Assembly (NCBI RefSeq): GCF_005405925.1
Contig: NZ_BJHV01000001.1
Coordinates: forward strand, 930,001-994,000
Origin: Streptomyces antimycoticus
GTDB taxonomy: Bacteria > Actinomycetota > Actinomycetes > Streptomycetales > Streptomycetaceae
Direction of reading: 5' to 3'
Length of the DNA: 64,000 nt
Part shown: piece by piece, positions 1 through 64,000 of the stretch
Layout: every line of letters starts with the position of its first letter
Numbering within the stretch: the stretch's first letter is position 1
Position numbers and translations under genes: made by a program
Notes under the pieces: model-generated
What the model saw: the letters and a program-made list of their open reading frames with translations, nothing else
Told to the model about the DNA's origin: nothing
The model's database searches: none

Positions 1-177
1 CAGGACAAGTGCGTCGCTTCCGGCCAGTGTGTGGTCGCCGCGATGGAGGTCTTCGACCAGCGCGACGAGGACGGCATCGTCGTGCTGCTCACCCCCGAGC
101 CCCCGGCCGAGCAGGCCGAGGACGTCCGGCACGCCGCGGCGGTGTGCCCGGCCCTGGCCATCGAGATCCAGGACTGA
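1..177 (+). CDS. Ferredoxin, C-terminal part (gene begins before the window)
   Basis: The first 58 codons read in frame from base 1 to a TGA at 175-177. Cysteines lie at residues 4 and 10 of the visible part, and a Cys-Pro lies at 49-50. This is the CxxxxxC...CP spacing of the small 3Fe-4S or 4Fe-4S ferredoxins that feed electrons to cytochrome P450s. Such proteins are 60-70 residues long, so only a few N-terminal residues are missing. The next gene, an SDR dehydrogenase, starts 117 bases downstream on the same strand. A P450 may lie just outside the window, but that is inference. Confidence 0.85.
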   Translation, partial: QDKCVASGQCVVAAMEVFDQRDEDGIVVLLTPEPPAEQAEDVRHAAAVCPALAIEIQD

Positions 178-294
178 CGACCGCGCTCGGGCACCCGTGA
201 TGTCGCGGCGGAGGCGGGCCCACCCGCCTCCGCCGACCATGCGGAAGAACACCCACGGTCAGCGCGGCACGGATCGCCGCGCGGAAAGGAACAC

Positions 295-1059
295 GTGAGC
301 AGCACCGGACTCGAGGGTCATGGCGTCATCGTCACCGGGGCGGGATCGGGAATCGGCCGGGCCACCGCCCTGGCGCTCGCCCGGGAGGGGGCGCGGGTGC
401 TGGTCGCGGATCTCGACCGGGACGGCGCCGAAAAAGTCGTCGCGGCCATAGGCACACAAGGGGGCACGGCCCGGGCCGTCGTCGGCGACCTGGGCGACCA
501 GCGGGTGGTGGACGAGGTCGTCGCCACGGCCGTGGAGGAGTTCGGCGGCCTGGACGTGCTGGTCAACAACGCCGGCATCATGGACCGCTTCTCGGCGGTC
601 GCGGACACCGACGACGCCGAATGGGACCGTGTGCTGCGGGTCAATCTGACGGCCCCGTTCATGCTCACCCGGGCCGCGCTGCCGCACATGCTGGCGGCGG
701 GCCGGGGCTCGATCGTCTTCACCGCCTCGGAGGCGTCGCTGCGCGGCAGTACGGCCGGTGCCGCCTACACCGCCGCCAAGCACGGTGTGGTGGGCCTGGT
801 GAAGTCCCTCGCGGTGATGTACCGGGACCAGGGGATCCGGGCCAACGCGATCGCCCCCGGCGGCACCGCCACCGCCATCCGGGTCGACGCCCGGCCGGGA
901 GCGCATGGTCCGGCCGTCATCGGAGCCCATGCCGCGACCGTCGGCAGGATCGCCACGGCCGAGGAGCAGGCCGCCGCCATTCTCTTCCTCGCCTCCGAGG
1001 CCGCGAGCAACGTCAACGGTGTCATCCTGCCCGTCGACAATGGCTGGTCGGCCGTCTGA
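295..1059 (+). CDS. Short-chain dehydrogenase/reductase (SDR)
   Basis: A 254-residue NAD(P)-dependent oxidoreductase of the classical SDR family. The dinucleotide-binding TGxxxGxG motif is at residues 14-21, NNAG at 91-94, the structural Asn at 117, and the catalytic Ser145, Tyr158 and Lys162 have the normal 13- and 4-residue spacing. An acidic residue (Asp39) at the end of the second strand favours NAD(H). The GTG start at 295 is chosen for the purine-rich GGAAAGGA at 283-290. The substrate cannot be read from the sequence. The upstream ferredoxin suggests a catabolic or secondary-metabolic oxidation module. Confidence 0.9.
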   Translation: MSSTGLEGHGVIVTGAGSGIGRATALALAREGARVLVADLDRDGAEKVVAAIGTQGGTARAVVGDLGDQRVVDEVVATAVEEFGGLDVLVNNAGIMDRFSAVADTDDAEWDRVLRVNLTAPFMLTRAALPHMLAAGRGSIVFTASEASLRGSTAGAAYTAAKHGVVGLVKSLAVMYRDQGIRANAIAPGGTATAIRVDARPGAHGPAVIGAHAATVGRIATAEEQAAAILFLASEAASNVNGVILPVDNGWSAV

Positions 1060-1083
1060 CGCGGTGGCGAACCGGTCACGCGG

Positions 1084-1689
1084 TCATTCGCCACGCCAGA
1101 CGTTGTCGAAGGCCGCTTCCTCGATGGCCCGCCGCTGCCGTTCGGCTTCCAGCTCCATCACGGCGTCGTTGACGGCGGCGAGCACGGTCACGGCCGCGTC
1201 GCCGACCGCGCCCGCGGCGTCTCCCTCGGGCTGCTCGCGGACCCCGATGGCCGCCGCGAGGGACGCGAGGACGGGCTCGTCCGACGCCCAGCGGTCCATC
1301 GCGTGGCGGCGGGCGGCCGAGTCCACCGGCACCGCCTCACCGGCGCGGAGCGGCAACCAGCCGTGGCGTCGCCGGGTGATCTGTCCCGCGGCCGCCAGTG
1401 CGTCCAGATAGGCCGGGGACAGACCGCGGCCTCTGCGCCACAGCCAATCGCCCACCGGCTCGTACGGCGGTCGGCCGACGAACGAGGACGCGGCCTCGTC
1501 CAGCAGGCGATCTCCGGTCGGTGGGCACAGGCCCGGCACGATGCGGTCGTCCTCGATCCGGAGGGCTTCGGCGTCGAGGAGGTCGATCAGCTCGGCTCCC
1601 GCGAGCGCGAGCGACAGATCGCCCCGCTCCAGAGGGCGCATGGGCGCCACGTCCAGGGTGACGATCAACAGGTCCCGCGGTGTGGTCAT
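1084..1689 (-). CDS. GPP34 family phosphoprotein (GOLPH3-like)
   Basis: A 201-residue protein starting MTTPRDLLIVTLDV. It has the GPP34 pattern: an N-terminal segment with a hydrophobic helix (LALAGAELIDLL), a central RRRGRGL/YLDALAAAG region, and a C-terminal helix rich in Ala, Glu and Arg. Eukaryotic GOLPH3 binds phosphatidylinositol-4-phosphate. Actinomycete versions are small cytosolic proteins of unknown role, often beside regulators. The ATG at 1687-1689 overlaps the TGA of the upstream LuxR-type gene (ATGA), so translational coupling is likely and this start is preferred over one 30 bases upstream. Confidence 0.8.
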   Translation of the reverse strand: MTTPRDLLIVTLDVAPMRPLERGDLSLALAGAELIDLLDAEALRIEDDRIVPGLCPPTGDRLLDEAASSFVGRPPYEPVGDWLWRRGRGLSPAYLDALAAAGQITRRRHGWLPLRAGEAVPVDSAARRHAMDRWASDEPVLASLAAAIGVREQPEGDAAGAVGDAAVTVLAAVNDAVMELEAERQRRAIEEAAFDNVWRGE

Positions 1690-2327
1690 GAAACGCTCCG
1701 CTCGCCGTCCCTCAGCCACGATACGTCGCGAGCGCGGGGCTTGTCCGCCGACGTGGCCCGCGGTGTCCGTACTGTCACCGGCGGCTCAGGATCCGGTCGC
1801 CCCCCACGTATGGGCCAGCACGCCGCCTCGCCACGCGAGGTGACCCCCAGCTTCTCCAGGATGTTCGCCACATGGAACTTCACCGTCGACTCGCTGATGC
1901 GCAGCTCCTGGGCGATCTGCCGGTTGCGCCGCCCGCGGGCCAGCTCCTCCAGCACCTCCAGCTCGCGCGCCCCCAGCACGTACAGCGGATCCTTGCGGAC
2001 CGGCTGCGGCGGGCCCAGCGGCACGGTGGCCGTCACCATGGTGCCCCACTCCGGGACCGCGTCCACCTCCAGCCGTCCGCCCAGCACGGCCTGCCGGCTT
2101 CCCTCGGCGCGCGCCGAGGGGGCGAGGGCGGCCATCTCGACGGTGGTGATGGCGGATCCGGGGTCGCCGGGCGGGTGCCCATGGGTCTTGAACGGAGAAT
2201 GCGGGCAGTTGCCGGAGAGCTCGGCCAGCGCCCGGTGCGGAATCGCCTCGGAGAGGGCGTCGGACAGGCGCGGCAGGATCTCGCCCAGGGGCGCCCGGAT
2301 CACATCGACTGCGGCCGTGAGGTCCAT
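1686..2327 (-). CDS. LuxR-type HTH regulator, apparently internally shortened
   Basis: A 213-residue protein. Residues about 110-170 form a typical LuxR/FixJ helix-turn-helix (LGARELEVLEELARGRRNRQ, then ISESTVKFHVANILEKLG). Just before it lies GGRLEVDAVPEWGTMVTATV, which resembles the last glycine-rich strand of a histidine-kinase-type ATPase domain. The first 50 residues look like the start of a GAF-like sensor region. Known relatives with this layout are much longer, so the protein may have lost its middle; this is inference from memory of the family. It is coupled to the GPP34 gene by an ATGA overlap and divergent from the oxidoreductase at 2482. Confidence 0.75.
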   Translation of the reverse strand: MDLTAAVDVIRAPLGEILPRLSDALSEAIPHRALAELSGNCPHSPFKTHGHPPGDPGSAITTVEMAALAPSARAEGSRQAVLGGRLEVDAVPEWGTMVTATVPLGPPQPVRKDPLYVLGARELEVLEELARGRRNRQIAQELRISESTVKFHVANILEKLGVTSRGEAACWPIRGGRPDPEPPVTVRTPRATSADKPRARDVSWLRDGERSVS

Positions 2328-2359
2328 GTCCGTCAGCGTAAGGGGCCTTCTTCGCGGCT

Positions 2360-2405
2360 CCGGCCGTTCCTTCGGCCGGGTGGAACTGGCCGAAGGAACG
2401 GCCGG
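2360..2405. promoter_or_regulatory. Long perfect inverted repeat in a divergent promoter region
   Basis: The 17-base arm CGGCCGTTCCTTCGGCC at 2361-2377 is matched exactly by its reverse complement at 2388-2404, around a 10-base loop; one more C-G pair extends it to 2360/2405. It lies between the divergent LuxR-type and oxidoreductase genes, 33 bases from the LuxR start and 77 from the other. It has no T-run and no gene ends nearby, so an operator or an mRNA hairpin is more likely than a terminator. Confidence 0.6.
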
Positions 2406-2481
2406 GAAGGGGCATGTCCCGGCCGAGGATGGCGTTGTGGGTACAAACGCCCTCTTGACGGGGCTGACGGGAGTGAGAGCT

Positions 2482-3390
2482 ATGAAGGCGATCGTCTACG
2501 AGGAGTACGGCGGCCCCGAGGTGCTGCGGCTGAAGGAGACGGAGGAGCCCCATCCGGGTCCCGGGCAGGTGCGGCTGAAGGTCATGGCCGCCGCCGTGAA
2601 CCCGATCGACTACAAGATCCGCCGCGGCTGGATGCCGCAGATGGGCCCGGCCGCGTTCCCCGCGATCCCCGGCACGGAGGCGGCCGGGGTCGTCGACGAG
2701 GTCGGCGAGGGGGTCACCGGTTGGTCGGTGGGCGACGAGGTGCTGGGCTGGACGGACACCGGCGCTTACGCCCCGTACGCCCTGGCCACCGATGTCGCCC
2801 CCAAGCCGGCCGGGCTCGACTGGGAGACGGCCGCCGCGCTGCCCGTGGCCACCGAGACCTCGGCACGCGTCCTGGACCTCCTGCGGCTCGCGGAGGGCGA
2901 GACGCTGCTGCTGCACGGGGCCGCCGGTGCGGTCGGCGGGGTCGGCGTCCAGCTCGCGGTGGCCCGGGGCGCCACCGTCATCGGCACCGCCTCCCCCGCC
3001 ACCCACGACTATCTGCGCTCACTCGGCGCGATCCCCGTGGCGTACGGCGAGGGTCTGGCCGAGCGGGTGCGCGCCGTGGCCCCGAACGGTGTCGACGCCG
3101 TCTACGACGCGGCCGGCCAGGGCGCCCTGCCCGTCTCGATCGAGCTGCGGGGCGGCACGACCGACCGCATCGTCACCATCGCCGACCCCGCGGCCGCCGA
3201 TCTCGGTGTCACCTTCTCCGGAGGCGGCGGCAATCGCCCCCTGGAGGCCATCGCCGACTACGCCCGGCTCGCCGCGGAGGGCGGGCTGCGGCTGCCCGTC
3301 GTGCGGAGCTTCCCGCTCGCGGGCGCCGCCGAGGCGCATGAGCAGAGCGAGACCGGCCACAGTCGCGGCAAGCTCGTTCTGCGGCCCTGA
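2482..3390 (+). CDS. Zinc-type alcohol dehydrogenase-like NADP-dependent oxidoreductase (quinone reductase group)
   Basis: A 302-residue medium-chain dehydrogenase/reductase without the zinc cysteines, as in quinone oxidoreductases. The N-terminal GroES-like half carries KIRRGW and PGTEAAGVVDEVG. The Rossmann half has LLLHGAAGAVGGVGVQLA at about residues 135-152, the NADPH-binding AAGxVG signature. The C-terminus (SRGKLVL) is characteristic of the family. It probably reduces quinones or enones with NADPH in the cytosol. The ATG at 2482 follows a GAGTGAGAG purine stretch. The neighbouring LuxR-type regulator is divergent and could control it. Confidence 0.9.
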   Translation: MKAIVYEEYGGPEVLRLKETEEPHPGPGQVRLKVMAAAVNPIDYKIRRGWMPQMGPAAFPAIPGTEAAGVVDEVGEGVTGWSVGDEVLGWTDTGAYAPYALATDVAPKPAGLDWETAAALPVATETSARVLDLLRLAEGETLLLHGAAGAVGGVGVQLAVARGATVIGTASPATHDYLRSLGAIPVAYGEGLAERVRAVAPNGVDAVYDAAGQGALPVSIELRGGTTDRIVTIADPAAADLGVTFSGGGGNRPLEAIADYARLAAEGGLRLPVVRSFPLAGAAEAHEQSETGHSRGKLVLRP

Positions 3391-3406
3391 TGGGCGCTGC
3401 CCGGGT

Positions 3407-3572
3407 CTAAGCGGCCTCGGGGAAGAGAGGCACGCCCCCGCGCCCCCCGGCACGGCACCTCGCCGCGTTGTCGCAGCACCCGAGTACGCCCAGTACGAGG
3501 GCACTGCTCTGCCTTGCGATGCACCGCGCCGGACGACGCGGAAACGCACCCCACTTCCCCGAGGCCGCTTAG
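3407..3572. mobile_element. 166-bp element with 19-bp terminal inverted repeats (MITE-like, or bidirectional terminator)
   Basis: CTAAGCGGCCTCGGGGAAG at 3407-3425 is repeated exactly in reverse complement at 3554-3572. The 128 bases between contain nested imperfect hairpins, such as CCGCGTTGTCG against CGGACGACGCGG. The right end supplies the TAA stop codon of the GH76 gene, and the left end lies 16 bases after the stop of the oxidoreductase gene. No transposase is encoded, so it would have to be non-autonomous. The alternative is a very large transcription-ending structure for two convergent genes. Confidence 0.5.
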
Positions 3573-5035
3573 GGGGCCGCGTTCATCAGGTCGAGTGCGC
3601 TGTGCTGCCGCGCCGCGTCGGTCTTGTCCAGCGGTCCTGACCACCGCAGTCCGTACTGGTCCAGGGCGTTGCGGTCGGCGGCGTAGGCGCGGTCCGCCTG
3701 TCGTTTGAGATACGCCGTGAAGGGGTGGTCGGGCAGGGCCGCGTCCAGCTTGGCCAGCCCCCGCACATGGGCGCCCTTGAACGACGGGCCGTCGGCACCG
3801 CAGTCGCCGGTCTCGCAGGGGTCCTTGAGGATGCCGTCGGCCGTGTTGAGCTGGGACGACGTGGTGGCGGCGGTGCCGATGCGGCGGGCCGTGTCCAGCA
3901 CGGCACCGTCGCCGGTGGCCTTGTACAGCTCGGTGAGGCCGCCGAGCAGAACGCCCTGGTTGTAGGACCAGACCGGTTGGCCGTTGTTCTTGCAACTGCC
4001 AAGGTCGATGCCGTCGTTGACCAGGTTCGAGCCGTTCACCATGCCGGTGCCCTGGAACCAGGACCACTCCGCCTTCGCCCGCTGGAGATAGGCGGTGTCG
4101 CCGGGGATCCGGTTGTGCAGGGCGGCGTTCAGCTGGAGGTAGAGGGAGTTGGCGATGGCGTTCTTGTAGGTCTTCGCGGTGCTCCACCACACGCCGCCGC
4201 CACAGGTGGAGTCCCAGTAGGAGGCCATGTAGTCGGCGTCGGCGCGGGCGGTGGCGAGATAGCGGGAGTCCCCGGTGAGGTCGTAGGCCGCCACCCAGGC
4301 CAGGCCCCACCAGCCGGTGTCGTCGATGTAGTCGTTGCGGAACTGCCCGCCCTGCGCACCGAGGTTGAGGTCGTAGGTGCGGGCGATGGCGTATTCATAG
4401 CTGTGCATGCCCGTGACGCGGATGTTGTCGATGACGGCCGTCAGGGCGTTGGCCGAGTTCCACCAGCCGGTGGTGGAGAACAGCCCGGTCCCGTACGAGT
4501 AGAACGCCATCTGCGCGGTGGCGGCGGCCGTGCGGCGGTCCCACGCGTTCCAGGTCGTACGGGCCCAGGGCGTACAGGCGATGTCGGGGCGGTCACCGGC
4601 CTTGCCGCAGGCCCGCAGCGCACCGACGCCATGGGCGCCCCAGTCGTCCACGTTGTACATGAGGGTGCGCCAGCCCCGCTGTCCGGACGGGATGGCGGTG
4701 TTACCGAGGCGGCTGCCCGAGGACCAGCTCCGGCCGCCGTCGAACGAGCGGTCCAGCCACACCTCGTCACCGGGGCTGCCGCTGTCGATGGAGGCCCAGC
4801 CCATCGCGTCGGCGTCGTCGAAGTGCAGGGCGATGGAGCGGGAGAAGAGGGTGGTGGTGACGGGGGTGCGGCTCTGCGGGGCGAGCGCCGGGTCACGGGC
4901 GTCGCAGTAGGTGTTGCAGATGGTGGCGGACGGCGCCGCCTGGGCCGTGGCCGGGAGGAATTGCGGGGCCAGCAGGGCGAGTGCTCCGGTGGCGAGGGCG
5001 GCCAGGCGGGTGCGCAGCGGTCTGGTGCGTCTCAT
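3569..5035 (-). CDS. Secreted glycoside hydrolase family 76 (alpha-1,6-mannanase-like)
   Basis: A 488-residue protein with a Sec signal peptide ([24 protein letters not shown]... then ATAQAAP, cleavage near residue 33). The GH76 signature [10 protein letters not shown] holds the adjacent catalytic aspartates Asp238 and Asp239, with [13 protein letters not shown] and an HVRG/Cys-rich segment further on. Family members cut alpha-1,6-mannan backbones of yeast and fungal walls. An N-terminal extension of about 130 residues precedes the (alpha/alpha)6 barrel. It lies 18 bases after the GH64 gene on the same strand, with a GGCAGGAGG ribosome site, so the two form an operon for attack on fungal wall polymers. 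Confidence 0.88.
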
Positions 5036-5053
5036 GCCGTGCCTCCTGCCGGT

Positions 5054-6262
5054 CTAGTTGAAGGGGTCCAGGGTGATGGACGCCTGCTGCGGATTGCCGT
5101 CATGGACAAGCGACTCGTGCTGGCCGACGTCGTCGAAGGCGAAGGCGTACGCCTTGCCGTCGGCCATCTGGGCGTGGATCGCCCGGGCGTAGTGGTTGGT
5201 CACGGCGTCGGTGTAGAACCCGGCGTCACTGGTGTCGGGCTGGTTGGAGTTGGTGAGCAGGGTCGTGCGGTTGTAGCCGGCGCACAGGGTCCGCGAAATC
5301 GGGCCGCGCACCTGGTCGTTGGGTGCGTCCAGGCGCTTGTAGCAACCGAAGACGGAGTCGGAGTCCGGCTTCTGGAAGCTGGTGACCACGGCTCCGGCGC
5401 CGTCGGTGAAGTTCATGACGTCGCCGGAGACCCGCCCGAAGTACTTGGTGTTCGGCCGGTCGGCGAAGGGCGTGACCGTCAGGGTGGAGCTGGTGTACTT
5501 CTGCCACACCCGGTTGATGTAGTTGTCCATCGTGTTGGCGGGCAGCCCGCCCGCCTCGATGCCGTGCCCGGGCGCGAGGGCCCGCAGGAGGGTGCCGTCC
5601 GGGCGGGTCTGGATGAGGCCCGCCCAGCCGCCGGGCTGGGCGCGCAGTGCGTTGAAGACGCCGTTGTAGCCACCGGGCTTGAGGTGGCCGGCGCTCTTCA
5701 CGCCGCCGTCGGCGCCCTGCACGCCCACCGCGTACGGCGCGGAGAACATGTCGACCTGGGTGCTGTTGATGTAAAGGCCGGAGTCGTCGAGGGTGAACTC
5801 GCTCCAGTTGAACAGGATGTTCCTGTTGGGATCGGAGGGGTTCTGCACGGCGGGCTGCACCAGGCCGCCGGTGGTGAGCCGGAAGTCCAGCTTCTGGCCG
5901 TAGGAGAAGTAGACCCGGCCGGAGAGCTTCGGGATGCGGATCGTCAGCGCCTGGCCGCCCGCCGGACCGGCGATCGACGCGTCGGGGGCCGGGGTCGGCG
6001 GGTTGCCACCGGCCGGCCAGGGGTGGAAGGTCCCGGAGGCGTCGGCCCAGCCCTGCTGGCCGGTCGAGAGCAGGGTGCCGATCGTATAGACGTAGATCTG
6101 GTCGCCGCGCCCGGAGTTGTTGGTGAACTTCAGCGGGATCGTGCTGGGCACGGCCGTCCGGGCGGACGCCTCGGGGGCCAGCGCGGTCATGCCCAGGGCG
6201 AGCAGCAGGGCTGATGCCCAGCAGGGCAGGGTCCGGAATCGGGTGGAGACGCGTCTGGACAT
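5054..6262 (-). CDS. Secreted glycoside hydrolase family 64 (beta-1,3-glucanase)
   Basis: A 402-residue secreted protein. The signal peptide spans about residues 1-34 (hydrophobic ALLLALGMTALA, AxA-type cleavage near EASARTA). The GH64 fold is recognised from PLKFTNNSGRGDQIYVYTIG near the N-terminus, the central WSEFTLDDSGLYINSTQVD, and the C-terminal AFDDVGQHESLVHDGNPQQ. Family enzymes release laminaripentaose from beta-1,3-glucan and have a thaumatin-like domain. It is the first gene of the GH64-GH76 operon. A DasR-like palindrome lies about 100 bases upstream. Confidence 0.9.
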   Translation of the reverse strand: MSRRVSTRFRTLPCWASALLLALGMTALAPEASARTAVPSTIPLKFTNNSGRGDQIYVYTIGTLLSTGQQGWADASGTFHPWPAGGNPPTPAPDASIAGPAGGQALTIRIPKLSGRVYFSYGQKLDFRLTTGGLVQPAVQNPSDPNRNILFNWSEFTLDDSGLYINSTQVDMFSAPYAVGVQGADGGVKSAGHLKPGGYNGVFNALRAQPGGWAGLIQTRPDGTLLRALAPGHGIEAGGLPANTMDNYINRVWQKYTSSTLTVTPFADRPNTKYFGRVSGDVMNFTDGAGAVVTSFQKPDSDSVFGCYKRLDAPNDQVRGPISRTLCAGYNRTTLLTNSNQPDTSDAGFYTDAVTNHYARAIHAQMADGKAYAFAFDDVGQHESLVHDGNPQQASITLDPFN

Positions 6263-6358
6263 ACATCACCTCTCGCGCGGCTGGACGGCCGCGTCAGCGG
6301 GGGGAATGGGGGCTCATGGTGCTGAGGGGTGCGGGGTCATCATGGCAGTGAACATGAC

Positions 6359-6374
6359 ACTGGTCTAGACATAC
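6359..6374. promoter_or_regulatory. DasR-like operator (dre) candidate upstream of the GH64-GH76 operon
   Basis: ACTGGTCTAGACATAC matches the left half and centre of the DasR responsive element (ACTGGTCTAGACCAGT type), differing only in the right outer half. DasR is the Streptomyces GntR-family repressor of chitin and N-acetylglucosamine genes. The site is 97-112 bases upstream of the GH64 start, a reasonable promoter distance. The match is partial, so binding is inferred. Confidence 0.4.
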
Positions 6375-6499
6375 TCATGTACATACCGACATCACGATCG
6401 ACATCAGCGCATAGGAGGTCGCCGGCCCGGCCGCACTGCACCAACCTGGACATTCGGGCGTAAAATCGGCATCGTCCGCACTAGGAGCGGAGGCATCAC

Positions 6500-6673
6500 A
6501 TGACCGAGCCAGCCCCCTCCCACACCGAACGCAAACGGGAAACCGGCCACCCGGACGTGCCGTGGACGACCCCCTCACAGGCCGAGGGCGAGCGCGACGA
6601 CGAGCCGGACACCGGCCACCCCGATGTACAGAGGACGACTCCTTCACAGGCCGAAGGGGAACGGTGGGATTAG
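6500..6673 (+). CDS. Small repeat peptide (57 residues), unknown function
   Basis: ATG at 6500 follows a strong ribosome site (AGGAGCGGAGG, 6483-6493). The 57-residue product is very hydrophilic and contains two copies of a unit of about 18 residues, TGHPDV-xx-TTPSQAEGER, spaced 23 codons apart. The matching DNA is also duplicated, with mainly synonymous differences, which points to selection on the protein. There is no signal peptide, membrane segment or cysteine. It precedes the TetR-family gene by about 120 bases on the same strand. I do not recognise a function. Confidence 0.6.
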   Translation: MTEPAPSHTERKRETGHPDVPWTTPSQAEGERDDEPDTGHPDVQRTTPSQAEGERWD

Positions 6674-6792
6674 CCACCACCCCTCTCGGCGCCCGGGCCC
6701 GCCTGCCGGTCATGTCCCACCGGTCGGCGGGCCCAGCCGTGCGGGCAGGCGGAGCGGTCATGGGCCGCGGCTATCCTGACCGGGGAGGCGAG

Positions 6793-7443
6793 ATGGCACG
6801 CGCGACACAGACCGCCGGGACGAGCGGCACCGACCGACCGGCACCACGCCACCACGGCAACCGGCACGGGCGCAGCGAGCAGGCCCGGCTGGCGGTGCTG
6901 AACGCGGCGGACGATCTGCTGGCCGAGAAGGGTTTCGCGGGCGTCACCATGGAGGGGATCGCCACCCGGGCCGGGGTCGCCAAGCAGACGATCTACCGCT
7001 GGTGGAGCACCAAGACCGATGTCCTCATGGACGCCTTCCTCCAGGATGTGGCCGAGGACCTGCCCGTGCGCGACCGCGGTGATCTCGCCCTGGACCTGCG
7101 CAGCTATCTGGGCGACCTGGCCGGGTTCCTCAGCGCGTCCGACGCCGGCGCGGTCTTCAAGGCCCTGGTCGCGCAGGCGCAGCACGATCCGGCGTTCGCC
7201 CGGGACTTCCGGTCCCGGTACCTCGACGACCAGCGCCGCCGCGACCGCCTCCCGCTGGAACGGGCCATGGAGCGCGGGGAGTTGCCGCCCGGCCTGGACC
7301 TGACCGCCGAGACCGACCAGCTCACCGGCCCCCTCTACTACCGGGTACTGGTGACCGACGAGCCCGTGGGCCAGGAGTTCACCGACCGGCTCGTGGACGC
7401 CTTCCTCCACCGCCACGGACTGACGGCACCGACGAACGACTGA
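6793..7443 (+). CDS. TetR/AcrR family transcriptional regulator
   Basis: A 216-residue regulator. The N-terminal helix-turn-helix lies at about residues 30-75 (LLAEKGFAGVTMEGIATRAG, then VAKQTIYRWWSTK). The C-terminal ligand domain begins VLMDAFLQDVAEDL and carries a TetR_C-type dimerisation region. The ATG at 6793 is preceded by GGGGAGGCG at a good distance; earlier in-frame starts (6562, 6760) lie inside or just after the small repeat-peptide gene and are less likely. The target is unknown. It is convergent with the decayed MdcB/transporter remnants. Confidence 0.85.
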   Translation: MARATQTAGTSGTDRPAPRHHGNRHGRSEQARLAVLNAADDLLAEKGFAGVTMEGIATRAGVAKQTIYRWWSTKTDVLMDAFLQDVAEDLPVRDRGDLALDLRSYLGDLAGFLSASDAGAVFKALVAQAQHDPAFARDFRSRYLDDQRRRDRLPLERAMERGELPPGLDLTAETDQLTGPLYYRVLVTDEPVGQEFTDRLVDAFLHRHGLTAPTND

Positions 7444-7471
7444 CCCCGGGAAAACAACCGCCCGGACGGAG

Positions 7472-8275
7472 TCACCGCACGGGCGGGGCCGTGACCGCCG
7501 GCGCCGGGAGACCCTCCACCGCGAGACCGTCCAGGAACAGGGCCCCCGCGAGCAGCGCGGCGCTTCCGCGCGGCGCGATGCCCAGCTCACGCAGGTCCGC
7601 GTCCAGCACGGCCAGGGCGGCGGCTCCCTCGGGCGTTGCGGCGCCACCCGCATCGAGCACCGTACGCGCCCCCTCCTTGACCCGTCGGAGGCCCGGCGGG
7701 CCCGCCCGGTACAGCGGGCCGGTGTCCTGGAGGGTGCTCATCACGGTGAGCAGCGCGTCCAGGCGCGCCTGGCTCTCGGTGGTCCCCGCCGCACGCGCCC
7801 GGTACAAGGCGTCCAGGGCGCCGCGCACATGGGGAAACGCGGCCCGTGCCTCACCGCGCACCCCCGGTGCCCCATAGGTGGCAGAGACCTGCGAGCCCGG
7901 TGAGGGCCGACGCGGTGCGCCGCGGTCGGGGTGGTCCGCGATCCGCTTGGCGGTGGCGGTCACCTCACCGGGCCCGGCACCGGGCCGCAGCGCCGCGGCC
8001 GCCACCAGCAGGCCCATCACCCACAGCGCGCCATGGTGAAGGGGTCCGGTGGCCGCTCCGCCACCGGCCCGCGCCATCGTCCACTCGGCGCAGCGGCCGA
8101 TGGCGCCCAGCTCCTCGCGCAGCGCCCGGGACGGCTCCCCGGGACGGCGGGCGGCGGCGGCCATGGCCGCGAACCCGGGCGCCAGCGCCTTGGCCGACCA
8201 GCGCAGTGCGAGCAGATCCGCACCGGTGGCGTGGGCCTGCAGATCGCGGGTGTCGGCGAGGCCCGGGTCGAGCTG
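7472..8275 (-). pseudogene. Triphosphoribosyl-dephospho-CoA synthase (MdcB/CitG family), N-terminus lost
   Basis: The last 265 residues of the frame match this family: DPGLADTRDLQAHATG, GPLHHGALWVMGLLVAAA (the HxGA region), SATYGAPGVRGEA, and the C-terminal RAGPPGLRRVKEGA...GSAALLAGALFLD. MdcB makes the prosthetic-group precursor of malonate decarboxylase. The normal N-terminus and start are missing. The frame instead continues upstream into a sugar-transporter-type MFS sequence, so two unrelated genes have been joined by a deletion. No malonate decarboxylase subunits are present. Probably non-functional, although the catalytic part reads open. Confidence 0.65.
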
Positions 8276-8358
8276 CTGCCCGCCACCGCACCGGCCCCCG
8301 CGACCCCGTCCGACCGCCACCACGCCCTGGCCGCGTTGTTCCGCGACGGCCCCGGAGG

Positions 8359-9066
<708 letters not shown>

Positions 9067-9073
9067 GGCGGGG

Positions 9074-9229
9074 GTCCCAGGTCCGCAGGTGGACCGAGTC
9101 GCCGGAGCGGCCGTTCTCGGTCAGGCCGAGGATGGTGGTGAAGAACCACAGACTGCGGTCGGGGTCGGGGGTGAGCAGTTCGACATGCCCCAGGTGGGCG
9201 ATGTCCCCGAGCGGCGGGGGCATCGGCAA
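9074..9229 (-). pseudogene. Extradiol dioxygenase (VOC/catechol 2,3-dioxygenase type), N-terminal fragment
   Basis: Fifty-two residues with a proper start (ATG 9229, AAGGAG ribosome site upstream) read DIAHLGHVELLTPDPDRSLW, then FFTTILGLTENGRSGDSVHL. This is the first beta-alpha-beta-beta module of catechol 2,3-dioxygenase-like proteins. The conserved His of the GHVEL segment would be a metal ligand. The protein then changes into MFS transporter sequence, so the rest of the dioxygenase has been deleted. It follows the tautomerase and aldolase genes on the same strand, which fits a meta-cleavage operon that has lost its ring-opening enzyme. Confidence 0.7.
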
Positions 9230-9352
9230 CTCCTTGAGAGGGCGGGCGGTTGGGGAATGGAGGCGTGACGGGGGAAGGCACGGTGGTGCCGAAAGGAAGG
9301 GTGGTGTGCGGCACGACCGGGCACCGGTGTGTGGGCGCCACGGGGCGCCGGA

Positions 9353-10414
9353 TCAGGCGGGCCGGGGAAAGACCGTGCCGTCGAAGATCTTCCGCGCGGT
9401 GCGCACGACTGCCGTACCCCGTGCCACGGGACTGGCTCCGTTGTCCACGGCCGTGTCGATGTCCAGGAAGCCGGTGGGGTGTTCGATGCGCAGCCGCTCC
9501 CCCGTCACCGGGAGCCGGGCCACGTCCTCGCCGACGTTTCCCTCGACACACAGCCCGGCGGCGACACTGGCGGCTCCCAGGACGCCGATCGCCGTGTGGC
9601 AGCGGACCGGAATGAAGGTGCGGGTCATCACGGTGCCACCGTGGGCGGGCGGGGCCAGCAGGCTGAGCTTGGGCACGGTCGTGGCACTGACATCGCCCAG
9701 GCCCATCAACCGGCCTGCCGCCAACCGGATCTCCTGGAGCCGGGCGCCGAGCACCGTGTCCGCCTCCAGCTCGCCGGGGTCCTCGTAGCCGGTGACGTTC
9801 AGGGCGGACGCGGCGATCAGTACGGTCGGCATGCCGTTGTCCACGCAGGTCACCGGGGTGCCGTCGATGACGTCACGGGCGTGGCCGGTGGGCAGCAGGG
9901 GGCCGCTGCCCTGCTGGAAGCCGATCACCAGCGGGGCGGCGGATCCCGGTACGCCCGAGATCTCGGCCGAGCCGGTGTAGTCGACGCGCCGGTCCGGGGT
10001 GGGAACGGTCACGGTGGCGTGGTCGCCGCTGTTGACCATCTTGATCCGCACCGGTGTCCGCCCGTCCCGGGCGGCGACCAGGCCCCGTTCGACGGCGAAG
10101 GGGCCGACTCCGGCCAGGAGGTTGCCGCAGTTCTGCCGGTCGGAGACCTCGGCCCGGTCCACACCGATCTGCAGAAACAGATAGTCGACATCGGTGTCCG
10201 GGTCCCGGGAGGCGGAGACGACGGCCACCTTGCTGGTGAGGGGATGGGCTCCGCCGAGGCCGTCGATCTGCCGTGGATCGGGGCTGCCCATGATCCGCAG
10301 CAGCAGATCGTCCCGGGCACCGGGCTCGGACGGCAGGTCCTCCGCGAGGAAGTAGGCGCCCTTGGAGGTGCCACCGCGCATCAGCATGCAGCGCACCTCC
10401 TCCGGCCCGCTCAT
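9353..10414 (-). CDS. galD: 4-oxalomesaconate tautomerase (PrpF family, GalD-like)
   Basis: A 353-residue PrpF-family isomerase starting MSGPEEVRCMLMRGGTSKGA. The MRGGTSKGxYF opening, GGAHPLTSKVAVVS, QNCGNLLAGVGPFAVE and the C-terminal RCHTAIGVLGAASVA are family hallmarks; Cys of NCGN is the likely active residue. Members interconvert keto and enol forms of oxalomesaconate in gallate/protocatechuate 4,5-cleavage, or isomerise 2-methylaconitate. The adjacent CHA aldolase favours the tautomerase role. Its ATG overlaps the aldolase stop codon (ATGA at 10411-10414), so the pair is co-translated. Confidence 0.75.
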   Translation of the reverse strand: MSGPEEVRCMLMRGGTSKGAYFLAEDLPSEPGARDDLLLRIMGSPDPRQIDGLGGAHPLTSKVAVVSASRDPDTDVDYLFLQIGVDRAEVSDRQNCGNLLAGVGPFAVERGLVAARDGRTPVRIKMVNSGDHATVTVPTPDRRVDYTGSAEISGVPGSAAPLVIGFQQGSGPLLPTGHARDVIDGTPVTCVDNGMPTVLIAASALNVTGYEDPGELEADTVLGARLQEIRLAAGRLMGLGDVSATTVPKLSLLAPPAHGGTVMTRTFIPVRCHTAIGVLGAASVAAGLCVEGNVGEDVARLPVTGERLRIEHPTGFLDIDTAVDNGASPVARGTAVVRTARKIFDGTVFPRPA

Positions 10415-11172
10415 GAGGCCGCCCCGCCGTGGGCGTGTCCGGCATGCTCGGCGTACGGCTGGTACCGCACCCCGAGCCGGTCGAGGGTCTCCCGCAACCC
10501 GTAGCGGTCCAGGCCCAGTTGGCCCTCGGCGAAGGCCGCCCGGGTGGCCTCCTCCTTCGCGGTGCGGGCCTTCGCCGCCTCGACGGCCGTGGCGGCCGAC
10601 TCGCGCGGTACGCACATCACCCCGTCGTCGTCGGCGAGGATCACATCGCCGGGGCGTATGCACTGCCCGCCCACCACCACGGGCACATTGACGGATCCGG
10701 CCGTGGCCTTGACGGTGCCCTGCGCGCACACGGCCGCCGACCAGACCGGGAAGCCCATCGCGCGCAGTTCGGCGGTGTCGCGCACCCCGGCGTCGATGAC
10801 CAGGCCGCGGACGCCGCGGTGGTGGAGCGCGGTGGCGAAAAGTTCGCCGAACATGCCGTCCGTGGACGGCGAGGTGGTGGCGACGACGAGGATGTCGCCC
10901 TCGGCGCACTGCTCGACCGCGGCGTGGATCATCAGGTTGTCGCCGGGCCAGCACAGCGCCGTGACCGCCGTGCCCGCGATGCGCACGTCCTGCTGGACGG
11001 GGCGCAGCCCGGGGCCGAGGCATCCGGTGCGGCCCATGGCCTCGTGCACCGTGGCCACGCCATACCCCCGCAGGGCGTCCACGTGCGCGGCACCGGCGCG
11101 TGGCGGATCGGTGACGATCACACCGGCCGGCCGTGCGGCAGCGGGCGCGTCGCCCGCGTTACCGTGTGTCAT
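10411..11172 (-). CDS. ligK: 4-carboxy-4-hydroxy-2-oxoadipate (CHA) aldolase, RraA-like fold
   Basis: A 253-residue protein of the RraA/HMG-CHA aldolase fold: VATVHEAMGRTGCLGPGLRP, PGDNLMIHAAVEQCAEGDIL, and GLVIDAGVRDTAELRAMGFP followed by a PGDVILADDDGVMCVP segment. The G-x-R-D motif and Asp residues would hold the divalent metal and pyruvate enolate. CHA aldolase splits CHA to pyruvate and oxaloacetate, the last step of the protocatechuate/gallate 4,5-pathway. The start at 11172 follows AAGGAGATAT. It is the first gene of the operon and is followed by the tautomerase. Confidence 0.8.
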   Translation of the reverse strand: MTHGNAGDAPAAARPAGVIVTDPPRAGAAHVDALRGYGVATVHEAMGRTGCLGPGLRPVQQDVRIAGTAVTALCWPGDNLMIHAAVEQCAEGDILVVATTSPSTDGMFGELFATALHHRGVRGLVIDAGVRDTAELRAMGFPVWSAAVCAQGTVKATAGSVNVPVVVGGQCIRPGDVILADDDGVMCVPRESAATAVEAAKARTAKEEATRAAFAEGQLGLDRYGLRETLDRLGVRYQPYAEHAGHAHGGAAS

Positions 11173-11236
11173 TGCTGATATCTCCTTGCTGACAGGTCGG
11201 TGACCCACCCCGCGGCGCGAGCCCCGCGTCATGTGC

Positions 11237-11905
11237 TCACGGCGTCGACGCCGGCGCTTCGCTCAAGGCGTCGATCACACTGGCGAGGTGGGCACGGACG
11301 GCCGCTTCGGCCGCCTGTGGGTCCCTGGCCCTGATCGCTTCGATCACGGCCAGGTGTTCACCCAGGGACCGCTGGGCACGCCCCGGCCGCAGCGCGAGCT
11401 GGAACCGATGGCGCACCAGCTGTGCGTTGAGCCGCTCCAGCAGCTCCACCGCCACCTGCTGACCGGAGATCTCCCGGATGCGGGCGTGCAGTTGGTGGTT
11501 GAGGTCGGAGTAGGTCAGCGGTTCGCCGCCGGCGACCGCCTTGGACATCGCCGTGCCCAGGTCGGCCAGCTCGGTCAGCTGCTCCTCACTGGCCTCGACG
11601 GCCGCCTTGGCGGCGCACAGCCCTTCCAGGACCATGCGGCATTCGGTGATGGCCACGGCCTCCTCCACGCTCACCACCCGCACCCGTGAACCACGGTTGC
11701 GGATCCGCTCGACCAGCCCCTCGGATGCCAGATCGATCAGCGCCGCACGGATGCTCGCCCGTGTCACATCGAATTGCTCGGCGAGCTCGTTCTCCACCAG
11801 CCGCTGGGCCGGTGCCATCTCCCCGCGCAAAATCGCCTGCCGCAGCTGCTCCATCGCATGCTGCTTGGCCTGCTCTCCGGTGCCTGGACGAGCTTCCTTC
11901 GGCAT
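11237..11905 (-). CDS. GntR family regulator (FadR/FCD subfamily)
   Basis: A 222-residue regulator. The winged-helix DNA-binding part is at about residues 10-75 (LRQAILRGEMAPAQRLVENE, then FDVTRASIRAALIDLASEGL). An all-helical FCD ligand domain follows, with metal-binding His/Asp positions in DLNHQLHARI and the C-terminal GEHLAVIEAI...RAHL. FCD regulators usually sense carboxylic acids. It lies just upstream of the CHA aldolase/tautomerase operon on the same strand and likely controls it. An inverted repeat stands about 45-75 bases upstream of its start. Confidence 0.88.
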   Translation of the reverse strand: MPKEARPGTGEQAKQHAMEQLRQAILRGEMAPAQRLVENELAEQFDVTRASIRAALIDLASEGLVERIRNRGSRVRVVSVEEAVAITECRMVLEGLCAAKAAVEASEEQLTELADLGTAMSKAVAGGEPLTYSDLNHQLHARIREISGQQVAVELLERLNAQLVRHRFQLALRPGRAQRSLGEHLAVIEAIRARDPQAAEAAVRAHLASVIDALSEAPASTP

Positions 11906-11945
11906 CGCGTGCCCTCCCTGAGTGAGTGCCTGTCGAAGGTAAATC

Positions 11946-11980
11946 TAGGCCAACAAGATTGTCAACGATTCTGTTGCCTA
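11946..11980. promoter_or_regulatory. Inverted repeat, likely operator of the GntR-type regulator
   Basis: TAGGCCAACA at 11946-11955 is mirrored by TGTTGCCTA at 11972-11980, with one base bulged, around an AT-richer centre containing TTGTCAAC. It sits between the divergent GntR gene and the lyase gene. AT content is clearly higher than in the flanking genes, as expected of a promoter. The assignment to this regulator rests on position only. Confidence 0.35.
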
Positions 11981-12099
11981 TATTGGCGACATAAACCACC
12001 CGCAGTCCCCCGATTCCGGTCCCGTGACAGGGGAAGCCGGGGTTGCTTGAATGGTGCGGCGGTTCCCCATCGGACCCCGTCGACCGTTGGAGCGTGCCC

Positions 12100-14671
12100 G
12101 TGCCTCTCTCGCGTCGTGCCCTCGTCTCCACGCTCCCGGCCGCCGCCCTGTCGGCCATGGCCCTGCCGCTGCGCGCACGAGCGGCGGGACATCCGGCCGC
12201 ACACGGCGAAACAGCGCCCGGTGAAGCGTCCGGGGCCGCGCGCACCCGGCTGATCGACAACACCGTGGCCGTCTTCGCCGGGACGCGCGAGATAGGCGCC
12301 CGACCCGAGGTGCGCGCCAAACTCGCGGCCATCGCCGCGACCGCCCGCTCCCGGCTCACCGCGATGGACCGCGCCGGGCAGGGCGAGCTCTTCCAGGGCC
12401 TGGCACTGGGCACGAGCGATCCCAACCTGATCACCTCGTTCCAGTACCTCTACGAGATCGCCCTCGCCACCCGCACACCGGAAGGCGGCACACCCTCCGG
12501 GCTGCCCGGTGACACCGGTGTCCAGCGGCGCGTCATCGACGGCCTGATATGGCTCCATGAGCACTATTACGGCGACCAGTCGAAGGGCTACTACGGCAAC
12601 TGGTTCACCTGGGAGATCGGCATCTCCACCCACGTCAGCAAGATCCTGGCGCTGCTCGCGGACGAACTCGCCGCGTACCGGCCCGAGCTGGCCGCCACCT
12701 ACGTCGCCTCGATGGACGCGTATCTGCGCAATGGCAAGGCCGGTGACGTCAACCTCGACTCACGCTTCCACACCGGCGCCAACCTCGCCGACATCACCAC
12801 CAACCGCATCCTCCAGGGCGCCGTGCTCGGCGACGACGCCCGGATCACCAAGGCCGTCGCCGACCAGCTGACGATCCTGGCCACGATCGACCCGTACGAG
12901 CTGCGGCATGGTGTCACCGACGGCTTCTACGCCGACGGCTCCTTCATCCAGCACGCGTCCGTGGCCTACACGGGCTCCTACGGCAAGGGGCTGCTCACCC
13001 GCGTCGTACAGACCATCAAGATGCTCGACGGCACCGGCTACACCACCGACGACCGGCTGGTCCGCGTCGCCCAGGGGTGGGTGGTGGACGGCTTCGCACC
13101 GCTGATCTTCGAGGGCTGGCTGATGGAGATCGTCAAGGGGCGCGGGGTGTCCCGCCCGGCGACGGGGTACGCCGACGCGGCCGAGGTGGTGGAGGCCGTG
13201 GTGGGCCTGTCCGCCCATGCCACCGGCGCCGACGCCACGGCGCTGAAGGGCTATGTCTCGTATCTGCGGCAGACCTCGAAGGCCGCGCTCGACCCTTCGG
13301 CGTTCGTGTCCCCGGTGAGCATCGCCCGCTACGCCGACATCCTCGCCGACTCCTCGATCCCGGCGCGGGACCTTGGCCCCGCGGAACGCCATGTCGCGTT
13401 CAACGCGATGGACAGAACCGTCCACCGGCGCCCCGGCTATGCCTTCGCACTGGCCCGCAGCTCCTCCAGGATCAGCCGGTACGAGTACATGAGCGGCGAG
13501 AACTTGATGCCCTGGTTCCAGGGGGACGGCGCCCATCATCTGTATCTCTCCGGCCAGGACCAGACCCAGGCGTTCGGCATCGACTACCTCACCACCGTCC
13601 CGCCCCACCGCCTCGCCGGTGTCACCGCCCCGTGGAGACCCGCCGCACCGTCCCCGAGCTCTACGGCACGCTCTGGTACGACAACCCGAACGTGGCTTCA
13701 CCTCCTCGTCGGAGGCGCAGAACACCTATGTCTACTTCCCCCGCGGCACCCACCCGTTCTCCGGTGGCGCCGCCCTGGACGCGTACGGAGTGGTGGGGCT
13801 CGTCCAGTCCGACGACGTGGCGTACGCCGCGAAACAGGCGGGCGACCTCCCCGACGACTTCGTGGTGTACCGCAACGCCGATGCCACCAAGTCGTGGTTT
13901 CTGTTCGACGACGAGATCGTGGTCCTGGCCGCGGGGGTAGGCGACGCCGCCGGCCGCGCGGTGACGACGACCCTCGACACCCGGATCGCCGCCCCCTCGG
14001 ACACCCTCGCCCTCACCGGGCGGCTCCGTGGCGGTGCGCCCTGGTCCGGCATCGGCACGGCCCCGCTCGCCTGGCTGCGGTACGCCAATGCCACCCGGGC
14101 CGCCTCGGTCGGTTATGTCTTCCTCGACGGGCCACCGCCCACGGTCACGCTCGACACCGTCACCCGCAGCCGCCGCGCCGTCCGCCTCGCCAACCCCGAC
14201 CTCCCGGTGACCAAACAGCTCTTCGCCGTCACGGTGGAGCGCTCGGCCGGGGTGCCGCACACCTCGATGGCGTACGCCCTCGTCCCGAACGCCACCGAAC
14301 GCCAACTGGGCTACGCCCGTCGGCCACTCGCCGTCCTGGCCAACACGACCCGGCTGCAGGCCGTGGCCCACCGGGGTCTGCGGATCACCGCGCTCAACGC
14401 CTTCACCCCCGGCACCCATCGCGCCGGGCGGCTGTCGGTGCGCGGACCGGGCTCGGTGCTCCTGCGGGAGACCCGGGACGGCGCCTTGGCGATCGCGGTG
14501 TCCGATCCGACCACCGAGCGCGACACGGTCTCGGTCGTCATCCGGGGCCGCAGGATGCGGGCCGTGGCGGCGGACGACGGGGTCCGGGTGGGCCGGGTGC
14601 CCGGCGGCACCCGGATCGTCGTCACCACCCGCCACGCCTACGGTCGGAGCTTCACGGCGACGCTGCGCTGA
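12100..14671 (+). CDS. Polysaccharide lyase family 8 (hyaluronate/chondroitin/xanthan lyase-like), two frame breaks
   Basis: A secreted lyase of about 855 residues with a twin-arginine-type leader (PLSRRALVSTLPAAALS). The N-terminal alpha-toroid carries NWFTWEIGIS, RFHTGANLADITTNRILQGA and the catalytic GSFIQHASVAYTGSYG with His and Tyr. The C-terminal beta-sandwich begins EAQNTYVYFPRGTHPFS. The reading frame shifts near 13634 and again near 13690. Each shift is repaired by one extra base, and ETRRTVPELYGTLWYDNP is read in the short middle frame. Sequencing error is more likely than decay. The GTG at 12100 is chosen for GGAG at 12089-12092. The 3' end overlaps the convergent permease gene. 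Confidence 0.8.
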
Positions 14672-16262
14672 CCTGCGAGGCGCGCAGGTGCCGGGCGCCC
14701 GCGCGGACCGCCCACACGAACACGGCGAGGGCGAGGACGCCCACCACCACGGTGTCGTACGGTGCCGGGAGGCGGGCGGAACCGCCGAAGGTGCCGAGCC
14801 ACGACAGCACGGTCAGCGCGGCCAGATGGAAGACCAGCCACGCGCCGCGCCGCAGCTCCTCCCCCAGGGACGCGCCGCCGTCCTCACGACGCTGCAGCAG
14901 GAACAACACCGCGCCGACCAGCACGAAGGGCAGCGCGAGCCGCAGATCGTGCCAGCCCGACCAGTAGACGAACTCGCTGGCCACCACGAAGCTGACCGGT
15001 GCGATCCAGCGCACCCCCGGCACCCGGCCCTCGGCCCGCGTCACTCCCCGCTCGCGGTCGTGCGCCCGGAATGCCGCGACGGCGACCGCCGAGGCCGCGT
15101 AGATCAGCAAATACATGTCACCCATCACGCTCACGATGTCCTGCCAGCCGCCGAACGGCAGCATGAAGACGACGATGACCGCCAGGTTGAGCAACAGCGC
15201 CCGGCGCGCCACCCCGGACCGGGGGTGGATGCGCATGAAGAAGCGGGGTAGCAGCCCGTTCTTGGCCAGGGCGTAGGTGTGGCGGGCGTCGATGGCCACG
15301 CCCACATAGGCCGATCCGCCCGGTGAGATCACCGCGTCGGCGTAGAGCAGCGTGGCCAGCCAGTGGAGGTTGAGCACCAGGGCGAGCTGCCCGAAGGGCG
15401 ACTCGAAGTTGACGCCCTTCCAGCCGTGGCCCAGCAGCGACTCGGGCACCGTGAACAGGAAGGCAAGCTGGAGCCCGAGGTAGACCAGCACGGCGAGGCC
15501 GATGCCGGTGAGCACCGCGGCCGGTACGGTACGGCGCGGGTTGCGGGCCTCCCCGGAGAAGTCGAGCGGGGCCTGGAAGCCGTTGACGGAGTACACGATG
15601 CCGCCACCGGCCAGCGCGGTCAGGCAGGCCGCGTAGCCGTACGGCGCGAAACCGCCGTGATCCGTGAGGCGTCCGGAATGGGTGCCGGACAGGAACAGCG
15701 CGACGATGGTGAGGACGGGGACGACGACCTTGAACACCGAGATGAGGTTGTTCAGCCGGGCGAATATCCGCACGGCGAACCAGTTGCACACCGTCAGCAC
15801 GACACTGAGCGCGACGGCCACGCCGAGTCCCGAGACGGTGAGTGTGCCGCCGCTGTAGAGCCCCGGCAGATAGTGCGCGGCGTACTGCATGATCGCGCTG
15901 ATCTCGGCCGCCGTACCGCCCACCGAGAGCAGCACGGACCAGCCGATCATCGTGCCGACCAGCCGTCCGCTGGCGTACAGCGGCCAGCGCACGGTGCCAC
16001 CGCCCTCCGGGCGGGTGGCGCCGAGCTCCACCATCACCAGGGCGATCAGGGCACACAGCACACCCGCCGCGATCCAGGACAGCAGCGCGGCGGGGCCGGC
16101 GGTCTGAGCGGCGTACAGGGCCGCGAACAGCCACCCGGACCCCAGGATGTTGGAGAACCCGATCGCGGTCAGGCCCCAGAATCCGAGGTCCTTATGGAGT
16201 CGTCGCTCCTCGGCGAGCACCGCCGGGGCGGCGGTGGACTCCGGTGGGTGGTTCTGCGGCAC
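14652..16262 (-). CDS. APC superfamily amino acid permease
   Basis: A 536-residue integral membrane protein with about 12-14 hydrophobic segments. The first helix is GFWGLTAIGFSNILGSGWLF, with the unwound Gly-rich substrate-binding stretch of APC transporters; GGGIVYSVNGFQAPLDFSGE corresponds to helix 6. It resembles actinomycete permeases of the aspartate/proline group, but the substrate is not clear. The GTG at 16262 has GAGGAG upstream and removes an implausible 68-residue extension. It is convergent with the PL8 lyase (20-base overlap) and divergent from the NodB-fold gene. Confidence 0.85.
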   Translation of the reverse strand: MPQNHPPESTAAPAVLAEERRLHKDLGFWGLTAIGFSNILGSGWLFAALYAAQTAGPAALLSWIAAGVLCALIALVMVELGATRPEGGGTVRWPLYASGRLVGTMIGWSVLLSVGGTAAEISAIMQYAAHYLPGLYSGGTLTVSGLGVAVALSVVLTVCNWFAVRIFARLNNLISVFKVVVPVLTIVALFLSGTHSGRLTDHGGFAPYGYAACLTALAGGGIVYSVNGFQAPLDFSGEARNPRRTVPAAVLTGIGLAVLVYLGLQLAFLFTVPESLLGHGWKGVNFESPFGQLALVLNLHWLATLLYADAVISPGGSAYVGVAIDARHTYALAKNGLLPRFFMRIHPRSGVARRALLLNLAVIVVFMLPFGGWQDIVSVMGDMYLLIYAASAVAVAAFRAHDRERGVTRAEGRVPGVRWIAPVSFVVASEFVYWSGWHDLRLALPFVLVGAVLFLLQRREDGGASLGEELRRGAWLVFHLAALTVLSWLGTFGGSARLPAPYDTVVVGVLALAVFVWAVRAGARHLRASQVSAASP

Positions 16263-16464
16263 GCGGCTCGTCTCCTCGGTGGTGCACGAACATACAAAGG
16301 CCCAGCGTGCCATGCGTGCCGACGGGCGCCCCCGACGCGTCCCGGACCTCGGTGCGAGCCCATGGCCCTGCGCGGCCGAGAGTTCATGGCCATGCCCGGC
16401 GATCGACGGAAAAACCCACCTCACCAGCGAGAAATCGCCGCATATCGGCCAGGGCCGTGTTCTC

Positions 16465-17316
16465 ATGCTTCAGGTGTCCTCTCCCTCCCGCCGTGATGTC
16501 CTGCGGTCCGCGAGCGGTGCCGTGGCGGCCACGACGTGCGGCGTCGGCTGCGGCCACCACCCCGTGTCCTCGTCGTCCAGACCCGCCGGTGCCACCGAGA
16601 CGCCCTCCTCCGGTACGGCCACGCCCGCCGGACACGCGCCGCGCGGACCGGTGCGCTTCCCCGGACTGCCACCCCAGATCGCCCACGGGCCACGCGGCGG
16701 AAACACGGTGGCCCTCACCTTCCACGGCCAGGGCGACCCGGAGCTGGCCCGCTCGCTGCTGTCCGAGGCCGAGCGGGCCGGGGCCCGGGTCACCGTCCTC
16801 GCCGTCGGCACCTGGCTCGACGAGCAGCCGGAGCTGGCCCGGCGGGTCCTGGACGGCGGCCATGAACTGGGCAACCACACCATGCGGCACCGCGCCGTCT
16901 GCGCGCTGCCCGCCGACGAGGCGTACGCGGAGATCACCGAATGCGCCGACCGGCTGCACCGCCTCACCGGGACCATCGGAAGCTGGTTCCGGCCGTCGCA
17001 GGCCCGTACCGCCACGGACCTCGTGACCGGTCTGGCGGCCCGCGCCGGGTACCCGCACGTCCTCTCCTACGACGTGGATTCCCAGGACTTCCAGGACCCT
17101 GGGCCGGACGCGGTGCGGGACACGATCCTCGGCCAGGTCCGCGCCGGTTCCGTGGTCAGTCTGCACTTCGGTCACCCCGGGACCCTGACCGCGCTGCCCG
17201 CGGTCCTCGACGGTCTGCGCGGCCGCGGTCTGCGCGCGGTCACCGCGACGGAGCTGATGCACTCCGATGGCGTACCAGCGACAGCGGGCCCCGGGAGGCG
17301 TACCGACACTGGGTGA
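16465..17316 (+). CDS. NodB-fold polysaccharide deacetylase-like protein with altered metal site
   Basis: A 283-residue protein with a twin-arginine-like leader (SRRDVLRSASGAVAATTCGV) and a Ser/Pro/Thr-rich linker to residue 60, so probably exported, perhaps as a lipoprotein. The NodB fold is clear: HELGNHTMRH gives the two metal His (138, 142) and WFRPSQ gives motif 3. However, motif 1, normally TFDDGP, reads TFHGQGD at 85-91, so the catalytic base and metal Asp are replaced by His87-Gly88. Deacetylase activity is doubtful; it may act by another mechanism or only bind glycans. Confidence 0.8.
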   Translation: MLQVSSPSRRDVLRSASGAVAATTCGVGCGHHPVSSSSRPAGATETPSSGTATPAGHAPRGPVRFPGLPPQIAHGPRGGNTVALTFHGQGDPELARSLLSEAERAGARVTVLAVGTWLDEQPELARRVLDGGHELGNHTMRHRAVCALPADEAYAEITECADRLHRLTGTIGSWFRPSQARTATDLVTGLAARAGYPHVLSYDVDSQDFQDPGPDAVRDTILGQVRAGSVVSLHFGHPGTLTALPAVLDGLRGRGLRAVTATELMHSDGVPATAGPGRRTDTG

Positions 17317-17367
17317 GACGCCGGGCGGCCGCCCGTGGTGTGCCCGTACGAGAGCGGAGGAGACCCC

Positions 17368-17922
17368 ATGCAGCACCGCAAGGATCTCGGACTGCTGGCA
17401 CTGCGCCTCGGTGTGGGCGGGGTCCTGGCCGCGCACGGCACGCAGAAGCTCTTCGGCTGGTGCGGCGGCGATGGCCTGGAAGGTACCAGCCAGGCCATGG
17501 AGGCGATGGGCTTCCGTCCGGGGCGGGTCAATGCCTTGGCGGCCGGGCTGGGCGAGGCGGGCAGCGGGCTGCTGCTCGCGTTCGGCTTCGCCACCCCCGT
17601 GGCCGGGGCGGCGGCCGCGGGGACGATGGCGGGCGCGGTGTCGGTGAACGCGCCGGCCGGCTTCTTCGCCCAGTCCGGTGGCTATGAGTTCCCCGCCCTG
17701 CTGGGATGTTCGGCGGCGGCACTCGGGATCGCGGGGCCCGGCCGCTACTCGCTCGATCACCTCACCCGCCATGCGCTGGACCAGCCGTGGCTGATCGCGA
17801 CGGCGTTCACCATGAGCGCGCTCACGGCGGCCGCGGTGATCAGACGCCGGATCGCGGTGACCTCGGAGCGGGAGCTCGCCGAGGAGCGGGGGTTCATCGA
17901 CGAGCAGGAGCTCGCCGAGTAA
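17368..17922 (+). CDS. DoxX family membrane protein
   Basis: A 184-residue protein with four hydrophobic helices and the DoxX signature LALRLGVGGVLAAHGTQKLF near the N-terminus, followed by GLGEAGSGLLLAFGFATP. DoxX proteins are small membrane proteins linked to redox or thiosulfate metabolism and oxidative-stress resistance; the precise role here is unknown. The C-terminal tail after the last helix is charged (ERELAEERGFIDEQELAE). The ATG at 17368 has AGCGGAGGAG upstream. It follows the NodB-fold gene by about 50 bases and may be co-transcribed with it. Confidence 0.85.
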   Translation: MQHRKDLGLLALRLGVGGVLAAHGTQKLFGWCGGDGLEGTSQAMEAMGFRPGRVNALAAGLGEAGSGLLLAFGFATPVAGAAAAGTMAGAVSVNAPAGFFAQSGGYEFPALLGCSAAALGIAGPGRYSLDHLTRHALDQPWLIATAFTMSALTAAAVIRRRIAVTSERELAEERGFIDEQELAE

Positions 17923-18048
17923 GGCGCGCGCCTCCCCCACCCCCGCGCGTCACCTCTCCGGCAGGTGACGTACAGCGTGCGAGGATCGCACCGGTGCGCC
18001 ATGGTGGATGCCAGGGTCCGGGAGCGGTCGCACTGGTGGAGGGTGCGG

Positions 18049-19089
18049 ATGTTCAACAGGCGCAGCTTCGGGAAGATCGTGGGCGCGAGTGCGGTCGGGG
18101 CGCCGTTCGCCATCCGGGCCAGCGGCTCGGCGGAGGCCGTCAACGGCGCCGACTTCGTCGCCCACGCGCCGCACACGTCCTTCGCCGCCCTGCGGCAGAT
18201 CAAGGCCGGGGAGCTGAACGTCGGCTACGCCGAGGCCGGTCCGGCCCATGGTCCCGCCGTCGTCCTGCTGCACGGCTGGCCCTATGACATCCACAGCTAT
18301 GTCGATGTGGCGCCCTTGCTGGCCGCCGAGGGCTATCGGGTGGTGGTCCCGTATCTGCGCGGCTATGGGACGACGCGCTTTCGGTCACCCCGGACGTTCC
18401 GCGACGGGCAGCAGTCGGTGTTCGCCCTCGACCTCCTCGCCCTGATGGACGCCCTCGGGATCGAGCGGGCGATCCTCGCCGGATACGACTGGGGCTCGCG
18501 GACGGCCGACATCGTCGCGGCGCTGTGGCCCAAGCGCTGCAAGGCCCTGGTCTCGGTGACCGGCTATCTGATCACCAACCGGGAGAAGAACAAGCAGCCG
18601 CAGCCGCCGAAGGTCGAATGGGCCTGGTGGTATCAGTACTACTTCGCCACGCGGCGGGGCGTGCTCGGGCTGGAGAACCCGGAATACCGGCGTCAACTGG
18701 CCCAGCTCGTCTGGCGGTTCAACTCGCCGACATGGCGCTTCGACCAGGCCACCTTCGCGCGCACCGCCGCCGCCTTCCGGAATCCGGACTATGTCCGCAT
18801 CGTGATCCACAACTATCGCTGGCGGCTGGGGCTCGCGGCGGGTGATCCCCGGTACGACGGTTTGGAGCGGCGCCTCGCCAAGGGTCCCGTCATCGACGTG
18901 CCCACGGTCACGCTGGACGGCGGGCGCGACCCCTTCACCCCCGCCGGGGGCGGTGCCTCCTATCGGGACAAGTTCTCGGGTCCGTATGCCCACCGGACAC
19001 TGAAGGGCATCGGCCACAATGTGCCCCAGGAGGCTCCCGAAGCCTTCGCCGATGCCGTGGTCGAGGCCGACGGTCTGCGACGGCGCTGA
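18049..19089 (+). CDS. Exported alpha/beta hydrolase, epoxide hydrolase/haloalkane dehalogenase-like
   Basis: A 346-residue hydrolase with a twin-arginine leader (NRRSFGKIVGASAVGAP). The oxyanion-hole motif HGWPYDIHSY and the nucleophile elbow GYDWGS (Asp147) mark the Asp-nucleophile branch of epoxide hydrolases and dehalogenases rather than Ser esterases. The catalytic His is in GIGHNVPQE near residue 325, and DGGRDPF supplies the acid. Aromatic residues in the cap (EWAWWYQYYF) suggest a hydrophobic substrate pocket. The substrate is not known. The ATG at 18049 is chosen because the twin-arginine motif follows at once. Confidence 0.85.
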   Translation: MFNRRSFGKIVGASAVGAPFAIRASGSAEAVNGADFVAHAPHTSFAALRQIKAGELNVGYAEAGPAHGPAVVLLHGWPYDIHSYVDVAPLLAAEGYRVVVPYLRGYGTTRFRSPRTFRDGQQSVFALDLLALMDALGIERAILAGYDWGSRTADIVAALWPKRCKALVSVTGYLITNREKNKQPQPPKVEWAWWYQYYFATRRGVLGLENPEYRRQLAQLVWRFNSPTWRFDQATFARTAAAFRNPDYVRIVIHNYRWRLGLAAGDPRYDGLERRLAKGPVIDVPTVTLDGGRDPFTPAGGGASYRDKFSGPYAHRTLKGIGHNVPQEAPEAFADAVVEADGLRRR

Positions 19090-19135
19090 ACACCGCCGCC
19101 GGGCCCGGTGCCGCCACGTCCGAAGGGGGCAGGGG

Positions 19136-19605
19136 ATGGCGGAGTTCGAGGTGGCCACCGGCGCCGCGGGGGTCCCCGGGGGCGATGACCGGGGCCGCCG
19201 GGCCGCGGTACAGACCGCGTTCGAGGGGCTGCTGCAGATCCGCCGGCTGATGAACGCCGACGCCGCCGACCCCGAAGGTGTGCCCGCCGAGTGGGAGCGG
19301 CGGCAGCCGGTGCGGGCCGTGGCCCTCGCTCTCGAGGCCGCCGGTGTTCCGCCGTCGGCCACCGACGCGGAGGGCCGCCGCACGGCGACCGGATACTGCC
19401 TCGGCGCGGCGGAGGGGACGGGGCTGGTGCGGGTCGAGTGGCTGGGGCCGCCGGGAAGTGGTGCCGGGTACGCGGCGGAGGACGCGCTGCGCAACTGTGC
19501 GGCCGTGCTGCGGCGGCTGGGCTGGGAGGCGCTGGAGTACCGGGGGCGCGCCGCCATCGCTATCTCGAGGTCGAACCGCCGCCGATCGGGCCTTCCCGGA
19601 GCTGA
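19136..19605 (+). CDS. Small hypothetical protein with a frame break near its C-terminus
   Basis: ATG at 19136 follows GGGGGCAGGGG. The product begins MAEFEVATGAAGVPGG, contains a conserved-looking helical middle (AAVQTAFEGLLQIRRLMNAD) and a domain ending LRNCAAVLRRLGWEALEYRG. The frame then runs into sequence that looks non-coding. If one base is added near 19545, the next frame gives RHRYLEVEPP and a stop at 19603-19605, a common C-terminus of such actinomycete proteins. With that correction the protein has about 156 residues. I do not recognise a function. Confidence 0.5.
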
Positions 19606-19675
19606 CCCGGCCCGGTGCGAACCGGCCCGGGAGGCGCGGGCCGTGATGCCACGTCGCCTCCCGGGGCGGTGCCGC

Positions 19676-20443
19676 TCACGCGTTGGGGTCGAAGGGGATC
19701 TCGGACGGCTTGGCCTTCGCGAGGTGCGAGGCGAAGGTGCTGTCCTTGAGGCCCAGGGTGGCGCTGCCGAAGTCGGCCTGGCTCAGCTTGTCGCGCAGCC
19801 CGGCGGGGTAGCCGTTCCAGCCGACCAGCGCGGGGTACTGCCAGGTCTGGTGGTGGTTCTCCGGCGGCTCGTCGCCTGAGTTCGCCGGGCGGAAGCAGTG
19901 GGTGCTCACACCGTCCTTGTGGTACACGACCTTGGGGTGGGTCCCGTCCCAGCGGATCTGGTCCCGGTTGTAGATATTGAAGTTGCCGTGGGCCGAGGTG
20001 GCGACGTACTTGGCCTCGTTGTCCTGCACCCACACCACGACGTGCTCCCAGTCGTGGCGGTGTCCGCCGAGACCGCTGCCGGCCACGGCCTGGTCCTTCT
20101 CGAAGTACAGGCCGTAGATGATCGCGCACCAGCCGTTGTTGCACTTGGAGCGGGAGTATCCGTTGGTGTTGTCGAGGTCCCAGGAGTCGCGGCACTGGCC
20201 GTTGAGGGCACCGCTCGGGTTGAGCCCGCCCGCGATCGTCCCGTCGGGCCCGATGGCGGGGGTGGGGTAGCAGCCGTCGGTGTCGTAGTCGAACGCCGGC
20301 TGGAACGTCTGCTCCGTACCGTCCGCGTTGGCGGGCAGAGCCGTGGGCGGGTCCGCGAGCGCACTGCCCGGAAAGGCCACGACGAGCGCGATGGCGCTGC
20401 CGAGGATGGCGGATCCCCTACGGATCCGCGAACTCTTCTTCAC
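19676..20443 (-). CDS. Secreted NPP1/NLP family protein (necrosis- and ethylene-inducing-like)
   Basis: A 255-residue exported protein. The signal peptide is SAILGSAIALVVAFPGSALA with cleavage after ALA at residue 30. The NLP signature heptapeptide region GHRHDWEH lies at 127-134; in characterised NLPs its Asp, His and Glu hold the divalent cation needed for membrane attack on eudicot cells. Four cysteines (about residues 58, 84, 101, 106) lie in the N-terminal half. NLPs bind plant sphingolipid head groups and permeabilise membranes, though some microbial members are not toxic. The GTG at 20443 follows CAGGAGGACGC. It is divergent from the FGE gene. Confidence 0.88.
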   Translation of the reverse strand: MKKSSRIRRGSAILGSAIALVVAFPGSALADPPTALPANADGTEQTFQPAFDYDTDGCYPTPAIGPDGTIAGGLNPSGALNGQCRDSWDLDNTNGYSRSKCNNGWCAIIYGLYFEKDQAVAGSGLGGHRHDWEHVVVWVQDNEAKYVATSAHGNFNIYNRDQIRWDGTHPKVVYHKDGVSTHCFRPANSGDEPPENHHQTWQYPALVGWNGYPAGLRDKLSQADFGSATLGLKDSTFASHLAKAKPSEIPFDPNA

Positions 20444-20734
20444 TGCGTCCTCCTGAACGACCGCGGCGTGGCACCACGTGGGGGGGGTGGTTGGCATGCT
20501 CAGGTCAGCATGATCGCATTCCTTGAGCCGCGGCGGGAGATGTCGTCGTGATGAAGAGTCAGCCAACAGCTATAGCAGGTGACGTGGGGTGGCGCCCAGG
20601 AGGGGGCGGGCGGTGGGCGCGGGACGTGGCGGGTCCGCGGACGGTTTCCGGTGAAATACTCGGCGCCGACCGCGGGCAGCGTTTCCGCAGGGCGGCGCGC
20701 CCGCCACCGTCTCGCAGGCCCGGGAGAGTTTCGC

Positions 20735-21685
20735 ATGGACCGCATCCAGGCACGCCCCACCAGCTGTTGTACGCCGTCGCGCGGCGGCGGTGCGGCCGTC
20801 CCCGCCCCTGCGGCCACGGCACACACCGGCGGCTACGAGACGGACATGGCGCTACTGCCGGGCGGGACGTTCCTGATGGGCACCGAGGACGCGGACGGTT
20901 TCCCCGCCGATGGCGAGGGGCCGGTCCGTGAAGTGACCGTGGCCGCGTTCCGCATCGATGTGCACGCGGTGACCAATGAGCGGTTCGCCCGCTTCGTACG
21001 GGAGACCGGACATGTCACCGAGGCCGAACGGTTCGGCTGGTCGTATGTGTTCGCCGGATTCCTGCCCGCGGCGCTGCGCCGGGGCGCCCCGCGCCCCGAG
21101 GGGACGCCGTGGTGGTGCGGGGTCGAGGGGGCCTCGTGGCGGGCGCCGGAAGGGCCGGGCAGTGAGGTCGGTGAGCGGAGCCGCCACCCGGCGGTCCATG
21201 TCTCCTGGAACGACGCGGTGGCGTACTGCCGCTGGGCCGGGGCCCGGCTGCCCACCGAGGCCGAGTGGGAGTACGCCGCGCGTGGCGGGCTGGTGGGGCG
21301 CCGGTATCCCTGGGGGGACGAGCTGACCCCGGGCGGTGTGCACCGCTGCAACATCTGGCAGGGGCGTTTCCCCGTCAAGAACACGGCCGAGGACGGCTAT
21401 CGGGGGACGGCCCCGGTGGACGCCTTCGAGCCCAATGGGTTCGGTCTGTACAACGTGGCGGGGAATGTGTGGGAGTGGTGCGCCGACTGGTGGTCCACCG
21501 ACCACGCCGACCGGCCGCGCGCCGATCCCGGCGGCCCGGCCACCGGTATCGCCAAGGTGATGCGCGGCGGCTCCTACCTGTGCCACCAGTCGTACTGCAA
21601 CCGCTACCGCGTGGCCGCCCGCACCTCCAACACCCCCGACAGCTCCACCGGCAACCTCGGCTTCCGTACCGTCCGCGACACCTGA
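20735..21685 (+). CDS. Formylglycine-generating enzyme (sulfatase-modifying factor)
   Basis: A 316-residue FGE of the SUMF1 family: LLPGGTFLMGTEDADGFPAD, HPAVHVSWNDAVAYCRWAGA, RLPTEAEWEYAARGG, NVAGNVWEWCADWW and RGGSYLCHQSYCNRYR. The two copper-binding active cysteines are Cys283 and Cys288, with the spacing of characterised actinomycete FGEs. It oxidises the Cys of C-x-P-x-R in sulfatases to formylglycine, using O2, in the cytosol. A Cys-type sulfatase is encoded at 25590 in the same run of genes, the obvious client. The start gives a 30-residue N-terminal extension; a later start cannot be excluded. Confidence 0.92.
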   Translation: MDRIQARPTSCCTPSRGGGAAVPAPAATAHTGGYETDMALLPGGTFLMGTEDADGFPADGEGPVREVTVAAFRIDVHAVTNERFARFVRETGHVTEAERFGWSYVFAGFLPAALRRGAPRPEGTPWWCGVEGASWRAPEGPGSEVGERSRHPAVHVSWNDAVAYCRWAGARLPTEAEWEYAARGGLVGRRYPWGDELTPGGVHRCNIWQGRFPVKNTAEDGYRGTAPVDAFEPNGFGLYNVAGNVWEWCADWWSTDHADRPRADPGGPATGIAKVMRGGSYLCHQSYCNRYRVAARTSNTPDSSTGNLGFRTVRDT

Positions 21686-21730
21686 GCCTTCTTTTATTCC
21701 GGGGTGTTGACGAAATAGCCTGGCGTGCCC

Positions 21731-22921
21731 ATGCTGTTCGGCATGCACCCCCATCAGGACGGCCCGCTGGCCCGGCTGCGGCGGGGCCACGAAGACTTGG
21801 TACTGGAGCTGTTGCGCAAACACGGCCCGCTCAGCCGGGCCGAACTGGGACAGCACAGCGGCCTCTCCCGGACCACCCTCAGCGATATCGTCACCGAGCT
21901 GATCGAGAGCGGCGCCGTCGTCGCCACGGCGCCGGAAACGGCCCCGCGCCGGCGGGGACGGCCGGTGGAGGCACTGACGCTCAACCCCAGCGCGGGCCAG
22001 GCCATCGGTATCGACTTCGCCCGCCGGGCGGTGCATGTCTCCGCGGTCAACGTCGCACACGAGGTGATCGGGTCGGCCAGCGAACCGCACGACCCGGGAC
22101 TGCCCTGGGAGGAGCGGATCACCCTGGCCGAGCGGCTGGTCGGCACGCTCGCCGACGGCGCCCTGCGGCTGGGCGCACTGAACGCCATCGGGGTGGGTGT
22201 GGTCGGCCCGGTCGGAGATCCCGACTCCGGGCCGCCGGACCCGTACCCCTCCGCCGATCTGCCCGCCCTGCTGCGCAAGCGTTTCGAGGCACCGGTGCTG
22301 GTGGACAACAACACCCGGCTCGCCGCGCTCGCCGAGGCGACCTGGGGCGCGGCGGCGGGCGGTCAGGACGTCCTGTATCTGCGGCTGTCCCACGGTGTGG
22401 GCGGCGGGCTGGTCGTGGGCGGCTCCCTGCACCGGGGGGCGTACGGCCTGTCCGGCGAGTTCGGCCATATCGCGGTCGAGTCGGGCGACGGGCGATGTTC
22501 GTGCGGCGCCACCGGCTGCCTGGAGACGGTGGCCTCGGTGGGCGCCATGCTCGCCGCCTACCGCCGCGCGGGCGGACACGCGGACGGCCTGGCCGCGCTC
22601 CTCGGGGCGCTGGAGGCCGGCGATCCGGTGGCGCTGCGCACGCTGGAGGCGGCCGCCGTCCACATCGGCACCGTGCTGGCGGCGGTGTGCAACGCGGTCG
22701 GCCCCGGGGTGATCGTGCTCGGTGGCGAACTCGCCGCGGCCGGCCCACCGCTCTTCGAGCCGGTCGAACGGGCGCTGCGCGCACACATCATGCCGATCTC
22801 ACGGGACCGTGTGGACCTGAGGCCGGCGACGCTCGGCGAGGCCGGTGGCGCCCTGGGCGCCATCGCCCTTGTCCTGCATGAATCCCCCCTGCTCAGCCAT
22901 TACCCGGCCCGTCCGGGCTGA
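21731..22921 (+). CDS. ROK family transcriptional repressor
   Basis: A protein of about 396 residues. The N-terminal winged helix (RAELGQHSGLSRTTLSDIVT) is followed by a ROK sugar-kinase-like domain with VDNNTRLAALAEA, SHGVGGGLVVGG and the zinc motif GHxxxxxxxxxxCxCGxxGCxE (GDGRCSCGATGCLE). ROK repressors respond to sugars or sugar phosphates. Starts at 21725, 21731 and 21743 are all possible; TTGACG at 21707-21712 would place transcription very close to them, so leaderless translation is plausible. The gene opens the transporter-sulfatase-GH43 run and probably controls it. An 18-bp duplication spans the stop codon. Confidence 0.88.
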   Translation: MLFGMHPHQDGPLARLRRGHEDLVLELLRKHGPLSRAELGQHSGLSRTTLSDIVTELIESGAVVATAPETAPRRRGRPVEALTLNPSAGQAIGIDFARRAVHVSAVNVAHEVIGSASEPHDPGLPWEERITLAERLVGTLADGALRLGALNAIGVGVVGPVGDPDSGPPDPYPSADLPALLRKRFEAPVLVDNNTRLAALAEATWGAAAGGQDVLYLRLSHGVGGGLVVGGSLHRGAYGLSGEFGHIAVESGDGRCSCGATGCLETVASVGAMLAAYRRAGGHADGLAALLGALEAGDPVALRTLEAAAVHIGTVLAAVCNAVGPGVIVLGGELAAAGPPLFEPVERALRAHIMPISRDRVDLRPATLGEAGGALGAIALVLHESPLLSHYPARPG

Positions 22922-22939
22922 ACGGCCCGTCCGGGCTGA
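22905..22939. repeat. 17-bp direct repeat across the ROK stop codon
   Basis: CGGCCCGTCCGGGCTGA occurs at 22905-22921 and again at 22923-22939. The stop codon of the ROK gene is in the first copy, and the second lies just before the GAGGAGGA ribosome site of the permease. It looks like a recent tandem duplication with no coding effect. Confidence 0.7.
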
Positions 22940-22971
22940 AGAGGAGGACCCATGAACCCCGCGAGGCGTCC

Positions 22972-23780
22972 ATGACGGTGGTCACCGCGCCCGAGAAGAC
23001 CCCCACGACACCGGAAGCGCCACGCGGCGCACGACGCACCGTCCACCCCCTCGTGTTCAATCTGATCGCCCTCGTCCTGGGCGTCACCATCTGGGCCCTG
23101 ACCGCCGTCGCGGGGCTCGCGGACATCCCCGGACCGCTCTCCGTGAGCTCCAGGGCGCGTGAACTGCTCGCCGACGGAACCCTCACCCAGGACGCGCTGG
23201 CCAGTCTGCAGCGGGTGCTCCTCGGGTTCGCGCTCGGCACCCTGGTCGCCGTGCCCGTCGGCTTTCTGATGGGCTGGTACCCGGTCGCCCGGGGCCTGTT
23301 GGAGCCATACGTCCAGTTCTTCCGTACGATCCCGCCGCTGGCGCTGATCCCCTGGTGATCGTCCTGATGGGCATCGGCGAGACCCCGAAGATCTTCGTCA
23401 TCTTCCTGGCCGCGTTCATGTCCTGTGTGGTGGCCGCCTTCCAGGGGGTGACCGGCGTGGACCGGACGCTGATCGACGCGGCGCGGGTGCTCGGCGCCTC
23501 GGACCGGACCGTCTTCCTCAAGGTGGTCATCCCGGCGTCCACACCGTTCATCCTGGTCGGCATGCGCATCGGGCTCGGCGCGGCCTGGGCGACCGTGGTG
23601 GCGGCCGAGATGATCGGCGCACAGAAGGGGCTGGGCTTCGAGATGGTCCACGCCCAGACCTACTACGACATTCCCACGATCTTCGTGGGCCTGATCAGCA
23701 TCGGCGTCATCGGCCTGGTCATGGACCGGTTGCTGCTGGTGGCCGAACGCCGTCTCACCGCGTGGCAGGAGCGCCGATGA
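22972..23780 (+). CDS. ABC transporter permease, sulfonate/nitrate/taurine type (SsuC/TauC-like), one frame break
   Basis: About 270 residues with six predicted membrane helices. The permease EAA-loop region is [20 protein letters not shown]. The frame breaks at about 23356, where ...PPLALIPW meets a stop; adding one C restores [14 protein letters not shown], the normal TauC sequence, so a base-calling error is likely. A second possible start at 22952 has the better ribosome site (GAGGAGGA) but needs another single base. The family imports sulfonates, sulfate esters, nitrate or similar small compounds. The 3' end overlaps the ATPase gene (ATGA). Confidence 0.85.
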
Positions 23781-24556
23781 GCCCCAAGATCTCTTTCCGG
23801 GACGTGGTCAAGACCTACCCGATGAAGAACACCACCTTCACCGCGCTCGGCCAGGTCTCACTGGACATCGGGGACCGGGAGTTCGTCGCGGTGGTCGGGC
23901 CGTCCGGGTGCGGCAAGTCCACCTTGCTGAGCATGGTGGCCGGACTGCTGGAACCCACCTCCGGCACGGTCACGGTGGACGGCGATCCCGTCTCCGGGCC
24001 GGGGCCGGACCGTGGGGTGATCTTCCAGCAGTACGCGCTGTTCCCGTGGCTGACGGTGCGCGGCAATGTCGAGTTCGGGCTGAAGCTGGCCCACGTCCCC
24101 GCCGCGGAGCGCAGGCGGCGCGCCGAACACGCCATCGAGCTGGTCGGGCTCGCCGACTTCGCGGACGCCCTGCCCAAGACCCTCTCCGGAGGGATGAAAC
24201 AGCGCTGCGCCATCGCCCGGGCCTACGCCGTGGACCCCGAAGTCCTGCTGATGGACGAGCCGTTCGGGGCGCTGGACGCGCTGACCCGGGTGCAGTTGCA
24301 GGACCAGCTGCTGGACACCTGGACCAAGGAGCGGCGCACCGTCCTGTTCATCACGCATGACGTCGACGAGGCGGTGTATCTGGCCGGGCGGGTGGTCGTG
24401 ATGGCCGCCCGGCCGGGCCGCGTCCACCGGGTCATCGACGTGGACCTGCCCTATCCGCGGACCGAGGAGATACGGCTGTCCGCGGAGTTCGCCAGGATCC
24501 GCAACGACGTCTGGACCCAGGTCTACCACCAGTCACCGGCCGACTCCGCCGCCTGA
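23777..24556 (+). CDS. ABC transporter ATP-binding protein (SsuB/TauB-like)
   Basis: A 259-residue ATPase with Walker [10 protein letters not shown] near residue 48, Q-loop [10 protein letters not shown], the ABC signature LSGGMKQR, Walker [13 protein letters not shown] and the switch His in [11 protein letters not shown]. The D-loop and the [13 protein letters not shown] tail are typical of the nitrate/sulfonate/taurine subfamily. The ATG at 23777 overlaps the permease stop codon (ATGA), and the substrate-binding protein follows 56 bases later. Together these three form one importer, energised on the cytoplasmic face. Confidence 0.93.
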
Positions 24557-24612
24557 CCTCCCTCCTCCCTCCACACCCCTCCCCACCCCACTTCCGAAGG
24601 GACTCACCCGAG

Positions 24613-25593
24613 ATGAGGATGAGCCGACGCGACTTCATACGCACACTCTCCGCGACCGGTGCGGCACTGTCGGTGGCCGCGTGTTCGTCCTCCGGCAACG
24701 GCGGCGGCTCCGCGGTCAGGTTCGGCTATATCGCCGACTACAACGGCGCGAGCCTGCTGGCCATCGCCGAGGACCGCGGCCTGTGGAAGAAACACGGTCT
24801 GACCGCCGAGCCCAAGGTGTTCGTCAACGGTCCGGTCCAGATCCAGGCCCTGCGCACCGGCAATCTGGACTACGGCTATATCGGGCCGGGCGCCCTGTGG
24901 CTGCCCGCCTCCGGCAAGGCCACCATCGTGGCCGTCAATACGCTCACCTACGCCGACCGGGTCATCGCCCGGCCCGGTATCGCCTCGATCCGGGATCTGA
25001 GGGGAAAGAAGGTCGGCGTTCCCGAGGGCACATCCGGTGAGATGGCGCTCAATCTCGCGCTCCAGCAGGCCGGGATGGCCATGAAGGACATCTCGAAGGT
25101 GGTGATGGACGCGCCCACCGTCGTCTCCGCGTTCGCCTCCGGGCAGATCGACGGCGCCGGGATCTGGTACCCCCTCATCGACACCATCAAGGAGAAGGTG
25201 CCGGGGATGAAGGAAGTGGCGAGCACCGAGGACATCCCCGGCTCCACCTTCCCCACCGCCTTCGTCTCCGGCGCCAAGGGGAAGCCGGAGCGCGACCGGA
25301 AGGTCGTCCAGGTGCTACAGGAGGCCAACGACTGGCGGTCCGCGCATGCCAAGGAGTCCATCGCGCTGGCGGCGAAGCTGCTCAAGGCCGACGAGGCGAA
25401 GGTGGCGGCGGACGCGGAGCATGTGAAGACGATGACGACCGCCGAGCTCGTCGCCAGAACCAAGGACGGCACCGTCGACAAGTGGCTGGACGGCATGAGC
25501 CGGTTCTTCGTCCGGACCGGGCAGCTACAGAAGTCGCCCGCCCCGTCCTCGTTCTACGCCGGTGACCTCTACACGAAGGCAGCCGCCCGATGA
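24613..25593 (+). CDS. ABC transporter substrate-binding lipoprotein (SsuA/TauA/NMT1-like)
   Basis: A 326-residue periplasmic-type binding protein. The N-terminus has RRDFIRTLSATGAALSVAAC, with a lipobox ending in Cys24 and a twin-arginine-like pair. The mature part reads RFGYIADYNGASLLAIAEDR, DLRGKKVGVPEGTSGEMALN and ASGQIDGAGIWYP, the hinge-domain pattern of aliphatic-sulfonate/nitrate/thiamine-precursor binders. The ligand cannot be deduced, but linkage to a sulfatase suggests a sulfate ester or sulfonated product. Its stop codon overlaps the sulfatase start. Confidence 0.88.
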   Translation: MRMSRRDFIRTLSATGAALSVAACSSSGNGGGSAVRFGYIADYNGASLLAIAEDRGLWKKHGLTAEPKVFVNGPVQIQALRTGNLDYGYIGPGALWLPASGKATIVAVNTLTYADRVIARPGIASIRDLRGKKVGVPEGTSGEMALNLALQQAGMAMKDISKVVMDAPTVVSAFASGQIDGAGIWYPLIDTIKEKVPGMKEVASTEDIPGSTFPTAFVSGAKGKPERDRKVVQVLQEANDWRSAHAKESIALAAKLLKADEAKVAADAEHVKTMTTAELVARTKDGTVDKWLDGMSRFFVRTGQLQKSPAPSSFYAGDLYTKAAAR

Positions 25594-27056
25594 ACCTGCT
25601 GTTCCTGATGACCGATCAGCATCGCGTCGACACCCTCGGCTGTTACGGCAATCCGCATGTGGCCACGCCGAACCTGGACCGGCTGGCGGCGACCGGCACC
25701 CGCTTCGACCGCTTCTACACCCCCACCGCCATCTGCACCCCGGCCCGCGCCAGTCTGCTCACCGGCCAGGCGCCGTTCCGCCACCGGCTGCTGGCCAACT
25801 ACGAGCGTAACGTCGGCTATCTGGAGGATCTACGCGAGGACGCGTTCACCTTCCCCACCGCCCTGGCAGAGCGCGACTACCAGCTCGGCCTGGTCGGCAA
25901 GTGGCATGTGGGCACCCACCGCAACGCCGCCTCGTACGGCTTCGACGGGCCCGATCTGCCCGGCTGGCACAACCCCGTGGACCATCCGGACTACGCGGCG
26001 TATCTGAAGGAGCGGGGCCTGCCGCCGTACCGGATATCCGATCCGATCCGCGGCACCACGCCCAACGGCAATCCGGGCAATCTGCTGGCGGCGCGGCTGC
26101 ACCAACCGGTGGAGGCCACCTTCGAGCACTATCTGGCCACCCGCGCCATCGAGCAACTGGAGCGATACGCCGCAGACGGGCGGCCGTTCTTCCTGGCCAC
26201 CCACTTCTTCGGGCCGCATCTGCCGTATCTGCTGCCCGACGCGTACTTCGACGCCTACGACCCCGGCCTGGTGGAGCTGCCCGCCTCGATCGCCGAGACC
26301 TTCGAGGGAAAGCCACCGGTGCAGCGCAACTACAGCGCCCACTGGACGTTCGACACCATCCCGATCGAGGTGACCCGCAAGCTGATCGCGGTCTACTGGG
26401 GCTATGTCACGCTGATCGACGAGCAGATCGGGCGCATCCTCACCCGCCTCGACGAGCTCGGGCTGGCCGATGACACCTCGGTGTTCTTCACCGCCGACCA
26501 CGGCGAGTTCACGGGCGCCCACCGGCTGCATGACAAGGGCCCGGCGATGTACGAGGACATCTATCGCATCCCCGGCATCATCCGCATTCCCGGGGCGGCC
26601 CCGCAGGTCCGCGAGGAGTTCGTCAGCCTCACCGACTGCACGGCCACCATCCTGGACCTCGCGGGCTGCGACACCTCACCGGCCGTGGACAGCCGAAGCC
26701 TGGTGCCACTGGTGCGGGGCGAACATCCGCGGTGGCCGACCGAGTTGCTCGCCGAGTTCCACGGCCACCACTTCCCGTATCCGCAGCGGATGATCCGCGA
26801 CGAGCGCCACAAGCTCATCGTCAATCCCGAGTCGGTCAACGAGCTCTACGACCTGGACACCGACCCGCATGAGCTGACCAACCGCTACGAGCACCCTGAG
26901 CTGCTGCCCGTGCGCCGCCGCCTGATGCGCCGCCTGTACGACCTGCTGCGCGAGCGTGGCGACAACTTCTACCACTGGATGACCCCGATGTTCGACATCG
27001 GGGACCTTGACTACGACCCGAGCCTGAGCTCCTTCGAGCCGGAAGGGACCGCGTAG
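25590..27056 (+). CDS. Cys-type sulfatase (arylsulfatase/choline-sulfatase family)
   Basis: A 488-residue sulfatase starting MNLLFLMTDQHRVDTLGCYG, with Asp9 among the Ca2+ ligands. The signature C-T-P-A-R lies at residues 49-53, so Cys49 is the formylglycine precursor. GKWHVGTH and TADHGEF supply further metal and sulfate-binding residues, and a family-type C-terminal domain follows. There is no signal peptide, so it acts in the cytosol on imported substrate unless exported with a partner. The ATG overlaps the binding-protein stop (ATGA), and the GH43 gene starts immediately after its stop. The FGE at 20735 is the probable activator. Confidence 0.92.
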   Translation: MNLLFLMTDQHRVDTLGCYGNPHVATPNLDRLAATGTRFDRFYTPTAICTPARASLLTGQAPFRHRLLANYERNVGYLEDLREDAFTFPTALAERDYQLGLVGKWHVGTHRNAASYGFDGPDLPGWHNPVDHPDYAAYLKERGLPPYRISDPIRGTTPNGNPGNLLAARLHQPVEATFEHYLATRAIEQLERYAADGRPFFLATHFFGPHLPYLLPDAYFDAYDPGLVELPASIAETFEGKPPVQRNYSAHWTFDTIPIEVTRKLIAVYWGYVTLIDEQIGRILTRLDELGLADDTSVFFTADHGEFTGAHRLHDKGPAMYEDIYRIPGIIRIPGAAPQVREEFVSLTDCTATILDLAGCDTSPAVDSRSLVPLVRGEHPRWPTELLAEFHGHHFPYPQRMIRDERHKLIVNPESVNELYDLDTDPHELTNRYEHPELLPVRRRLMRRLYDLLRERGDNFYHWMTPMFDIGDLDYDPSLSSFEPEGTA

Positions 27057-29417
27057 ATGAGACGAAGTCCTGGCACCCTCGTCGCCACGCTGCTGTGCGC
27101 GCTGCTGGCCGGGCTGCTGCCCGCGGCCCAGGCGACGGCCGCCGCGCGCCCGGCGGCGGAGAACACCACCACGGCCCGCGAGGCGCCGACGTACCACAAC
27201 CCGCTGACGGCCGGGGTGGTCGACACCTTCCCCGACCCGGTGATGATCCGGGGCAAGGACGGCCTGTGGTATGCGTACGGCACCCAGAATCCGGTGTTCC
27301 AGAGCAAGGGCGAGGACGGTGAGCGGATGCTGCCCATCCTTCGCTCGGCCGACATGGCGCACTGGGAGTACGCCGGAGAGGTCTTCACCCCTGAGACCAA
27401 ACCCGCCTGGCACAAGGGCGCCCGGTTGTGGGCCCCCGACATCCGCTATGTGAACGGCCACTACAACCTGTACTACTCGGTGTCCTCGGGGAACACCGTC
27501 GGAGTGGCGACGGCGCCCACCCCCACCGGGCCCTGGACCGACCAGGGAGCCGTGCTGCCCTCGCCGAGCGGCTGCGCCACCGGCAACATCGACCAGGCCC
27601 AGTTCACGGACGAGGGCGGGCAGCCCTATCTGTACTGGGGGAGCTACGACACGATCTGCGTGGCGAAGATGAACGCCGCCCGCACCCGTATCGAGGGCGC
27701 GGTGACCGAAGTGGCGCAGGGCCGCCGGATGGAGGGCGGGTTCGTCGTCCGGCGCGGTGGCCACTACTACCTCTTCTACTCCGACGCCGGATGCTGCGAC
27801 GGCGCCTACAGCGGCTATCAGGTCAAGGTCGGCCGGGCGACCAGCCCGACCGGGCCCTTCGTGGACGACGAGGGCGTTCCGCTGACAGCCGCGACCAGCA
27901 AGGGCGGCGTGGCGCTGACCGCGAACGGCAACGGATGGATCGGCCCCGGACACAACGCCCTGCAGACCGATCTGTCCGGCCAGGACTGGCTCGTCTACCA
28001 CGCCATCTCCTCCGACGACCCGGATCTCAAACCGGCGGCGGGCGGCACGCTGAAGCTGTCCAAGCGGCCGATGTTGATGGACCGGCTGGACTGGATCGAC
28101 GGCTGGCCGGTCGTGCGGGCCGGGGCCGGCGCCTCCCGGGGCGCGCAGCGGGCCCCGGTGGCCTCCTGGGCCGCGGGCGGCACCTTCAACGACGGCTCGC
28201 TGAAGGGGTGGCACGCCGGTAGCGGCTCCGGCACCGACGGCTGGAGTGTCGGACACGAGCAGGACGCCCAGGGCTTCGTCACACCGCGCGGAAATCCCAC
28301 CGGCCCCGCCTCGCTGGTCTCGGACCGGTCCGCCCCGGCGGTCCGGCGCGCCGAGGCGGACCTGCGGGTCAGCTCGGCCACCGGCGCGGCCGGACTGCTG
28401 GTCCGCTACACCGGCCCGGACGATGTCGTGGTGGCGTGGCTGGACAGGGCGCGCAACGCACTGGTGACGGACGTGCGGATCGACGGCCGAAGCCGTGGCG
28501 CTCGGACGACCCCGCTCCCGGCGGACTTCGTCTGGGACACCTGGCACAACGTGGCGGCCGAGGTCCGCGGCACCCGGATGACCGTGGAGGTGAGCGCGGA
28601 CCGGCTGCGGGACGCGGTGGCCACCCAGGAGCGCACGCTGCCCGTGACGGCGGTCCGCCCCGGCAAGGTCGGTGTCGCCGCCCGCGGCGCCGGAGTGGCC
28701 GCCGACAACGTGGGGGCCGCGGCGCTCCACACACCGGTCACCACGCGCATCCCCGAGCGGGCACCGGGCCCGCTGCTGCCCGCCTACAGCGACGAGTTCG
28801 ACACCGCCACCGTCCCCGGCACCACGGCGGACTCGCCGTGGTCATGGGTGCGCGGACCCGCCTCCGGGGTCACGATGGCCGATGGCGCCCTGTCCTGGCC
28901 GACTCAGAGTGGCGAGCTCTATCTCGGCACCAATACGGCGTCGGTGCTGACCCGCGACGCTCCCCCGGGCGACTACACCGTGGAGACCAGGCTCCGCTTC
29001 GCTCCGGGGCGGACCAATCAGCAGGCCGGGCTGGTGCTCTACGGCGATGACGACCGCTATCTGAAGCTGGTGCACGCGGTGCTCCCGGTGAGCCACACCG
29101 ACGGAAAGGCCACGCACGTCACGGAGTTCGCGAAGGAGGGCGAGCGTCCCACCACCACACCGCCGACCCCGGTGGCCTACGGCCCGATGTTCGGTGGCCC
29201 GCCCGCGGACACGCTGTGGATGCGGCTGTCGTACCACGCCGACACCGCGCGGGACGAGACCGAGGTGCGCGCCGCCACCAGCACGGACGGTGTGCACTGG
29301 GTCCACACCGGCGTCTGGACCCTGCCGACCGTGAACAAGCTCAAAATCGGTCTGGTCGCGCAGAACACCGCGGGCACGGTGGCGCGCTTCGACTACGTGC
29401 GCACCTACCGCCACTGA
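27057..29417 (+). CDS. Secreted GH43-type glycosidase with C-terminal concanavalin-like domains
   Basis: A 786-residue protein with a Sec signal peptide (VATLLCALLAGLLPAAQATA, cleavage near residue 29). Residues about 45-360 form a five-bladed GH43 propeller: FPDPVMIRGKDG gives the base Asp, NIDQAQFTDEGG the pKa Asp region, and MEGGFVVRR the acid Glu. Two beta-sandwich regions follow, the last (GELYLGTNTASVLTRDAP ... GLVLYGDDDRYLKLV) being like the beta-xylosidase C-terminal domain. GH43 enzymes cut arabinans, xylans or galactans. The start codon directly abuts the sulfatase stop, showing a shared operon for a sulfated or decorated glycan. Confidence 0.88.
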   Translation: MRRSPGTLVATLLCALLAGLLPAAQATAAARPAAENTTTAREAPTYHNPLTAGVVDTFPDPVMIRGKDGLWYAYGTQNPVFQSKGEDGERMLPILRSADMAHWEYAGEVFTPETKPAWHKGARLWAPDIRYVNGHYNLYYSVSSGNTVGVATAPTPTGPWTDQGAVLPSPSGCATGNIDQAQFTDEGGQPYLYWGSYDTICVAKMNAARTRIEGAVTEVAQGRRMEGGFVVRRGGHYYLFYSDAGCCDGAYSGYQVKVGRATSPTGPFVDDEGVPLTAATSKGGVALTANGNGWIGPGHNALQTDLSGQDWLVYHAISSDDPDLKPAAGGTLKLSKRPMLMDRLDWIDGWPVVRAGAGASRGAQRAPVASWAAGGTFNDGSLKGWHAGSGSGTDGWSVGHEQDAQGFVTPRGNPTGPASLVSDRSAPAVRRAEADLRVSSATGAAGLLVRYTGPDDVVVAWLDRARNALVTDVRIDGRSRGARTTPLPADFVWDTWHNVAAEVRGTRMTVEVSADRLRDAVATQERTLPVTAVRPGKVGVAARGAGVAADNVGAAALHTPVTTRIPERAPGPLLPAYSDEFDTATVPGTTADSPWSWVRGPASGVTMADGALSWPTQSGELYLGTNTASVLTRDAPPGDYTVETRLRFAPGRTNQQAGLVLYGDDDRYLKLVHAVLPVSHTDGKATHVTEFAKEGERPTTTPPTPVAYGPMFGGPPADTLWMRLSYHADTARDETEVRAATSTDGVHWVHTGVWTLPTVNKLKIGLVAQNTAGTVARFDYVRTYRH

Positions 29418-29471
29418 CGTTCCGAACGAGCCCCCGTCCTATGCTGATCACCTTTGTTGATGCGAGACGGG

Positions 29472-29487
29472 GGCCGCTTCGGCGGCC
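29472..29487 (+). other. Hairpin with UUCG loop before a small zinc-ribbon gene
   Basis: GGCCGC-TTCG-GCGGCC forms a six-pair stem with the very stable UUCG tetraloop, 55 bases after the GH43 stop and 18 bases before the next start codon. There is no T-run. It may mark the 3' end of the GH43 mRNA or lie in the leader of the following gene. Confidence 0.4.
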
Positions 29488-29504
29488 GGAGAAGGTGAGC
29501 GAGC

Positions 29505-29738
29505 GTGGCCAAGCCTGTACGTGCGGCGATCGGGGACGTGTGGATCACATGCGTGTTCTGCAAGGGCGACCTTTTCCGGGACCGCGAGGTGAAGCTCAAC
29601 AGCACCGGCATGGAGCTGTTCAAGTTCGGCTGGGCCAACGAGTCGGCCACCGGGTTGATCTGCTGGAACTGCGGCTATGTGCACCTTTTCGCCAACACTG
29701 ACATCGAGCTGTACAAGGTGAAGAAGAGCGAGATCTAG
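29505..29738 (+). CDS. Small zinc-ribbon protein, unknown function
   Basis: A 77-residue protein with two Cys pairs, Cys16-VF-Cys19 and Cys53-WN-Cys56, as in a zinc ribbon or knuckle. The sequence between is short and strand-rich (VKLNSTGMELFKFGWANE). GTG at 29505 follows GAGAAGGTGAGC. Small Streptomyces proteins like this are conserved but uncharacterised. It is probably cytosolic and may bind nucleic acid or protein through the ribbon, but nothing in the sequence settles that. Confidence 0.75.
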   Translation: MAKPVRAAIGDVWITCVFCKGDLFRDREVKLNSTGMELFKFGWANESATGLICWNCGYVHLFANTDIELYKVKKSEI

Positions 29739-29791
29739 CCACGCCCACCGGCGGCCGCCCGAGGTCGCGGTAAAAGATGGTGCGCGGGATC

Positions 29792-29807
29792 TTTACAACG
29801 ATGTAAA
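29792..29807. promoter_or_regulatory. LacI-type operator candidate upstream of the GH2 gene
   Basis: TTTACAACGATGTAAA is a 16-bp palindrome with the central CG typical of LacI-family operators. It lies 55 bases before the GH2 start in a local AT-rich patch. The LacI-family gene at the far end of the same operon (34978-36074) is the natural candidate to bind it. Confidence 0.55.
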
Positions 29808-29861
29808 CGGGTGATGGCATACCCCTGCCCGGCCGAATCCCCGCCCCGTCCCGGAGACCCC

Positions 29862-31755
29862 ATGGCTCACACCGACGCCCCCTCGCCCGACATGTCGAAC
29901 GCCGTTCCACGACCCGAATATCCCCGTCCCAGCTTTGTCCGTGAGAAGTGGCTCAATCTCAACGGCACCTGGCAGTTCACCTTCGACCCCGGTGACAGCG
30001 GACTCGAACGCGGTCTGGTGCACCAGGAGCTGGACGGTCGGATCCTGGTCCCGTTCTGCCCCGAGTCCGAGCTGTCGGGGATCGGTGACACCGACTTCCA
30101 CCCCGCGGTCTGGTATCGGCGCACGGTCCGGATCCCGGCGGACTGGGCCGGCCGGCGGGTGCTGCTGCACTTCGGGGCCGTCGACCACGACGCCACCGTC
30201 TGGGCCGACGGCCGCGAAGTGGCCCGGCACAGCGGCGGCTTCACCTCCTTCACCGCCGACCTCGGCGAGGTGGCGGACCCGGCCGGTGAAGGGGCTGAAG
30301 TGGTGATCGTGGTACGGGCCCGGGACGCCCGGCACGGCCCGCAGGCGCGCGGCAAGCAGGCCACCGAGTACGCCAACAGCGACTGCCACTACACCCGCAC
30401 CACCGGCATCTGGCAGACGGTCTGGATGGAGCCGGTGTCCGAGGTCCATCTGCGCAGGCCCCGGATCACCCCGACCTCGCGTCCGGGGCGTTCCACCTCG
30501 AACTGCCGCTCAGCGCCAACCGCCCGGGCCACCGGATCACGGCCCGGGTGAGCGACGCGGACGGCCAGACGGTGGCCGAGGCGACCGTGCGCGCCGACCT
30601 CGACATGGCGCCCCGTATGGTGCTCGCGCTGCCCGAGGACCGGCGCCGGCCGTGGTCTGCGGAGGACCCCCATCTGTACCGGGTGCGGTTCGAGCTGCTG
30701 GACGCCGACGGCGAAGCCGTGGACCGCGCCGAGTGCACCGCCGGGCTGCGGTCGGTGGCCATCGACGGCAAGCGGCTGCTGCTCAACGGGCGCCCCGTCT
30801 TCCAGCGGCTGGTCCTGGACCAGGGCTGGTACCCCGACGGGCTGATGACCGCGCCCGACGACGACGCCCTCGTCCGGGACATCGAGCTGTCGCTGGCCGC
30901 GGGGTTCAACGGGGCGCGGCTGCACCAGAAGGTGTTCGAGGAGCGGTTCCTGCACCACGCGGACCGGCTCGGCTATCTCGTCTGGGGCGAGTTCGGCGAC
31001 TGGGGAGCCGGCACCGGGCGCACCACCCGGGACAACCAGCAGCCCACCGCCGGATTCATCGCGCAGTGGCTGGAGGCCGTGGAGCGGGACTACTCCCATC
31101 CGTCGATCGTGGGCTGGTGCCCGCTGAACGAGACACACCAGGAACTCCACGACCGGCACAGCGTCCTGGACGATGTCACCCGGGCATGTTCCTGGCCACG
31201 AAGGCCGCCGACACCTCCCGTCCGGTCCTGGACGCCTCCGGCTACTCCCACCGCGTGGCCGAGACGGACGTGTACGACTCGCACAGCTATGAACAGGACC
31301 CGGAGGCGTTCCGCCGCCAGATGGCGGGGCTGGACAAGGACGAGCCGTTCCTCAACCCCGACAACCGGGGAAACCCCGGCAAGAGGGACACCGACGCGGT
31401 GTGGTCGCTGCCGTACCGCGGCCAGCCCTACTTCTGCAGCGAGTTCGGCGGCATCTGGTGGAATCCGGAGGAGGCGGAGGCCGCGGCCGGTGACGACCGC
31501 GAGGTGTCCTGGGGCTACGGGGAGCGGCCGCGGACCGAGGAGGAGTTCCACACGCGCTTCGCGGGGTTGACCGCCGCGCTGCTCGACGACCCTCTGATGT
31601 TCGGCTACTGCTACACCCAGCTCACCGATGTCTTCCAGGAGCAGAACGGCGTCTACCGCTTCGACCGGAGCAGCAAGCTCGACGTGGCGCGGGTGCGCGC
31701 GGCCCAGCAGCGCCCCGCCGCCTTCGAGCGCCCGGCCAGTGAGGAGGGGCGATGA
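29862..31755 (+). CDS. Glycoside hydrolase family 2 (beta-galactosidase/glucuronidase-like), two frame breaks
   Basis: A cytosolic enzyme of about 630 residues. The N-terminal sandwich domain has PSFVREKWLNLNGTWQFTFD, and the barrel has FNGARLHQKVFEERFLHHAD. WCPLNETHQE provides the acid/base Glu, and YFCSEFGGIWW the nucleophile Glu. The frame breaks near 30475 (RPRITP to DLASGAFHLELPL) and near 31184 (DDVTR to AMFLATKAADTSRP); one added base at each site restores the expected sequence. The ATG at 29862 is preceded by CCGGAGA. It is followed by a sugar ABC importer, so it probably hydrolyses imported oligosaccharides. Confidence 0.85.
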
Positions 31756-33058
31756 GCGGTCTGTCACGGCGTGGTCTGCTGAGAAGCGCGGTGTACGGGG
31801 CGGGCGCCGCCGTGTCGGCGTCCGCGCTCAGCGGCTGCGGTTCGATCGCCGGAAGCGTGGCCAGCGCCGATGAGATCCAGTACTGGACCCTGTTCACCGG
31901 CCCCGACGGCGAACTGATGAAGACGATGACCCGGAACGTGGAGAAGCGCGTCCCGGATCTCAAGGTCAGGACGACGGTGCTGGACTGGGGCCCGCCGTAC
32001 TACACCAAGCTCGCGATGGCCTCGGCCGGCGGCCGCTCGCCGGATGTGGCGATCATGCACCTGACCCGGCTGGCGGGCTACGCCCCGGCGGTCTGCTCGA
32101 CCCCTGGGACACGGATCTGCTGGCGGAGTTCGGCCTGAAGCAGAACGACCTCAACAAGACGCTGGTCAAGCGGAGTCTGTACCAGGGCACCCCATACGCC
32201 ATTCCGCTGGACACCCACCCCTTCGTCGTCTTCTTCGACCGGGACGTCATGGACAAGGCGGGTCTGCTCACGGGCGACGGACAGCTCGTGCCCTTCGAAT
32301 CGCCGAAGCACGCCCTGGAGCTGATGGACAAGCTCCGCAAGGACACCGGCAAGCTCGGGCCCGTCTTCGGCCATGCGAACGACGCGGCGATGGGCTGGCG
32401 GATGTTCTGGACGCTGTTCAGCCAGACCGGCGCCACCTTCGATCTCACGGGCGAGCGGGCCGAGATCGACGAGGACACCGCCGTCGAGGTGGTGCGCTTC
32501 ATGGCCGACCTGGCACGCGACAGCCGCACCATGGACGTCCAGACGGCGATCGCCGCCTTCGCCAACGGCCGCTCCCCGATGATCTTCTCGGGCGAGTGGG
32601 ACATGGCCACCTACAAGACGGCCCTCAAGGACAGGCTGGGCGGCTCCCCCATCCCCACCTTCTACGACCGCCCGGCCGGGGCGTCCGACAGCCATGCGCT
32701 GGTGCTGCCGCACCAGGACAACCCGGATCCGGAGCACCGGCGGCGCACCCACCAGTTCGTGGCCGAGCTGGTCAAATCCGGGCTGACGTGGGCGTCGGCG
32801 GGCCATATCCCCGCGTACACACCGGCCGTCTCGTCCGCGGGCTACGCCAAGTTGCGTCCGCAGTCCGAGTACGCGGGCGCCGCGAAGCAGCTCGTGCTCG
32901 ACCCGCCGGTGTGGTTCGCGGGCTCCGGCTCCGACTTCCAGACGCGGATGTGCCAGGCGCTCGATCCCGCGCTCGGTGGCTCGTCGTCCGCGGCGAGTGC
33001 GGTGCGCACGATGGTCTCCCAGATCAACACCCTGATGGCTCAGCCGAATCCGGCCTGA
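31752..33058 (+). CDS. Carbohydrate ABC transporter substrate-binding lipoprotein, one frame break
   Basis: An extracellular solute-binding protein (family 1) of about 434 residues. The leader SRRGLLRSAVYGAGAA ends in the lipobox ALSGC. DEIQYWTLFTGPDGELMKTM begins the mature protein, and PMIFSGEWDMATYK is a conserved hinge segment. The frame breaks near 32088: after LAGYAP one base is needed to continue GGLLDPWDTDLLAEFGLK. The start overlaps the GH2 stop (ATGA), so the enzyme and the importer are translated together. The substrate is probably an oligosaccharide matched to the GH2 enzyme. Confidence 0.87.
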
Positions 33059-33089
33059 CCGTGACGGAATCGCAGAAAGGAGCGATGTG

Positions 33090-34040
33090 ATGGCTTCCGT
33101 CTCCACGCCCGCGCGGCGGGCCGCGGCCGGATCCCGGCGCGCCGGATCCCGACGGGCCGCCGCCACCGACCGGCGACGGTCCCCGGGCGGCGCCGGGTGG
33201 CTCTTCGCCACCCCCTTCCTGGTCTTCTTCACGCTCTTCCTCCTCGTGCCGATCGGCATCGGCCTGTGGATGAGCTTCACCGACGCCAGCCTGACCGGAC
33301 ACGGTGACGGTGTCTTCGTCGGCCTGGACAACTACACCGAGGCGTTCGGCGACAGCCAGGTGTGGCAGACCCTCGGCAACACGGTCTGGTTCACCGTCCT
33401 GACCACCGTCCCCCTCGTGATCGTCGCCCTGGTGATGGCCCTGCTGGTGTACACGGGGATGCCGGGGCAGTGGCTGTGGCGGCTGGCCTTCTTCGCCTCG
33501 CATCTGCTGCCGGTGGCGGTGGTCTATCAGGTCTGGAGCATGCTGTTCCAGCCGGACCGGGGGATGCTCAACAGCGTGCTCCAGACGTTCGGGATGGACG
33601 GGATCGCCTGGCTGACGGACGAAAAATTCGCGATGTGGTCCATCGGGCTGGTGACCCTGTGGTGGACGGTGGGATTCAACTTCCTGCTCTACCTGGCCGC
33701 GTTGCAGGCGATCCCCGACCACCTCTACGAGGCGGCCGCGCTCGACGGCGCCGGTGCGTGGCGCCGGCTGTGGTCGGTCACCCTCCCCCAGCTGCGCCGG
33801 ACCACCGCGCTGATCGCGGTGTTGCAGGTGATGGCGTCGCTGAAGGTGTTCGACCAGATCTATCTGCTGACCAAAGGCGGCCCGAACGGGGCCACCCGGC
33901 CGATCCTGGAGTACATCTACGACACCGGCTTCACCAACTACCGGCTCGGCTACGCCTCTGCGGTGTCGTACGTGTTCTTCGGGATCATCATCATCCTCTC
34001 GCTCGCCCAGCTGAAGATCTTCTCGCGCAGGGAGGACTGA
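33090..34040 (+). CDS. Sugar ABC transporter permease (MalF/LacF type)
   Basis: A 316-residue membrane protein with six main helices. After a basic, Arg/Ala-rich N-terminus comes GWLFATPFLVFFTLFLLVPI (TM1), and the ABC-ATPase contact loop is EAAALDGAGAWRRLWSVTLP with the EAA-x3-G pattern. AAAGGAG lies 7 bases before the ATG at 33090; the GTG three bases upstream is an alternative start. It pairs with the next permease. No ATPase gene lies nearby, as is usual in Streptomyces, where the shared MsiK ATPase serves such importers. Confidence 0.9.
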   Translation: MASVSTPARRAAAGSRRAGSRRAAATDRRRSPGGAGWLFATPFLVFFTLFLLVPIGIGLWMSFTDASLTGHGDGVFVGLDNYTEAFGDSQVWQTLGNTVWFTVLTTVPLVIVALVMALLVYTGMPGQWLWRLAFFASHLLPVAVVYQVWSMLFQPDRGMLNSVLQTFGMDGIAWLTDEKFAMWSIGLVTLWWTVGFNFLLYLAALQAIPDHLYEAAALDGAGAWRRLWSVTLPQLRRTTALIAVLQVMASLKVFDQIYLLTKGGPNGATRPILEYIYDTGFTNYRLGYASAVSYVFFGIIIILSLAQLKIFSRRED

Positions 34041-34047
34041 TCGCGCC

Positions 34048-34984
34048 ATGACCACCGAGACACTCTCCCCCGTACCCCCGGAAAACCCCGCTCGACCATG
34101 CCCGGGAAGTGGTCCGGCGGCGTCGCTACGGCGGCCATGCCTGGCACCCCACCCTCGGCACGGGCCCCCTCCCTCGTGTACTGACGCTGCTGGCGCTGGC
34201 GCTGATGACGGTGCTCTGGCTGGTGCCGTTCGGCTGGGGCGTGGACACCTCGTTCAAGACGGAGGTCGACGCGAGCGCGTCGGGCGCCGACTGGATCCCC
34301 AAGGCGGGCTTCACCCTCGACGCCTACCGGACCATCCTCGGTCAGGGCAATCTCCCGGTGTGGGCGGTCAACAGCGTCGTGATCGCCGTGTGCGTCACGG
34401 CGATCACCGTGACCATCTCGGCGATGGCGGCGTACGCCTTCTCGCGTACGCTCTTCCGCGGCCGCCGGGTTCTCTTCGCCGTCACCATCGCCTCGATCAT
34501 GGTGCCGCCGCAGATCCTGATCGTGCCGCTCTTCCGGCAGATGCTCGCGATGAACCTCGTCGACACCTACGCGGCGGTGATCCTGCCGCAGGTGGTGGCG
34601 CCCGCGATGGTGTTCATCCTGAAGAAGTTCTTCGACGGCATTCCGCGTGAGCTGGAGGAGGCGGCCCGGATCGATGGGGCGGGCAGCTTCCGGGTGTTCT
34701 GGAGTGTGGTGCTGCCGCTCTCCCGGCCGATCCTGGCGGCCGTGGCGATATTCGTCTTCATCAACACCTGGAACAACTTCCTCTGGCCGTTCATCAGCAC
34801 CAGCGATCCGCAGCTGATGACGCTGCCGGTGGGGCTGTCGACCGTGAAGGACTCCACGGGGCTGCGGAACGCCCAGGAGTCGGCCGCCTCGATCCTCGGC
34901 TCCATCCCGCTGCTGATCGTCTTCATGCTGTTCCAGCGTCAGATCGTCAGGTCGGTGGCCACCACGGGTTTGGGAGGTCAGTGA
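34048..34984 (+). CDS. Sugar ABC transporter permease (MalG type), frame break near the N-terminus
   Basis: A permease of about 311 residues. The first 14 residues (MTTETLSPVPPENP) are in one frame and the rest (LDHAREVVRRRRYGGHAWHP onward) in another; one base missing near 34092 explains this. Six helices follow. The ATPase contact loop is LEEAARIDGAGSFRVFWSVV. Without correction, translation could start at 34109, which would lose only the cytosolic leader. The gene ends by overlapping the convergent LacI gene by seven bases. Confidence 0.85.
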
Positions 34985-36074
34985 GCGGTCCGGGCGACAC
35001 CGCCCTCGGTGGACTCGCGGGCGTGGAGCGTATGTCCGACGACGACTTCCCGGGCCGGGCGGTCCGGTGCCTCGATCCGCTCCAGCAGCAGATCGATGGC
35101 GTGCCGGGCGATGGCGGTCTTGTCCGGTGCCACGCTGCTCAGGCTCGGGGTGCTGTACCGCGCGGCCTCGATGTCGTCGAAGCCCATCACGGCCATGTCG
35201 TCCGGCACCCGTAGTCCGCGCTCGTACAGGGTGCGCAGTGCGCCGAGGGCGAGCGCGTCGTTGAAGCAGAACACGGCGTCCGGCGGTTCGGCCTGGTCGA
35301 GCAGCGCCGCCATCGCCCGGGCGCCCTCGGCCAGGTGGTAGCGGGGGTCTCCCGCTCCAGCCGGGGGTCCAGCGGCAGGCCGGCCTCCTCCAACCCCTGG
35401 CGGTAGCCGGTCCTGCGCAGCAGCGGTGTGCCGATGTACGGCTCGGGCTGCACCCCGATGGCGGCGATCCGGCGGCGCCCGACGGCCACCAGATGGCTCA
35501 CGGCCTCCTGCGCGGCGGCGACGTTGTCGATCACCACATGGTCGGCGAGGCCGCCGCTGGGGCGCTCGCCGATGAGCACGAGCGGGACCGTGCCGAGGTG
35601 GCTCGCCAGCGCGCTGCCGTGCAGCGCGAGCGGGCTCACCACCATGCCGTCCACCACCTGGTCGCCCAGGCCGTGGATCACCGCCGCCTCCCGCTCGCGG
35701 TCACCGAGGGTCTGCTCGATCAGCAGGGTGCGGCCGTGCTCCTCTGCCGTGGTGAGGAAGTGGCGTCCCAGCTCGGCGAAGTACGGGACGTCCAGCTCGG
35801 GCAGGACCAGCCCGATCATGCCGGTGCTGCCTCGGCGGAGGTTGCGGGCCACCCGGTTGGGCCGGTAACCGAGCTCCCGGATGGCCCGCTGGACCCGCTC
35901 CCGGGTCGCCGGGGACACATGCACAAAGCCGTTGATCACATTCGACACGGTCTTCGGGGAGACCCCGGCGAGCGTCGCCACGTCCTTGACGGTGGCGCTC
36001 CGGCCGGCACCGTCCGAGCGCTTCCGCCCCGGTGCCGCTTGATCCCTGGTGGTCTGCTGTTTCACGGCGGTCAC
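34978..36074 (-). CDS. LacI family transcriptional regulator, one frame break
   Basis: A LacI-type repressor of about 364 residues. The headpiece is ATVKDVATLAGVSPKTVSNV, with the hinge helix NRVARNLRRGSTG, then a periplasmic-binding-protein-like sensor domain ending GFDDIEAARYSTPSLSSV. The frame breaks near 35347: RLERETP should continue RYHLAEGARAMAALLDQ after one added C. It is convergent with the sugar importer and most likely regulates the GH2-importer operon through the palindrome at 29792-29807. The promoter region of the biosynthetic cluster begins behind it. Confidence 0.87.
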
Positions 36075-36135
36075 CGACCGATCCTAGAGCGTGCCGGTGG
36101 TGGGCCGCACCGGCGGGCACCACCCGGGCCCCGTC

Positions 36136-36206
36136 CCCTCGGGAGAGGGCCGCCTCCTCGGGAGAGGAGTGCCCCCGGGAGACGAGTGCCCCTCGGGAGA
36201 CGGGTG
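36136..36206. repeat. Four imperfect CCTCGGGAGA direct repeats
   Basis: Short repeats of the form C-C-T/C-CGGGAGA, each followed by C/A-GAGTGCCC or a related sequence, recur four times in 70 bases between the LacI gene and the AT-rich control region. They could be binding sites or simple-sequence expansion; nothing else in this stretch is recognisable. Confidence 0.45.
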
Positions 36207-36237
36207 ACGCGAAGATCGAAACACAAGCGGAATGGAA

Positions 36238-36257
36238 TACTCAATTCAGCTTGAGTA
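36238..36257. promoter_or_regulatory. Perfect 7-bp palindrome (TACTCAA-6-TTGAGTA)
   Basis: TACTCAA at 36238-36244 is mirrored by TTGAGTA at 36251-36257. It lies in a patch that is much more AT-rich than the surrounding DNA, about 43 bases upstream of the predicted -35 box at 36300. It is placed like an activator or repressor site for the cluster. Confidence 0.45.
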
Positions 36258-36269
36258 CCAAGATTACAT

Positions 36270-36287
36270 AAAGCCGAAAGGCTTTTT
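36270..36287 (+). terminator. Small GAAA-loop hairpin with T-run
   Basis: AAAGCC-GAAA-GGCTTT followed by TT forms a six-pair stem with a stable GNRA loop and a short T-run on the plus strand. It lies just upstream of the predicted promoter of the biosynthetic cluster and could insulate it from upstream readthrough. The stem is short, so efficiency is uncertain. Confidence 0.45.
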
Positions 36288-36299
36288 GGCTCGCATCCG

Positions 36300-36328
36300 T
36301 TGTGGCGGAGGTGACGGATGCCTATAGT
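36300..36328 (+). promoter_or_regulatory. Predicted housekeeping-type promoter of the biosynthetic cluster
   Basis: A TTGTGG -35 box (36300-36305) and a TATAGT -10 box (36323-36328) are separated by exactly 17 bases. This fits the actinomycete principal sigma consensus well. Transcription would start near 36335, just before the small upstream ORF and about 310 bases before the 19-residue peptide gene. Confidence 0.6.
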
Positions 36329-36342
36329 GCCGTGAGGTGTAC

Positions 36343-36465
36343 ATGCGACTCCCCGAGCGGATGCTGGACGTCACGCAACGGAGGAAGTGTAGTGCCGCTG
36401 ATTTCCTGGGTGTCCGACCCCGTCGGATCCTTTCGAAGATGCAGATGAGCACGGTGCGCTGCTGA
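36343..36465 (+). CDS. Upstream small ORF (40 residues), possible leader peptide
   Basis: ATG at 36343 lies only about 8 bases from the predicted transcription start, so translation would be nearly leaderless. The product starts MRLPERMLDVTQRRKCSADF and ends in ...STVRC. Two Cys codons, one of them the last codon, and the MRLxxRxxxD opening recall the short actinomycete leader ORFs that control cysteine genes by attenuation. About 75% of third positions are G or C, lower than in the main genes. A second start at 36391 with GGAGG upstream opens a competing 18-codon frame. Function is inferred only. Confidence 0.4.
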   Translation: MRLPERMLDVTQRRKCSAADFLGVRPRRILSKMQMSTVRC

Positions 36466-36647
36466 CCCACAGCGCCTGTCAGTGACAAGATCCCGGCTCG
36501 GTGCGATCACGGCCGGTACGCATCTCTCTCAGGAATCTTTGAAACGGGAGACCTTCTCGTCATCGCGCCCTCGGGCGCCCATGAGTGGCCACGCTGTGCG
36601 CGTGGCTTGGATAACTCCGACCGGCGAGCGAATGGAGGTGACTGAGG

Positions 36648-36707
36648 ATGACAGCCGAGGACTTCCTGGCTTCCCGCGAGGCGGGCGAGGCCGCGACGAA
36701 GTGGTAA
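36648..36707 (+). CDS. 19-residue peptide, candidate precursor or scaffold peptide of the cluster
   Basis: ATG at 36648 is preceded by GGAGGTGA (36634-36641), an exact complement of the 16S rRNA tail at ideal spacing. The 19 codons read MTAEDFLASREAGEAATKW then TAA. About 84% of third positions are G or C, whereas the overlapping longer frame is near 60%, so this frame looks coding. The peptide is acidic and helical with an Ala-Thr-Lys-Trp end. It is the first strong translation signal of the operon and is separated from the enzymes by a hairpin, as precursor peptides often are. It does not match a RiPP class I know. Confidence 0.5.
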   Translation: MTAEDFLASREAGEAATKW

Positions 36708-36728
36708 TCGTCGCAACCGATAGGTAAA

Positions 36729-36764
36729 GGGTGCCGGGCGGATCTCCGTATTCGCCCGGCACCC
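36729..36764 (+). terminator. Strong hairpin between the peptide gene and the enzyme genes
   Basis: GGGTGCCGGGCG (36729-36740) pairs perfectly with CGCCCGGCACCC (36753-36764) around a 12-base loop. No T-run follows, so it may act as a partial terminator or an mRNA-stabilising end. It would let the upstream peptide be made in excess over the enzymes. It starts 22 bases after the peptide stop and ends 34 bases before the next start codon. Confidence 0.65.
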
Positions 36765-36798
36765 CGTCGGGGCAGTGTGTACGAGGGTGGGTGGGACA

Positions 36799-38145
36799 AT
36801 GCTGCACGGACTCTTGAACGAGGAATCGATAAACTCCCTTCAAGGCCAGGAGTATCGTGATCGGATCCAGCGGATAGAAAAGGCGCTGACCGATGCCGCC
36901 GACGGCGACCTCTCGCTGAAGGAACTGGCCGAGTGGGCGGTCGGGCACCGGGACTGGAACGTCAGGCGCCTCGCCGTGGAGACCCTCGCCGCCCGGTTCG
37001 TCGACGCGCCCGAGGCACGGGCGGCTATCACCGAGGCGATCCACGACGACGTCGACTGGGTGGCCTTCACCGCCATCAAGGTCGCCGGCGAGCACCGGGT
37101 CCCGGAGGCGGTGGCCCACATGATCCGCATCTCCGGCTGGCCCAGCAACTTCACCAAGCCCGCCTACGCCCGCAAACCCGTGGGCTGCGGTGCCGCCTTC
37201 ACCAAGCGCGCCCTGCTCGACTTCTTCGAGTCCACCGATCCGGACGAGCTCCGCGAGCTGGAGGACCGCCACTTCGCCCGGCTGCGGGCCACGGTGGACT
37301 CCGCCAGACGCGAACCGGACCTGCGCGATGCCGTGCTGATTCCGGCCGGGCCCTTCATCGCCGGGGCCCGGGTGAACGACATCGGTCCCTTCCAGATGGA
37401 CAACACCGACAATCCGCTGCGCGTCGAGGAACTTCCCGCGTATTACATCGACCGGACCACGGTGACCAACGCCCGGTACGCGGAATTCCTGGACGCGGTG
37501 GGTGGCTCCAGGGAGTTCGCCCACCCCGATGAGCCCAACGGCAAGGACTACACCCCGGCGCATTGGCACGATCCCCGGTTCAACGGGCCGGGCTTCCCGG
37601 TGGTCGGGGTCGACTGGTACGACGCCTATGCGTTCGCCCGCTGGGCCGGAGGCAGGCTGCCCTCGGAGAACGAATGGGAGAAGGCCGCCCGCGGAACCGA
37701 CGGCCGGATCTACCCATGGGGCGACGAATGGAGCAATGACAAGGCACAAAGCGTCTTCACGGCATACGGCCGCGACGACATCCGGAATCTCGCGGAACTG
37801 GAGGAGCTGCTCGTCACCACCACCGTCTCCTGGCCCGAGCGCCCGGTGGCGGCGGCCGACTCCCATCCGGCCGGCGCGAGCCCCTACGGCGTCCTCAACA
37901 TGGCGGGGAACGTCTGGGAGCTCACCCGTACCAATTTCTTCACCCGGGCCGATATGGCCCCCTTCTTCAAGGGGCGTGCGGGGCAGGAATTCATGAACCG
38001 TCCCGAGGCTTTCCATGTGCTGCGCGGTGGGACGTGGACCTCGCCTCCGGTCTGCCTGTCGACCTTCTACCGAGGTAAGGACCTGCTCACCGACCGGCAC
38101 AACGAAGTCGGCTTTCGCTGCGTATACGACGCTTCTGGAAAGTGA
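36799..38145 (+). CDS. HEAT-repeat/FGE-sulfatase-domain fusion protein of the biosynthetic cluster
   Basis: A 448-residue cytosolic protein. Residues about 15-170 are HEAT-like helical repeats (LAEWAVGHRDWNVRRLAVET, then DDVDWVAFTAIKVAGEHRVP). Residues about 185-445 form an FGE/SUMF1 domain: LIPAGPFIAGARVNDIGPFQ, RLPSENEWEKAARGTDGRIY, NMAGNVWELTR and LRGGTWTSPPVCLSTFYRG. The two active cysteines of true FGE are not aligned: RGGTWTSPPVCL has a single Cys, shifted by one. It is therefore not a standard FGE and may be a non-heme iron or copper oxidase like EgtB or PvdO relatives, or a structural protein. The HEAT part could bind a peptide or carrier. It is the first large gene of the cluster. 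Confidence 0.75.
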   Translation: MLHGLLNEESINSLQGQEYRDRIQRIEKALTDAADGDLSLKELAEWAVGHRDWNVRRLAVETLAARFVDAPEARAAITEAIHDDVDWVAFTAIKVAGEHRVPEAVAHMIRISGWPSNFTKPAYARKPVGCGAAFTKRALLDFFESTDPDELRELEDRHFARLRATVDSARREPDLRDAVLIPAGPFIAGARVNDIGPFQMDNTDNPLRVEELPAYYIDRTTVTNARYAEFLDAVGGSREFAHPDEPNGKDYTPAHWHDPRFNGPGFPVVGVDWYDAYAFARWAGGRLPSENEWEKAARGTDGRIYPWGDEWSNDKAQSVFTAYGRDDIRNLAELEELLVTTTVSWPERPVAAADSHPAGASPYGVLNMAGNVWELTRTNFFTRADMAPFFKGRAGQEFMNRPEAFHVLRGGTWTSPPVCLSTFYRGKDLLTDRHNEVGFRCVYDASGK

Positions 38146-38154
38146 GGTTGCACC

Positions 38155-38868
38155 ATGCCGGATGGAGGCGAGCGCGATGTGCTGCGGCAGTCTCTGGTGG
38201 AGGGCATCCATCTGCTCGCGGAGCTGGGCTACAGCGAGGGCATCGCGGGCCATGTGAGCGTACGCGACCCGGAGGACCCGGATGCCTACTGGGTCAATCC
38301 CTTCGGTCTGGACTTCCACCATGTGAGGGTCGACGATCTGCTCCTCGTCGGGGCGCAGGGCACCGTCCTGGAGGGCTCGGGCGAGCTCAATCCCTCGGTG
38401 GACCCCCTCCATGGTGAACTGCATCGCAACCGGCCGGACCTGGTGGCCTTCGCCCATACCCACGCGATGTACGGCAAGACCTGGTCGTCCCTGGGCCGAC
38501 TGCTCGATCCGATCACTCAGGACGCCTGCGTCCTCTACCGGCGGCACGGCCTGTACGACCGGTTCACCGGTCTGGTCAACGCGCGCCAGGAGGGCAAGGA
38601 GGTCATCGAGGCCATGGGCGACGGCACTGCCGTGATCATGCAGAATCATGGCTTCCTGACCGGGGGCCGCTCCCTGGGCGAGGCGATCTGGCTGTTCATC
38701 GTGATGGAACGGGCCGCCGCGTCCCAGCTGATGGCCGAGGCCGTCGGCACGCCGCGGCTGATCCCGCACGAGACGGCCCTGGAGACCGGACGTGCGCTGG
38801 CCAGGCTCGAATTCGCCGACCGGCAGTACCGGAATCTGTACGAGACGACCTGCCGGCGCGGGAAGTGA
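38155..38868 (+). CDS. Class II aldolase/adducin family protein
   Basis: A 237-residue protein with the zinc site of class II aldolases: Glu and His in HGELH near residue 85, HTH in FAHTHAMYG, and His in MQNHGFLTGG. Family members include fuculose-phosphate aldolase, dehydratases in methionine salvage, and decarboxylases. Within a biosynthetic cluster it could make or cleave a carbon-carbon bond on a hydroxylated or keto intermediate. It starts 9 bases after the HEAT/FGE gene and is followed 4 bases later by the monooxygenase gene, so all three are in one transcript. Confidence 0.85.
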   Translation: MPDGGERDVLRQSLVEGIHLLAELGYSEGIAGHVSVRDPEDPDAYWVNPFGLDFHHVRVDDLLLVGAQGTVLEGSGELNPSVDPLHGELHRNRPDLVAFAHTHAMYGKTWSSLGRLLDPITQDACVLYRRHGLYDRFTGLVNARQEGKEVIEAMGDGTAVIMQNHGFLTGGRSLGEAIWLFIVMERAAASQLMAEAVGTPRLIPHETALETGRALARLEFADRQYRNLYETTCRRGK

Positions 38869-38872
38869 CACC

Positions 38873-39936
38873 ATGAAGGTCGGGCTCAACTTCCTTCCCA
38901 CCGTGGGCCCCGGCGAGATGCCGGCCGAGCGGTTCTACGACGAGATCATCGAACTCAGCGAGCTGGCCGACCGGCTCTCCTTCAGCCATGTGAAGCTGGT
39001 CGAGCACCACTTCCACGAGTGGGGCGGATACAGCCCGGACCCGGTGGCGCTGCTGTCGGCCATCGCCCGGCGGACCACCCGGGTACGGCTGGTGACCGGG
39101 GCGGTCACCCCCGCGTTCACCCACCCCATCAAGCTGGCCGCCTCACTGTCGGTCCTCGACAACCTCTCCCACGGCCGCCTCGACGCCGGGTTCGGCCGGG
39201 CGTTCCTGCCCTCGGAGTTCGAGGCGTTCGGGGTGGACATGGCCGACAGCCGGGCTCTGCTGGAGGAGAACGTCGAGGCCGTCGAGCGGCTGTGGACGGA
39301 CGAGGGCTTCCGCTGGGAGGGCCGCTTCCACCGCTTCGGCCCGCTGCCGGCGATGCTGCCCCGCCCCGCGCAGCTGCCCCGGCCACCGGTGTTCATCGCC
39401 GCCACCACCTCTCCGGAGACCTTCACCTGGGCCGCGTCCAAGGGGTACCACCTCATGATCATCCCGGTGGTGGCCAGCCATGAGAAGCTCACCGGGCTTC
39501 TCGATCTGTACCGCGCCACCCGGATCGAGCACGGCCACTCCCCGACTTCCGACTGCATGTCAGCTACCACTGCTATGTGGCGGAGAGCCAGGACGAGGCG
39601 GTGGCGCGAGCCGAGGAGCACTACGCCGCGTACCGGGACAAACAGCTTGAGGCTTACGGGAGTTGGCGCGGCATCACCTCGGACCAGTACCAGGGCTATG
39701 AGCGCATGGAACAGGCGGCTCGCACGACCACGGTGGCCGGTCTGATGGCCGCGGACAACATCATCGTGGGCGGGGTGGCCGAGACCGCCGCCACCATCCG
39801 CCGCATCGGCAAGCTCTACCCCGGTGCCGAGCTGAGCCTGCAGCTGCGGTTCGGGTCCGTCTCGCATGCCGAGGCCATGCGGGCGGTGCGGCTGCTCGGG
39901 GAGCGCGTGCTGCCCGAGCTCATGGAGGGCGAATGA
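38873..39936 (+). CDS. Luciferase-like flavin monooxygenase (LLM), one frame break
   Basis: A monooxygenase of about 354 residues with the bacterial-luciferase TIM-barrel fold: MKVGLNFLPTVGPGEMPAER, SHVKLVEHHFHEWGGYSPDP, and LDNLSHGRLDAGFGRAFLP. The set is typical of the MupA-type subfamily found in peptide and polyketide clusters, which oxidise carrier-bound or free amino-acid substrates with FMNH2 from a partner. The frame breaks near 39544; one added C restores HSPDFRLHVSYHCYVAESQD. The FMN-binding-fold protein encoded at 44296 might supply flavin chemistry. The stop codon overlaps the condensation gene (ATGA). Confidence 0.85.
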
Positions 39937-41327
39937 CCGCGTCCGGCGATCCGGTTCCGCTCAGTCCGCAGCAGGAGTGGATCTGGGAGAGCATGCGCTT
40001 CATGAACCCGGACGACGCGGCGATGACCAGGACCAATGTCTGTCTGGCGTTCACGTTGCGCGGTCCCCTGGACACCGGGCGGCTCGAACGGGCGCTGGCC
40101 GATGTCCGCCGACGGCACGAGGCGCTGCGCACCAGCCTCAGCGACCTGGGCACCGCACCCCACACCCACGTCCAGGACGCGGAGGACTCGCACCCGCCCC
40201 TCCTCGCCCTGGTGGATCTCTCCGGCGTGCCACCGGAGGATCAGGACACCTACTGCGAGCTGATGGCCGGCGCCGAGGAGCACCGCCTCTTCGACTACGT
40301 CCGGGGCCCGCTGTGGCGGGCGACCCTGGTGCGCCGCTCCCCGACGGAGCATGTGCTGGTCCTGTCCGCCGCCCATCTGCTGCTGGACGCACCCTCGGTG
40401 CAGCTGGTCGTCCGCCACCTGGCCGAGGCGTACGAGGGGATCGCCCCTCCGGCCCGGCAGGAGCAGTACCGCGACTTCGTGCGGCGGGCCGCCCGGCCGC
40501 CCTCGGACGCCGACCGGCGTCTGGACCACTGGCGCCGGGTGCTCAGCCCCCTGCCCGCCCCGCTCGACGTCCGCACCGACTATCCCGCGGCCCCACCGCC
40601 GGTCTTCCTGCGGGAGACGACGCCGTTCCGGGCCGAGGCCGATCCGGAGGCCCTCGCCGGGCTCCGCGGCCGGACGGGCGTCACCCCCTATCTGATCCAT
40701 GTCGCGGCCTATGTGGCCGCCCTCGCGGACCTCTGCGGGGCACGGCGCGTCGTGGTCGGATCCACGCTGACCCGGCTGGAGCTCAAACCGGATCCGCATG
40801 CGGTCGGGCACTTCGCCGATCTGGTGCTGCTGCCGATCGAAGTGCGCCCCGAGCACACCTTCGGCGAGCTTCTGGAACGCGTCAGGGACACCGCGCTCGA
40901 CGCCTACGACAACCAGTTGCCGTATCTGCGCATCGCCGACGCGATCGACCCGGACTTCACGGCCAGACGGCCCTGGCCGGCGAGGGCGCTGTACCACGTG
41001 TGGGTGCGCGGCAGCGTCCTCAACGCGGACCTGGGCCCGCCGGAACGCATCGGCGACGCCGAGGTCCGTCCCTTCGAGTTCACCAGGGAGACCTGCTATC
41101 CCATCGAGCTGGACGGCGATCGGTACGCGCATGTCTACGGCCAGAACGTGGTGCCCACCCTCTACGCCGGCCCGACCGGGCTGGAGGGCGAGATGACGTA
41201 CAACCGCGCGGTCTTCACCCCGAGCGGCGCACAGCGCTACGTCGACCGCCACTGCCAGAATCTGGAACACATGCTCAAGGACCCCCAGACGCGGATCGGG
41301 GAGGTGTGGCATGACAGCGGCCGCTGA
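39933..41327 (+). CDS. Stand-alone NRPS condensation domain
   Basis: A 464-residue condensation (C) domain: PVPLSPQQEWIWESMRF opens it, TLRGPLDTGRLERALADVRR RHEALRT follows, and the active site reads SAAHLLLDAPS at about 145-155. The usual HHxxxDG is thus Ala147-His148-xxx-Asp152-Ala153: the catalytic second His is present, but the first His and the Gly are not. It may couple a carrier-bound acyl group to an amine, or use a non-canonical acceptor such as a free small molecule or peptide. It is free-standing, its ATG overlaps the LLM stop, and it overlaps the adenylation gene by 17 bases. Confidence 0.87.
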   Translation: MTASGDPVPLSPQQEWIWESMRFMNPDDAAMTRTNVCLAFTLRGPLDTGRLERALADVRRRHEALRTSLSDLGTAPHTHVQDAEDSHPPLLALVDLSGVPPEDQDTYCELMAGAEEHRLFDYVRGPLWRATLVRRSPTEHVLVLSAAHLLLDAPSVQLVVRHLAEAYEGIAPPARQEQYRDFVRRAARPPSDADRRLDHWRRVLSPLPAPLDVRTDYPAAPPPVFLRETTPFRAEADPEALAGLRGRTGVTPYLIHVAAYVAALADLCGARRVVVGSTLTRLELKPDPHAVGHFADLVLLPIEVRPEHTFGELLERVRDTALDAYDNQLPYLRIADAIDPDFTARRPWPARALYHVWVRGSVLNADLGPPERIGDAEVRPFEFTRETCYPIELDGDRYAHVYGQNVVPTLYAGPTGLEGEMTYNRAVFTPSGAQRYVDRHCQNLEHMLKDPQTRIGEVWHDSGR

Positions 41328-43083
41328 CCCGCCCGGACACGGCCGTCCGGCCCGCACCCACGACCTGGTGCGCGACGCCGCACTACGGTGGCCCAACCGG
41401 CCGGCGCTGATCGAGGGCGCCACCGTCCTCAGCTACGGCCAACTCGACCGGCGTGCGGAAGACTTGGCCCGGGCCCTGGTGGCACGGGGCGCGGCCGGCG
41501 ACATGACCATCGGGGTCGGCGCGCCACGCTCCGCCGAGCATGTGATCGCCGCGCTCGCCGTGTGGAAGGCCGGTGGCGTCTATGTGCCACTGGCGACGGA
41601 TCTGCCCCCGGCCCGGATCGCGGACATGCTGGGAATCGCCGGAGTGCGGCTGACGGTGGGTCCGGGGCTGACCATCAGCGAGGTCGCGGATCCCCCCGTG
41701 GACCAGCCACTCGCCGGTCTGCCGCCGGCTCCGGAGGGTGAGGACGGCGCTGTCGCCTGCGTCTACTTCACCTCGGGCTCGACCGGCCGTCCCAAGGCGG
41801 TGGCCCTCACGCACGCGGGCATCGTGAACGAGGCGCTGTGGTCCCATGACGCCTTCTCGATCCGCCCCGAGGACCGCAGTGGCTGGCTGGCCTCCCCCGG
41901 ATTCGCCATCTCACGATGGGAGTTGTGGACTCCGCTGACCGCGGGCGCGGCCATCGCCGTCTCCGAGGAAGGCCCCGTCCGCGAGCCGGGGGCGCTCCGT
42001 GACTGGCTGCTGGACCAGGGGGTGACCTGGAGCATCGTGGTGACCGGGCTCGCGGAACGGCTCTTCGGCGTCCCCTGGCCGGCCAACTGCCCGCTGCGCC
42101 TGCTGGTGACGGGCGGTGAGCAACTGCGGGTCTGGCCCCGCGGGCTGCCCTTCGAGGTCGTCAACTCCTACGGTGTCACCGAGGCGTCCAGTGTCCGCCT
42201 CGCGGCCCGGCTCGGCCCCTTTGAGGGGTCCACCTTTGAGGGGTCCACCGGACCTCTCCCCTCCGTGGGCCGTCCGATCCGCGGTACCCGGGTCCATGTG
42301 CTCGACGACGCACTGGTCCCGGTGCCCGACGGGGAGGTCGGAGAGCTGTTCATCGGCGGTGTCGGGCTGGCCCGCGGCTACCTCGGCGACCCGGAACAGA
42401 CCGCACGGCGCTTCGTACCCGATCCGTTCCACGGCGGCGGGCGGCGCCTGTACCGCACCGGTGATCTGGTGCGTGTCGATGAGAAGGGGCGGGTGGAATT
42501 CGTCCGCCGGCTGAACGACGACCCGAAGGTCAACGGTGTCCGCGTCGATCTCGCGGCCGTCGAGGCCGCGCTGCTCGCCTCGCCCGGGGTCACCGGGGCC
42601 GCGGCCGCGATCCGTGTCCACGACGGGGAGCGGCCACGGCTGGTGGGGTATCTGGTCGCGGACGACGACCGGCCGGCCCCCGATGAGGTGATCGACGCGG
42701 TCGCCCGGCGGCTGCCCCCTCAGATGGTGCCCGGGGTCCTGGTGCGCCTCCCCTCCCTGCCGCTGCTGTCCAGCGGGAAGGTGGACCGCGGCCGGCTCCC
42801 GGAACCCACGGCGGACATCGTGTTCCGCGGTCGTCCGGCCACGGCGCGGGACGAGACCGAACAGCAGGTCATCGACGTCTTCCGGGAGGTCCTCGGCCGC
42901 TCGGACATCGGCGCCCACGACGACTTCTTCGGCTTGGGCGGGGACTCCATGGGCGTCGCCCGGGTGCGGCAGTCCCTCCTGGAACGGCACGGCATCGACG
43001 TCCCCTACACCCTCATCTTCCGTCAGCGGACCCCGCGCCGGATCTGTAGGGCCGCGAGCGACGGCGGGGAGGAGCCCCGGTGA
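41311..43083 (+). CDS. NRPS adenylation-peptidyl carrier didomain with unusual specificity site
   Basis: A 590-residue protein. Adenylation motifs: A3 FTSGSTGRPKAVAL, A5 NSYGVTEAS, A7 YRTGDL, A8 RRLNDDPKVNGVRVDLAAVEA, and A10 LPLLSSGKVDRGRL with the catalytic Lys. The carrier domain ends in DDFFGLGGDSMGVARV with the phosphopantetheine Ser. At motif A4 the sequence is FAISRWELW, so the Asp that normally binds the amino group (position 235 in gramicidin synthetase numbering) is Ala. This suggests a substrate that is not an ordinary alpha-amino acid. There is no thioesterase. A 15-bp tandem duplication at 42220-42249 encodes FEGST twice. It starts within the C-domain gene and ends in a GTGA overlap with the aminotransferase gene. 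Confidence 0.88.
   Translation: MTAAADPPGHGRPARTHDLVRDAALRWPNRPALIEGATVLSYGQLDRRAEDLARALVARGAAGDMTIGVGAPRSAEHVIAALAVWKAGGVYVPLATDLPPARIADMLGIAGVRLTVGPGLTISEVADPPVDQPLAGLPPAPEGEDGAVACVYFTSGSTGRPKAVALTHAGIVNEALWSHDAFSIRPEDRSGWLASPGFAISRWELWTPLTAGAAIAVSEEGPVREPGALRDWLLDQGVTWSIVVTGLAERLFGVPWPANCPLRLLVTGGEQLRVWPRGLPFEVVNSYGVTEASSVRLAARLGPFEGSTFEGSTGPLPSVGRPIRGTRVHVLDDALVPVPDGEVGELFIGGVGLARGYLGDPEQTARRFVPDPFHGGGRRLYRTGDLVRVDEKGRVEFVRRLNDDPKVNGVRVDLAAVEAALLASPGVTGAAAAIRVHDGERPRLVGYLVADDDRPAPDEVIDAVARRLPPQMVPGVLVRLPSLPLLSSGKVDRGRLPEPTADIVFRGRPATARDETEQQVIDVFREVLGRSDIGAHDDFFGLGGDSMGVARVRQSLLERHGIDVPYTLIFRQRTPRRICRAASDGGEEPR
42220..42249 (+). repeat. 15-bp tandem duplication inside the adenylation gene
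   Basis: TTTGAGGGGTCCACC is repeated twice without gap, giving FEGSTFEGST in a loop between motifs A5 and A6. It keeps the frame. Its codon use (TTT, GGG) is rarer than in the neighbouring sequence. Confidence 0.75.
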
Positions 43084-44299
43084 CCTTCACGGACGCGCCC
43101 AGCAGGCTTCCGGCTCTGGCGAGCCGTACGGACCAGCTCGCGGACTCCGCCGTCGGCGCCGTGCTCCGGCTGACCGACGGCCACGATGTGATCGCTCTGG
43201 CGGCCGGCAGCCCGGCGCCGGAGACCTACTGCCACCAGGAGTTCACCGACGCCACCATCCGCCTGCTGAGCCAGGGCGGCCTGCCGCTGCGGTACGGCGA
43301 CGCGAGCGGCCTGCCCGAGCTCCGGTCGTGGATCGCGGCCCGGGAGTCCGCCGAGCTCGGCCGTCCGGTCGACGCGGGGCAGGTGCTTCTCACCCACGGC
43401 TCACAACAGGGCCTCGACCTGCTGTGCAAGGCGCTGCTCGATCCCGGGGACGTGGTCTTCGTGGACCGGCCCAGCTATGTGGGCGCGCTGCAGGTCTTCC
43501 GTCTCTTCCAGGCCCGGGTGGTCGACCTTCCCCTCGGGTCGGACGAGGGTCTCGACCGGCTCGAAGCGGCGCTGTCGGTGGAGGAACGGGCCAAAATCAT
43601 CTATGTGGTACCCACCTTCGCCAATCCGACCGGCGCCACCCTGGACACCGCGCACCGGCGCCGTCTGGCCGCCCTCGCCCAGCGGTACGGCTGCGTCCTC
43701 ATCGAGGACGACCCCTACCGGGATCTCGGCTACGACACCGTCGCGCCCCGGCCGGCCGCCGCGGCCTCCACCGTGGCCGGCGCCGTACGGATGGGTACCT
43801 TCTCCAAGGTGCTCTTCCCCGCGGCGCGCCTGGGCCATCTGGTCCTCCCACCGTTTCTCACCGATGTGCTGATGAAGTTCAAACAGGCGGCCGACCTGGG
43901 GAATTCGCTTCTGATGCAGCAAGTGGTGCATGAGCTCGTCCAGGAGCCCGGCTTTCTGGCCACCCGGCTGGAGCACGCCCGTCATCTCTATCGCAAACGC
44001 CGCGACGCACTGGTGAGCGCCTTGGCCGGCTCCTTCGAGGGGCTTTGGAGTTCGAGGTGCCCCACGGTGGCTTCTTCGTCTGGGCGAGGCTTCCGGGGGG
44101 CGCCGACGCCACCGCACTGCTGGCCGCCGCGGTCGGGGAAGGTGTCTCCTTCGTACCGGGGACCGATTTCTACGCGACCGGGCCCGACCCGTCCACCCTC
44201 CGGCTGTCCTTCTCCTGCACCCGTGCCGAGGACATCGTCGAAGGCGTCGCCCGGCTGGAACGGGCGTGGCAGACCCTGCGCGCGGGACCCCGCTCATGA
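43080..44299 (+). CDS. PLP-dependent class I/II aminotransferase, one frame break
   Basis: An aminotransferase of about 407 residues, of the 2-aminoadipate/MocR-catalytic-domain group without a regulator domain. It has RYGDASGLPELRSWIAAR, YVVPTFANPTGATLD, IEDDPYRDLGYD and the Schiff-base Lys in GTFSKVLFPAARLG. The frame breaks near 44039: GSFEG must gain one G to continue ALEFEVPHGGFFVWARLPGG. It likely converts an alpha-keto acid to the amino acid used by the cluster. The GTG at 43080 overlaps the adenylation stop, and its own stop overlaps the next start (ATGA). Confidence 0.85.
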
Positions 44300-44787
44300 A
44301 GCTCACCAGGGACGACGACGGAACCTTCCCGGGTCTCGACAAGGCCCCGTTCGACGTGGACGCGTTCCTGGCCCGGCCCCTGGTGGCCCGGCTGGCCACC
44401 GAGGGCCCACGGGTGCGGCCCGTGTGGTTCCTGTGGGCGGACCACGCCTTCTGGGTGCTCACGGGCCCCTGGGCCCGGCTGGAGGAGCGACTGGAGCGCG
44501 CGCCGGTCTTCGAACTCGTGGTGGACTCGTGCGACCTCGCGACCGGCACCGTTCACCAGGTCATCGCCCGTGGCCACGGCCGGGTGGTGGACTTCGACAC
44601 GGACCGGGGCCGCCGCAAGCTCACCCGGTACCTGGGCGAACGGGAGGAGCTGTGGGACGCCCGGTTCAGCCTGCGCGACGACCCGTCCGCCCGGGGCACC
44701 CGCTGGGCCCTGCTGGAGCCCGACACCCTGTGGATCGCGGACCTGTCCTTCCGCCCGCCCCGCGAAGCGCGAACGGACCGCCCATGA
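44296..44787 (+). CDS. Pyridoxamine-phosphate-oxidase-like FMN-binding split-barrel protein
   Basis: A 163-residue protein with the split-barrel fold pattern: FLARPLVARLATEGPRVRPV, WFLWADHAFWVLTG and a GRGRVVD-like strand (ARGHGRVVDFDTDRG). Relatives bind FMN or F420 and act as oxidases, reductases or flavin carriers. In this cluster it could reduce an intermediate or help the luciferase-like monooxygenase. It is coupled on both sides by ATGA overlaps, to the aminotransferase and to the MFS gene. I cannot tell FMN from F420 binding. Confidence 0.75.
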   Translation: MKLTRDDDGTFPGLDKAPFDVDAFLARPLVARLATEGPRVRPVWFLWADHAFWVLTGPWARLEERLERAPVFELVVDSCDLATGTVHQVIARGHGRVVDFDTDRGRRKLTRYLGEREELWDARFSLRDDPSARGTRWALLEPDTLWIADLSFRPPREARTDRP

Positions 44788-46036
44788 GCACGGACACCAC
44801 GGACGAGACGGCGGGCGGGGCCGCCGGCCACCGCACCTACCGCCAGGTGCTGACGGGGAACCCGCGCCTGGCCGTACTGCTCGCCGGCTATGTGGTCTCC
44901 AGCGTGGGCGACGGCATCCTGCTGATCGCCCTGCCGCTGCTGGCCATACGCCACCACGGGCAGCTCTCCGCCCCCGTGGCGGTCGGCCTGGTGATGACCG
45001 CGCCCTATGTGCTGTCGACCGTGCTCGCCCTCAGCATCGGCCTGGGACGGCTGCGACTGCCCACCCGGGCCGTGGTCATCACCGACAGCGCGCTGCGCAC
45101 CGTCCTCTTCACGGTGGTGGGCCTCGCCGCCATGGCCGACCGGATCGACATCCGGTTCCTGGTGGTGGCGCTGCTCCTCGGGTCCGTCCTGCATCAGACG
45201 GCCTCCAGCAGCCGGCGCCTCGTCGCCACCGGTATGGCCGGGAAGGACGAGCTCTTCACCGTCAACGGACTGCTGGGCTTCGCCAACAGCCTGGCGCTCT
45301 ACGTCGTGGGGCCGGCGGTCGGTGGCGCGGTCACGGTCGCGTTCGGAGCGGACGTGGCCGTCCTCCTCGAAGCGCTCAGCTTCCTCTTGCTGTTCGGGGC
45401 CGTCGCGCTCGTCGTGCCGCCACAGCCGAGAGCGCCCCGGGCGGAGCGGTCGACGGAGTCCGGGTGGCGGATCCTGCGGCTGCGTCCCGTGGCCGCCCGC
45501 CTGTTCTTCGTGGTCTTCTTCTTCAATCTGTCCTATATGCCGGTGGAAGTGGCGCTTCCGGTGCTGGTCAACGGGGATCTCCACGGGGACGGAAACACCC
45601 TGGGCCTCATCTGGACCGCCTTCGGCGCCGGGGCGTTGCTCGGCGGGGCGCTCACCGGGTTCCTGCGGAAACTGCACCAGCAGGCCGTCCTGGTGGCGGT
45701 CATCGCGCTGTGGGGCGGTTCGGTGGTACTGCTCGCCCTGGCCCCCTCCGGGCCGGTGGCGATGTGCGCCTTCGCCCTGGCGGACTCATCTACGCCCCCT
45801 TCACACCCATCGCCTACACCTTTGTGCAGTCGGAACTCCCGCCCCATGAGCAGCAGCCGGTGATCACGCTCTGGACCACCGGCTCGACGCTGGCGGCCCC
45901 GATCGGCCTGCCGCTCAGCGGCCCGCTGGTGAGCGCCCTCGGTGCGCGCGGCGGACTGCTGCTCTCCGCGGCACTCACCCTCCTTCTCGTTCCGTTCGCC
46001 GCCAAGGGCCTGCTGGGCCCGCGCCGAGTCGCCTAG
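44784..46036 (+). CDS. MFS exporter of the biosynthetic cluster, one frame break
   Basis: A major facilitator of about 417 residues with 12 predicted helices, beginning RLAVLLAGYVVSSVGDGILL. The layout resembles the EntS/multidrug-exporter subfamily. The frame breaks near 45783; after AFALA one added G restores GLIYAPFTPIAYTFVQSELP. It is the likely exporter or self-resistance pump for the product. The start overlaps the split-barrel gene stop (ATGA). The methyltransferase follows after 16 bases with its own AGAGGAG site. Confidence 0.85.
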
Positions 46037-46052
46037 CCAGAGGAGTGCGCAC

Positions 46053-46796
46053 GTGCAGGGATACGAATCGTCGACCTACGGCGACCACATGACCGACCAC
46101 GACGCCATCGGCTGGCCGGCCGCGAAGGACGAGGACGCGGCGGTCGGGTTCCTCGTGGACGTGGCCAAGCCCGGCCATGCGCTGGAGCTCGGGGTGGGCA
46201 CCGGGCGGGTCGCCCTGCCGCTGGCAGAGCGGGGGGTGCGGGTGACCGGCATCGACGCCTCCCCCGTCATGCTCCAGCAGATGGCCGACAAGCCGGGCAG
46301 CGCACAGGTGCGGGCCGTCGAGGGCGACTTCGCGGAGGCCGCCGTCGAGGGGACCTTCGACCTCGTCTACGCCGTCCAGCACACGTTCTTCCTGCTGCGC
46401 GACCAGGAGACCCAGATCCGCTGCTTCCAGAACGTGGCCGCGCGGCTGGCCCCCGGTGGCGCCTTCGTCCTCCAGCTGTTCGTCCCCGATCCGCACCGGC
46501 TGATCCAGCCGCAGGCCAGCGACGCCCTTCATGTGGCACTCGACCAGGTGGTCCTGCGGGTCTCGAAGTTCGACCGGGTGACGCAGACGGTCAACCGGCA
46601 GTACGTCGCGATCACCGAGGGCGGGACGAAGCTGTACCCCATGGTGTTCCGCTACGCGTGGCCCACCGAGCTGGACCTGATGGCACGGCTGGCGGGCCTC
46701 CGGCTGGAAGGGCGCTGGGACGGCTGGTCGCGGGCGCCCTTCACCGCGGAGGGCGGGTATGTCGTGGTCTACCGGAAGCCCGCCGAGGCGGTGTGA
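46053..46796 (+). CDS. SAM-dependent methyltransferase (class I), last gene of the cluster
   Basis: A 247-residue methyltransferase starting with GTG 46053 after AGAGGAG. Motif I is ALELGVGTGRVALPLAERG near residue 43; VTGIDASPVMLQQM binds the SAM ribose, and FDLVYAVQHTFFLL is motif II. The family includes small-molecule N- and O-methyltransferases. It ends the plus-strand cluster and is convergent with the Gfo/Idh gene, with only 4 bases between. Methylation of the amino, hydroxy or amide group of the product is a reasonable inference. Confidence 0.88.
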   Translation: MQGYESSTYGDHMTDHDAIGWPAAKDEDAAVGFLVDVAKPGHALELGVGTGRVALPLAERGVRVTGIDASPVMLQQMADKPGSAQVRAVEGDFAEAAVEGTFDLVYAVQHTFFLLRDQETQIRCFQNVAARLAPGGAFVLQLFVPDPHRLIQPQASDALHVALDQVVLRVSKFDRVTQTVNRQYVAITEGGTKLYPMVFRYAWPTELDLMARLAGLRLEGRWDGWSRAPFTAEGGYVVVYRKPAEAV

Positions 46797-46800
46797 GGGG

Positions 46801-47822
46801 CTACGCCACGGTGTCGCCGACCCTCACGGGTCCGTTGATGGTGACCGACTGGATGGCCGCGAGCGCGACGGACAGGGCGGCGCGGGCGTCCTGTCCGGTG
46901 ACGGAGGGGGCGCGTCCGGTGCGCACACACTCGGTGAAGTCGGCGAGTTCGGCGACGTAGGCGTCGTGGAAGAGATCCTGGTCGTAGGTGACGCATGCGG
47001 CGCCGATGCCATCCGGGCCGTAGGCGGTCAGATGGCTGCGGCGGATGTCGCCCATGGTGAGCATGCCGGCCGAGCCGAAGACCTCACCGCGGACGTCGTA
47101 TCCGTACACCGCCTGGAAGTTCGCCTCGGCGGCGGCGAGGGCGCCGTTGTCGAAGCGGATGGTGACCACGGCGGTGTCGAGCAGTCCGCGGTCCTTGAAG
47201 TCGGGGCGGACCAGGGCGTCGGCGAACGCGAAGACCTCGACCGGGGTGGCGCCGGGGTTGAGATAACGCAGGGTGTCGAAGTCGTGGATGAGGGTCTCCA
47301 GGAAGATGGTCCACGGCGGGATGCGGCCCGGGTCGGCCAGCTTGGGGTCGCGGGTGAGCGAACGCAGCAGCTGCGGGGTGCCGATGGCGCCTGCGCGGAT
47401 CTTCTCGTGGGCGGCGTGGAAGCCGGTGTCGTAGCGGCGGTTGAAGCCCACCTGGAGGGGGACGCCGGCGTCGGCCGCGGCCGCGATGGCGCGGTCCGCC
47501 TCATCGAGGGTGATGGCCATGGGCTTCTCGCAGTAGACGGCCTTGCCCGCCCGGGCCGCGGCCTCGACCAGCCCGGCGTGGGTGCGGGCCGGGGTGGCGA
47601 TGACCACCGCCTCGATCCCGGGGTCGGAGAGCAGGTCGCCTATCTCGGTGTACGCCGTGGTGCCGCCCAGCCGGTCGGCGAGCGCCTGGGCGGCGCCCGG
47701 GCCGGGTCGGCGATGGCCGCGAGACGGGCGCCGGGGAGGCGGCGGGCGAGGGTCGCGGCGTGGAAGGAGCCCATACGGCCGGCGCCGATGAGACCGATGG
47801 GGAGAGGGTGTCGCGTGGTCAT
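46801..47822 (-). CDS. Gfo/Idh/MocA family oxidoreductase (inositol 2-dehydrogenase-like), one frame break
   Basis: An NAD(P)-dependent sugar or polyol dehydrogenase of about 340 residues. The N-terminus PIGLIGAGRMGSFHAATLAR is the Rossmann fold, CEKPMAITLDEADRAI carries the catalytic Lys, and LIHDFDTLRYLNPG holds the His-Asp pair typical of IolG-like enzymes. The frame breaks near 47697, where IADP should continue GPGAAQALADRLGG after one added G. It follows the isomerase-like gene on the same strand and shares its control. Inositol or a related cyclitol is a likely substrate but is not proved. Confidence 0.87.
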
Positions 47823-47868
47823 GCGGATGCTCCGTTGATTCCGTGAGTCCGTTGTTCCGGTAGGTTCC

Positions 47869-47932
47869 GTGGTTCCGTCGGTCCCGTGGTTCCGTCGGTC
47901 CCGTGGTTCCGTCGGTCCCGTGGTTCCGTCGG
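47869..47932. repeat. 17-bp tandem repeat (VNTR-like), 3.8 copies
   Basis: GTGGTTCCGTCGGTCCC repeats at 47869-47885, 47886-47902 and 47903-47919, with 13 further bases to 47932. Degenerate GTTCCG copies precede it. It fills the gap between the dehydrogenase and isomerase genes, just before the dehydrogenase start codon, so copy number could affect expression. Confidence 0.9.
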
Positions 47933-47990
47933 CGAGAACGGTGTGAACGGGTGCGATCAGGGCGGTACGGCGTCGCGGCCGCGGGGTCAG

Positions 47991-48773
47991 TCAGCGGGTG
48001 AAGGCGGAGCGGAAGCGCTCCAGGGCGAGGTCGCTGTCGCCGGAGGCCCACGCCTCCATGGCCACGGTGCCCTCGTAGCCGAGGTCGACGAGGGTGTGGG
48101 CGAGGGCAGGGTAGTTGATCTCCCCGGTTCCCGGCTCGCGGCGGCCCGGTACGTCGGCCACCTGGATCTCGCCGATCAGGCCCCGGCCGTGGGCCCGGCG
48201 AACCAGCTCGATCAGGTTTCCCTCGCCGATCTGCGCGTGGTACAGGTCCAGGTTCATCCGCAGGCCCGGCCGGGCCACGGCGTCGACCAGGGCCAGGGTG
48301 TCGGCGGCCGTCGCGAACGGCACGCCCGGGTGGTCGACGGCGGTGTTGAGGTTCTCCAGGGTGAAGGTGACCCCGGTGCGCTCGCCCAGTTCGGCGAGGC
48401 GGGTGAGGGTGCGATGGGCGGCGATCCACATCGGGCCGGTGGCCGGGCCCGCCACCGGCACCATCGGCAGGCCCTCGCCGTCCAGCCCGGTGCCATGCAG
48501 ATTCAGTCGGGGGCAGCCGAGTCGTTCGGCCACTTTGACCGACTCCTCGGCGGTGCGCAGCAGTTCGGCCGCCCCCTCCTCGTCCGTCAGGCTGCCGCGG
48601 AGATAGCCGGTCATCGAGGAGAACACCGCGCCGGTCCGCTCGAGGGCGGTCAGATCGTGTCGGCTCCAGTCCCAGATCTCGACCTGGAAGCCGGCGTCGT
48701 GGATGCGCCGCGCCCGTTCCTGGACCGGAAGATCCCGGAAGACCATCTCGGCGCAGACCGCCAACGTGTACAT
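47991..48773 (-). CDS. Hydroxypyruvate isomerase-like/xylose-isomerase-type TIM barrel protein
   Basis: A 260-residue TIM-barrel protein: MYTLAVCAEMVFRDLPVQER opens it, GFQVEIWDWSRHD follows, and TFTLENLNTAVDHPG, LRMNLDLYHAQIGEG, IGEIQVADVPGRREPGTGEI hold the Glu, Asp, His and Gln metal ligands typical of Hyi and OtnI enzymes. It isomerises a small hydroxy-keto acid or sugar. The start at 48773 is chosen over one 45 bases upstream because the operators overlap the longer version. It is the first gene of the operon that includes the dehydrogenase. Confidence 0.87.
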   Translation of the reverse strand: MYTLAVCAEMVFRDLPVQERARRIHDAGFQVEIWDWSRHDLTALERTGAVFSSMTGYLRGSLTDEEGAAELLRTAEESVKVAERLGCPRLNLHGTGLDGEGLPMVPVAGPATGPMWIAAHRTLTRLAELGERTGVTFTLENLNTAVDHPGVPFATAADTLALVDAVARPGLRMNLDLYHAQIGEGNLIELVRRAHGRGLIGEIQVADVPGRREPGTGEINYPALAHTLVDLGYEGTVAMEAWASGDSDLALERFRSAFTR

Positions 48774-48801
48774 CGCTGCTCGCCCTCTCTCCCGGCAATA
48801 A

Positions 48802-48906
48802 CTAGAACGTTCCAGCAACTAGAACGTTCTAGAGAACGAGCAGCAGTACGCCAGCCATCGGCCACCCCTGTCAAGGGCCGACGACTGCATCACTAGAACG
48901 TTATAG
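48802..48906. promoter_or_regulatory. Three LacI-type operators (CTAGAACGTTCTAG family)
   Basis: A perfect 14-bp palindrome CTAGAACGTTCTAG lies at 48819-48832, with near-copies CTAGAACGTTCCAG at 48802-48815 and CTAGAACGTTATAG at 48893-48906. The central AACGTT is typical of LacI-family sites. The first two centres are 17 bp apart and the third is 74 bp further on, so looping is possible. They lie between the isomerase gene and the divergent LacI gene and would control both. Confidence 0.8.
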
Positions 48907-49006
48907 AGGCCGGGCGCCGTGCATCGCGCCCTGGGCTACGATCGTCGCCCGGAAGGCGAATCCCCGCCCGCCCCGCCCGAAGACGACACCTCGACCAGGG
49001 AGACCA

Positions 49007-50035
49007 GTGGTGCCACCGACGCCGGCCGTCCCCCATGGGAAGCGCCCCACCCTCGCGGACGTGGCGGCGCGGGCAGGTGTGTCCACGGCGCTGGTCTCCA
49101 TCGTGATGCGGGACGCCAAGGGCGCCGGCGCCGCCACCCGCGAGCGGGTTCTCAAGGCGGCACAGGAGATCGGATACCGGCCGGACGCCCGCGCCCGGCT
49201 GCTGCGCAGCCACCGGTCCCATCTCCTCGGGGTGCAGTTCGGCCTCCAGCACCCCTTCCACTCCGATCTGCTGGAGGGCATCTACGCGGTGGCCGAGCCG
49301 GCCGGGTACCAGATCGCGCTGAGCGCCGTGGCCGCGGGCCGTGGCGAGCAGCGGGCGACCGACACCCTGCTCGCCGACCGCTGCGAGGCCCTGATCCTGC
49401 TCGGCCCGCAGGCCCCGGCCGCGCGGCTCGCCGAACTCGCCGGACAGCTCCCGGTCGTCTCCGTGGCCCGCCGGCTACGCGGGACCGCCCCGGGCGTGGA
49501 GGTGGTGCGGACCGCCGATGACGAGGGCGCCCGCCAGGCCGTGGACCACCTGGTGGCCCTCGGCCACCGCGACATCGCCCATATCGACGGTGGCAGGGCG
49601 CCCGGCGCCGCCGATCGGCGCCGTGGCTACCGCACCGCCATGAGCCGCCATGGCCTCGCCGACCACGTCCGCGTCCTGCCCGGCGGCCTCACCGAGGAGG
49701 ACGGCGCCACGGGCGCCCATGCCCTCCTCGACGCCACTCCCCTGCCCACGGCCGTCCTCGCCTTCAACGACCGCTCCGCCACCGGTGTCCTGGACACCTT
49801 CCTCCGCGCCCGGGTCTCCGTTCCCGACGAGGTCTCGGTCATCGGCTTCGACGACAGCCATCTGGCGCGCCTGGCCCATATCAACCTCACCACCGTCGGC
49901 CAGGACATCCCCCGCCTCGCCGAACTCGCCGTCGGCCGGGCCATCGCCCGCCTGGAGGGCGAGCGGACACCCACCGGGGAGGCGGTGGTCGCCCCGCACC
50001 TCGTCATCCGGGGCACGACGGCCGGACCCGCCTGA
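49007..50035 (+). CDS. LacI family transcriptional regulator of the isomerase-dehydrogenase operon
   Basis: A 342-residue repressor. The headpiece reads PTLADVAARAGVSTALVSIV, the hinge region RARLLRSHRSHLLG, and the sensor domain ends VSVIGFDDSHLARLAHINLT. GTG at 49007 has GACCAGGGAGA upstream. The three CTAGAACGTTCTAG-type operators lie 100-200 bases upstream. Autoregulation plus control of the divergent operon is the likely arrangement. The ligand is probably a sugar, polyol or inositol-type compound. Confidence 0.92.
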   Translation: MVPPTPAVPHGKRPTLADVAARAGVSTALVSIVMRDAKGAGAATRERVLKAAQEIGYRPDARARLLRSHRSHLLGVQFGLQHPFHSDLLEGIYAVAEPAGYQIALSAVAAGRGEQRATDTLLADRCEALILLGPQAPAARLAELAGQLPVVSVARRLRGTAPGVEVVRTADDEGARQAVDHLVALGHRDIAHIDGGRAPGAADRRRGYRTAMSRHGLADHVRVLPGGLTEEDGATGAHALLDATPLPTAVLAFNDRSATGVLDTFLRARVSVPDEVSVIGFDDSHLARLAHINLTTVGQDIPRLAELAVGRAIARLEGERTPTGEAVVAPHLVIRGTTAGPA

Positions 50036-50068
50036 TCCGCGACGGCCGGGGGCGTTTCGCCGTTGCCT

Positions 50069-51193
50069 CTAGAAGTGCTCGGGTACGTCGGCGGACAGCA
50101 GGTGCTCGGCGCCGCCTTCGAGGGCCTTGGCCATCTCGATGGAGCGGGGGAGCATGGTCTTCTCGTAGACGCGGATGGCGTCATCGACGGTGGCCGCGTT
50201 CGCGAGGGCGAGGGCGAGTTCGCTCGCGTCGAGCATGGCGAGGTTGACGCCGACACCGAGCGGGGGCATGAGGTGGGCGGCGTCGCCCAGCAGGGTCACC
50301 GTCGGGTTGTGTTCCCAGGTGTGCGGGACCGGGAGGGCGAAGAGCGGGCGGTCGATGTAGGGGCCGTCGTTGGTGGTGATCATCTGGCGCATGCGGGGCG
50401 ACCAGTGGGCGTACTCCTCGATGAGCAGGGCACGGATGCCGTCGGTGTCGTCGGTGGTCAGGCCGCTCCTGGCGAGCCAGTCGACCGGGGCTCGCCGGAT
50501 GACGTAGACGCGGATGTGGTCTCCGCTGTTGCGCTGGGCGAACAGGCCACGGTCGCCGTCAGCGGCGCCGGCGCTGCCCGAGCCGACCAGCTCGGCGAGG
50601 TCGGGGTGCCGGTTCTCGACGTCGGAGAACCATGCCTCCAGAAAGCTCACCCCGGTGTACTCGGGGACGGCCGGGGACACGGCCGGGCGTACCCGGGATG
50701 AGGCGCCGTCGGCGCCGATGACCAGATCGGTCTCGATGGTCGTGCCGTCGGCGAAGGACAGCTGCCGCGGCCCATCGGCGGGCCCGCTGACCGCATCGAG
50801 GGCGCGGCCCCAGTGCACGGTTCCCGGGTGCAGGGAGTCGAGCAGCAGGGTGCGCAGCTGGCCGCGGTCGATTTCCGGCTTGAACAGCTCGTCCGCCTCC
50901 GGGACGTGATGGAACGTCACCGTGCCGACCGAGTCCATCTTGCGCATTTCCTGCCCTTCGGGGCGGGCCAGCTCGAAGAACTCGTCGAGCAGGCCGGCTT
51001 CGCGCAGGGCGATCTGGCCGTTGTCCGCGTGCAGGTCGAGGGTGCCGCCCTGGTTGCGCGCGCCGGGGCCCGAGTCACGGTCGTAGACGGTGACCGCTAT
51101 GCCGCGCTGCTGGAGGATGCGGGCGCAGGTCAGGCCGCCGGGCCCGGCACCGATGATGCTGATGCGGGCGTGGGCGGGCTCTGGTGAGGTCAT
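50069..51193 (-). CDS. FAD-dependent monooxygenase (TetX/PHBH-like)
   Basis: A 374-residue group A flavoprotein monooxygenase. The FAD-binding GxGxxG is SIIGAGPGGLTCARIL, the second motif is LVIGADGASSRVRPAV (DG), and GDAAHLMPPLGVGVNLAMLD is the GD motif. GPGARNQGGTLDLHADNG resembles TetX-type proteins. Such enzymes hydroxylate aromatic or polyketide compounds, and some inactivate tetracyclines. The ATG at 51193 has AAAGGAACC upstream. The divergent TetR gene and the palindrome between them suggest drug- or substrate-induced expression. Confidence 0.88.
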   Translation of the reverse strand: MTSPEPAHARISIIGAGPGGLTCARILQQRGIAVTVYDRDSGPGARNQGGTLDLHADNGQIALREAGLLDEFFELARPEGQEMRKMDSVGTVTFHHVPEADELFKPEIDRGQLRTLLLDSLHPGTVHWGRALDAVSGPADGPRQLSFADGTTIETDLVIGADGASSRVRPAVSPAVPEYTGVSFLEAWFSDVENRHPDLAELVGSGSAGAADGDRGLFAQRNSGDHIRVYVIRRAPVDWLARSGLTTDDTDGIRALLIEEYAHWSPRMRQMITTNDGPYIDRPLFALPVPHTWEHNPTVTLLGDAAHLMPPLGVGVNLAMLDASELALALANAATVDDAIRVYEKTMLPRSIEMAKALEGGAEHLLSADVPEHF

Positions 51194-51398
51194 GGTGGTT
51201 CCTTTCACCGGCGAAGAGGAGGCATGGGGCGAGCAGTGCCGGGCATTCCGGCATCACCCTCGGTCTCGGACATGCCGCGCACCGGGCCTTCTTGACGCAC
51301 AGGACGGCGACCAGCGATGCGGTGCGACGAGGAGCATGCCGAGGAAGAGGTGCCGCTCGGGTTCTCGCAGCCCCAGAAAAGCAGACCCAATAAAAAAG

Positions 51399-51427
51399 TG
51401 CAACGAGTCCACTTAGCCCTCGATGCA
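51399..51427. promoter_or_regulatory. Inverted repeat in the TetR/monooxygenase divergent region
   Basis: TGCAACGAG (51399-51407) and CTCGATGCA (51419-51427) form an inverted repeat with one mismatch. It ends 21 bases before the TetR start, in an AT-rich patch (AATAAAAAAGT). It is the likely operator of that TetR. Confidence 0.5.
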
Positions 51428-51448
51428 ACTATCGGATATGCTCAAGCC

Positions 51449-52051
51449 ATGACCGAGCCCCCCGTCGGCCGCCGCGAACGCAAGAAGGCGGCCACCCGCC
51501 AGGCGATCGCCGACGCCGCGCTGCAGCTCTTCCTGGAACGCGGCTACGATCAGGTGAGCATCCGTGACATCGCCGACGCGGCCGACGTGTCGACCACGAC
51601 GGTCTTCAAGCACTTCACCGGCAAGGAAGCGCTGGTATTCGACCAGGAGCAGGGCCGGGAGTCACAACTGATCGCGGCGGTGCGGCAGCGAGCCGCCGGG
51701 CAGAGCATCCTCGATGCCCTCCGACAGCATGTCCTCGACTCCTGGCTGCCGATCACGGCGCATCCGCGGATGGCCGAGTTCACCAACCTGGTGGACTCCA
51801 CCCCGGCACTGCGCGCCTACGCGGAACGCATGTGGACCCGGCACACCGACAGCCTCAGCGCCGCCATCGCCGACGAGCTCGGCGTCGACCACGACAACCT
51901 CGCATGTGTGACTCTTGCCCGATTCGTACTCGAGGTCCCTGCCCTGGCCCGCGGCCAGCAGGACCGCCGAGCCGCCGTCGACGCGATCTTCGACATCCTC
52001 ACACGGGGCTGGCAACCGCCGACCAGGTCGTCCGCGCCCCGTAGCGCCTAG
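51449..52051 (+). CDS. TetR family transcriptional regulator
   Basis: A 200-residue regulator. The helix-turn-helix occupies about residues 15-60 (FLERGYDQVSIRDIADAADV, then STTTVFKHFTGKEAL). The C-terminal domain has ARFVLEVPALARGQQDRRAA, of the MftR-like group. It is divergent from the TetX-like monooxygenase, which it probably represses through the inverted repeat at 51399-51427. ATG 51449 lies immediately after the operator region; no strong ribosome site is visible, so translation may be nearly leaderless. Confidence 0.88.
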   Translation: MTEPPVGRRERKKAATRQAIADAALQLFLERGYDQVSIRDIADAADVSTTTVFKHFTGKEALVFDQEQGRESQLIAAVRQRAAGQSILDALRQHVLDSWLPITAHPRMAEFTNLVDSTPALRAYAERMWTRHTDSLSAAIADELGVDHDNLACVTLARFVLEVPALARGQQDRRAAVDAIFDILTRGWQPPTRSSAPRSA

Positions 52052-52146
52052 GTGTCCGCGGGGACCGGAATCACCGCGCGGATGCCGCACTTGCGCGCGT
52101 ACTCGCGGATGGCTCCCCGGGAGGCTGCGGCGACGCGGCGATAGAG
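52048..52146 (-). pseudogene. Transposase C-terminal remnant (IS5-type DDE)
   Basis: Reading leftwards from about 52146, the sequence gives GAIREYARKCGIRAVIPVPA then DT and a TAG at 52048-52050. The AIRxYxRxxGIRAVIPxPAD phrase is typical of the region after the second catalytic Asp in IS5-family transposases. Only about 32 codons remain, squeezed between the TetR gene and the phosphorylase/TPR gene. It is a scar of past transposition; no terminal repeats are evident. Confidence 0.55.
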
Positions 52147-52184
52147 TGCCCGGGAATGTCCCTCGATCACTGGAGAGAGCGCGG

Positions 52185-54284
52185 TTGAGCGACACAGTAG
52201 TGATCTTGACTGCACTGGGCCTGGAGTATGAGGCAGTGCGGGCGTACCTCGGGGAACGGGACTTCGTCCGCCATGAGACCGGCACCGTCTTCGAAGTGGG
52301 CACGCTCGCCGGGACCGCGTGGCGGACGGCGCTGGCAGAGGTCGGAGAGGGCAATGACTCGGCCGCTGTCGTCACCGAGCAGGCCCGCCAGCTCTTCTCG
52401 CCCAGAGCTCTCCTGTTCGTGGGAGTCGCGGGCGCACTCAAAGACGACCTGGCACTCGGTGATGTCGTCGTCGCCACTCGGGTGCATTCCGTTCACGGGG
52501 GCAAGGACACCCCCGAAGGATTTCTGGCCCGTCCGGAGGGCTGGGCCGGTTCACACGAGCTGGTGCAATCGGCCAAGCACGCACTGCGTGGCCAGTCATG
52601 GCACACGGAGTCGGCACCAGGCGACACCGACGGGCAGCGGCACCCACGCGTACACTTCAAGCCCGTCGCGGCCGGCGACGTTGTGCTCAACTCCGCCACC
52701 TCCGTACTGCGCCAGCAGCTGCGGACGCACTACAACGACGCCGTGGCCATTGAGATGGAGAGCGCCGGAATGGCGCATGCCGCCCAGATCGGCCGTATCG
52801 AGGCCCTGACCATCCGTGGCATCAGCGACATGGCCGATGGCAATAAGTACGCTGAGGCCGACACCGAGCACCAGCCTCGCGCCGCCGCCCATGCCGCGGC
52901 GGCCGCGGTCGCCGTGATACGGCACCTGCCACCGCCCCAAGCGCTGTCTGCCCCACTCAGCCGGGCACCGCTGCCCTCTTCGGACCGGGATGACCTTCCC
53001 GGCTCTCTCCGGAGCGGCACGCCATTGTCGCTCCGGCATCTGCTGTCATGCTTCGCGGAGGCACCGCTGCCGCTGTATGTGCTCTCGCCCGCGGCAATCT
53101 CGGCAGTCGGCATACCGGAGCTCTCCGCTGACCGGGTGGCAGTTGAGCTCGGTGAGTTCACCGTCGAGCCCGTCACGGTATCCGGGGAACCCGGCGAACC
53201 CAGGGTGCCCTGTATCCGGGTGGGCGCCGCGGCGCCGGTGGACCCCGCATGCGAAACGCCCGATGAACGTGCCCGCCTGTGCACGTATGCGGGGGCACTT
53301 CTGGACCATGCCGTGGCGGCGCCGCCGAACGACTCCGGCCTGCCCCTCCTGACGCCGCACGTGCTGGCCCTGCTATGGCGCCGCGACGGCGATCCGGCAC
53401 GGTGCGTCACGGCGGCGCGCCGAGTGCGGGACGCGTACCTGGCGCGCGGCCGCTACGAAGAGGGGCTGCCGCTCGCCGTCCAGCTGGTGATGAGCGGCCA
53501 GGGTGACCTCAAGGACGACCTCGTTCTCGGTCGACTTCACAGCGGGCGCGGGGACTTCGGCGAAGCCGAAGTCGTGCTCCGCCGGGTCCTCGCCACGGCG
53601 GAGAAGGACGCCGCCGAACACGGACTGTCGCTGGTCGGGCGAACCGGTCCCAGCATGAGGGACGTTCTCACCAACGACGCCGAAGGCCCGTTCACCCGGG
53701 ATCTCTCCCAGACCCAATGCGACGTGCTTGGTTTCGCCGCCAGAGTTCAGCACGCCCTGGGCAACGCTCTCTACGGCCTGCGGCGGTACCCCGAGAGCGA
53801 GCGGCTGCTGCATGCCGCCGTAGGGCTGCTCTGGAGAACCCAGGGGGCGGAGCATCCGGGACGCTTGCTCGCCCAGATGCACCGAGCCCAAGCTGTCGCG
53901 CGGCAACATCGGTGGGAAGAGGCACTGGGGCTGGTGCACGATGTGATCCCCTGGGCCGGGCGGCTTCGGCTCGACCAGGACAGCCCGGAGACAGACGCGC
54001 TCATCCGCCTGGCGCATGCCGAGGTGACGGCCGAGATCGTCGCCTCTCGGCAGCGAGGCGACAAGCAGCGCACACGAGGCGTCGGGATGTTTCCGGCCCC
54101 GGTGGTGAAGTGGCTGGGGCGCACGGTCACGCCCACTCGACCGGACAGACTCACCTGGGCCGACGTGCGAAGTCTCTGCGACGACGCCATCCGAGCCTGT
54201 GAGCGCGCCTTCGGCAGCGCCCATCCGCGGACAACCGAGGCCAGGGCGGTACGCGGCCGTGCGTCCGAGGGCATGGGCGGCTGA
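52185..54284 (+). CDS. Nucleoside phosphorylase (PNP/MTAN-fold)-TPR protein, possible defence effector
   Basis: A 699-residue cytosolic protein. Residues about 1-245 form a PNP_UDP_1 domain: VVILTALGLEYEAVRAYLGE, LLFVGVAGALKDDLALGDVV, AIEMESAGMAHAAQ (purine/ribose-binding Glu-Met-Glu) and IRGISDMADGNK with the catalytic Asp. The middle 250-400 is of unknown fold, and about 400-690 are TPR-like helical repeats (ARVQHALGNALYGLRRYPES). PNP-fold domains fused to TPR or NACHT modules are known as predicted effectors in bacterial conflict systems that destroy nucleotides. The TTG start at 52185 has GGAGAGAG upstream. No partner NTPase is next to it. A transposase scar borders it. Confidence 0.8.
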   Translation: MSDTVVILTALGLEYEAVRAYLGERDFVRHETGTVFEVGTLAGTAWRTALAEVGEGNDSAAVVTEQARQLFSPRALLFVGVAGALKDDLALGDVVVATRVHSVHGGKDTPEGFLARPEGWAGSHELVQSAKHALRGQSWHTESAPGDTDGQRHPRVHFKPVAAGDVVLNSATSVLRQQLRTHYNDAVAIEMESAGMAHAAQIGRIEALTIRGISDMADGNKYAEADTEHQPRAAAHAAAAAVAVIRHLPPPQALSAPLSRAPLPSSDRDDLPGSLRSGTPLSLRHLLSCFAEAPLPLYVLSPAAISAVGIPELSADRVAVELGEFTVEPVTVSGEPGEPRVPCIRVGAAAPVDPACETPDERARLCTYAGALLDHAVAAPPNDSGLPLLTPHVLALLWRRDGDPARCVTAARRVRDAYLARGRYEEGLPLAVQLVMSGQGDLKDDLVLGRLHSGRGDFGEAEVVLRRVLATAEKDAAEHGLSLVGRTGPSMRDVLTNDAEGPFTRDLSQTQCDVLGFAARVQHALGNALYGLRRYPESERLLHAAVGLLWRTQGAEHPGRLLAQMHRAQAVARQHRWEEALGLVHDVIPWAGRLRLDQDSPETDALIRLAHAEVTAEIVASRQRGDKQRTRGVGMFPAPVVKWLGRTVTPTRPDRLTWADVRSLCDDAIRACERAFGSAHPRTTEARAVRGRASEGMGG

Positions 54285-54358
54285 GCTCCAGTAGGGGGGC
54301 GGCCCCGCTGTCGACGGCCCGTCCACCGGTGCGGTGGACGGGGACGAGGGATGAGAGG

Positions 54359-55054
54359 TCAGCCGAGCTTCTTGAGCAGTTCGGCCGCGAGCGGACCGGA
54401 GGAGGCCGGGTTCTGGCCGGTGATCACATTGCGGTCGACCTCCACATGCGGTGCGAAGGGCTCGCCGACCCGCACCGTCAGGCCCGCCTCGGTCAGGCGG
54501 TCCTGCAAAAGCCACTTGGCCTTGTCGGCGTTGCCGGCCATCGTCTCCTCCTCATTGGTGAAGGCGGTGATCCGGTAGCCGGCGTAGGCGTGGGTGCCGT
54601 CCTCGGTGACCGCCGCCAGCAGCGCCGCCGGGCCGTGGCAGACCACGCTCACCGGCATACCGCTCCGCACCGCCAGGGTGAGGATCCGGCCCGAGTCGGC
54701 GTCGACCGCGAGGTCCTCCATGGGGCCGTGGCCACCGGGGACGTGGACGGCGTCGTACTCGTCCAGCCGCACCTCGCTCAGCGCGATGGGGGCGTGGAAT
54801 TCGGCGGCGGTCTCGGCAACGCTCCTGATCCTGGCGGCGTTCTCCGGGCCGTCGTTGGCCTCGGGGCCGAGGCTGGCGGCGTCGACGGGCGGGACGACGC
54901 CGCCGGGCGTGGCCACGGTGATCTCATGGCCCGCGGCCTTGAACGTCTCATAGGGGGCGACGGCCTCATCAGCCCAGTAGCCGGTGGGGTGCTTGGTACC
55001 GTCGGCCAGTGTCCACTGGTCGGCACCGGTCATCACGAACAGGATCTTCGCCAT
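54359..55054 (-). CDS. DJ-1/PfpI family protein (Hsp31/glyoxalase III-like)
   Basis: A 231-residue protein of the class I glutamine-amidotransferase-like fold. The nucleophile is Cys139 in SVVCHGPAAL, with His140; HVPGGHGPMEDL carries the conserved Gly/His loop. YWADEAVAPYETFKAAGHEI gives the Glu of the Hsp31-type triad. Members act as chaperones, deglycases or methylglyoxal-converting enzymes. ATG 55054 is preferred over GTG 55060 because GAGGAG is correctly spaced only for the former. A divergent LysR gene lies about 200 bases away. Confidence 0.88.
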   Translation of the reverse strand: MAKILFVMTGADQWTLADGTKHPTGYWADEAVAPYETFKAAGHEITVATPGGVVPPVDAASLGPEANDGPENAARIRSVAETAAEFHAPIALSEVRLDEYDAVHVPGGHGPMEDLAVDADSGRILTLAVRSGMPVSVVCHGPAALLAAVTEDGTHAYAGYRITAFTNEEETMAGNADKAKWLLQDRLTEAGLTVRVGEPFAPHVEVDRNVITGQNPASSGPLAAELLKKLG

Positions 55055-55204
55055 GCTCACTCCTCGATGCGATCACCCGGCGTACGTGTGATCGCTGGGA
55101 TCTCCTGGGGCGTTGCCGCCCCCATGTGTCGCCGCCGTCCTGGCGGCGTGCTCGAAGGTAGATCCACTGGGCATCGAAACGCCAATAGGTGAGTCGATCG
55201 TCGG

Positions 55205-55220
55205 CATCGGGATTCCGATG
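55205..55220. promoter_or_regulatory. LysR-box-like palindrome
   Basis: CATCGG-GATT-CCGATG (55205-55220) is a perfect 6-bp-arm palindrome between the divergent DJ-1 and LysR genes, 37 bases before the LysR start. LysR regulators usually bind such T-N11-A-like symmetric sites in the shared promoter. Confidence 0.45.
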
Positions 55221-55256
55221 GAAGGAAGAGCCCTGCGTCTCTCTATGCTGGGCGGC

Positions 55257-56213
55257 ATGGAGGACGGGACACACCTGGGCGACGACCTCGTCATCGGCGG
55301 CGGGCGGACGCCGCCGCATGCCGATCTGAATCTGCTGCGGACCTTTCTGGCCGTCTACCGCTCCGGCTCGTTCACCGCCGCGGCGCCACTGCTCGGACTC
55401 TCCCAGCCGACCGTCACCGCCCAGATCCGCACCCTGGAGCAGCAGACCGGGCGCGAGTTGTTCACCCGGCTGCCGCGCGGTGTGGAACCCACCCACCTCG
55501 CCCACGATCTGGCCGGGCAGATCGCCGGGCCACTCGACGCCCTCGCCTCCCTCGGCGGCCGGAGCACCGTCCTCACCGGACGCGCCATCCCGGTCCATCT
55601 GGCCGGGCCGGCCGAGTTGCTGTGCGCCCGCGCCCTGCCCGCCCTCGCCTCGCTGGTCGCCGAGGGGCTGCGGCTGCGGATCACGATGGGGCTGACCGAT
55701 CCGCTGCTGGACGCGCTGCGCGCGGGACACCACGATCTCGTGATCGCCACCAGGCGCCCCGGCGGCCGCGCGCTGACCTCGCTGCCGCTGGCGGACGAGG
55801 ACTATGTGCTGGTCGCCTCGCCCGACTGGGCCGGGCGCATCGGGGAGCGGCTGGCCGCCGACGGGCCGTGTGCCGCGGTCCGTGACGTGCCGCTGATCAC
55901 CTACGCGGAGGACCTCCCCATCGCCCGCCGGTACTGGCGCAATGTCTTCGGCAAGCGGCTCACCGCCCAGGCCGCGGTGACTGTGCCGGATCTGCGCGGG
56001 GCCGTGTCGGCCGTCGTCGCGGGCGCGGGGTACAGCGTGCTCCCGCGCTACCTGTGCCAGGACGAACTCACGTCCGGCGGGCTCGTTCTGCTCCATGAGC
56101 CCGATGAGCCGCCGCTCAACACGCTCTTTCTCGTACAGCGGCCGGGGGCCGACGCCAACCCGGACGTGGCCCGGGTCCGCGAGCGGCTTCAGCGCGCCGC
56201 CCGCACCTGGTAA
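55257..56213 (+). CDS. LysR family transcriptional regulator
   Basis: A 318-residue regulator. After a 20-residue leader (MEDGTHLGDDLVIGGGRTPP) comes the LysR headpiece NLLRTFLAVYRSGSFTAAAP, LLGLSQPTVTAQIRTLEQQ, then a periplasmic-binding-like effector domain. The start at 55257 is preferred to 55113 because the latter runs through the promoter; a TATGCT box at 55244-55249 would make the mRNA nearly leaderless. It is divergent from the DJ-1 gene, which it probably activates in response to a metabolite or oxidant. Confidence 0.88.
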   Translation: MEDGTHLGDDLVIGGGRTPPHADLNLLRTFLAVYRSGSFTAAAPLLGLSQPTVTAQIRTLEQQTGRELFTRLPRGVEPTHLAHDLAGQIAGPLDALASLGGRSTVLTGRAIPVHLAGPAELLCARALPALASLVAEGLRLRITMGLTDPLLDALRAGHHDLVIATRRPGGRALTSLPLADEDYVLVASPDWAGRIGERLAADGPCAAVRDVPLITYAEDLPIARRYWRNVFGKRLTAQAAVTVPDLRGAVSAVVAGAGYSVLPRYLCQDELTSGGLVLLHEPDEPPLNTLFLVQRPGADANPDVARVRERLQRAARTW

Positions 56214-56247
56214 CGGGCACACTCCTCAGGGCATGCCGCCGGGCGGA

Positions 56248-56994
56248 TCACCCTCCGCCGCTCGGCGAGGACTGGTCCACCATGCCGTGCTCCCAGGCCC
56301 AGGCCGCGATCTCGACGCGGTTGCGGGCGGCCAGTTTGCGCTGGACGTTGCCGAGGTGGGTCTTGACCGTGGACAGGGTGACATGGAGATCGACGGCCAC
56401 TTCCTCATTGGTACGGCCGCGGGCGACCCGCCGGACCACTTCGCGTTCCCGCTGGGTCAGCGGCTCGATCAGATCCTCCGGCCCGCCCCTCCCCCGGCTG
56501 GCCGGACGGGCCTCGGAGGGGGCCGACCGGTCGCGGTGGGGTCCCATGTGTGCGAGCAGGCGGACGGTCACCGACGGGGAGATCAGCGAGTTGCCCGAGG
56601 CCGCGGCCCGCACCGCTTCGGTGAGCAGACCGGGCGCGCCGTCCTTGAGCAGAAAGCCGCACGCGCCGTTGCGCAGCGCCCGGTAGACGTACTCATCGAG
56701 GTCGAAGGTGGTGGCGATGAGGACGTTGAGGGGGTCCGGCACATCGGGCCCGGCGAGGAGCCGGGTGGCCTCCAGACCGTCCAGCTCGGGCATGCGGATG
56801 TCCAGAAGGCAGACGTCGGGCCGCAGCCGGCGGGCCTGCTCGACCGCCTCGACACCGGTCGCCGCCTGGGCGACCACCCGCATGTCCGGCTGGGAGTCGA
56901 GAATCATGCGGAAGGCGGCACGGACCATCTCCTGGTCGTCGGCGATGAGCACCTGGATCGTCATGTCACGCATGATCGCAGGCGCGCGGGCCAT
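56248..56994 (-). CDS. NarL/FixJ family response regulator
   Basis: A 248-residue response regulator. The receiver domain begins IQVLIADDQEMVRAAFRM, with phosphoacceptor Asp65 in CLLDIRMPELDG and Lys in GFLLKD. The C-terminal LuxR-type helix-turn-helix is LTQREREVVRRVARGRTNEE, then VDLHVTLSTVKTHLGNVQRK. The start codon at 56994 shares a base with the kinase stop (TGATG), which favours this start over an internal ATG at 56964. With the kinase it forms a two-component system of the NarX/NarL type. Confidence 0.92.
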   Translation of the reverse strand: MARAPAIMRDMTIQVLIADDQEMVRAAFRMILDSQPDMRVVAQAATGVEAVEQARRLRPDVCLLDIRMPELDGLEATRLLAGPDVPDPLNVLIATTFDLDEYVYRALRNGACGFLLKDGAPGLLTEAVRAAASGNSLISPSVTVRLLAHMGPHRDRSAPSEARPASRGRGGPEDLIEPLTQREREVVRRVARGRTNEEVAVDLHVTLSTVKTHLGNVQRKLAARNRVEIAAWAWEHGMVDQSSPSGGG

Positions 56995-58280
56995 CAGCCG
57001 GAGGAGGTCACCTTCGGGGCCGCCTCGCCCAAGGTCGCCGCGTCCGCGCTGTCCACCGTGTTCGCCTTGTCCGCCTTGCCCAGGGGGAGGACGGCCACCA
57101 CGTGCCAGCCGCCGCCGTCCCGCGGCCCTGCGGTGATACGCCCGTTGACCTTCTCGACCCGCTCCGCCAGACCGACCAGGCCGTAGCCGCCCCCCTCGAC
57201 CGACCGTTCAGCGGCCGGCGAGGCGCCACCCTGCCCGTCGTCGACGACCGACACCTCCAGCCGCTTCGGGTCGTCCGGCCGCACACCGATCCGCACCTCG
57301 ACCCGGCCGACCCCGGTGGCGTGCTTGCGCACATTGGTCAGCGACTCCTGCACCACCCGGTGGACGGTGGTGATGACGCCGGGCGGCAGTGGCCGGTCGG
57401 CGAGTTCCGGGGCGAGGGTCAGCTCGGCGGGCGGCCCCACCTCGGAGAACTCCTCGGTGAGATCGCGCAGACCGCGCAGCCCCGCCGGATCGCCCGTGGG
57501 CCGGGTGGTGGCGGAGGCGGTGGTGTGGTCCCGCAGGCTGGAGACCATGGCGCGCATCGACCCCAGCGCCTGGGATCCGGCCCGCTCGATCTGGGCGAGC
57601 ATCCGGTCCAGGTCTTCCGGGGACTGGGTGTGGCCGGCCGCGGCCGTGAAGCGCGCGGCCTTGGTCTGCGCGACGATGGCCGTGACATGGTGGGCCACGA
57701 AATCGTGCAACTCCCGTGCGTGCTCAAGGCGTTGGCCCTGCCGGATGGCTTCGCGCTCCCGCTCCCGCAGCGTGTCGTACAGACGCAGACACAGCCCCAC
57801 CATCACCATGAACGGCACGGCGCAGACCGCGAGGACGGCGATCAGGTTCAGGAGGTTGTTGTCCCACACGTCGATCCGCAGGGGAAGAACCACGGCGGCG
57901 AGTGCGGTTCCCGCGGCCGGCCCGGCCGCTCGCAGGGGCCCGCGGCGCCGCACGGCACGGGTGATGAGCAGGAGCAGCACGCCCAGCTCCACCATGCCCG
58001 GGGTGTTCGGGGGACGTTGGGAGAGCTGCGCTTCCACCACGGTCAGCACGCATGAGACGGCCGCCGCGCCGATGGTGTAGCGCGTGAAGAGGCGTTCCGG
58101 CACGGCGAACGCGGCCAGGCACAGCACCCCGGACACCATCGTCGCCGCGGCCATCGGCGGAAGCGGCGCGTTCAGCCCCTCCAGGACCACGAGGACGACC
58201 AGACTGACGCCGACCACGCCCAGCCACAGGTGCCGGAAACGGAATCGGGACCGGAAGCGGGACCGGAACTCGGAGATCAT
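56994..58280 (-). CDS. Sensor histidine kinase (HisKA_3/NarX-like)
   Basis: A 428-residue membrane kinase. Four or five hydrophobic segments lie between residues 17 and 165, then a short linker, the DHp motif ELHDFVAHHVTAI with phosphoacceptor His192, and an HATPase_c domain (ESLTNVRKHATG for the N-box, VVDDGQGG, GGGYGLVGLAERV). There is no obvious extracellular sensor domain, so it may sense membrane stress or an intramembrane signal. An unusual basic repeat (FRSRFRSRFRFRH) begins the protein. The stop overlaps the regulator start. Confidence 0.92.
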   Translation of the reverse strand: MISEFRSRFRSRFRFRHLWLGVVGVSLVVLVVLEGLNAPLPPMAAATMVSGVLCLAAFAVPERLFTRYTIGAAAVSCVLTVVEAQLSQRPPNTPGMVELGVLLLLITRAVRRRGPLRAAGPAAGTALAAVVLPLRIDVWDNNLLNLIAVLAVCAVPFMVMVGLCLRLYDTLREREREAIRQGQRLEHARELHDFVAHHVTAIVAQTKAARFTAAAGHTQSPEDLDRMLAQIERAGSQALGSMRAMVSSLRDHTTASATTRPTGDPAGLRGLRDLTEEFSEVGPPAELTLAPELADRPLPPGVITTVHRVVQESLTNVRKHATGVGRVEVRIGVRPDDPKRLEVSVVDDGQGGASPAAERSVEGGGYGLVGLAERVEKVNGRITAGPRDGGGWHVVAVLPLGKADKANTVDSADAATLGEAAPKVTSSG

Positions 58281-58483
58281 GGCAGGTCACGCTACGGCCA
58301 GACCGCCGTCGCCACATCAGACTTTCGGCCGAGGAAGCCGGAGAAGGGGCGCGGATCGCTTCGGCATTCCGGTGGATCCGCCGCGCCGCGCCCTCGCGAA
58401 GGATGGCATCCGGGGCGACCGGCGAGCGCTCGAGCGCGATGCGCCACGCCCCTTCCGACCGTTTCCCCTTCCGAAGGCCATCG
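58281..58483. other. Intergenic region between the kinase and FtsX-type permease genes
   Basis: Two divergent promoters must lie here. I could not pick clear -10/-35 boxes. The right part (CTTTCCGAAGG-like stretches near 58455-58478) holds a weak ribosome site for the permease. No small gene or strong hairpin was recognised. Confidence 0.3.
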
Positions 58484-61009
58484 ATGTTCCGCACCGCCCT
58501 GCGCACCCTCCGATCCCATCGGCTCCGTTTCGCGATGCCCGCCCTCGCCGTCGTGCTCGGTGTGGCCTTCGTGACCGGGTCGCTGCTCTACGGCGACTCC
58601 GTCCAAGCGGCCGTGAACCGCGCACACTCCAACTCCCAGCCCGATGCGTCCGTCTCGATCACCGCGGACTCCGCTACCGCGGACACCGCCGAAGCACCCG
58701 CGCTCGATGACACCCTTCTGCGACGGCTGCGGGCGCTGCCGTCGGCGGGCGCGGCGCGCGGTGTGGTGGAGGGCCGCTCCTTCCTCGTCGGCTCCGACGG
58801 CACTCTGGTGGGCGACCTGTATCAGGCCGCGGGCGTCAACTACGTGCCCGACGACAGCGGCAAGGACGTCCGCTATCCGCTCACCGCGGGACACGGCCCC
58901 CGTGGCGCCACCGAGATCGCCGTCGACCGGCGGACCGCCGAGCGCGCCGGGTACCGGGTGGGAGCCAGGGTGCGCATCGTGGTGAACGGCACGGCCCGCG
59001 ACGCGCGGCTGGTCGGCGTCTTCACCGCCCATGACAGCCGTGTGGACTCCGGCGGTACGCTCACCGCCTTCGACACCGCCACCGCACAACGGCACTTCGC
59101 CCCCACGCCGAACGGCTACTCGGCGATCACCCTGACCGCCGCCGACGGCACGTCGGATGCCCAACTCGCCGAACAGGCACAGAAGTTGCTGCCGCCCGGG
59201 CTGCGGGCGGTCACCCGCGCGGATCTGGAGTCCGGCGCCGCCTCCGAGCAGGACTCGGACAAGCTCACCACACTGCTGCTGAGCTTCGCCGGTGTCGCCC
59301 TGTTCGTCTCCACCTTCCTGGTCGCCAACACCTTCACCATGCTCAGCGCGGCCCGTGCCCGGGAACACGCGCTGCTGCGGGCGGTCGGCGCCACCAGGAA
59401 CCACGTGATGCGGATGGTCCTGGCCGAGGCCGCCCTGGTCGGCACGGCCGCCTCGGCCATCGGTTACGGGCTGGGCATCGGCGCCGCGAACCTGCTGGGC
59501 AGCCTGTTCGACGCCTCCGGTGCGGGGAGCGCCACCGTGCAGGCGTGGTCCGCCAAGCCGCTGATCGCGGCCTTCGCCGTCGGCATCGGCGTCACCGTCC
59601 TCGCCGCCTACGTCCCGGCCCGCCGGGCGGCGGCCGTACCGCCCGTGGCGGCGCTGCGGACCGTCCAGCCGTCCAGCGCCGCCTCGCTGCGCCGCCGCAA
59701 CACCATCGGGCTGATCGTCACCGCGTGCGGGGCGCTGCTGGTCGCGGCCGCCGTCGGCGAGCCGGACCTCCTCTTCGGTGCCGTGCCGCTGCTGCTGGTC
59801 GGCCTGATCGTCCTCACTCCGCTGCTCGCCCTGGGCGTCACCGGGCTGCTGCGCTCCCCGCTGACCCGGCTGGCGGGCATCCGGGGCAAGCTGGCGGTGG
59901 AGAACGCCCGCCGCAATCCACGGCGTACGGCGGCCACGGCGACCACCCTGATGGTCGGTCTGGCGATGGTCACCGCCGTCACCGTGGTCGTCACCTCCGT
60001 GAACCGCTTCGATGAGCAGGAGGTGGACAGCTCCATGACCTCGGACCTGCGGATCACGGCCGTCGACTTCGGGGAGATCGGCGAGGGCACGACGGCCCGG
60101 GTGCGGCGGCTCGCCGACGCCGAGGCCGTCACACCCGTCATCCAGACCTACCTCGACATCCCCCACACGACGTCCCTGGACGTCACCGCGGTCGACCCCG
60201 CCGCGGTGGAACGCGCGGCGTCGCTCTCCGTCCGCGAGGGGTCGCTGGACCGCCTCGGCCATGGCATCGCCGTCACCGAGGAGCTGGCCACCGCCCACGG
60301 CTGGCGGCTCGGCTCCCGCGTCAGCGGCACCTTCACCGACGCGAGCGCGCATACGCCGGGCACCCGCACCAGCCTGCCCGTCGTGGCCATCTACGACGGC
60401 CCGGACGATCTGAGCCCCGCCCTCGTCTCCGACCGCGCCCTGCCACGTCCGACCGGCGCCGAGGACCGGCCGACCATCAGCTCGGTCCTGGTCAAGGCCG
60501 CCCCCGGCCGCACCGCCGCGCTCCGGGAGGAGATCCGGCGCACCCTGGACAACCCGGCGCTGCTCGTCGAGGACCACGCCGACGCGAGGGCCGCCGCCAC
60601 CGCGCGGACCGCGCCGTTCCTCAACATCATGTACGCCATGCTCAGCGTCACCGTGCTGATCGGCGCCCTCGGGGTGGTCAACACGATGGGCATGGCCGTC
60701 TTCGAGCGGGTGCGGGAGATCGGACTTCTGCGGGCCATCGGGCTGGACCGCGCCGGCGTGGGATCGGTGCTGCGCCTGGAGTCGGTGACCATCTCCCTCT
60801 TCGGCTCCGCGCTCGGTGTCGTCGCCGGTACGGCCATCGGCGCGGCGGCCGTCCTCGGCCAGGAGGTCCTTCCGCTCGTCATCCCGTGGGACCGGGCGGC
60901 CCTCTTCTTCGTCGCGAGCGCCGCGATCGGTGTTCTCGCCTCGCTCTGGCCGGGACGTCAGGCCGCACGCCTCCCGGTGCTGGAGGCCATCGGCGCGGAC
61001 ACCGAATGA
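58484..61009 (+). CDS. FtsX-like ABC transporter permease (MacB/LolE type)
   Basis: An 841-residue membrane protein with two FtsX-type halves. TM1 is RFAMPALAVVLGVAFVTGSL, a long extracellular loop (about 45-260) follows, then helices TLLLSFAGVALFVSTFLVAN and two more, a middle bundle, a second extracellular domain and a final three-helix FtsX unit (GLLRAIGLDRAGVGSVLRLE). Such permeases extract lipoproteins, antibiotics or peptides and are often run by two-component systems, as is plausible from the NarL pair upstream. The cognate ATPase is not next to it; it would have to be elsewhere. Confidence 0.88.
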   Translation: MFRTALRTLRSHRLRFAMPALAVVLGVAFVTGSLLYGDSVQAAVNRAHSNSQPDASVSITADSATADTAEAPALDDTLLRRLRALPSAGAARGVVEGRSFLVGSDGTLVGDLYQAAGVNYVPDDSGKDVRYPLTAGHGPRGATEIAVDRRTAERAGYRVGARVRIVVNGTARDARLVGVFTAHDSRVDSGGTLTAFDTATAQRHFAPTPNGYSAITLTAADGTSDAQLAEQAQKLLPPGLRAVTRADLESGAASEQDSDKLTTLLLSFAGVALFVSTFLVANTFTMLSAARAREHALLRAVGATRNHVMRMVLAEAALVGTAASAIGYGLGIGAANLLGSLFDASGAGSATVQAWSAKPLIAAFAVGIGVTVLAAYVPARRAAAVPPVAALRTVQPSSAASLRRRNTIGLIVTACGALLVAAAVGEPDLLFGAVPLLLVGLIVLTPLLALGVTGLLRSPLTRLAGIRGKLAVENARRNPRRTAATATTLMVGLAMVTAVTVVVTSVNRFDEQEVDSSMTSDLRITAVDFGEIGEGTTARVRRLADAEAVTPVIQTYLDIPHTTSLDVTAVDPAAVERAASLSVREGSLDRLGHGIAVTEELATAHGWRLGSRVSGTFTDASAHTPGTRTSLPVVAIYDGPDDLSPALVSDRALPRPTGAEDRPTISSVLVKAAPGRTAALREEIRRTLDNPALLVEDHADARAAATARTAPFLNIMYAMLSVTVLIGALGVVNTMGMAVFERVREIGLLRAIGLDRAGVGSVLRLESVTISLFGSALGVVAGTAIGAAAVLGQEVLPLVIPWDRAALFFVASAAIGVLASLWPGRQAARLPVLEAIGADTE

Positions 61010-61026
61010 CCGGCGGGGCGGTGGGC

Positions 61027-61088
61027 GCCGAGGACGCGGGCTGAACGGTCAGGCGGGTGCCGAGGACGCGGGCCGAGCGGTCAGGCGG
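61027..61088. repeat. 30-bp direct repeat at the 3' end of the FHA gene
   Basis: GCCGAGGACGCGGGCTGAAC-type sequence at 61027-61056 is repeated with two mismatches at 61059-61088, and the second copy contains the stop codon of the FHA gene. It fills the gap between two convergent genes. It is a local duplication without a visible coding role. Confidence 0.7.
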
Positions 61089-61932
61089 CGTCGATCAGGG
61101 CCAGGTCCGGGGGGACGAGCGTGGTCGACATCATCAGGGCTCGGATCAGATGGTCGTTGAGCGCGTTGCCGACCGGCTCACCGACCTCCTCGCGGGTCAG
61201 CCAGGGCACTCCGTCCCGGGAGAGCATCATGCGGACCCCGTTGACCAGGTGCTCGACGCGCTTTTCCCGCCAGCCCTCGCCGGGGCGCAACTCCGCGAGC
61301 TGGGCGGCCGTCTGCTTCCAGGTGAGGGGCTGCGGCCGGGGTTCATGGAGCAGATACCGCTGGCCGAGGACGACGAGCGCGAGCTTCTCCTCGTCGGTGA
61401 GCACCCATACCCGAGGCGGGCGGGTGACCTCGCCGGGCAGGGCTACCGGCCGCTCGGCCTCGGGACCGCTGACGAACACCTCCAGCAGATGCTCACGGTC
61501 GCGCGAGCCCCGGACGAACAGCGGGGTGTAGCCGCTCTCGAGGGGCAGTGGCTCCTCGCCCGTGAAGAGCAGCCGCGTCGGGAAGCGGAGGGGCAGCCGG
61601 CCGCTGTTGGTGACCCACCAGCGGCCATGGCGGTGGGTCAGGCTGCCCTGGCAGCGGCTGACCTGGGGGTCGTCCTCGCCCACACAGACGTGCACCTCGG
61701 GGCGGTTCCGCCCGAAGAGCAGCTCACGGCCGTCGCCGGGGCCCAGGGTCATGCCACCGGTCAGCGCGAGGGCGAAGGCGGTGCCCGGCACCGGCGCGGT
61801 CGCACCGCGGGCCAGGCTGCCGTGTGCGGCGGGCAGGAGGCGGCCGCCCGCGGCGGGACGGCCGGTGGCGGGGTGGCGGGCGGCGGGGGCCCGGCCGGTG
61901 GCAGGGCGGTCGCTGCCGGGAGGCGTGGTCAT
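61081..61932 (-). CDS. FHA domain protein coupled to a Ser/Thr kinase
   Basis: A 283-residue protein. The first 60 residues are Pro/Ala/Gly-rich and probably disordered. Residues about 70-140 resemble an FHA fold: ELLFGRNRPEVHVCVGEDDP then QVSRCQGSLTHRHGRWWVTN, with the conserved GR, SR and N. The C-terminal half is helical and may be a winged-helix-like region (WKQTAAQLAELRPGEGWREK). FHA domains bind phosphothreonine, so it is a likely substrate or partner of the adjacent kinase. The ATG overlaps the kinase stop (ATGA). Confidence 0.82.
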   Translation of the reverse strand: MTTPPGSDRPATGRAPAARHPATGRPAAGGRLLPAAHGSLARGATAPVPGTAFALALTGGMTLGPGDGRELLFGRNRPEVHVCVGEDDPQVSRCQGSLTHRHGRWWVTNSGRLPLRFPTRLLFTGEEPLPLESGYTPLFVRGSRDREHLLEVFVSGPEAERPVALPGEVTRPPRVWVLTDEEKLALVVLGQRYLLHEPRPQPLTWKQTAAQLAELRPGEGWREKRVEHLVNGVRMMLSRDGVPWLTREEVGEPVGNALNDHLIRALMMSTTLVPPDLALIDAA

Positions 61933-63872
61933 GAACTCGGTAGTTTCTTCGCGGCCGTGGCGGCGAGCGCCTTGGCGGTCTGGCAGAGCTTTTTGGTGGG
62001 CTTCGGCCCGTAGACGTTCAACGACATCAACTCATCGGTGTCATCACCCTGGGAGTTGCGGTACGAGCGGTGCAGCATCCGAACGAGGCATGAGTCGTCG
62101 TCCCACTCCTCCGGCGACACGGAGCTCAGCTTCCCGGCGATCTCCGCCCGCTCCTCGCCCTCCGGGGAGAAGTCATTGTCCCGGGTGAACTCCAGCTCCA
62201 CTCCCGTGTCGCTCGAGCCGTCCGCCCACGCGCACCGCCAGTCCCCGAAGCCCGGGTCGCGGTCCGTCACCCGCACACCGGCGATCCGCTTGAGCTCGTC
62301 GCCGTCCAGCAGCCGGCATGCGTGTCGGCTGACCAGGGAGCTCGCGACGGACTGCCCCGAGCGCCGGGGGACCTGGCCACGGTCCAGCACGCTGATCGCG
62401 TAGTCGGTGGCGGCGTCGCCCAGTTGGCACGGGTCGGGCGCCGGGGTGTCCAGCCGCTCGGTGATGATCCAGATCTGCTTACGGTCGGCGGACGCGATGT
62501 TCCGCACGCACTCGTCCCCCTCGCGCTGGAACGCGCCGACGGTGACGTTGCCGATCCTTCGGGTGGGCACGTCGCCGCCCGGCTCCGGCGGGTCGGCGTC
62601 AAAGTTGAGCTGAACGTCGGCGATGTCATCGCCGCTCTCGCCGTGCAGCAGGACATCGCATCGATCGATCTCGCCGTAGTCCGGGTCGATGACGGTCTCG
62701 CCGAAGCGGCTGAGCGAGGCGGCGTTGAGCAGCTTGCACGGGTCGGCCGTCCGCGCGTCGCCCACGGTGCCGGCCCGTCCCGCCTGTGACAGCGAGTCGC
62801 CCGTACCGGAGGCGCCACTCCCGCCGTTCTTCCCGGACCGGCCGCTCTCGTCGGAGTACCCGCCGCCCCAGGCGCCGAAGAGGGCGGCCCAGGCGACCAG
62901 GGCCGCGGCGGTGCCCACCGCGGTCGCGGTGATCACCACCCGGCGGCTCGGGCGGCGCCACGCCACCGGGACCGACGGCGGCAGCAGCCGCATCGTGAAG
63001 GGGGTGCGGTCCAGCGTGTCGCCGTCGTGCGGGTCCTCGTAAGTGTCCTCGACGTGTTCGAGGTGGGGGGACGACGGGGCGACCCGCCGCAGCAGCCGTG
63101 CGGCCTGATCGGCGGCGGGGCGCCGCTTCGGCTCCACGCTCAGCAGCGCGGTGAGCGGTTCCACCAGCGGGCCGGCCCGGTGCGGGGTCTCGATATAGCC
63201 CTCGATGGCGCGCGCCACATAGGCCATGGGGTGCGATGCCTCGCCGTACGGGGACCGTCCCTCGATCGCCGCGTAGAGCGTCGCGCCCAGGGAAAAGACA
63301 TCGGACTTCCGGTCGGCCGCGTCCCCCCTGGCCACCTCGGGCGGCAGATACGGCGGTTTGCCGCGCACCCCACCCGTCCGGGTCATCGTGGCCTCGCTCC
63401 ACAGCGCCCGGGAGATGCCGAAGTCGGTCAGTTTGGCGACGCCTTCCTCGGTGATCAGGACGTTCTCCGGGGTGACATCGCCGTGCACCACGCCCTCGGC
63501 ATGCGACTTCGCCAGCGCGGTGGCGATCTGGCAGCCGATGGAACCCGCTTCCTCCGGGGTGAGCGCACCACGGTCGCGCACCATGTCCGCGAGGCTGCCC
63601 CCGGACACGTATTCCATGACGATCCAGCAGACCTCGCTCTCCTCCACGAAGTCGAACACCGAGACGATATGCGGATGGTGCAGCCGCGCTGCGTTGCGTG
63701 CCTCGTTGGTGAGTCGCAGCGCCGCGCGGTCGTCGTCCGGACGGGCACACTTCACCGCGACCTGGCGGTCCAGCAGCTCATCGTGGGCCCGCCAGACGAC
63801 GCCCATTCCGCCTCTCCCGATGGGCTCCTGGAGGAGATATCGGTCGGCGACCTTGTCACCGGCCTCCGCCAT
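61929..63872 (-). CDS. PknB-type Ser/Thr protein kinase, membrane-anchored, with HGD instead of HRD
   Basis: A 647-residue protein. The kinase domain (about 10-270) has the P-loop GRGGMGVVW, Lys41 in AVKC, VVHGDVTPENVL with catalytic Asp132 and Asn137, DFG at 150-152 and an activation segment with several Thr. The HRD Arg is Gly131, so regulation by an activation-loop phosphate may be reduced. A transmembrane helix (VITATAVGTAAALVAWAAL) near residue 320 is followed by an extracellular region of about 320 residues with Cys pairs and Asp/Glu-rich segments (DPCKLLNAASL twice in related form). ATG 63872 is preferred to GTG 63881. It heads an operon with the FHA gene. Confidence 0.9.
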   Translation of the reverse strand: MAEAGDKVADRYLLQEPIGRGGMGVVWRAHDELLDRQVAVKCARPDDDRAALRLTNEARNAARLHHPHIVSVFDFVEESEVCWIVMEYVSGGSLADMVRDRGALTPEEAGSIGCQIATALAKSHAEGVVHGDVTPENVLITEEGVAKLTDFGISRALWSEATMTRTGGVRGKPPYLPPEVARGDAADRKSDVFSLGATLYAAIEGRSPYGEASHPMAYVARAIEGYIETPHRAGPLVEPLTALLSVEPKRRPAADQAARLLRRVAPSSPHLEHVEDTYEDPHDGDTLDRTPFTMRLLPPSVPVAWRRPSRRVVITATAVGTAAALVAWAALFGAWGGGYSDESGRSGKNGGSGASGTGDSLSQAGRAGTVGDARTADPCKLLNAASLSRFGETVIDPDYGEIDRCDVLLHGESGDDIADVQLNFDADPPEPGGDVPTRRIGNVTVGAFQREGDECVRNIASADRKQIWIITERLDTPAPDPCQLGDAATDYAISVLDRGQVPRRSGQSVASSLVSRHACRLLDGDELKRIAGVRVTDRDPGFGDWRCAWADGSSDTGVELEFTRDNDFSPEGEERAEIAGKLSSVSPEEWDDDSCLVRMLHRSYRNSQGDDTDELMSLNVYGPKPTKKLCQTAKALAATAAKKLPSS

Positions 63873-63950
63873 CACCCGCACCCCCGCTACCCCGTTTCAT
63901 CGCACCCATCACGTTCCCGTGTCGCCACGGAGAGTACTTGGCCCTGACGT

Positions 63951-63977
63951 CGGTGGGTAGCGCTTCCGGTGGGTAGC
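63951..63977. repeat. Direct repeat CGGTGGGTAGC upstream of the kinase gene
   Basis: CGGTGGGTAGC occurs at 63951-63961 and at 63967-63977, with a 16-bp period. On the kinase strand this is 80-105 bases before its start, within promoter range. It could be a pair of regulator half-sites. Confidence 0.4.
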
Positions 63978-64000
63978 CCCCGGAAAGAGGGAAGCCTCCG

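Follow-up and report, generated by a model that had tools for sequence, protein, structure and literature searches.

Very short precursor peptides are known from PQQ and mycofactocin, where PqqA and MftA carry a two-residue core that is processed oxidatively, with radical SAM enzymes taking part. The known substrates of FGE-fold enzymes are sulfatase Cys residues and small thiols. In the pearlins (3-thiaglutamate, 3-thiahomoleucine and ammosamides), a ribosomal peptide is the carrier on whose end an amino acid-derived product is formed before it is freed; a PEARL adds the amino acid from aminoacyl-tRNA (PMC9303977).

The window analysed here is a stretch of 64,000 nucleotides from Streptomyces antimycoticus, in which a 19-codon ORF precedes a gene for a HEAT/FGE protein and eight further enzyme or transport genes (Table 1). 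The proposed system is like the pearlins in that an amino acid-derived product would be made on a ribosomal peptide and later released. It differs in that the pearlin residue is added by a PEARL, whereas Lys-Trp is gene-encoded here and the maturase is likely of FGE type. No PEARL-type domain was found among the window genes in Pfam and NCBIfam scans. With PQQ and mycofactocin the locus shares a very short precursor, a two-residue core and, as we propose, oxidative processing, but the core is Lys-Trp and there is no radical SAM enzyme among the cluster genes.

Table 1. Predicted features of the peptide gene region and enzyme genes in the window
Feature	Positions	Strand	Basis
Shine-Dalgarno of short ORF, GGAGGTGA	36634..36641	+	sequence
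19-codon precursor peptide gene, ATG start, MTAEDFLASREAGEAATKW	36648..36707	+	predicted from sequence
15-pair hairpin separating peptide gene from enzyme genes	36729..36764	+	folding
HEAT-repeat + FGE/SUMF1-type oxidase, candidate peptide maturase	36799..38145	+	Pfam FGE-sulfatase 4e-46, HEAT_2 3.8e-8
Class II aldolase/adducin family protein	38155..38868	+	Aldolase_II 4.4e-41; PRK06208 282.5 bits, cut-off 255
Luciferase-like monooxygenase, frame change inside	38873..39933	+	Bac_luciferase 3.5e-44, first piece
Stand-alone NRPS condensation domain	39930..41327	+	Condensation 8.9e-39
NRPS adenylation domain + carrier protein	41311..43083	+	AMP-binding 4.3e-64, PP-binding 1.4e-11
Class I/II PLP enzyme, MocR/MppQ/GntC-like, frame change inside	43080..44296	+	Aminotran_1_2 1e-26, first piece; NCBIfam neighbours all below cut-off
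Split-barrel (PNPOx-type) flavoprotein	44293..44787	+	PNPOx_N 6.3e-6, 27.0 bits, cut-off 28.1
MFS exporter (predicted), frame change inside	44769..46036	+	MFS_1 7.3e-17, first piece
SAM methyltransferase, start approximate	46086..46796	+	weak daptide_MTase match, 71 bits vs cut-off 175

A short ORF with an upstream Shine-Dalgarno sequence had been described in the initial annotation, and MTAEDFLASREAGEAATKW preceded by GGAGGTGA is indeed present. By a rule-based scan, which required Lys-Trp and hence could not report variants, all 41 distinct actinobacterial loci have such a KW short ORF 5' of the HEAT/FGE-type gene. Lys-Trp is placed at the C-terminal end or at most two residues from it. We searched the 450 nt upstream of 370 control ORF starts, drawn from the same loci with duplicates kept, for an ORF of 15-35 amino acids preceded by a Shine-Dalgarno sequence and ending in KW plus zero to two residues, and found none (0/370). 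The short ORF beside the HEAT/FGE gene is confirmed as real and conserved, beyond chance. A Shine-Dalgarno sequence was assigned by rule to 39 of the 41 ORFs; the exceptions are L013 and L099 (loci are numbered with an L), and the start of the L099 ORF is uncertain.

The pairing extends beyond Streptomyces to other actinomycetes and to Bacillota, and thus spans two phyla. One further Streptomyces plasmid (L131) has the ORF, as do three of the four Bacillota loci (L034, L129 and L130). The L034 peptide was missed by both the loose scan and the ORF rule and was recognised by reading the translation. The fourth, L068, has no KW ORF, and its FGE is a fragment. FGE matches outside Actinobacteria and Bacillota (L030-L033, L035-L067 and L069-L081) lie outside these counts; among the loci to which the strict ORF pattern was applied, it matched two chance-like ORFs in this group (L048 and L066) and one on the opposite strand in L010. 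Searching the 19-mer in 392 Streptomyces genomes gave six strong matches, each directly 5' of a HEAT/FGE match. In the gene tables of four plasmid records (L104, L105, L106 and L131), which are incomplete, the short peptide gene is absent at its place.

The peptides fall into four leader families: A, ending in (T/S/H)KW or KWEA/KWEG; B, in FKWAA/FKWTA; C, in DADKW; and D, in KW(G). All share Lys-Trp and an aromatic residue early in the peptide, and most have a hairpin downstream of the stop codon. Among the 22 family A copies compared, F6, R10, K18 and W19 are invariant. The family A ORF is under purifying selection, with pN/pS of 0.23 (clade 1) and 0.58; shifted frames give 1.46-2.32. The initial annotation had let its peptide idea stand or fall with conservation and purifying selection of the ORF beside the HEAT/FGE gene, and both were found; such conservation and selection next to a candidate modifying enzyme are also expected of a RiPP locus.

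The short ORF might instead be a regulatory leader peptide. Its translation would respond to Trp-tRNA, Lys-tRNA or a metabolite and so govern read-through into the enzyme genes beyond the hairpin, and the operon's product would be an ordinary one with no link to the peptide. As expected of an attenuator, the ORF precedes the HEAT/FGE gene, the hairpin mostly follows the ORF, and a Trp codon stands at or near the ORF end. Some pairing between ORF and intergenic RNA was predicted in 12 of 12 sequences folded, a count made without a shuffle control. The hairpin in the window had been given a 12-bp stem; its place after the ORF was right, but the stem has 15 pairs, and its z is only -2.3 against mononucleotide shuffles. 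It has no U-tract, and a consensus scan of 36075-36830 gave no U-tract terminator. Nor did a sigma-70 consensus scan of the same interval give a promoter-like site where a good promoter had been claimed, and the single sub-threshold match in an Rfam scan of 36075-36900 was judged a chance match. Hairpins at the same place in families B, C and D have unrelated sequences. Against a leader peptide speak conservation at the amino-acid level, beyond codons, the weakness of a single Trp codon near the end as an attenuation signal, and Lys-Trp being kept in four leaders with zero to two residues after it, so that the distance to the stop varies. The ORF also accompanies the HEAT/FGE gene whatever the remaining pathway. 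In L034 and L130 a transposase-like sequence lies between the peptide and FGE genes, but these loci are possibly decayed and carry little weight. On balance we consider regulation by a leader peptide unlikely, and take the ORF to encode a precursor peptide.

The partner of the peptide is predicted to have the FGE-sulfatase fold. Its AlphaFold2 model has a mean pLDDT of 92.2 and matches the structures of CalU17, EgtB and FGE folds, the VIA-align rows covering mainly residues 172-447. True FGEs bind copper with a Cys pair near the C-terminus. This pair is present in the two FGEs of the same genome (L004, RGGSYLCHQSYC; L005, RGGSYLCHASYC), whereas it is absent from the HEAT/FGE protein (RGGTWTSPPVCLSTF), which in addition has an N-terminal HEAT domain. 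The missing pair counts against the precursor reading. Against the EgtB family model the HEAT/FGE protein scores 90 bits, below the cut-off of 360. EgtB-type synthases carry a DinB-like iron domain; the sulfoxide and selenoxide synthases EgtB, OvoA and SenA differ in this from the HEAT/FGE protein, which has HEAT repeats. CalU17 of the calicheamicin cluster is a 292-residue chain that aligns only to the FGE part. A brief literature search returned no function for CalU17, and we know of no short peptide paired with it.

The initial annotation counted ten coupled genes; the nine enzyme genes that it named are all present, and the tenth perhaps came from counting the short ORF. Frame breaks occur in four window genes, encoding the luciferase-like monooxygenase, the PLP enzyme, the MFS protein and an upstream LacI-type protein. 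They are probably assembly errors, because each lies within a G or C homopolymer and L008 and L009 have intact copies. Homologues of the methyltransferase occur in L014, L015, L018 and L116-L118. Condensation, adenylation and carrier domains are all encoded, as in an NRPS. It had been stated that the cluster lacks a thioesterase and a known RiPP maturase. Pfam and NCBIfam scans of the window genes agree: they gave neither a thioesterase nor a reductase release domain, and no known RiPP maturase above curated cut-offs, the daptide methyltransferase match being below its cut-off. The same scans gave no peptidase or RRE among the window genes, which counts against the precursor reading. The first position of the A-domain pocket is Ala and not the usual Asp in the window, L008-L011 and L018, as read at motif positions in an alignment to LgrA whose pocket numbering we take to be the standard one; L015 was left out, as its cut missed the motif. 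The substrate may be other than an ordinary alpha-amino acid.

The genes around the pair vary. In 32 loci with enough flank, A-carrier and C domain genes occur in eight, and the other 24 have no homologue. This bears on the suggestion that the peptide is a scaffold to which the NRPS parts attach a residue, its C-terminus being extended by the A-carrier didomain and the C domain. These genes do share an operon with the peptide in the window, and a thioesterase is lacking. However, peptides occur in 24 loci without them, and several peptides (KWEA, KWEG, KWAA, KWTA and KWG) run past Trp and so have no C-terminal Trp to extend. We regard the suggestion as very improbable. The other role proposed for the peptide, as substrate of the FGE-like enzyme, is the best-supported reading, with the amendment that Lys is conserved together with Trp.

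Other loci have unrelated amide-forming partners: an L-amino-acid ligase in L116 and a DdaF-like ATP-grasp protein in L106 (202 bits, cut-off 840). Together with the A-carrier and C proteins, these are consistent with later conjugation of a small, amino acid-like core. Clade 2 encodes two enzymes that would fit retro-aldol cleavage of beta-hydroxylysine. One is an aldolase of the GntG family (271 bits, cut-off 230); the other is an aldehyde dehydrogenase whose closest match is aminobutyraldehyde dehydrogenase, at 435 bits against a cut-off of 615. P450s and an EgtD-like methyltransferase in other loci would fit Trp as the modified residue. Of the 32 actinobacterial loci whose sequence extends far enough, 31 have a split-barrel homologue in the flank, and none was found at E <= 0.01 in family C (L120 and L131) or Bacillota (L034, L068, L129 and L130). 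The smallest clusters (L012 and L013) consist of peptide, FGE, split barrel and LysE exporter; in L129, within the 11 kb analysed, the cluster consists of peptide, FGE and MFS genes. The LysE-type exporters of L012 and L013 were noted on the Lys side of the question of Lys versus Trp.

Such minimal clusters, which contain little else, could mean that the peptide is modified by the HEAT/FGE enzyme but serves as a cofactor or signal, comparable to the quinone-type peptide cofactors, and gives no atoms to a product. The two-residue core in an ultra-short peptide resembles PqqA and MftA, and the partner proteins are redox enzymes. On the other side, 27 of the 32 loci with enough flank have a predicted exporter of MFS or LysE type, and every leader family has examples, which suggests secretion; the remaining five (L021, L104, L119, L121 and L122) have none of a known type. 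We think a cofactor or signal improbable, and continue with the peptide as the source of a secreted product.

We consider it likely that the locus encodes a RiPP-like pathway in which Lys-Trp of a ribosomal ultra-short precursor is oxidised by the HEAT/FGE enzyme, released, tailored, coupled and exported. In brief, the Shine-Dalgarno sequence and selection at the codon level suggest that the 19-residue peptide is translated. The HEAT/FGE protein would recognise it, probably by the N-terminal part of the peptide that holds the conserved aromatic residue. The FGE-type domain would then oxidise the Lys-Trp end, at Trp, at Lys or by forming a Lys-Trp bond, and in most actinobacterial members the split-barrel flavoprotein could carry out a further redox reaction. 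Peptidases, perhaps of the host, would free the modified residue or dipeptide. In the window, tailoring of the released product may then fall to the luciferase-like monooxygenase, the aldolase, the PLP enzyme and the methyltransferase. The A-carrier didomain would load a second acid, to be linked to the free amine by the stand-alone C domain much as VibH does, which would account for the missing thioesterase. The MFS protein is predicted to export the final product.

On a wider proposal we are evenly divided. It holds that Actinomycetota and Bacillota share a RiPP class whose HEAT/FGE oxidase targets the gene-encoded Lys-Trp of an ultra-short peptide, possibly joining the two side chains. The result would be either a secreted warhead, in the form of an amino acid or a dipeptide, or a cofactor resembling the quinone type, and different lineages would then couple it to other amino acids via unrelated ligases.

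We found no description of a Lys-Trp peptide paired with a HEAT/FGE protein in the literature searched, which included PMC9303977 and PMC12452194 and covered few subscription papers. As judged from the genomes, the conserved Lys-Trp mini-gene beside an unusual oxidase points to an undescribed natural-product family built on a tiny peptide. If this is true, the HEAT/FGE protein would be an FGE-type RiPP maturase, of which we found no description, and the system would be a counterpart of the pearlins that is free of tRNA ligase. The peptide gene is short enough to escape annotation. Genome searches keyed on the HEAT/FGE gene could reveal unseen small products in Streptomyces, including S. clavuligerus (L104), in other actinomycetes and in bacilli. 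With this system one could also ask whether the Lys or Trp of a peptide can be oxidised by enzymes of the FGE fold.

The 19-codon ORF predicted in the initial annotation is present, with GGAGGTGA ahead of its ATG, and its occurrence follows that of the HEAT/FGE gene, which encodes a HEAT-repeat plus FGE/SUMF1-type protein. The HEAT/FGE protein was used as query against genome contigs and gave 74 loci. Loci L008-L028 are all actinobacterial (best-segment identity 56-98%), and every one has a comparable 19-residue ORF upstream. F6, R10, K18 and W19 are invariant in the 22 copies compared, the window among them. An ORF rule (15-35 residues, Lys-Trp followed by 0-2 residues, at most 520 nt upstream, duplicate loci dropped) picked out such an ORF in all 41 distinct actinobacterial loci, 39 of them with a Shine-Dalgarno sequence, against 0 of 370 other ORF starts in the same loci under a nearly identical rule (Shine-Dalgarno sequence required, 450 nt upstream, starts not deduplicated). 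The suggested co-occurrence of the two genes thus holds.

In the Bacillota, the rule gave no ORF in L034 or L068. Further reading of L034 revealed a Lys-Trp ORF about 1 kb upstream, and the intervening sequence resembles, by eye, a transposase remnant; L068 has an FGE fragment only, and no Lys-Trp ORF was found there. Such an ORF is present in the Bacillota loci L129 and L130 and in L131, one more Streptomyces plasmid, giving 45 of 46 loci overall. In L130 (genome G1079), an IS66-type transposase gene separates the peptide from the HEAT/FGE gene, which is itself split by an ISL3-type one. The transposase genes in L130 and the transposase-like sequence in L034 suggest cluster decay. In L102 (genome G447), a close relative, the 19-residue ORF is intact and the HEAT/FGE match spans residues 1-79 only.

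HEAT/FGE matches (E <= 1e-30) were found in 19 of 392 Streptomyces genomes, one of them a fragment, and matches to the protein in 4 of 394 genomes of a class-wide draw. The 19-mer as query matched nine of the same 392 genomes at E <= 1, in a search that is insensitive and does not reach more distant peptides. Six strong matches each lie immediately upstream of a HEAT/FGE match, one weak match (G665) likewise adjoins one, and two further weak matches are chance-like. Purifying selection on the short ORF was also borne out: pN/pS was 0.23 in clade 1 (36 pairs, 9 sequences) and 0.58 in clade 2 (28 pairs, 8 sequences), the latter being weaker evidence, versus 1.46 to 2.32 in the two shifted frames.

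Features, leader families and gene neighbourhoods of the peptide-HEAT/FGE loci
Item	Coordinates	Content
Short ORF, window	36648-36707	19-codon ORF
HEAT/FGE gene, window	36799-38145	
AADFLGVR stretch, window	about 36370-36440	
Adenylation domain, window	41311-43083	
Second FGE-type gene, window (L004)	20579-21685	
L105 (family B)	9971-13490	two HEAT/FGE-type genes, PhyH dioxygenase
L034 (Siminovitchia)	6518-11278	two HEAT/FGE-type genes, PhyH dioxygenase; MFS
Leader family A		M(S/T)xxxF(L/I/M)xxRxxx...KW; followers KWEA, KWEG in L094, L096, L098; looser member L099
Leader family B		MKTLRQWNALRSQRKGGVRPAGxxFKWAA; L083, L084, L100, L105; relative in Actinomadura (L029); PhyH, second HEAT/FGE, MFS, split barrel
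Leader family C		M(S/T)YGSQWEKA...DADKW; L101, L131
Leader family D		(K/R)NWR...KW(G); Bacillota L034, L129, L130
L008-L011, close relatives		all nine genes common with window
L014, L015, L018, L021, S. clavuligerus L104		aldolase, luciferase-like enzyme, PLP enzyme, split barrel kept; partners differ
L012, L013		FGE, split barrel (under Pfam's cut-off in L013), LysE-type exporter, then unrelated genes
L116-L118		FGE, split barrel, MFS, methyltransferase, P450; L116 also L-amino-acid ligase
Clade 2 (i)		metallo-beta-lactamase fold protein, esterase, asparagine-synthase-like protein, unknown protein
Clade 2 (ii)		aldehyde dehydrogenase, GntG-family aldolase, split barrel
L106 (clade 2)		DdaF-like ATP-grasp ligase and PhyH dioxygenase adjoining
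L129		MFS, peptide, FGE (within 11 kb fetched)

Leader families A-D have in common an aromatic residue early in the sequence and a Lys-Trp that ends the peptide or lies close to its end; in most members a hairpin lies 3' of the peptide stop. Lys-Trp thus stays paired with the HEAT/FGE gene when the leader changes, as expected for a precursor made of leader and core. Folding of 18 regions gave three weak z-scores (L099, -0.7; L104, -1.9; L098, -2.0), and the window hairpin has z = -2.3, all computed against mononucleotide shuffles. The window hairpin is present as annotated, with a stem of 15 pairs rather than 12 bp. Enzyme genes do follow the ORF, nine and not ten, and the "good promoter" was not recovered, a consensus search of the control region for a sigma-70 type promoter being without match. 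In one upstream frame AADFLGVR resembles the peptide's AEDFLASR, with no start codon at the corresponding place; it may represent a second copy that has decayed, or the similarity may be due to chance. The LacI-type, luciferase-like, PLP and MFS genes of the window contain internal frame changes. These are probably assembly errors, since every one falls within a G or C run and L008 and L009 carry intact versions.

Of the actinobacterial loci, 32 have sufficient flanking sequence; among these, a split-barrel homologue occurs in 31 (exception L120), an MFS or LysE type exporter in 27 (exceptions L021, L104, L119, L121, L122) and A-T plus C homologues in eight (window, L008-L011, L014, L015, L018). 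L131 and the four Bacillota loci yielded no homologue of the split barrel (E <= 0.01). The constant part is thus the peptide with HEAT/FGE. A split barrel and an exporter commonly accompany it, and at least three types of amide-forming enzyme occur. With two HEAT/FGE-type genes and PhyH together in L105 and L034, a single peptide may be oxidised more than once in family B and Siminovitchia clusters. Large Streptomyces plasmids, among them pSCL4 of S. clavuligerus and those of S. coelicoflavus and S. xanthophaeus, carry several of the clusters (L104, L105, L106, L131, L132), and spread via plasmids is therefore possible.

We think that the 19-residue peptide is a precursor, in which the N-terminal part would act as recognition element and Lys-Trp as core. 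The HEAT/FGE enzyme would oxidise this core, often with further oxidation by the split barrel, and the released product would, by lineage, either be exported unchanged or undergo tailoring and be joined to a second acid. In the window, the A-carrier didomain would supply that acid and the stand-alone C domain transfer it, so that a thioesterase would be unneeded; we take VibH as the model. Where most adenylation domains have Asp, at the presumed position binding the alpha-amino group, that of the window has Ala, as do those of L008-L011 and L018. The second FGE-type gene keeps the LCHxSYC Cys pair, unlike the HEAT/FGE protein. Hints as to the modified residue conflict. Pointers to Lys are the LysE exporters, a PLP enzyme of MppQ/GntC-like type and a retro-aldolase whose partner is aminobutyraldehyde-dehydrogenase-like; for Trp there are P450s and, in L119, an EgtD-like methyltransferase. 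Given the joint conservation of both residues, a Lys-Trp bond is possible.

In size, the peptide resembles PQQ-type precursors. The system would work like pearlin biosynthesis (PMC9303977), but without a PEARL. Neither a PEARL-type nor a radical SAM match was found among the window's genes, and for this reason the cluster falls outside both pearlins and PQQ-type systems by their defining tests. Searches of an open-licence literature library yielded no description of a HEAT/FGE-paired Lys-Trp peptide, and we regard the peptide and HEAT/FGE system as a candidate of the RiPP/scaffold-peptide kind.
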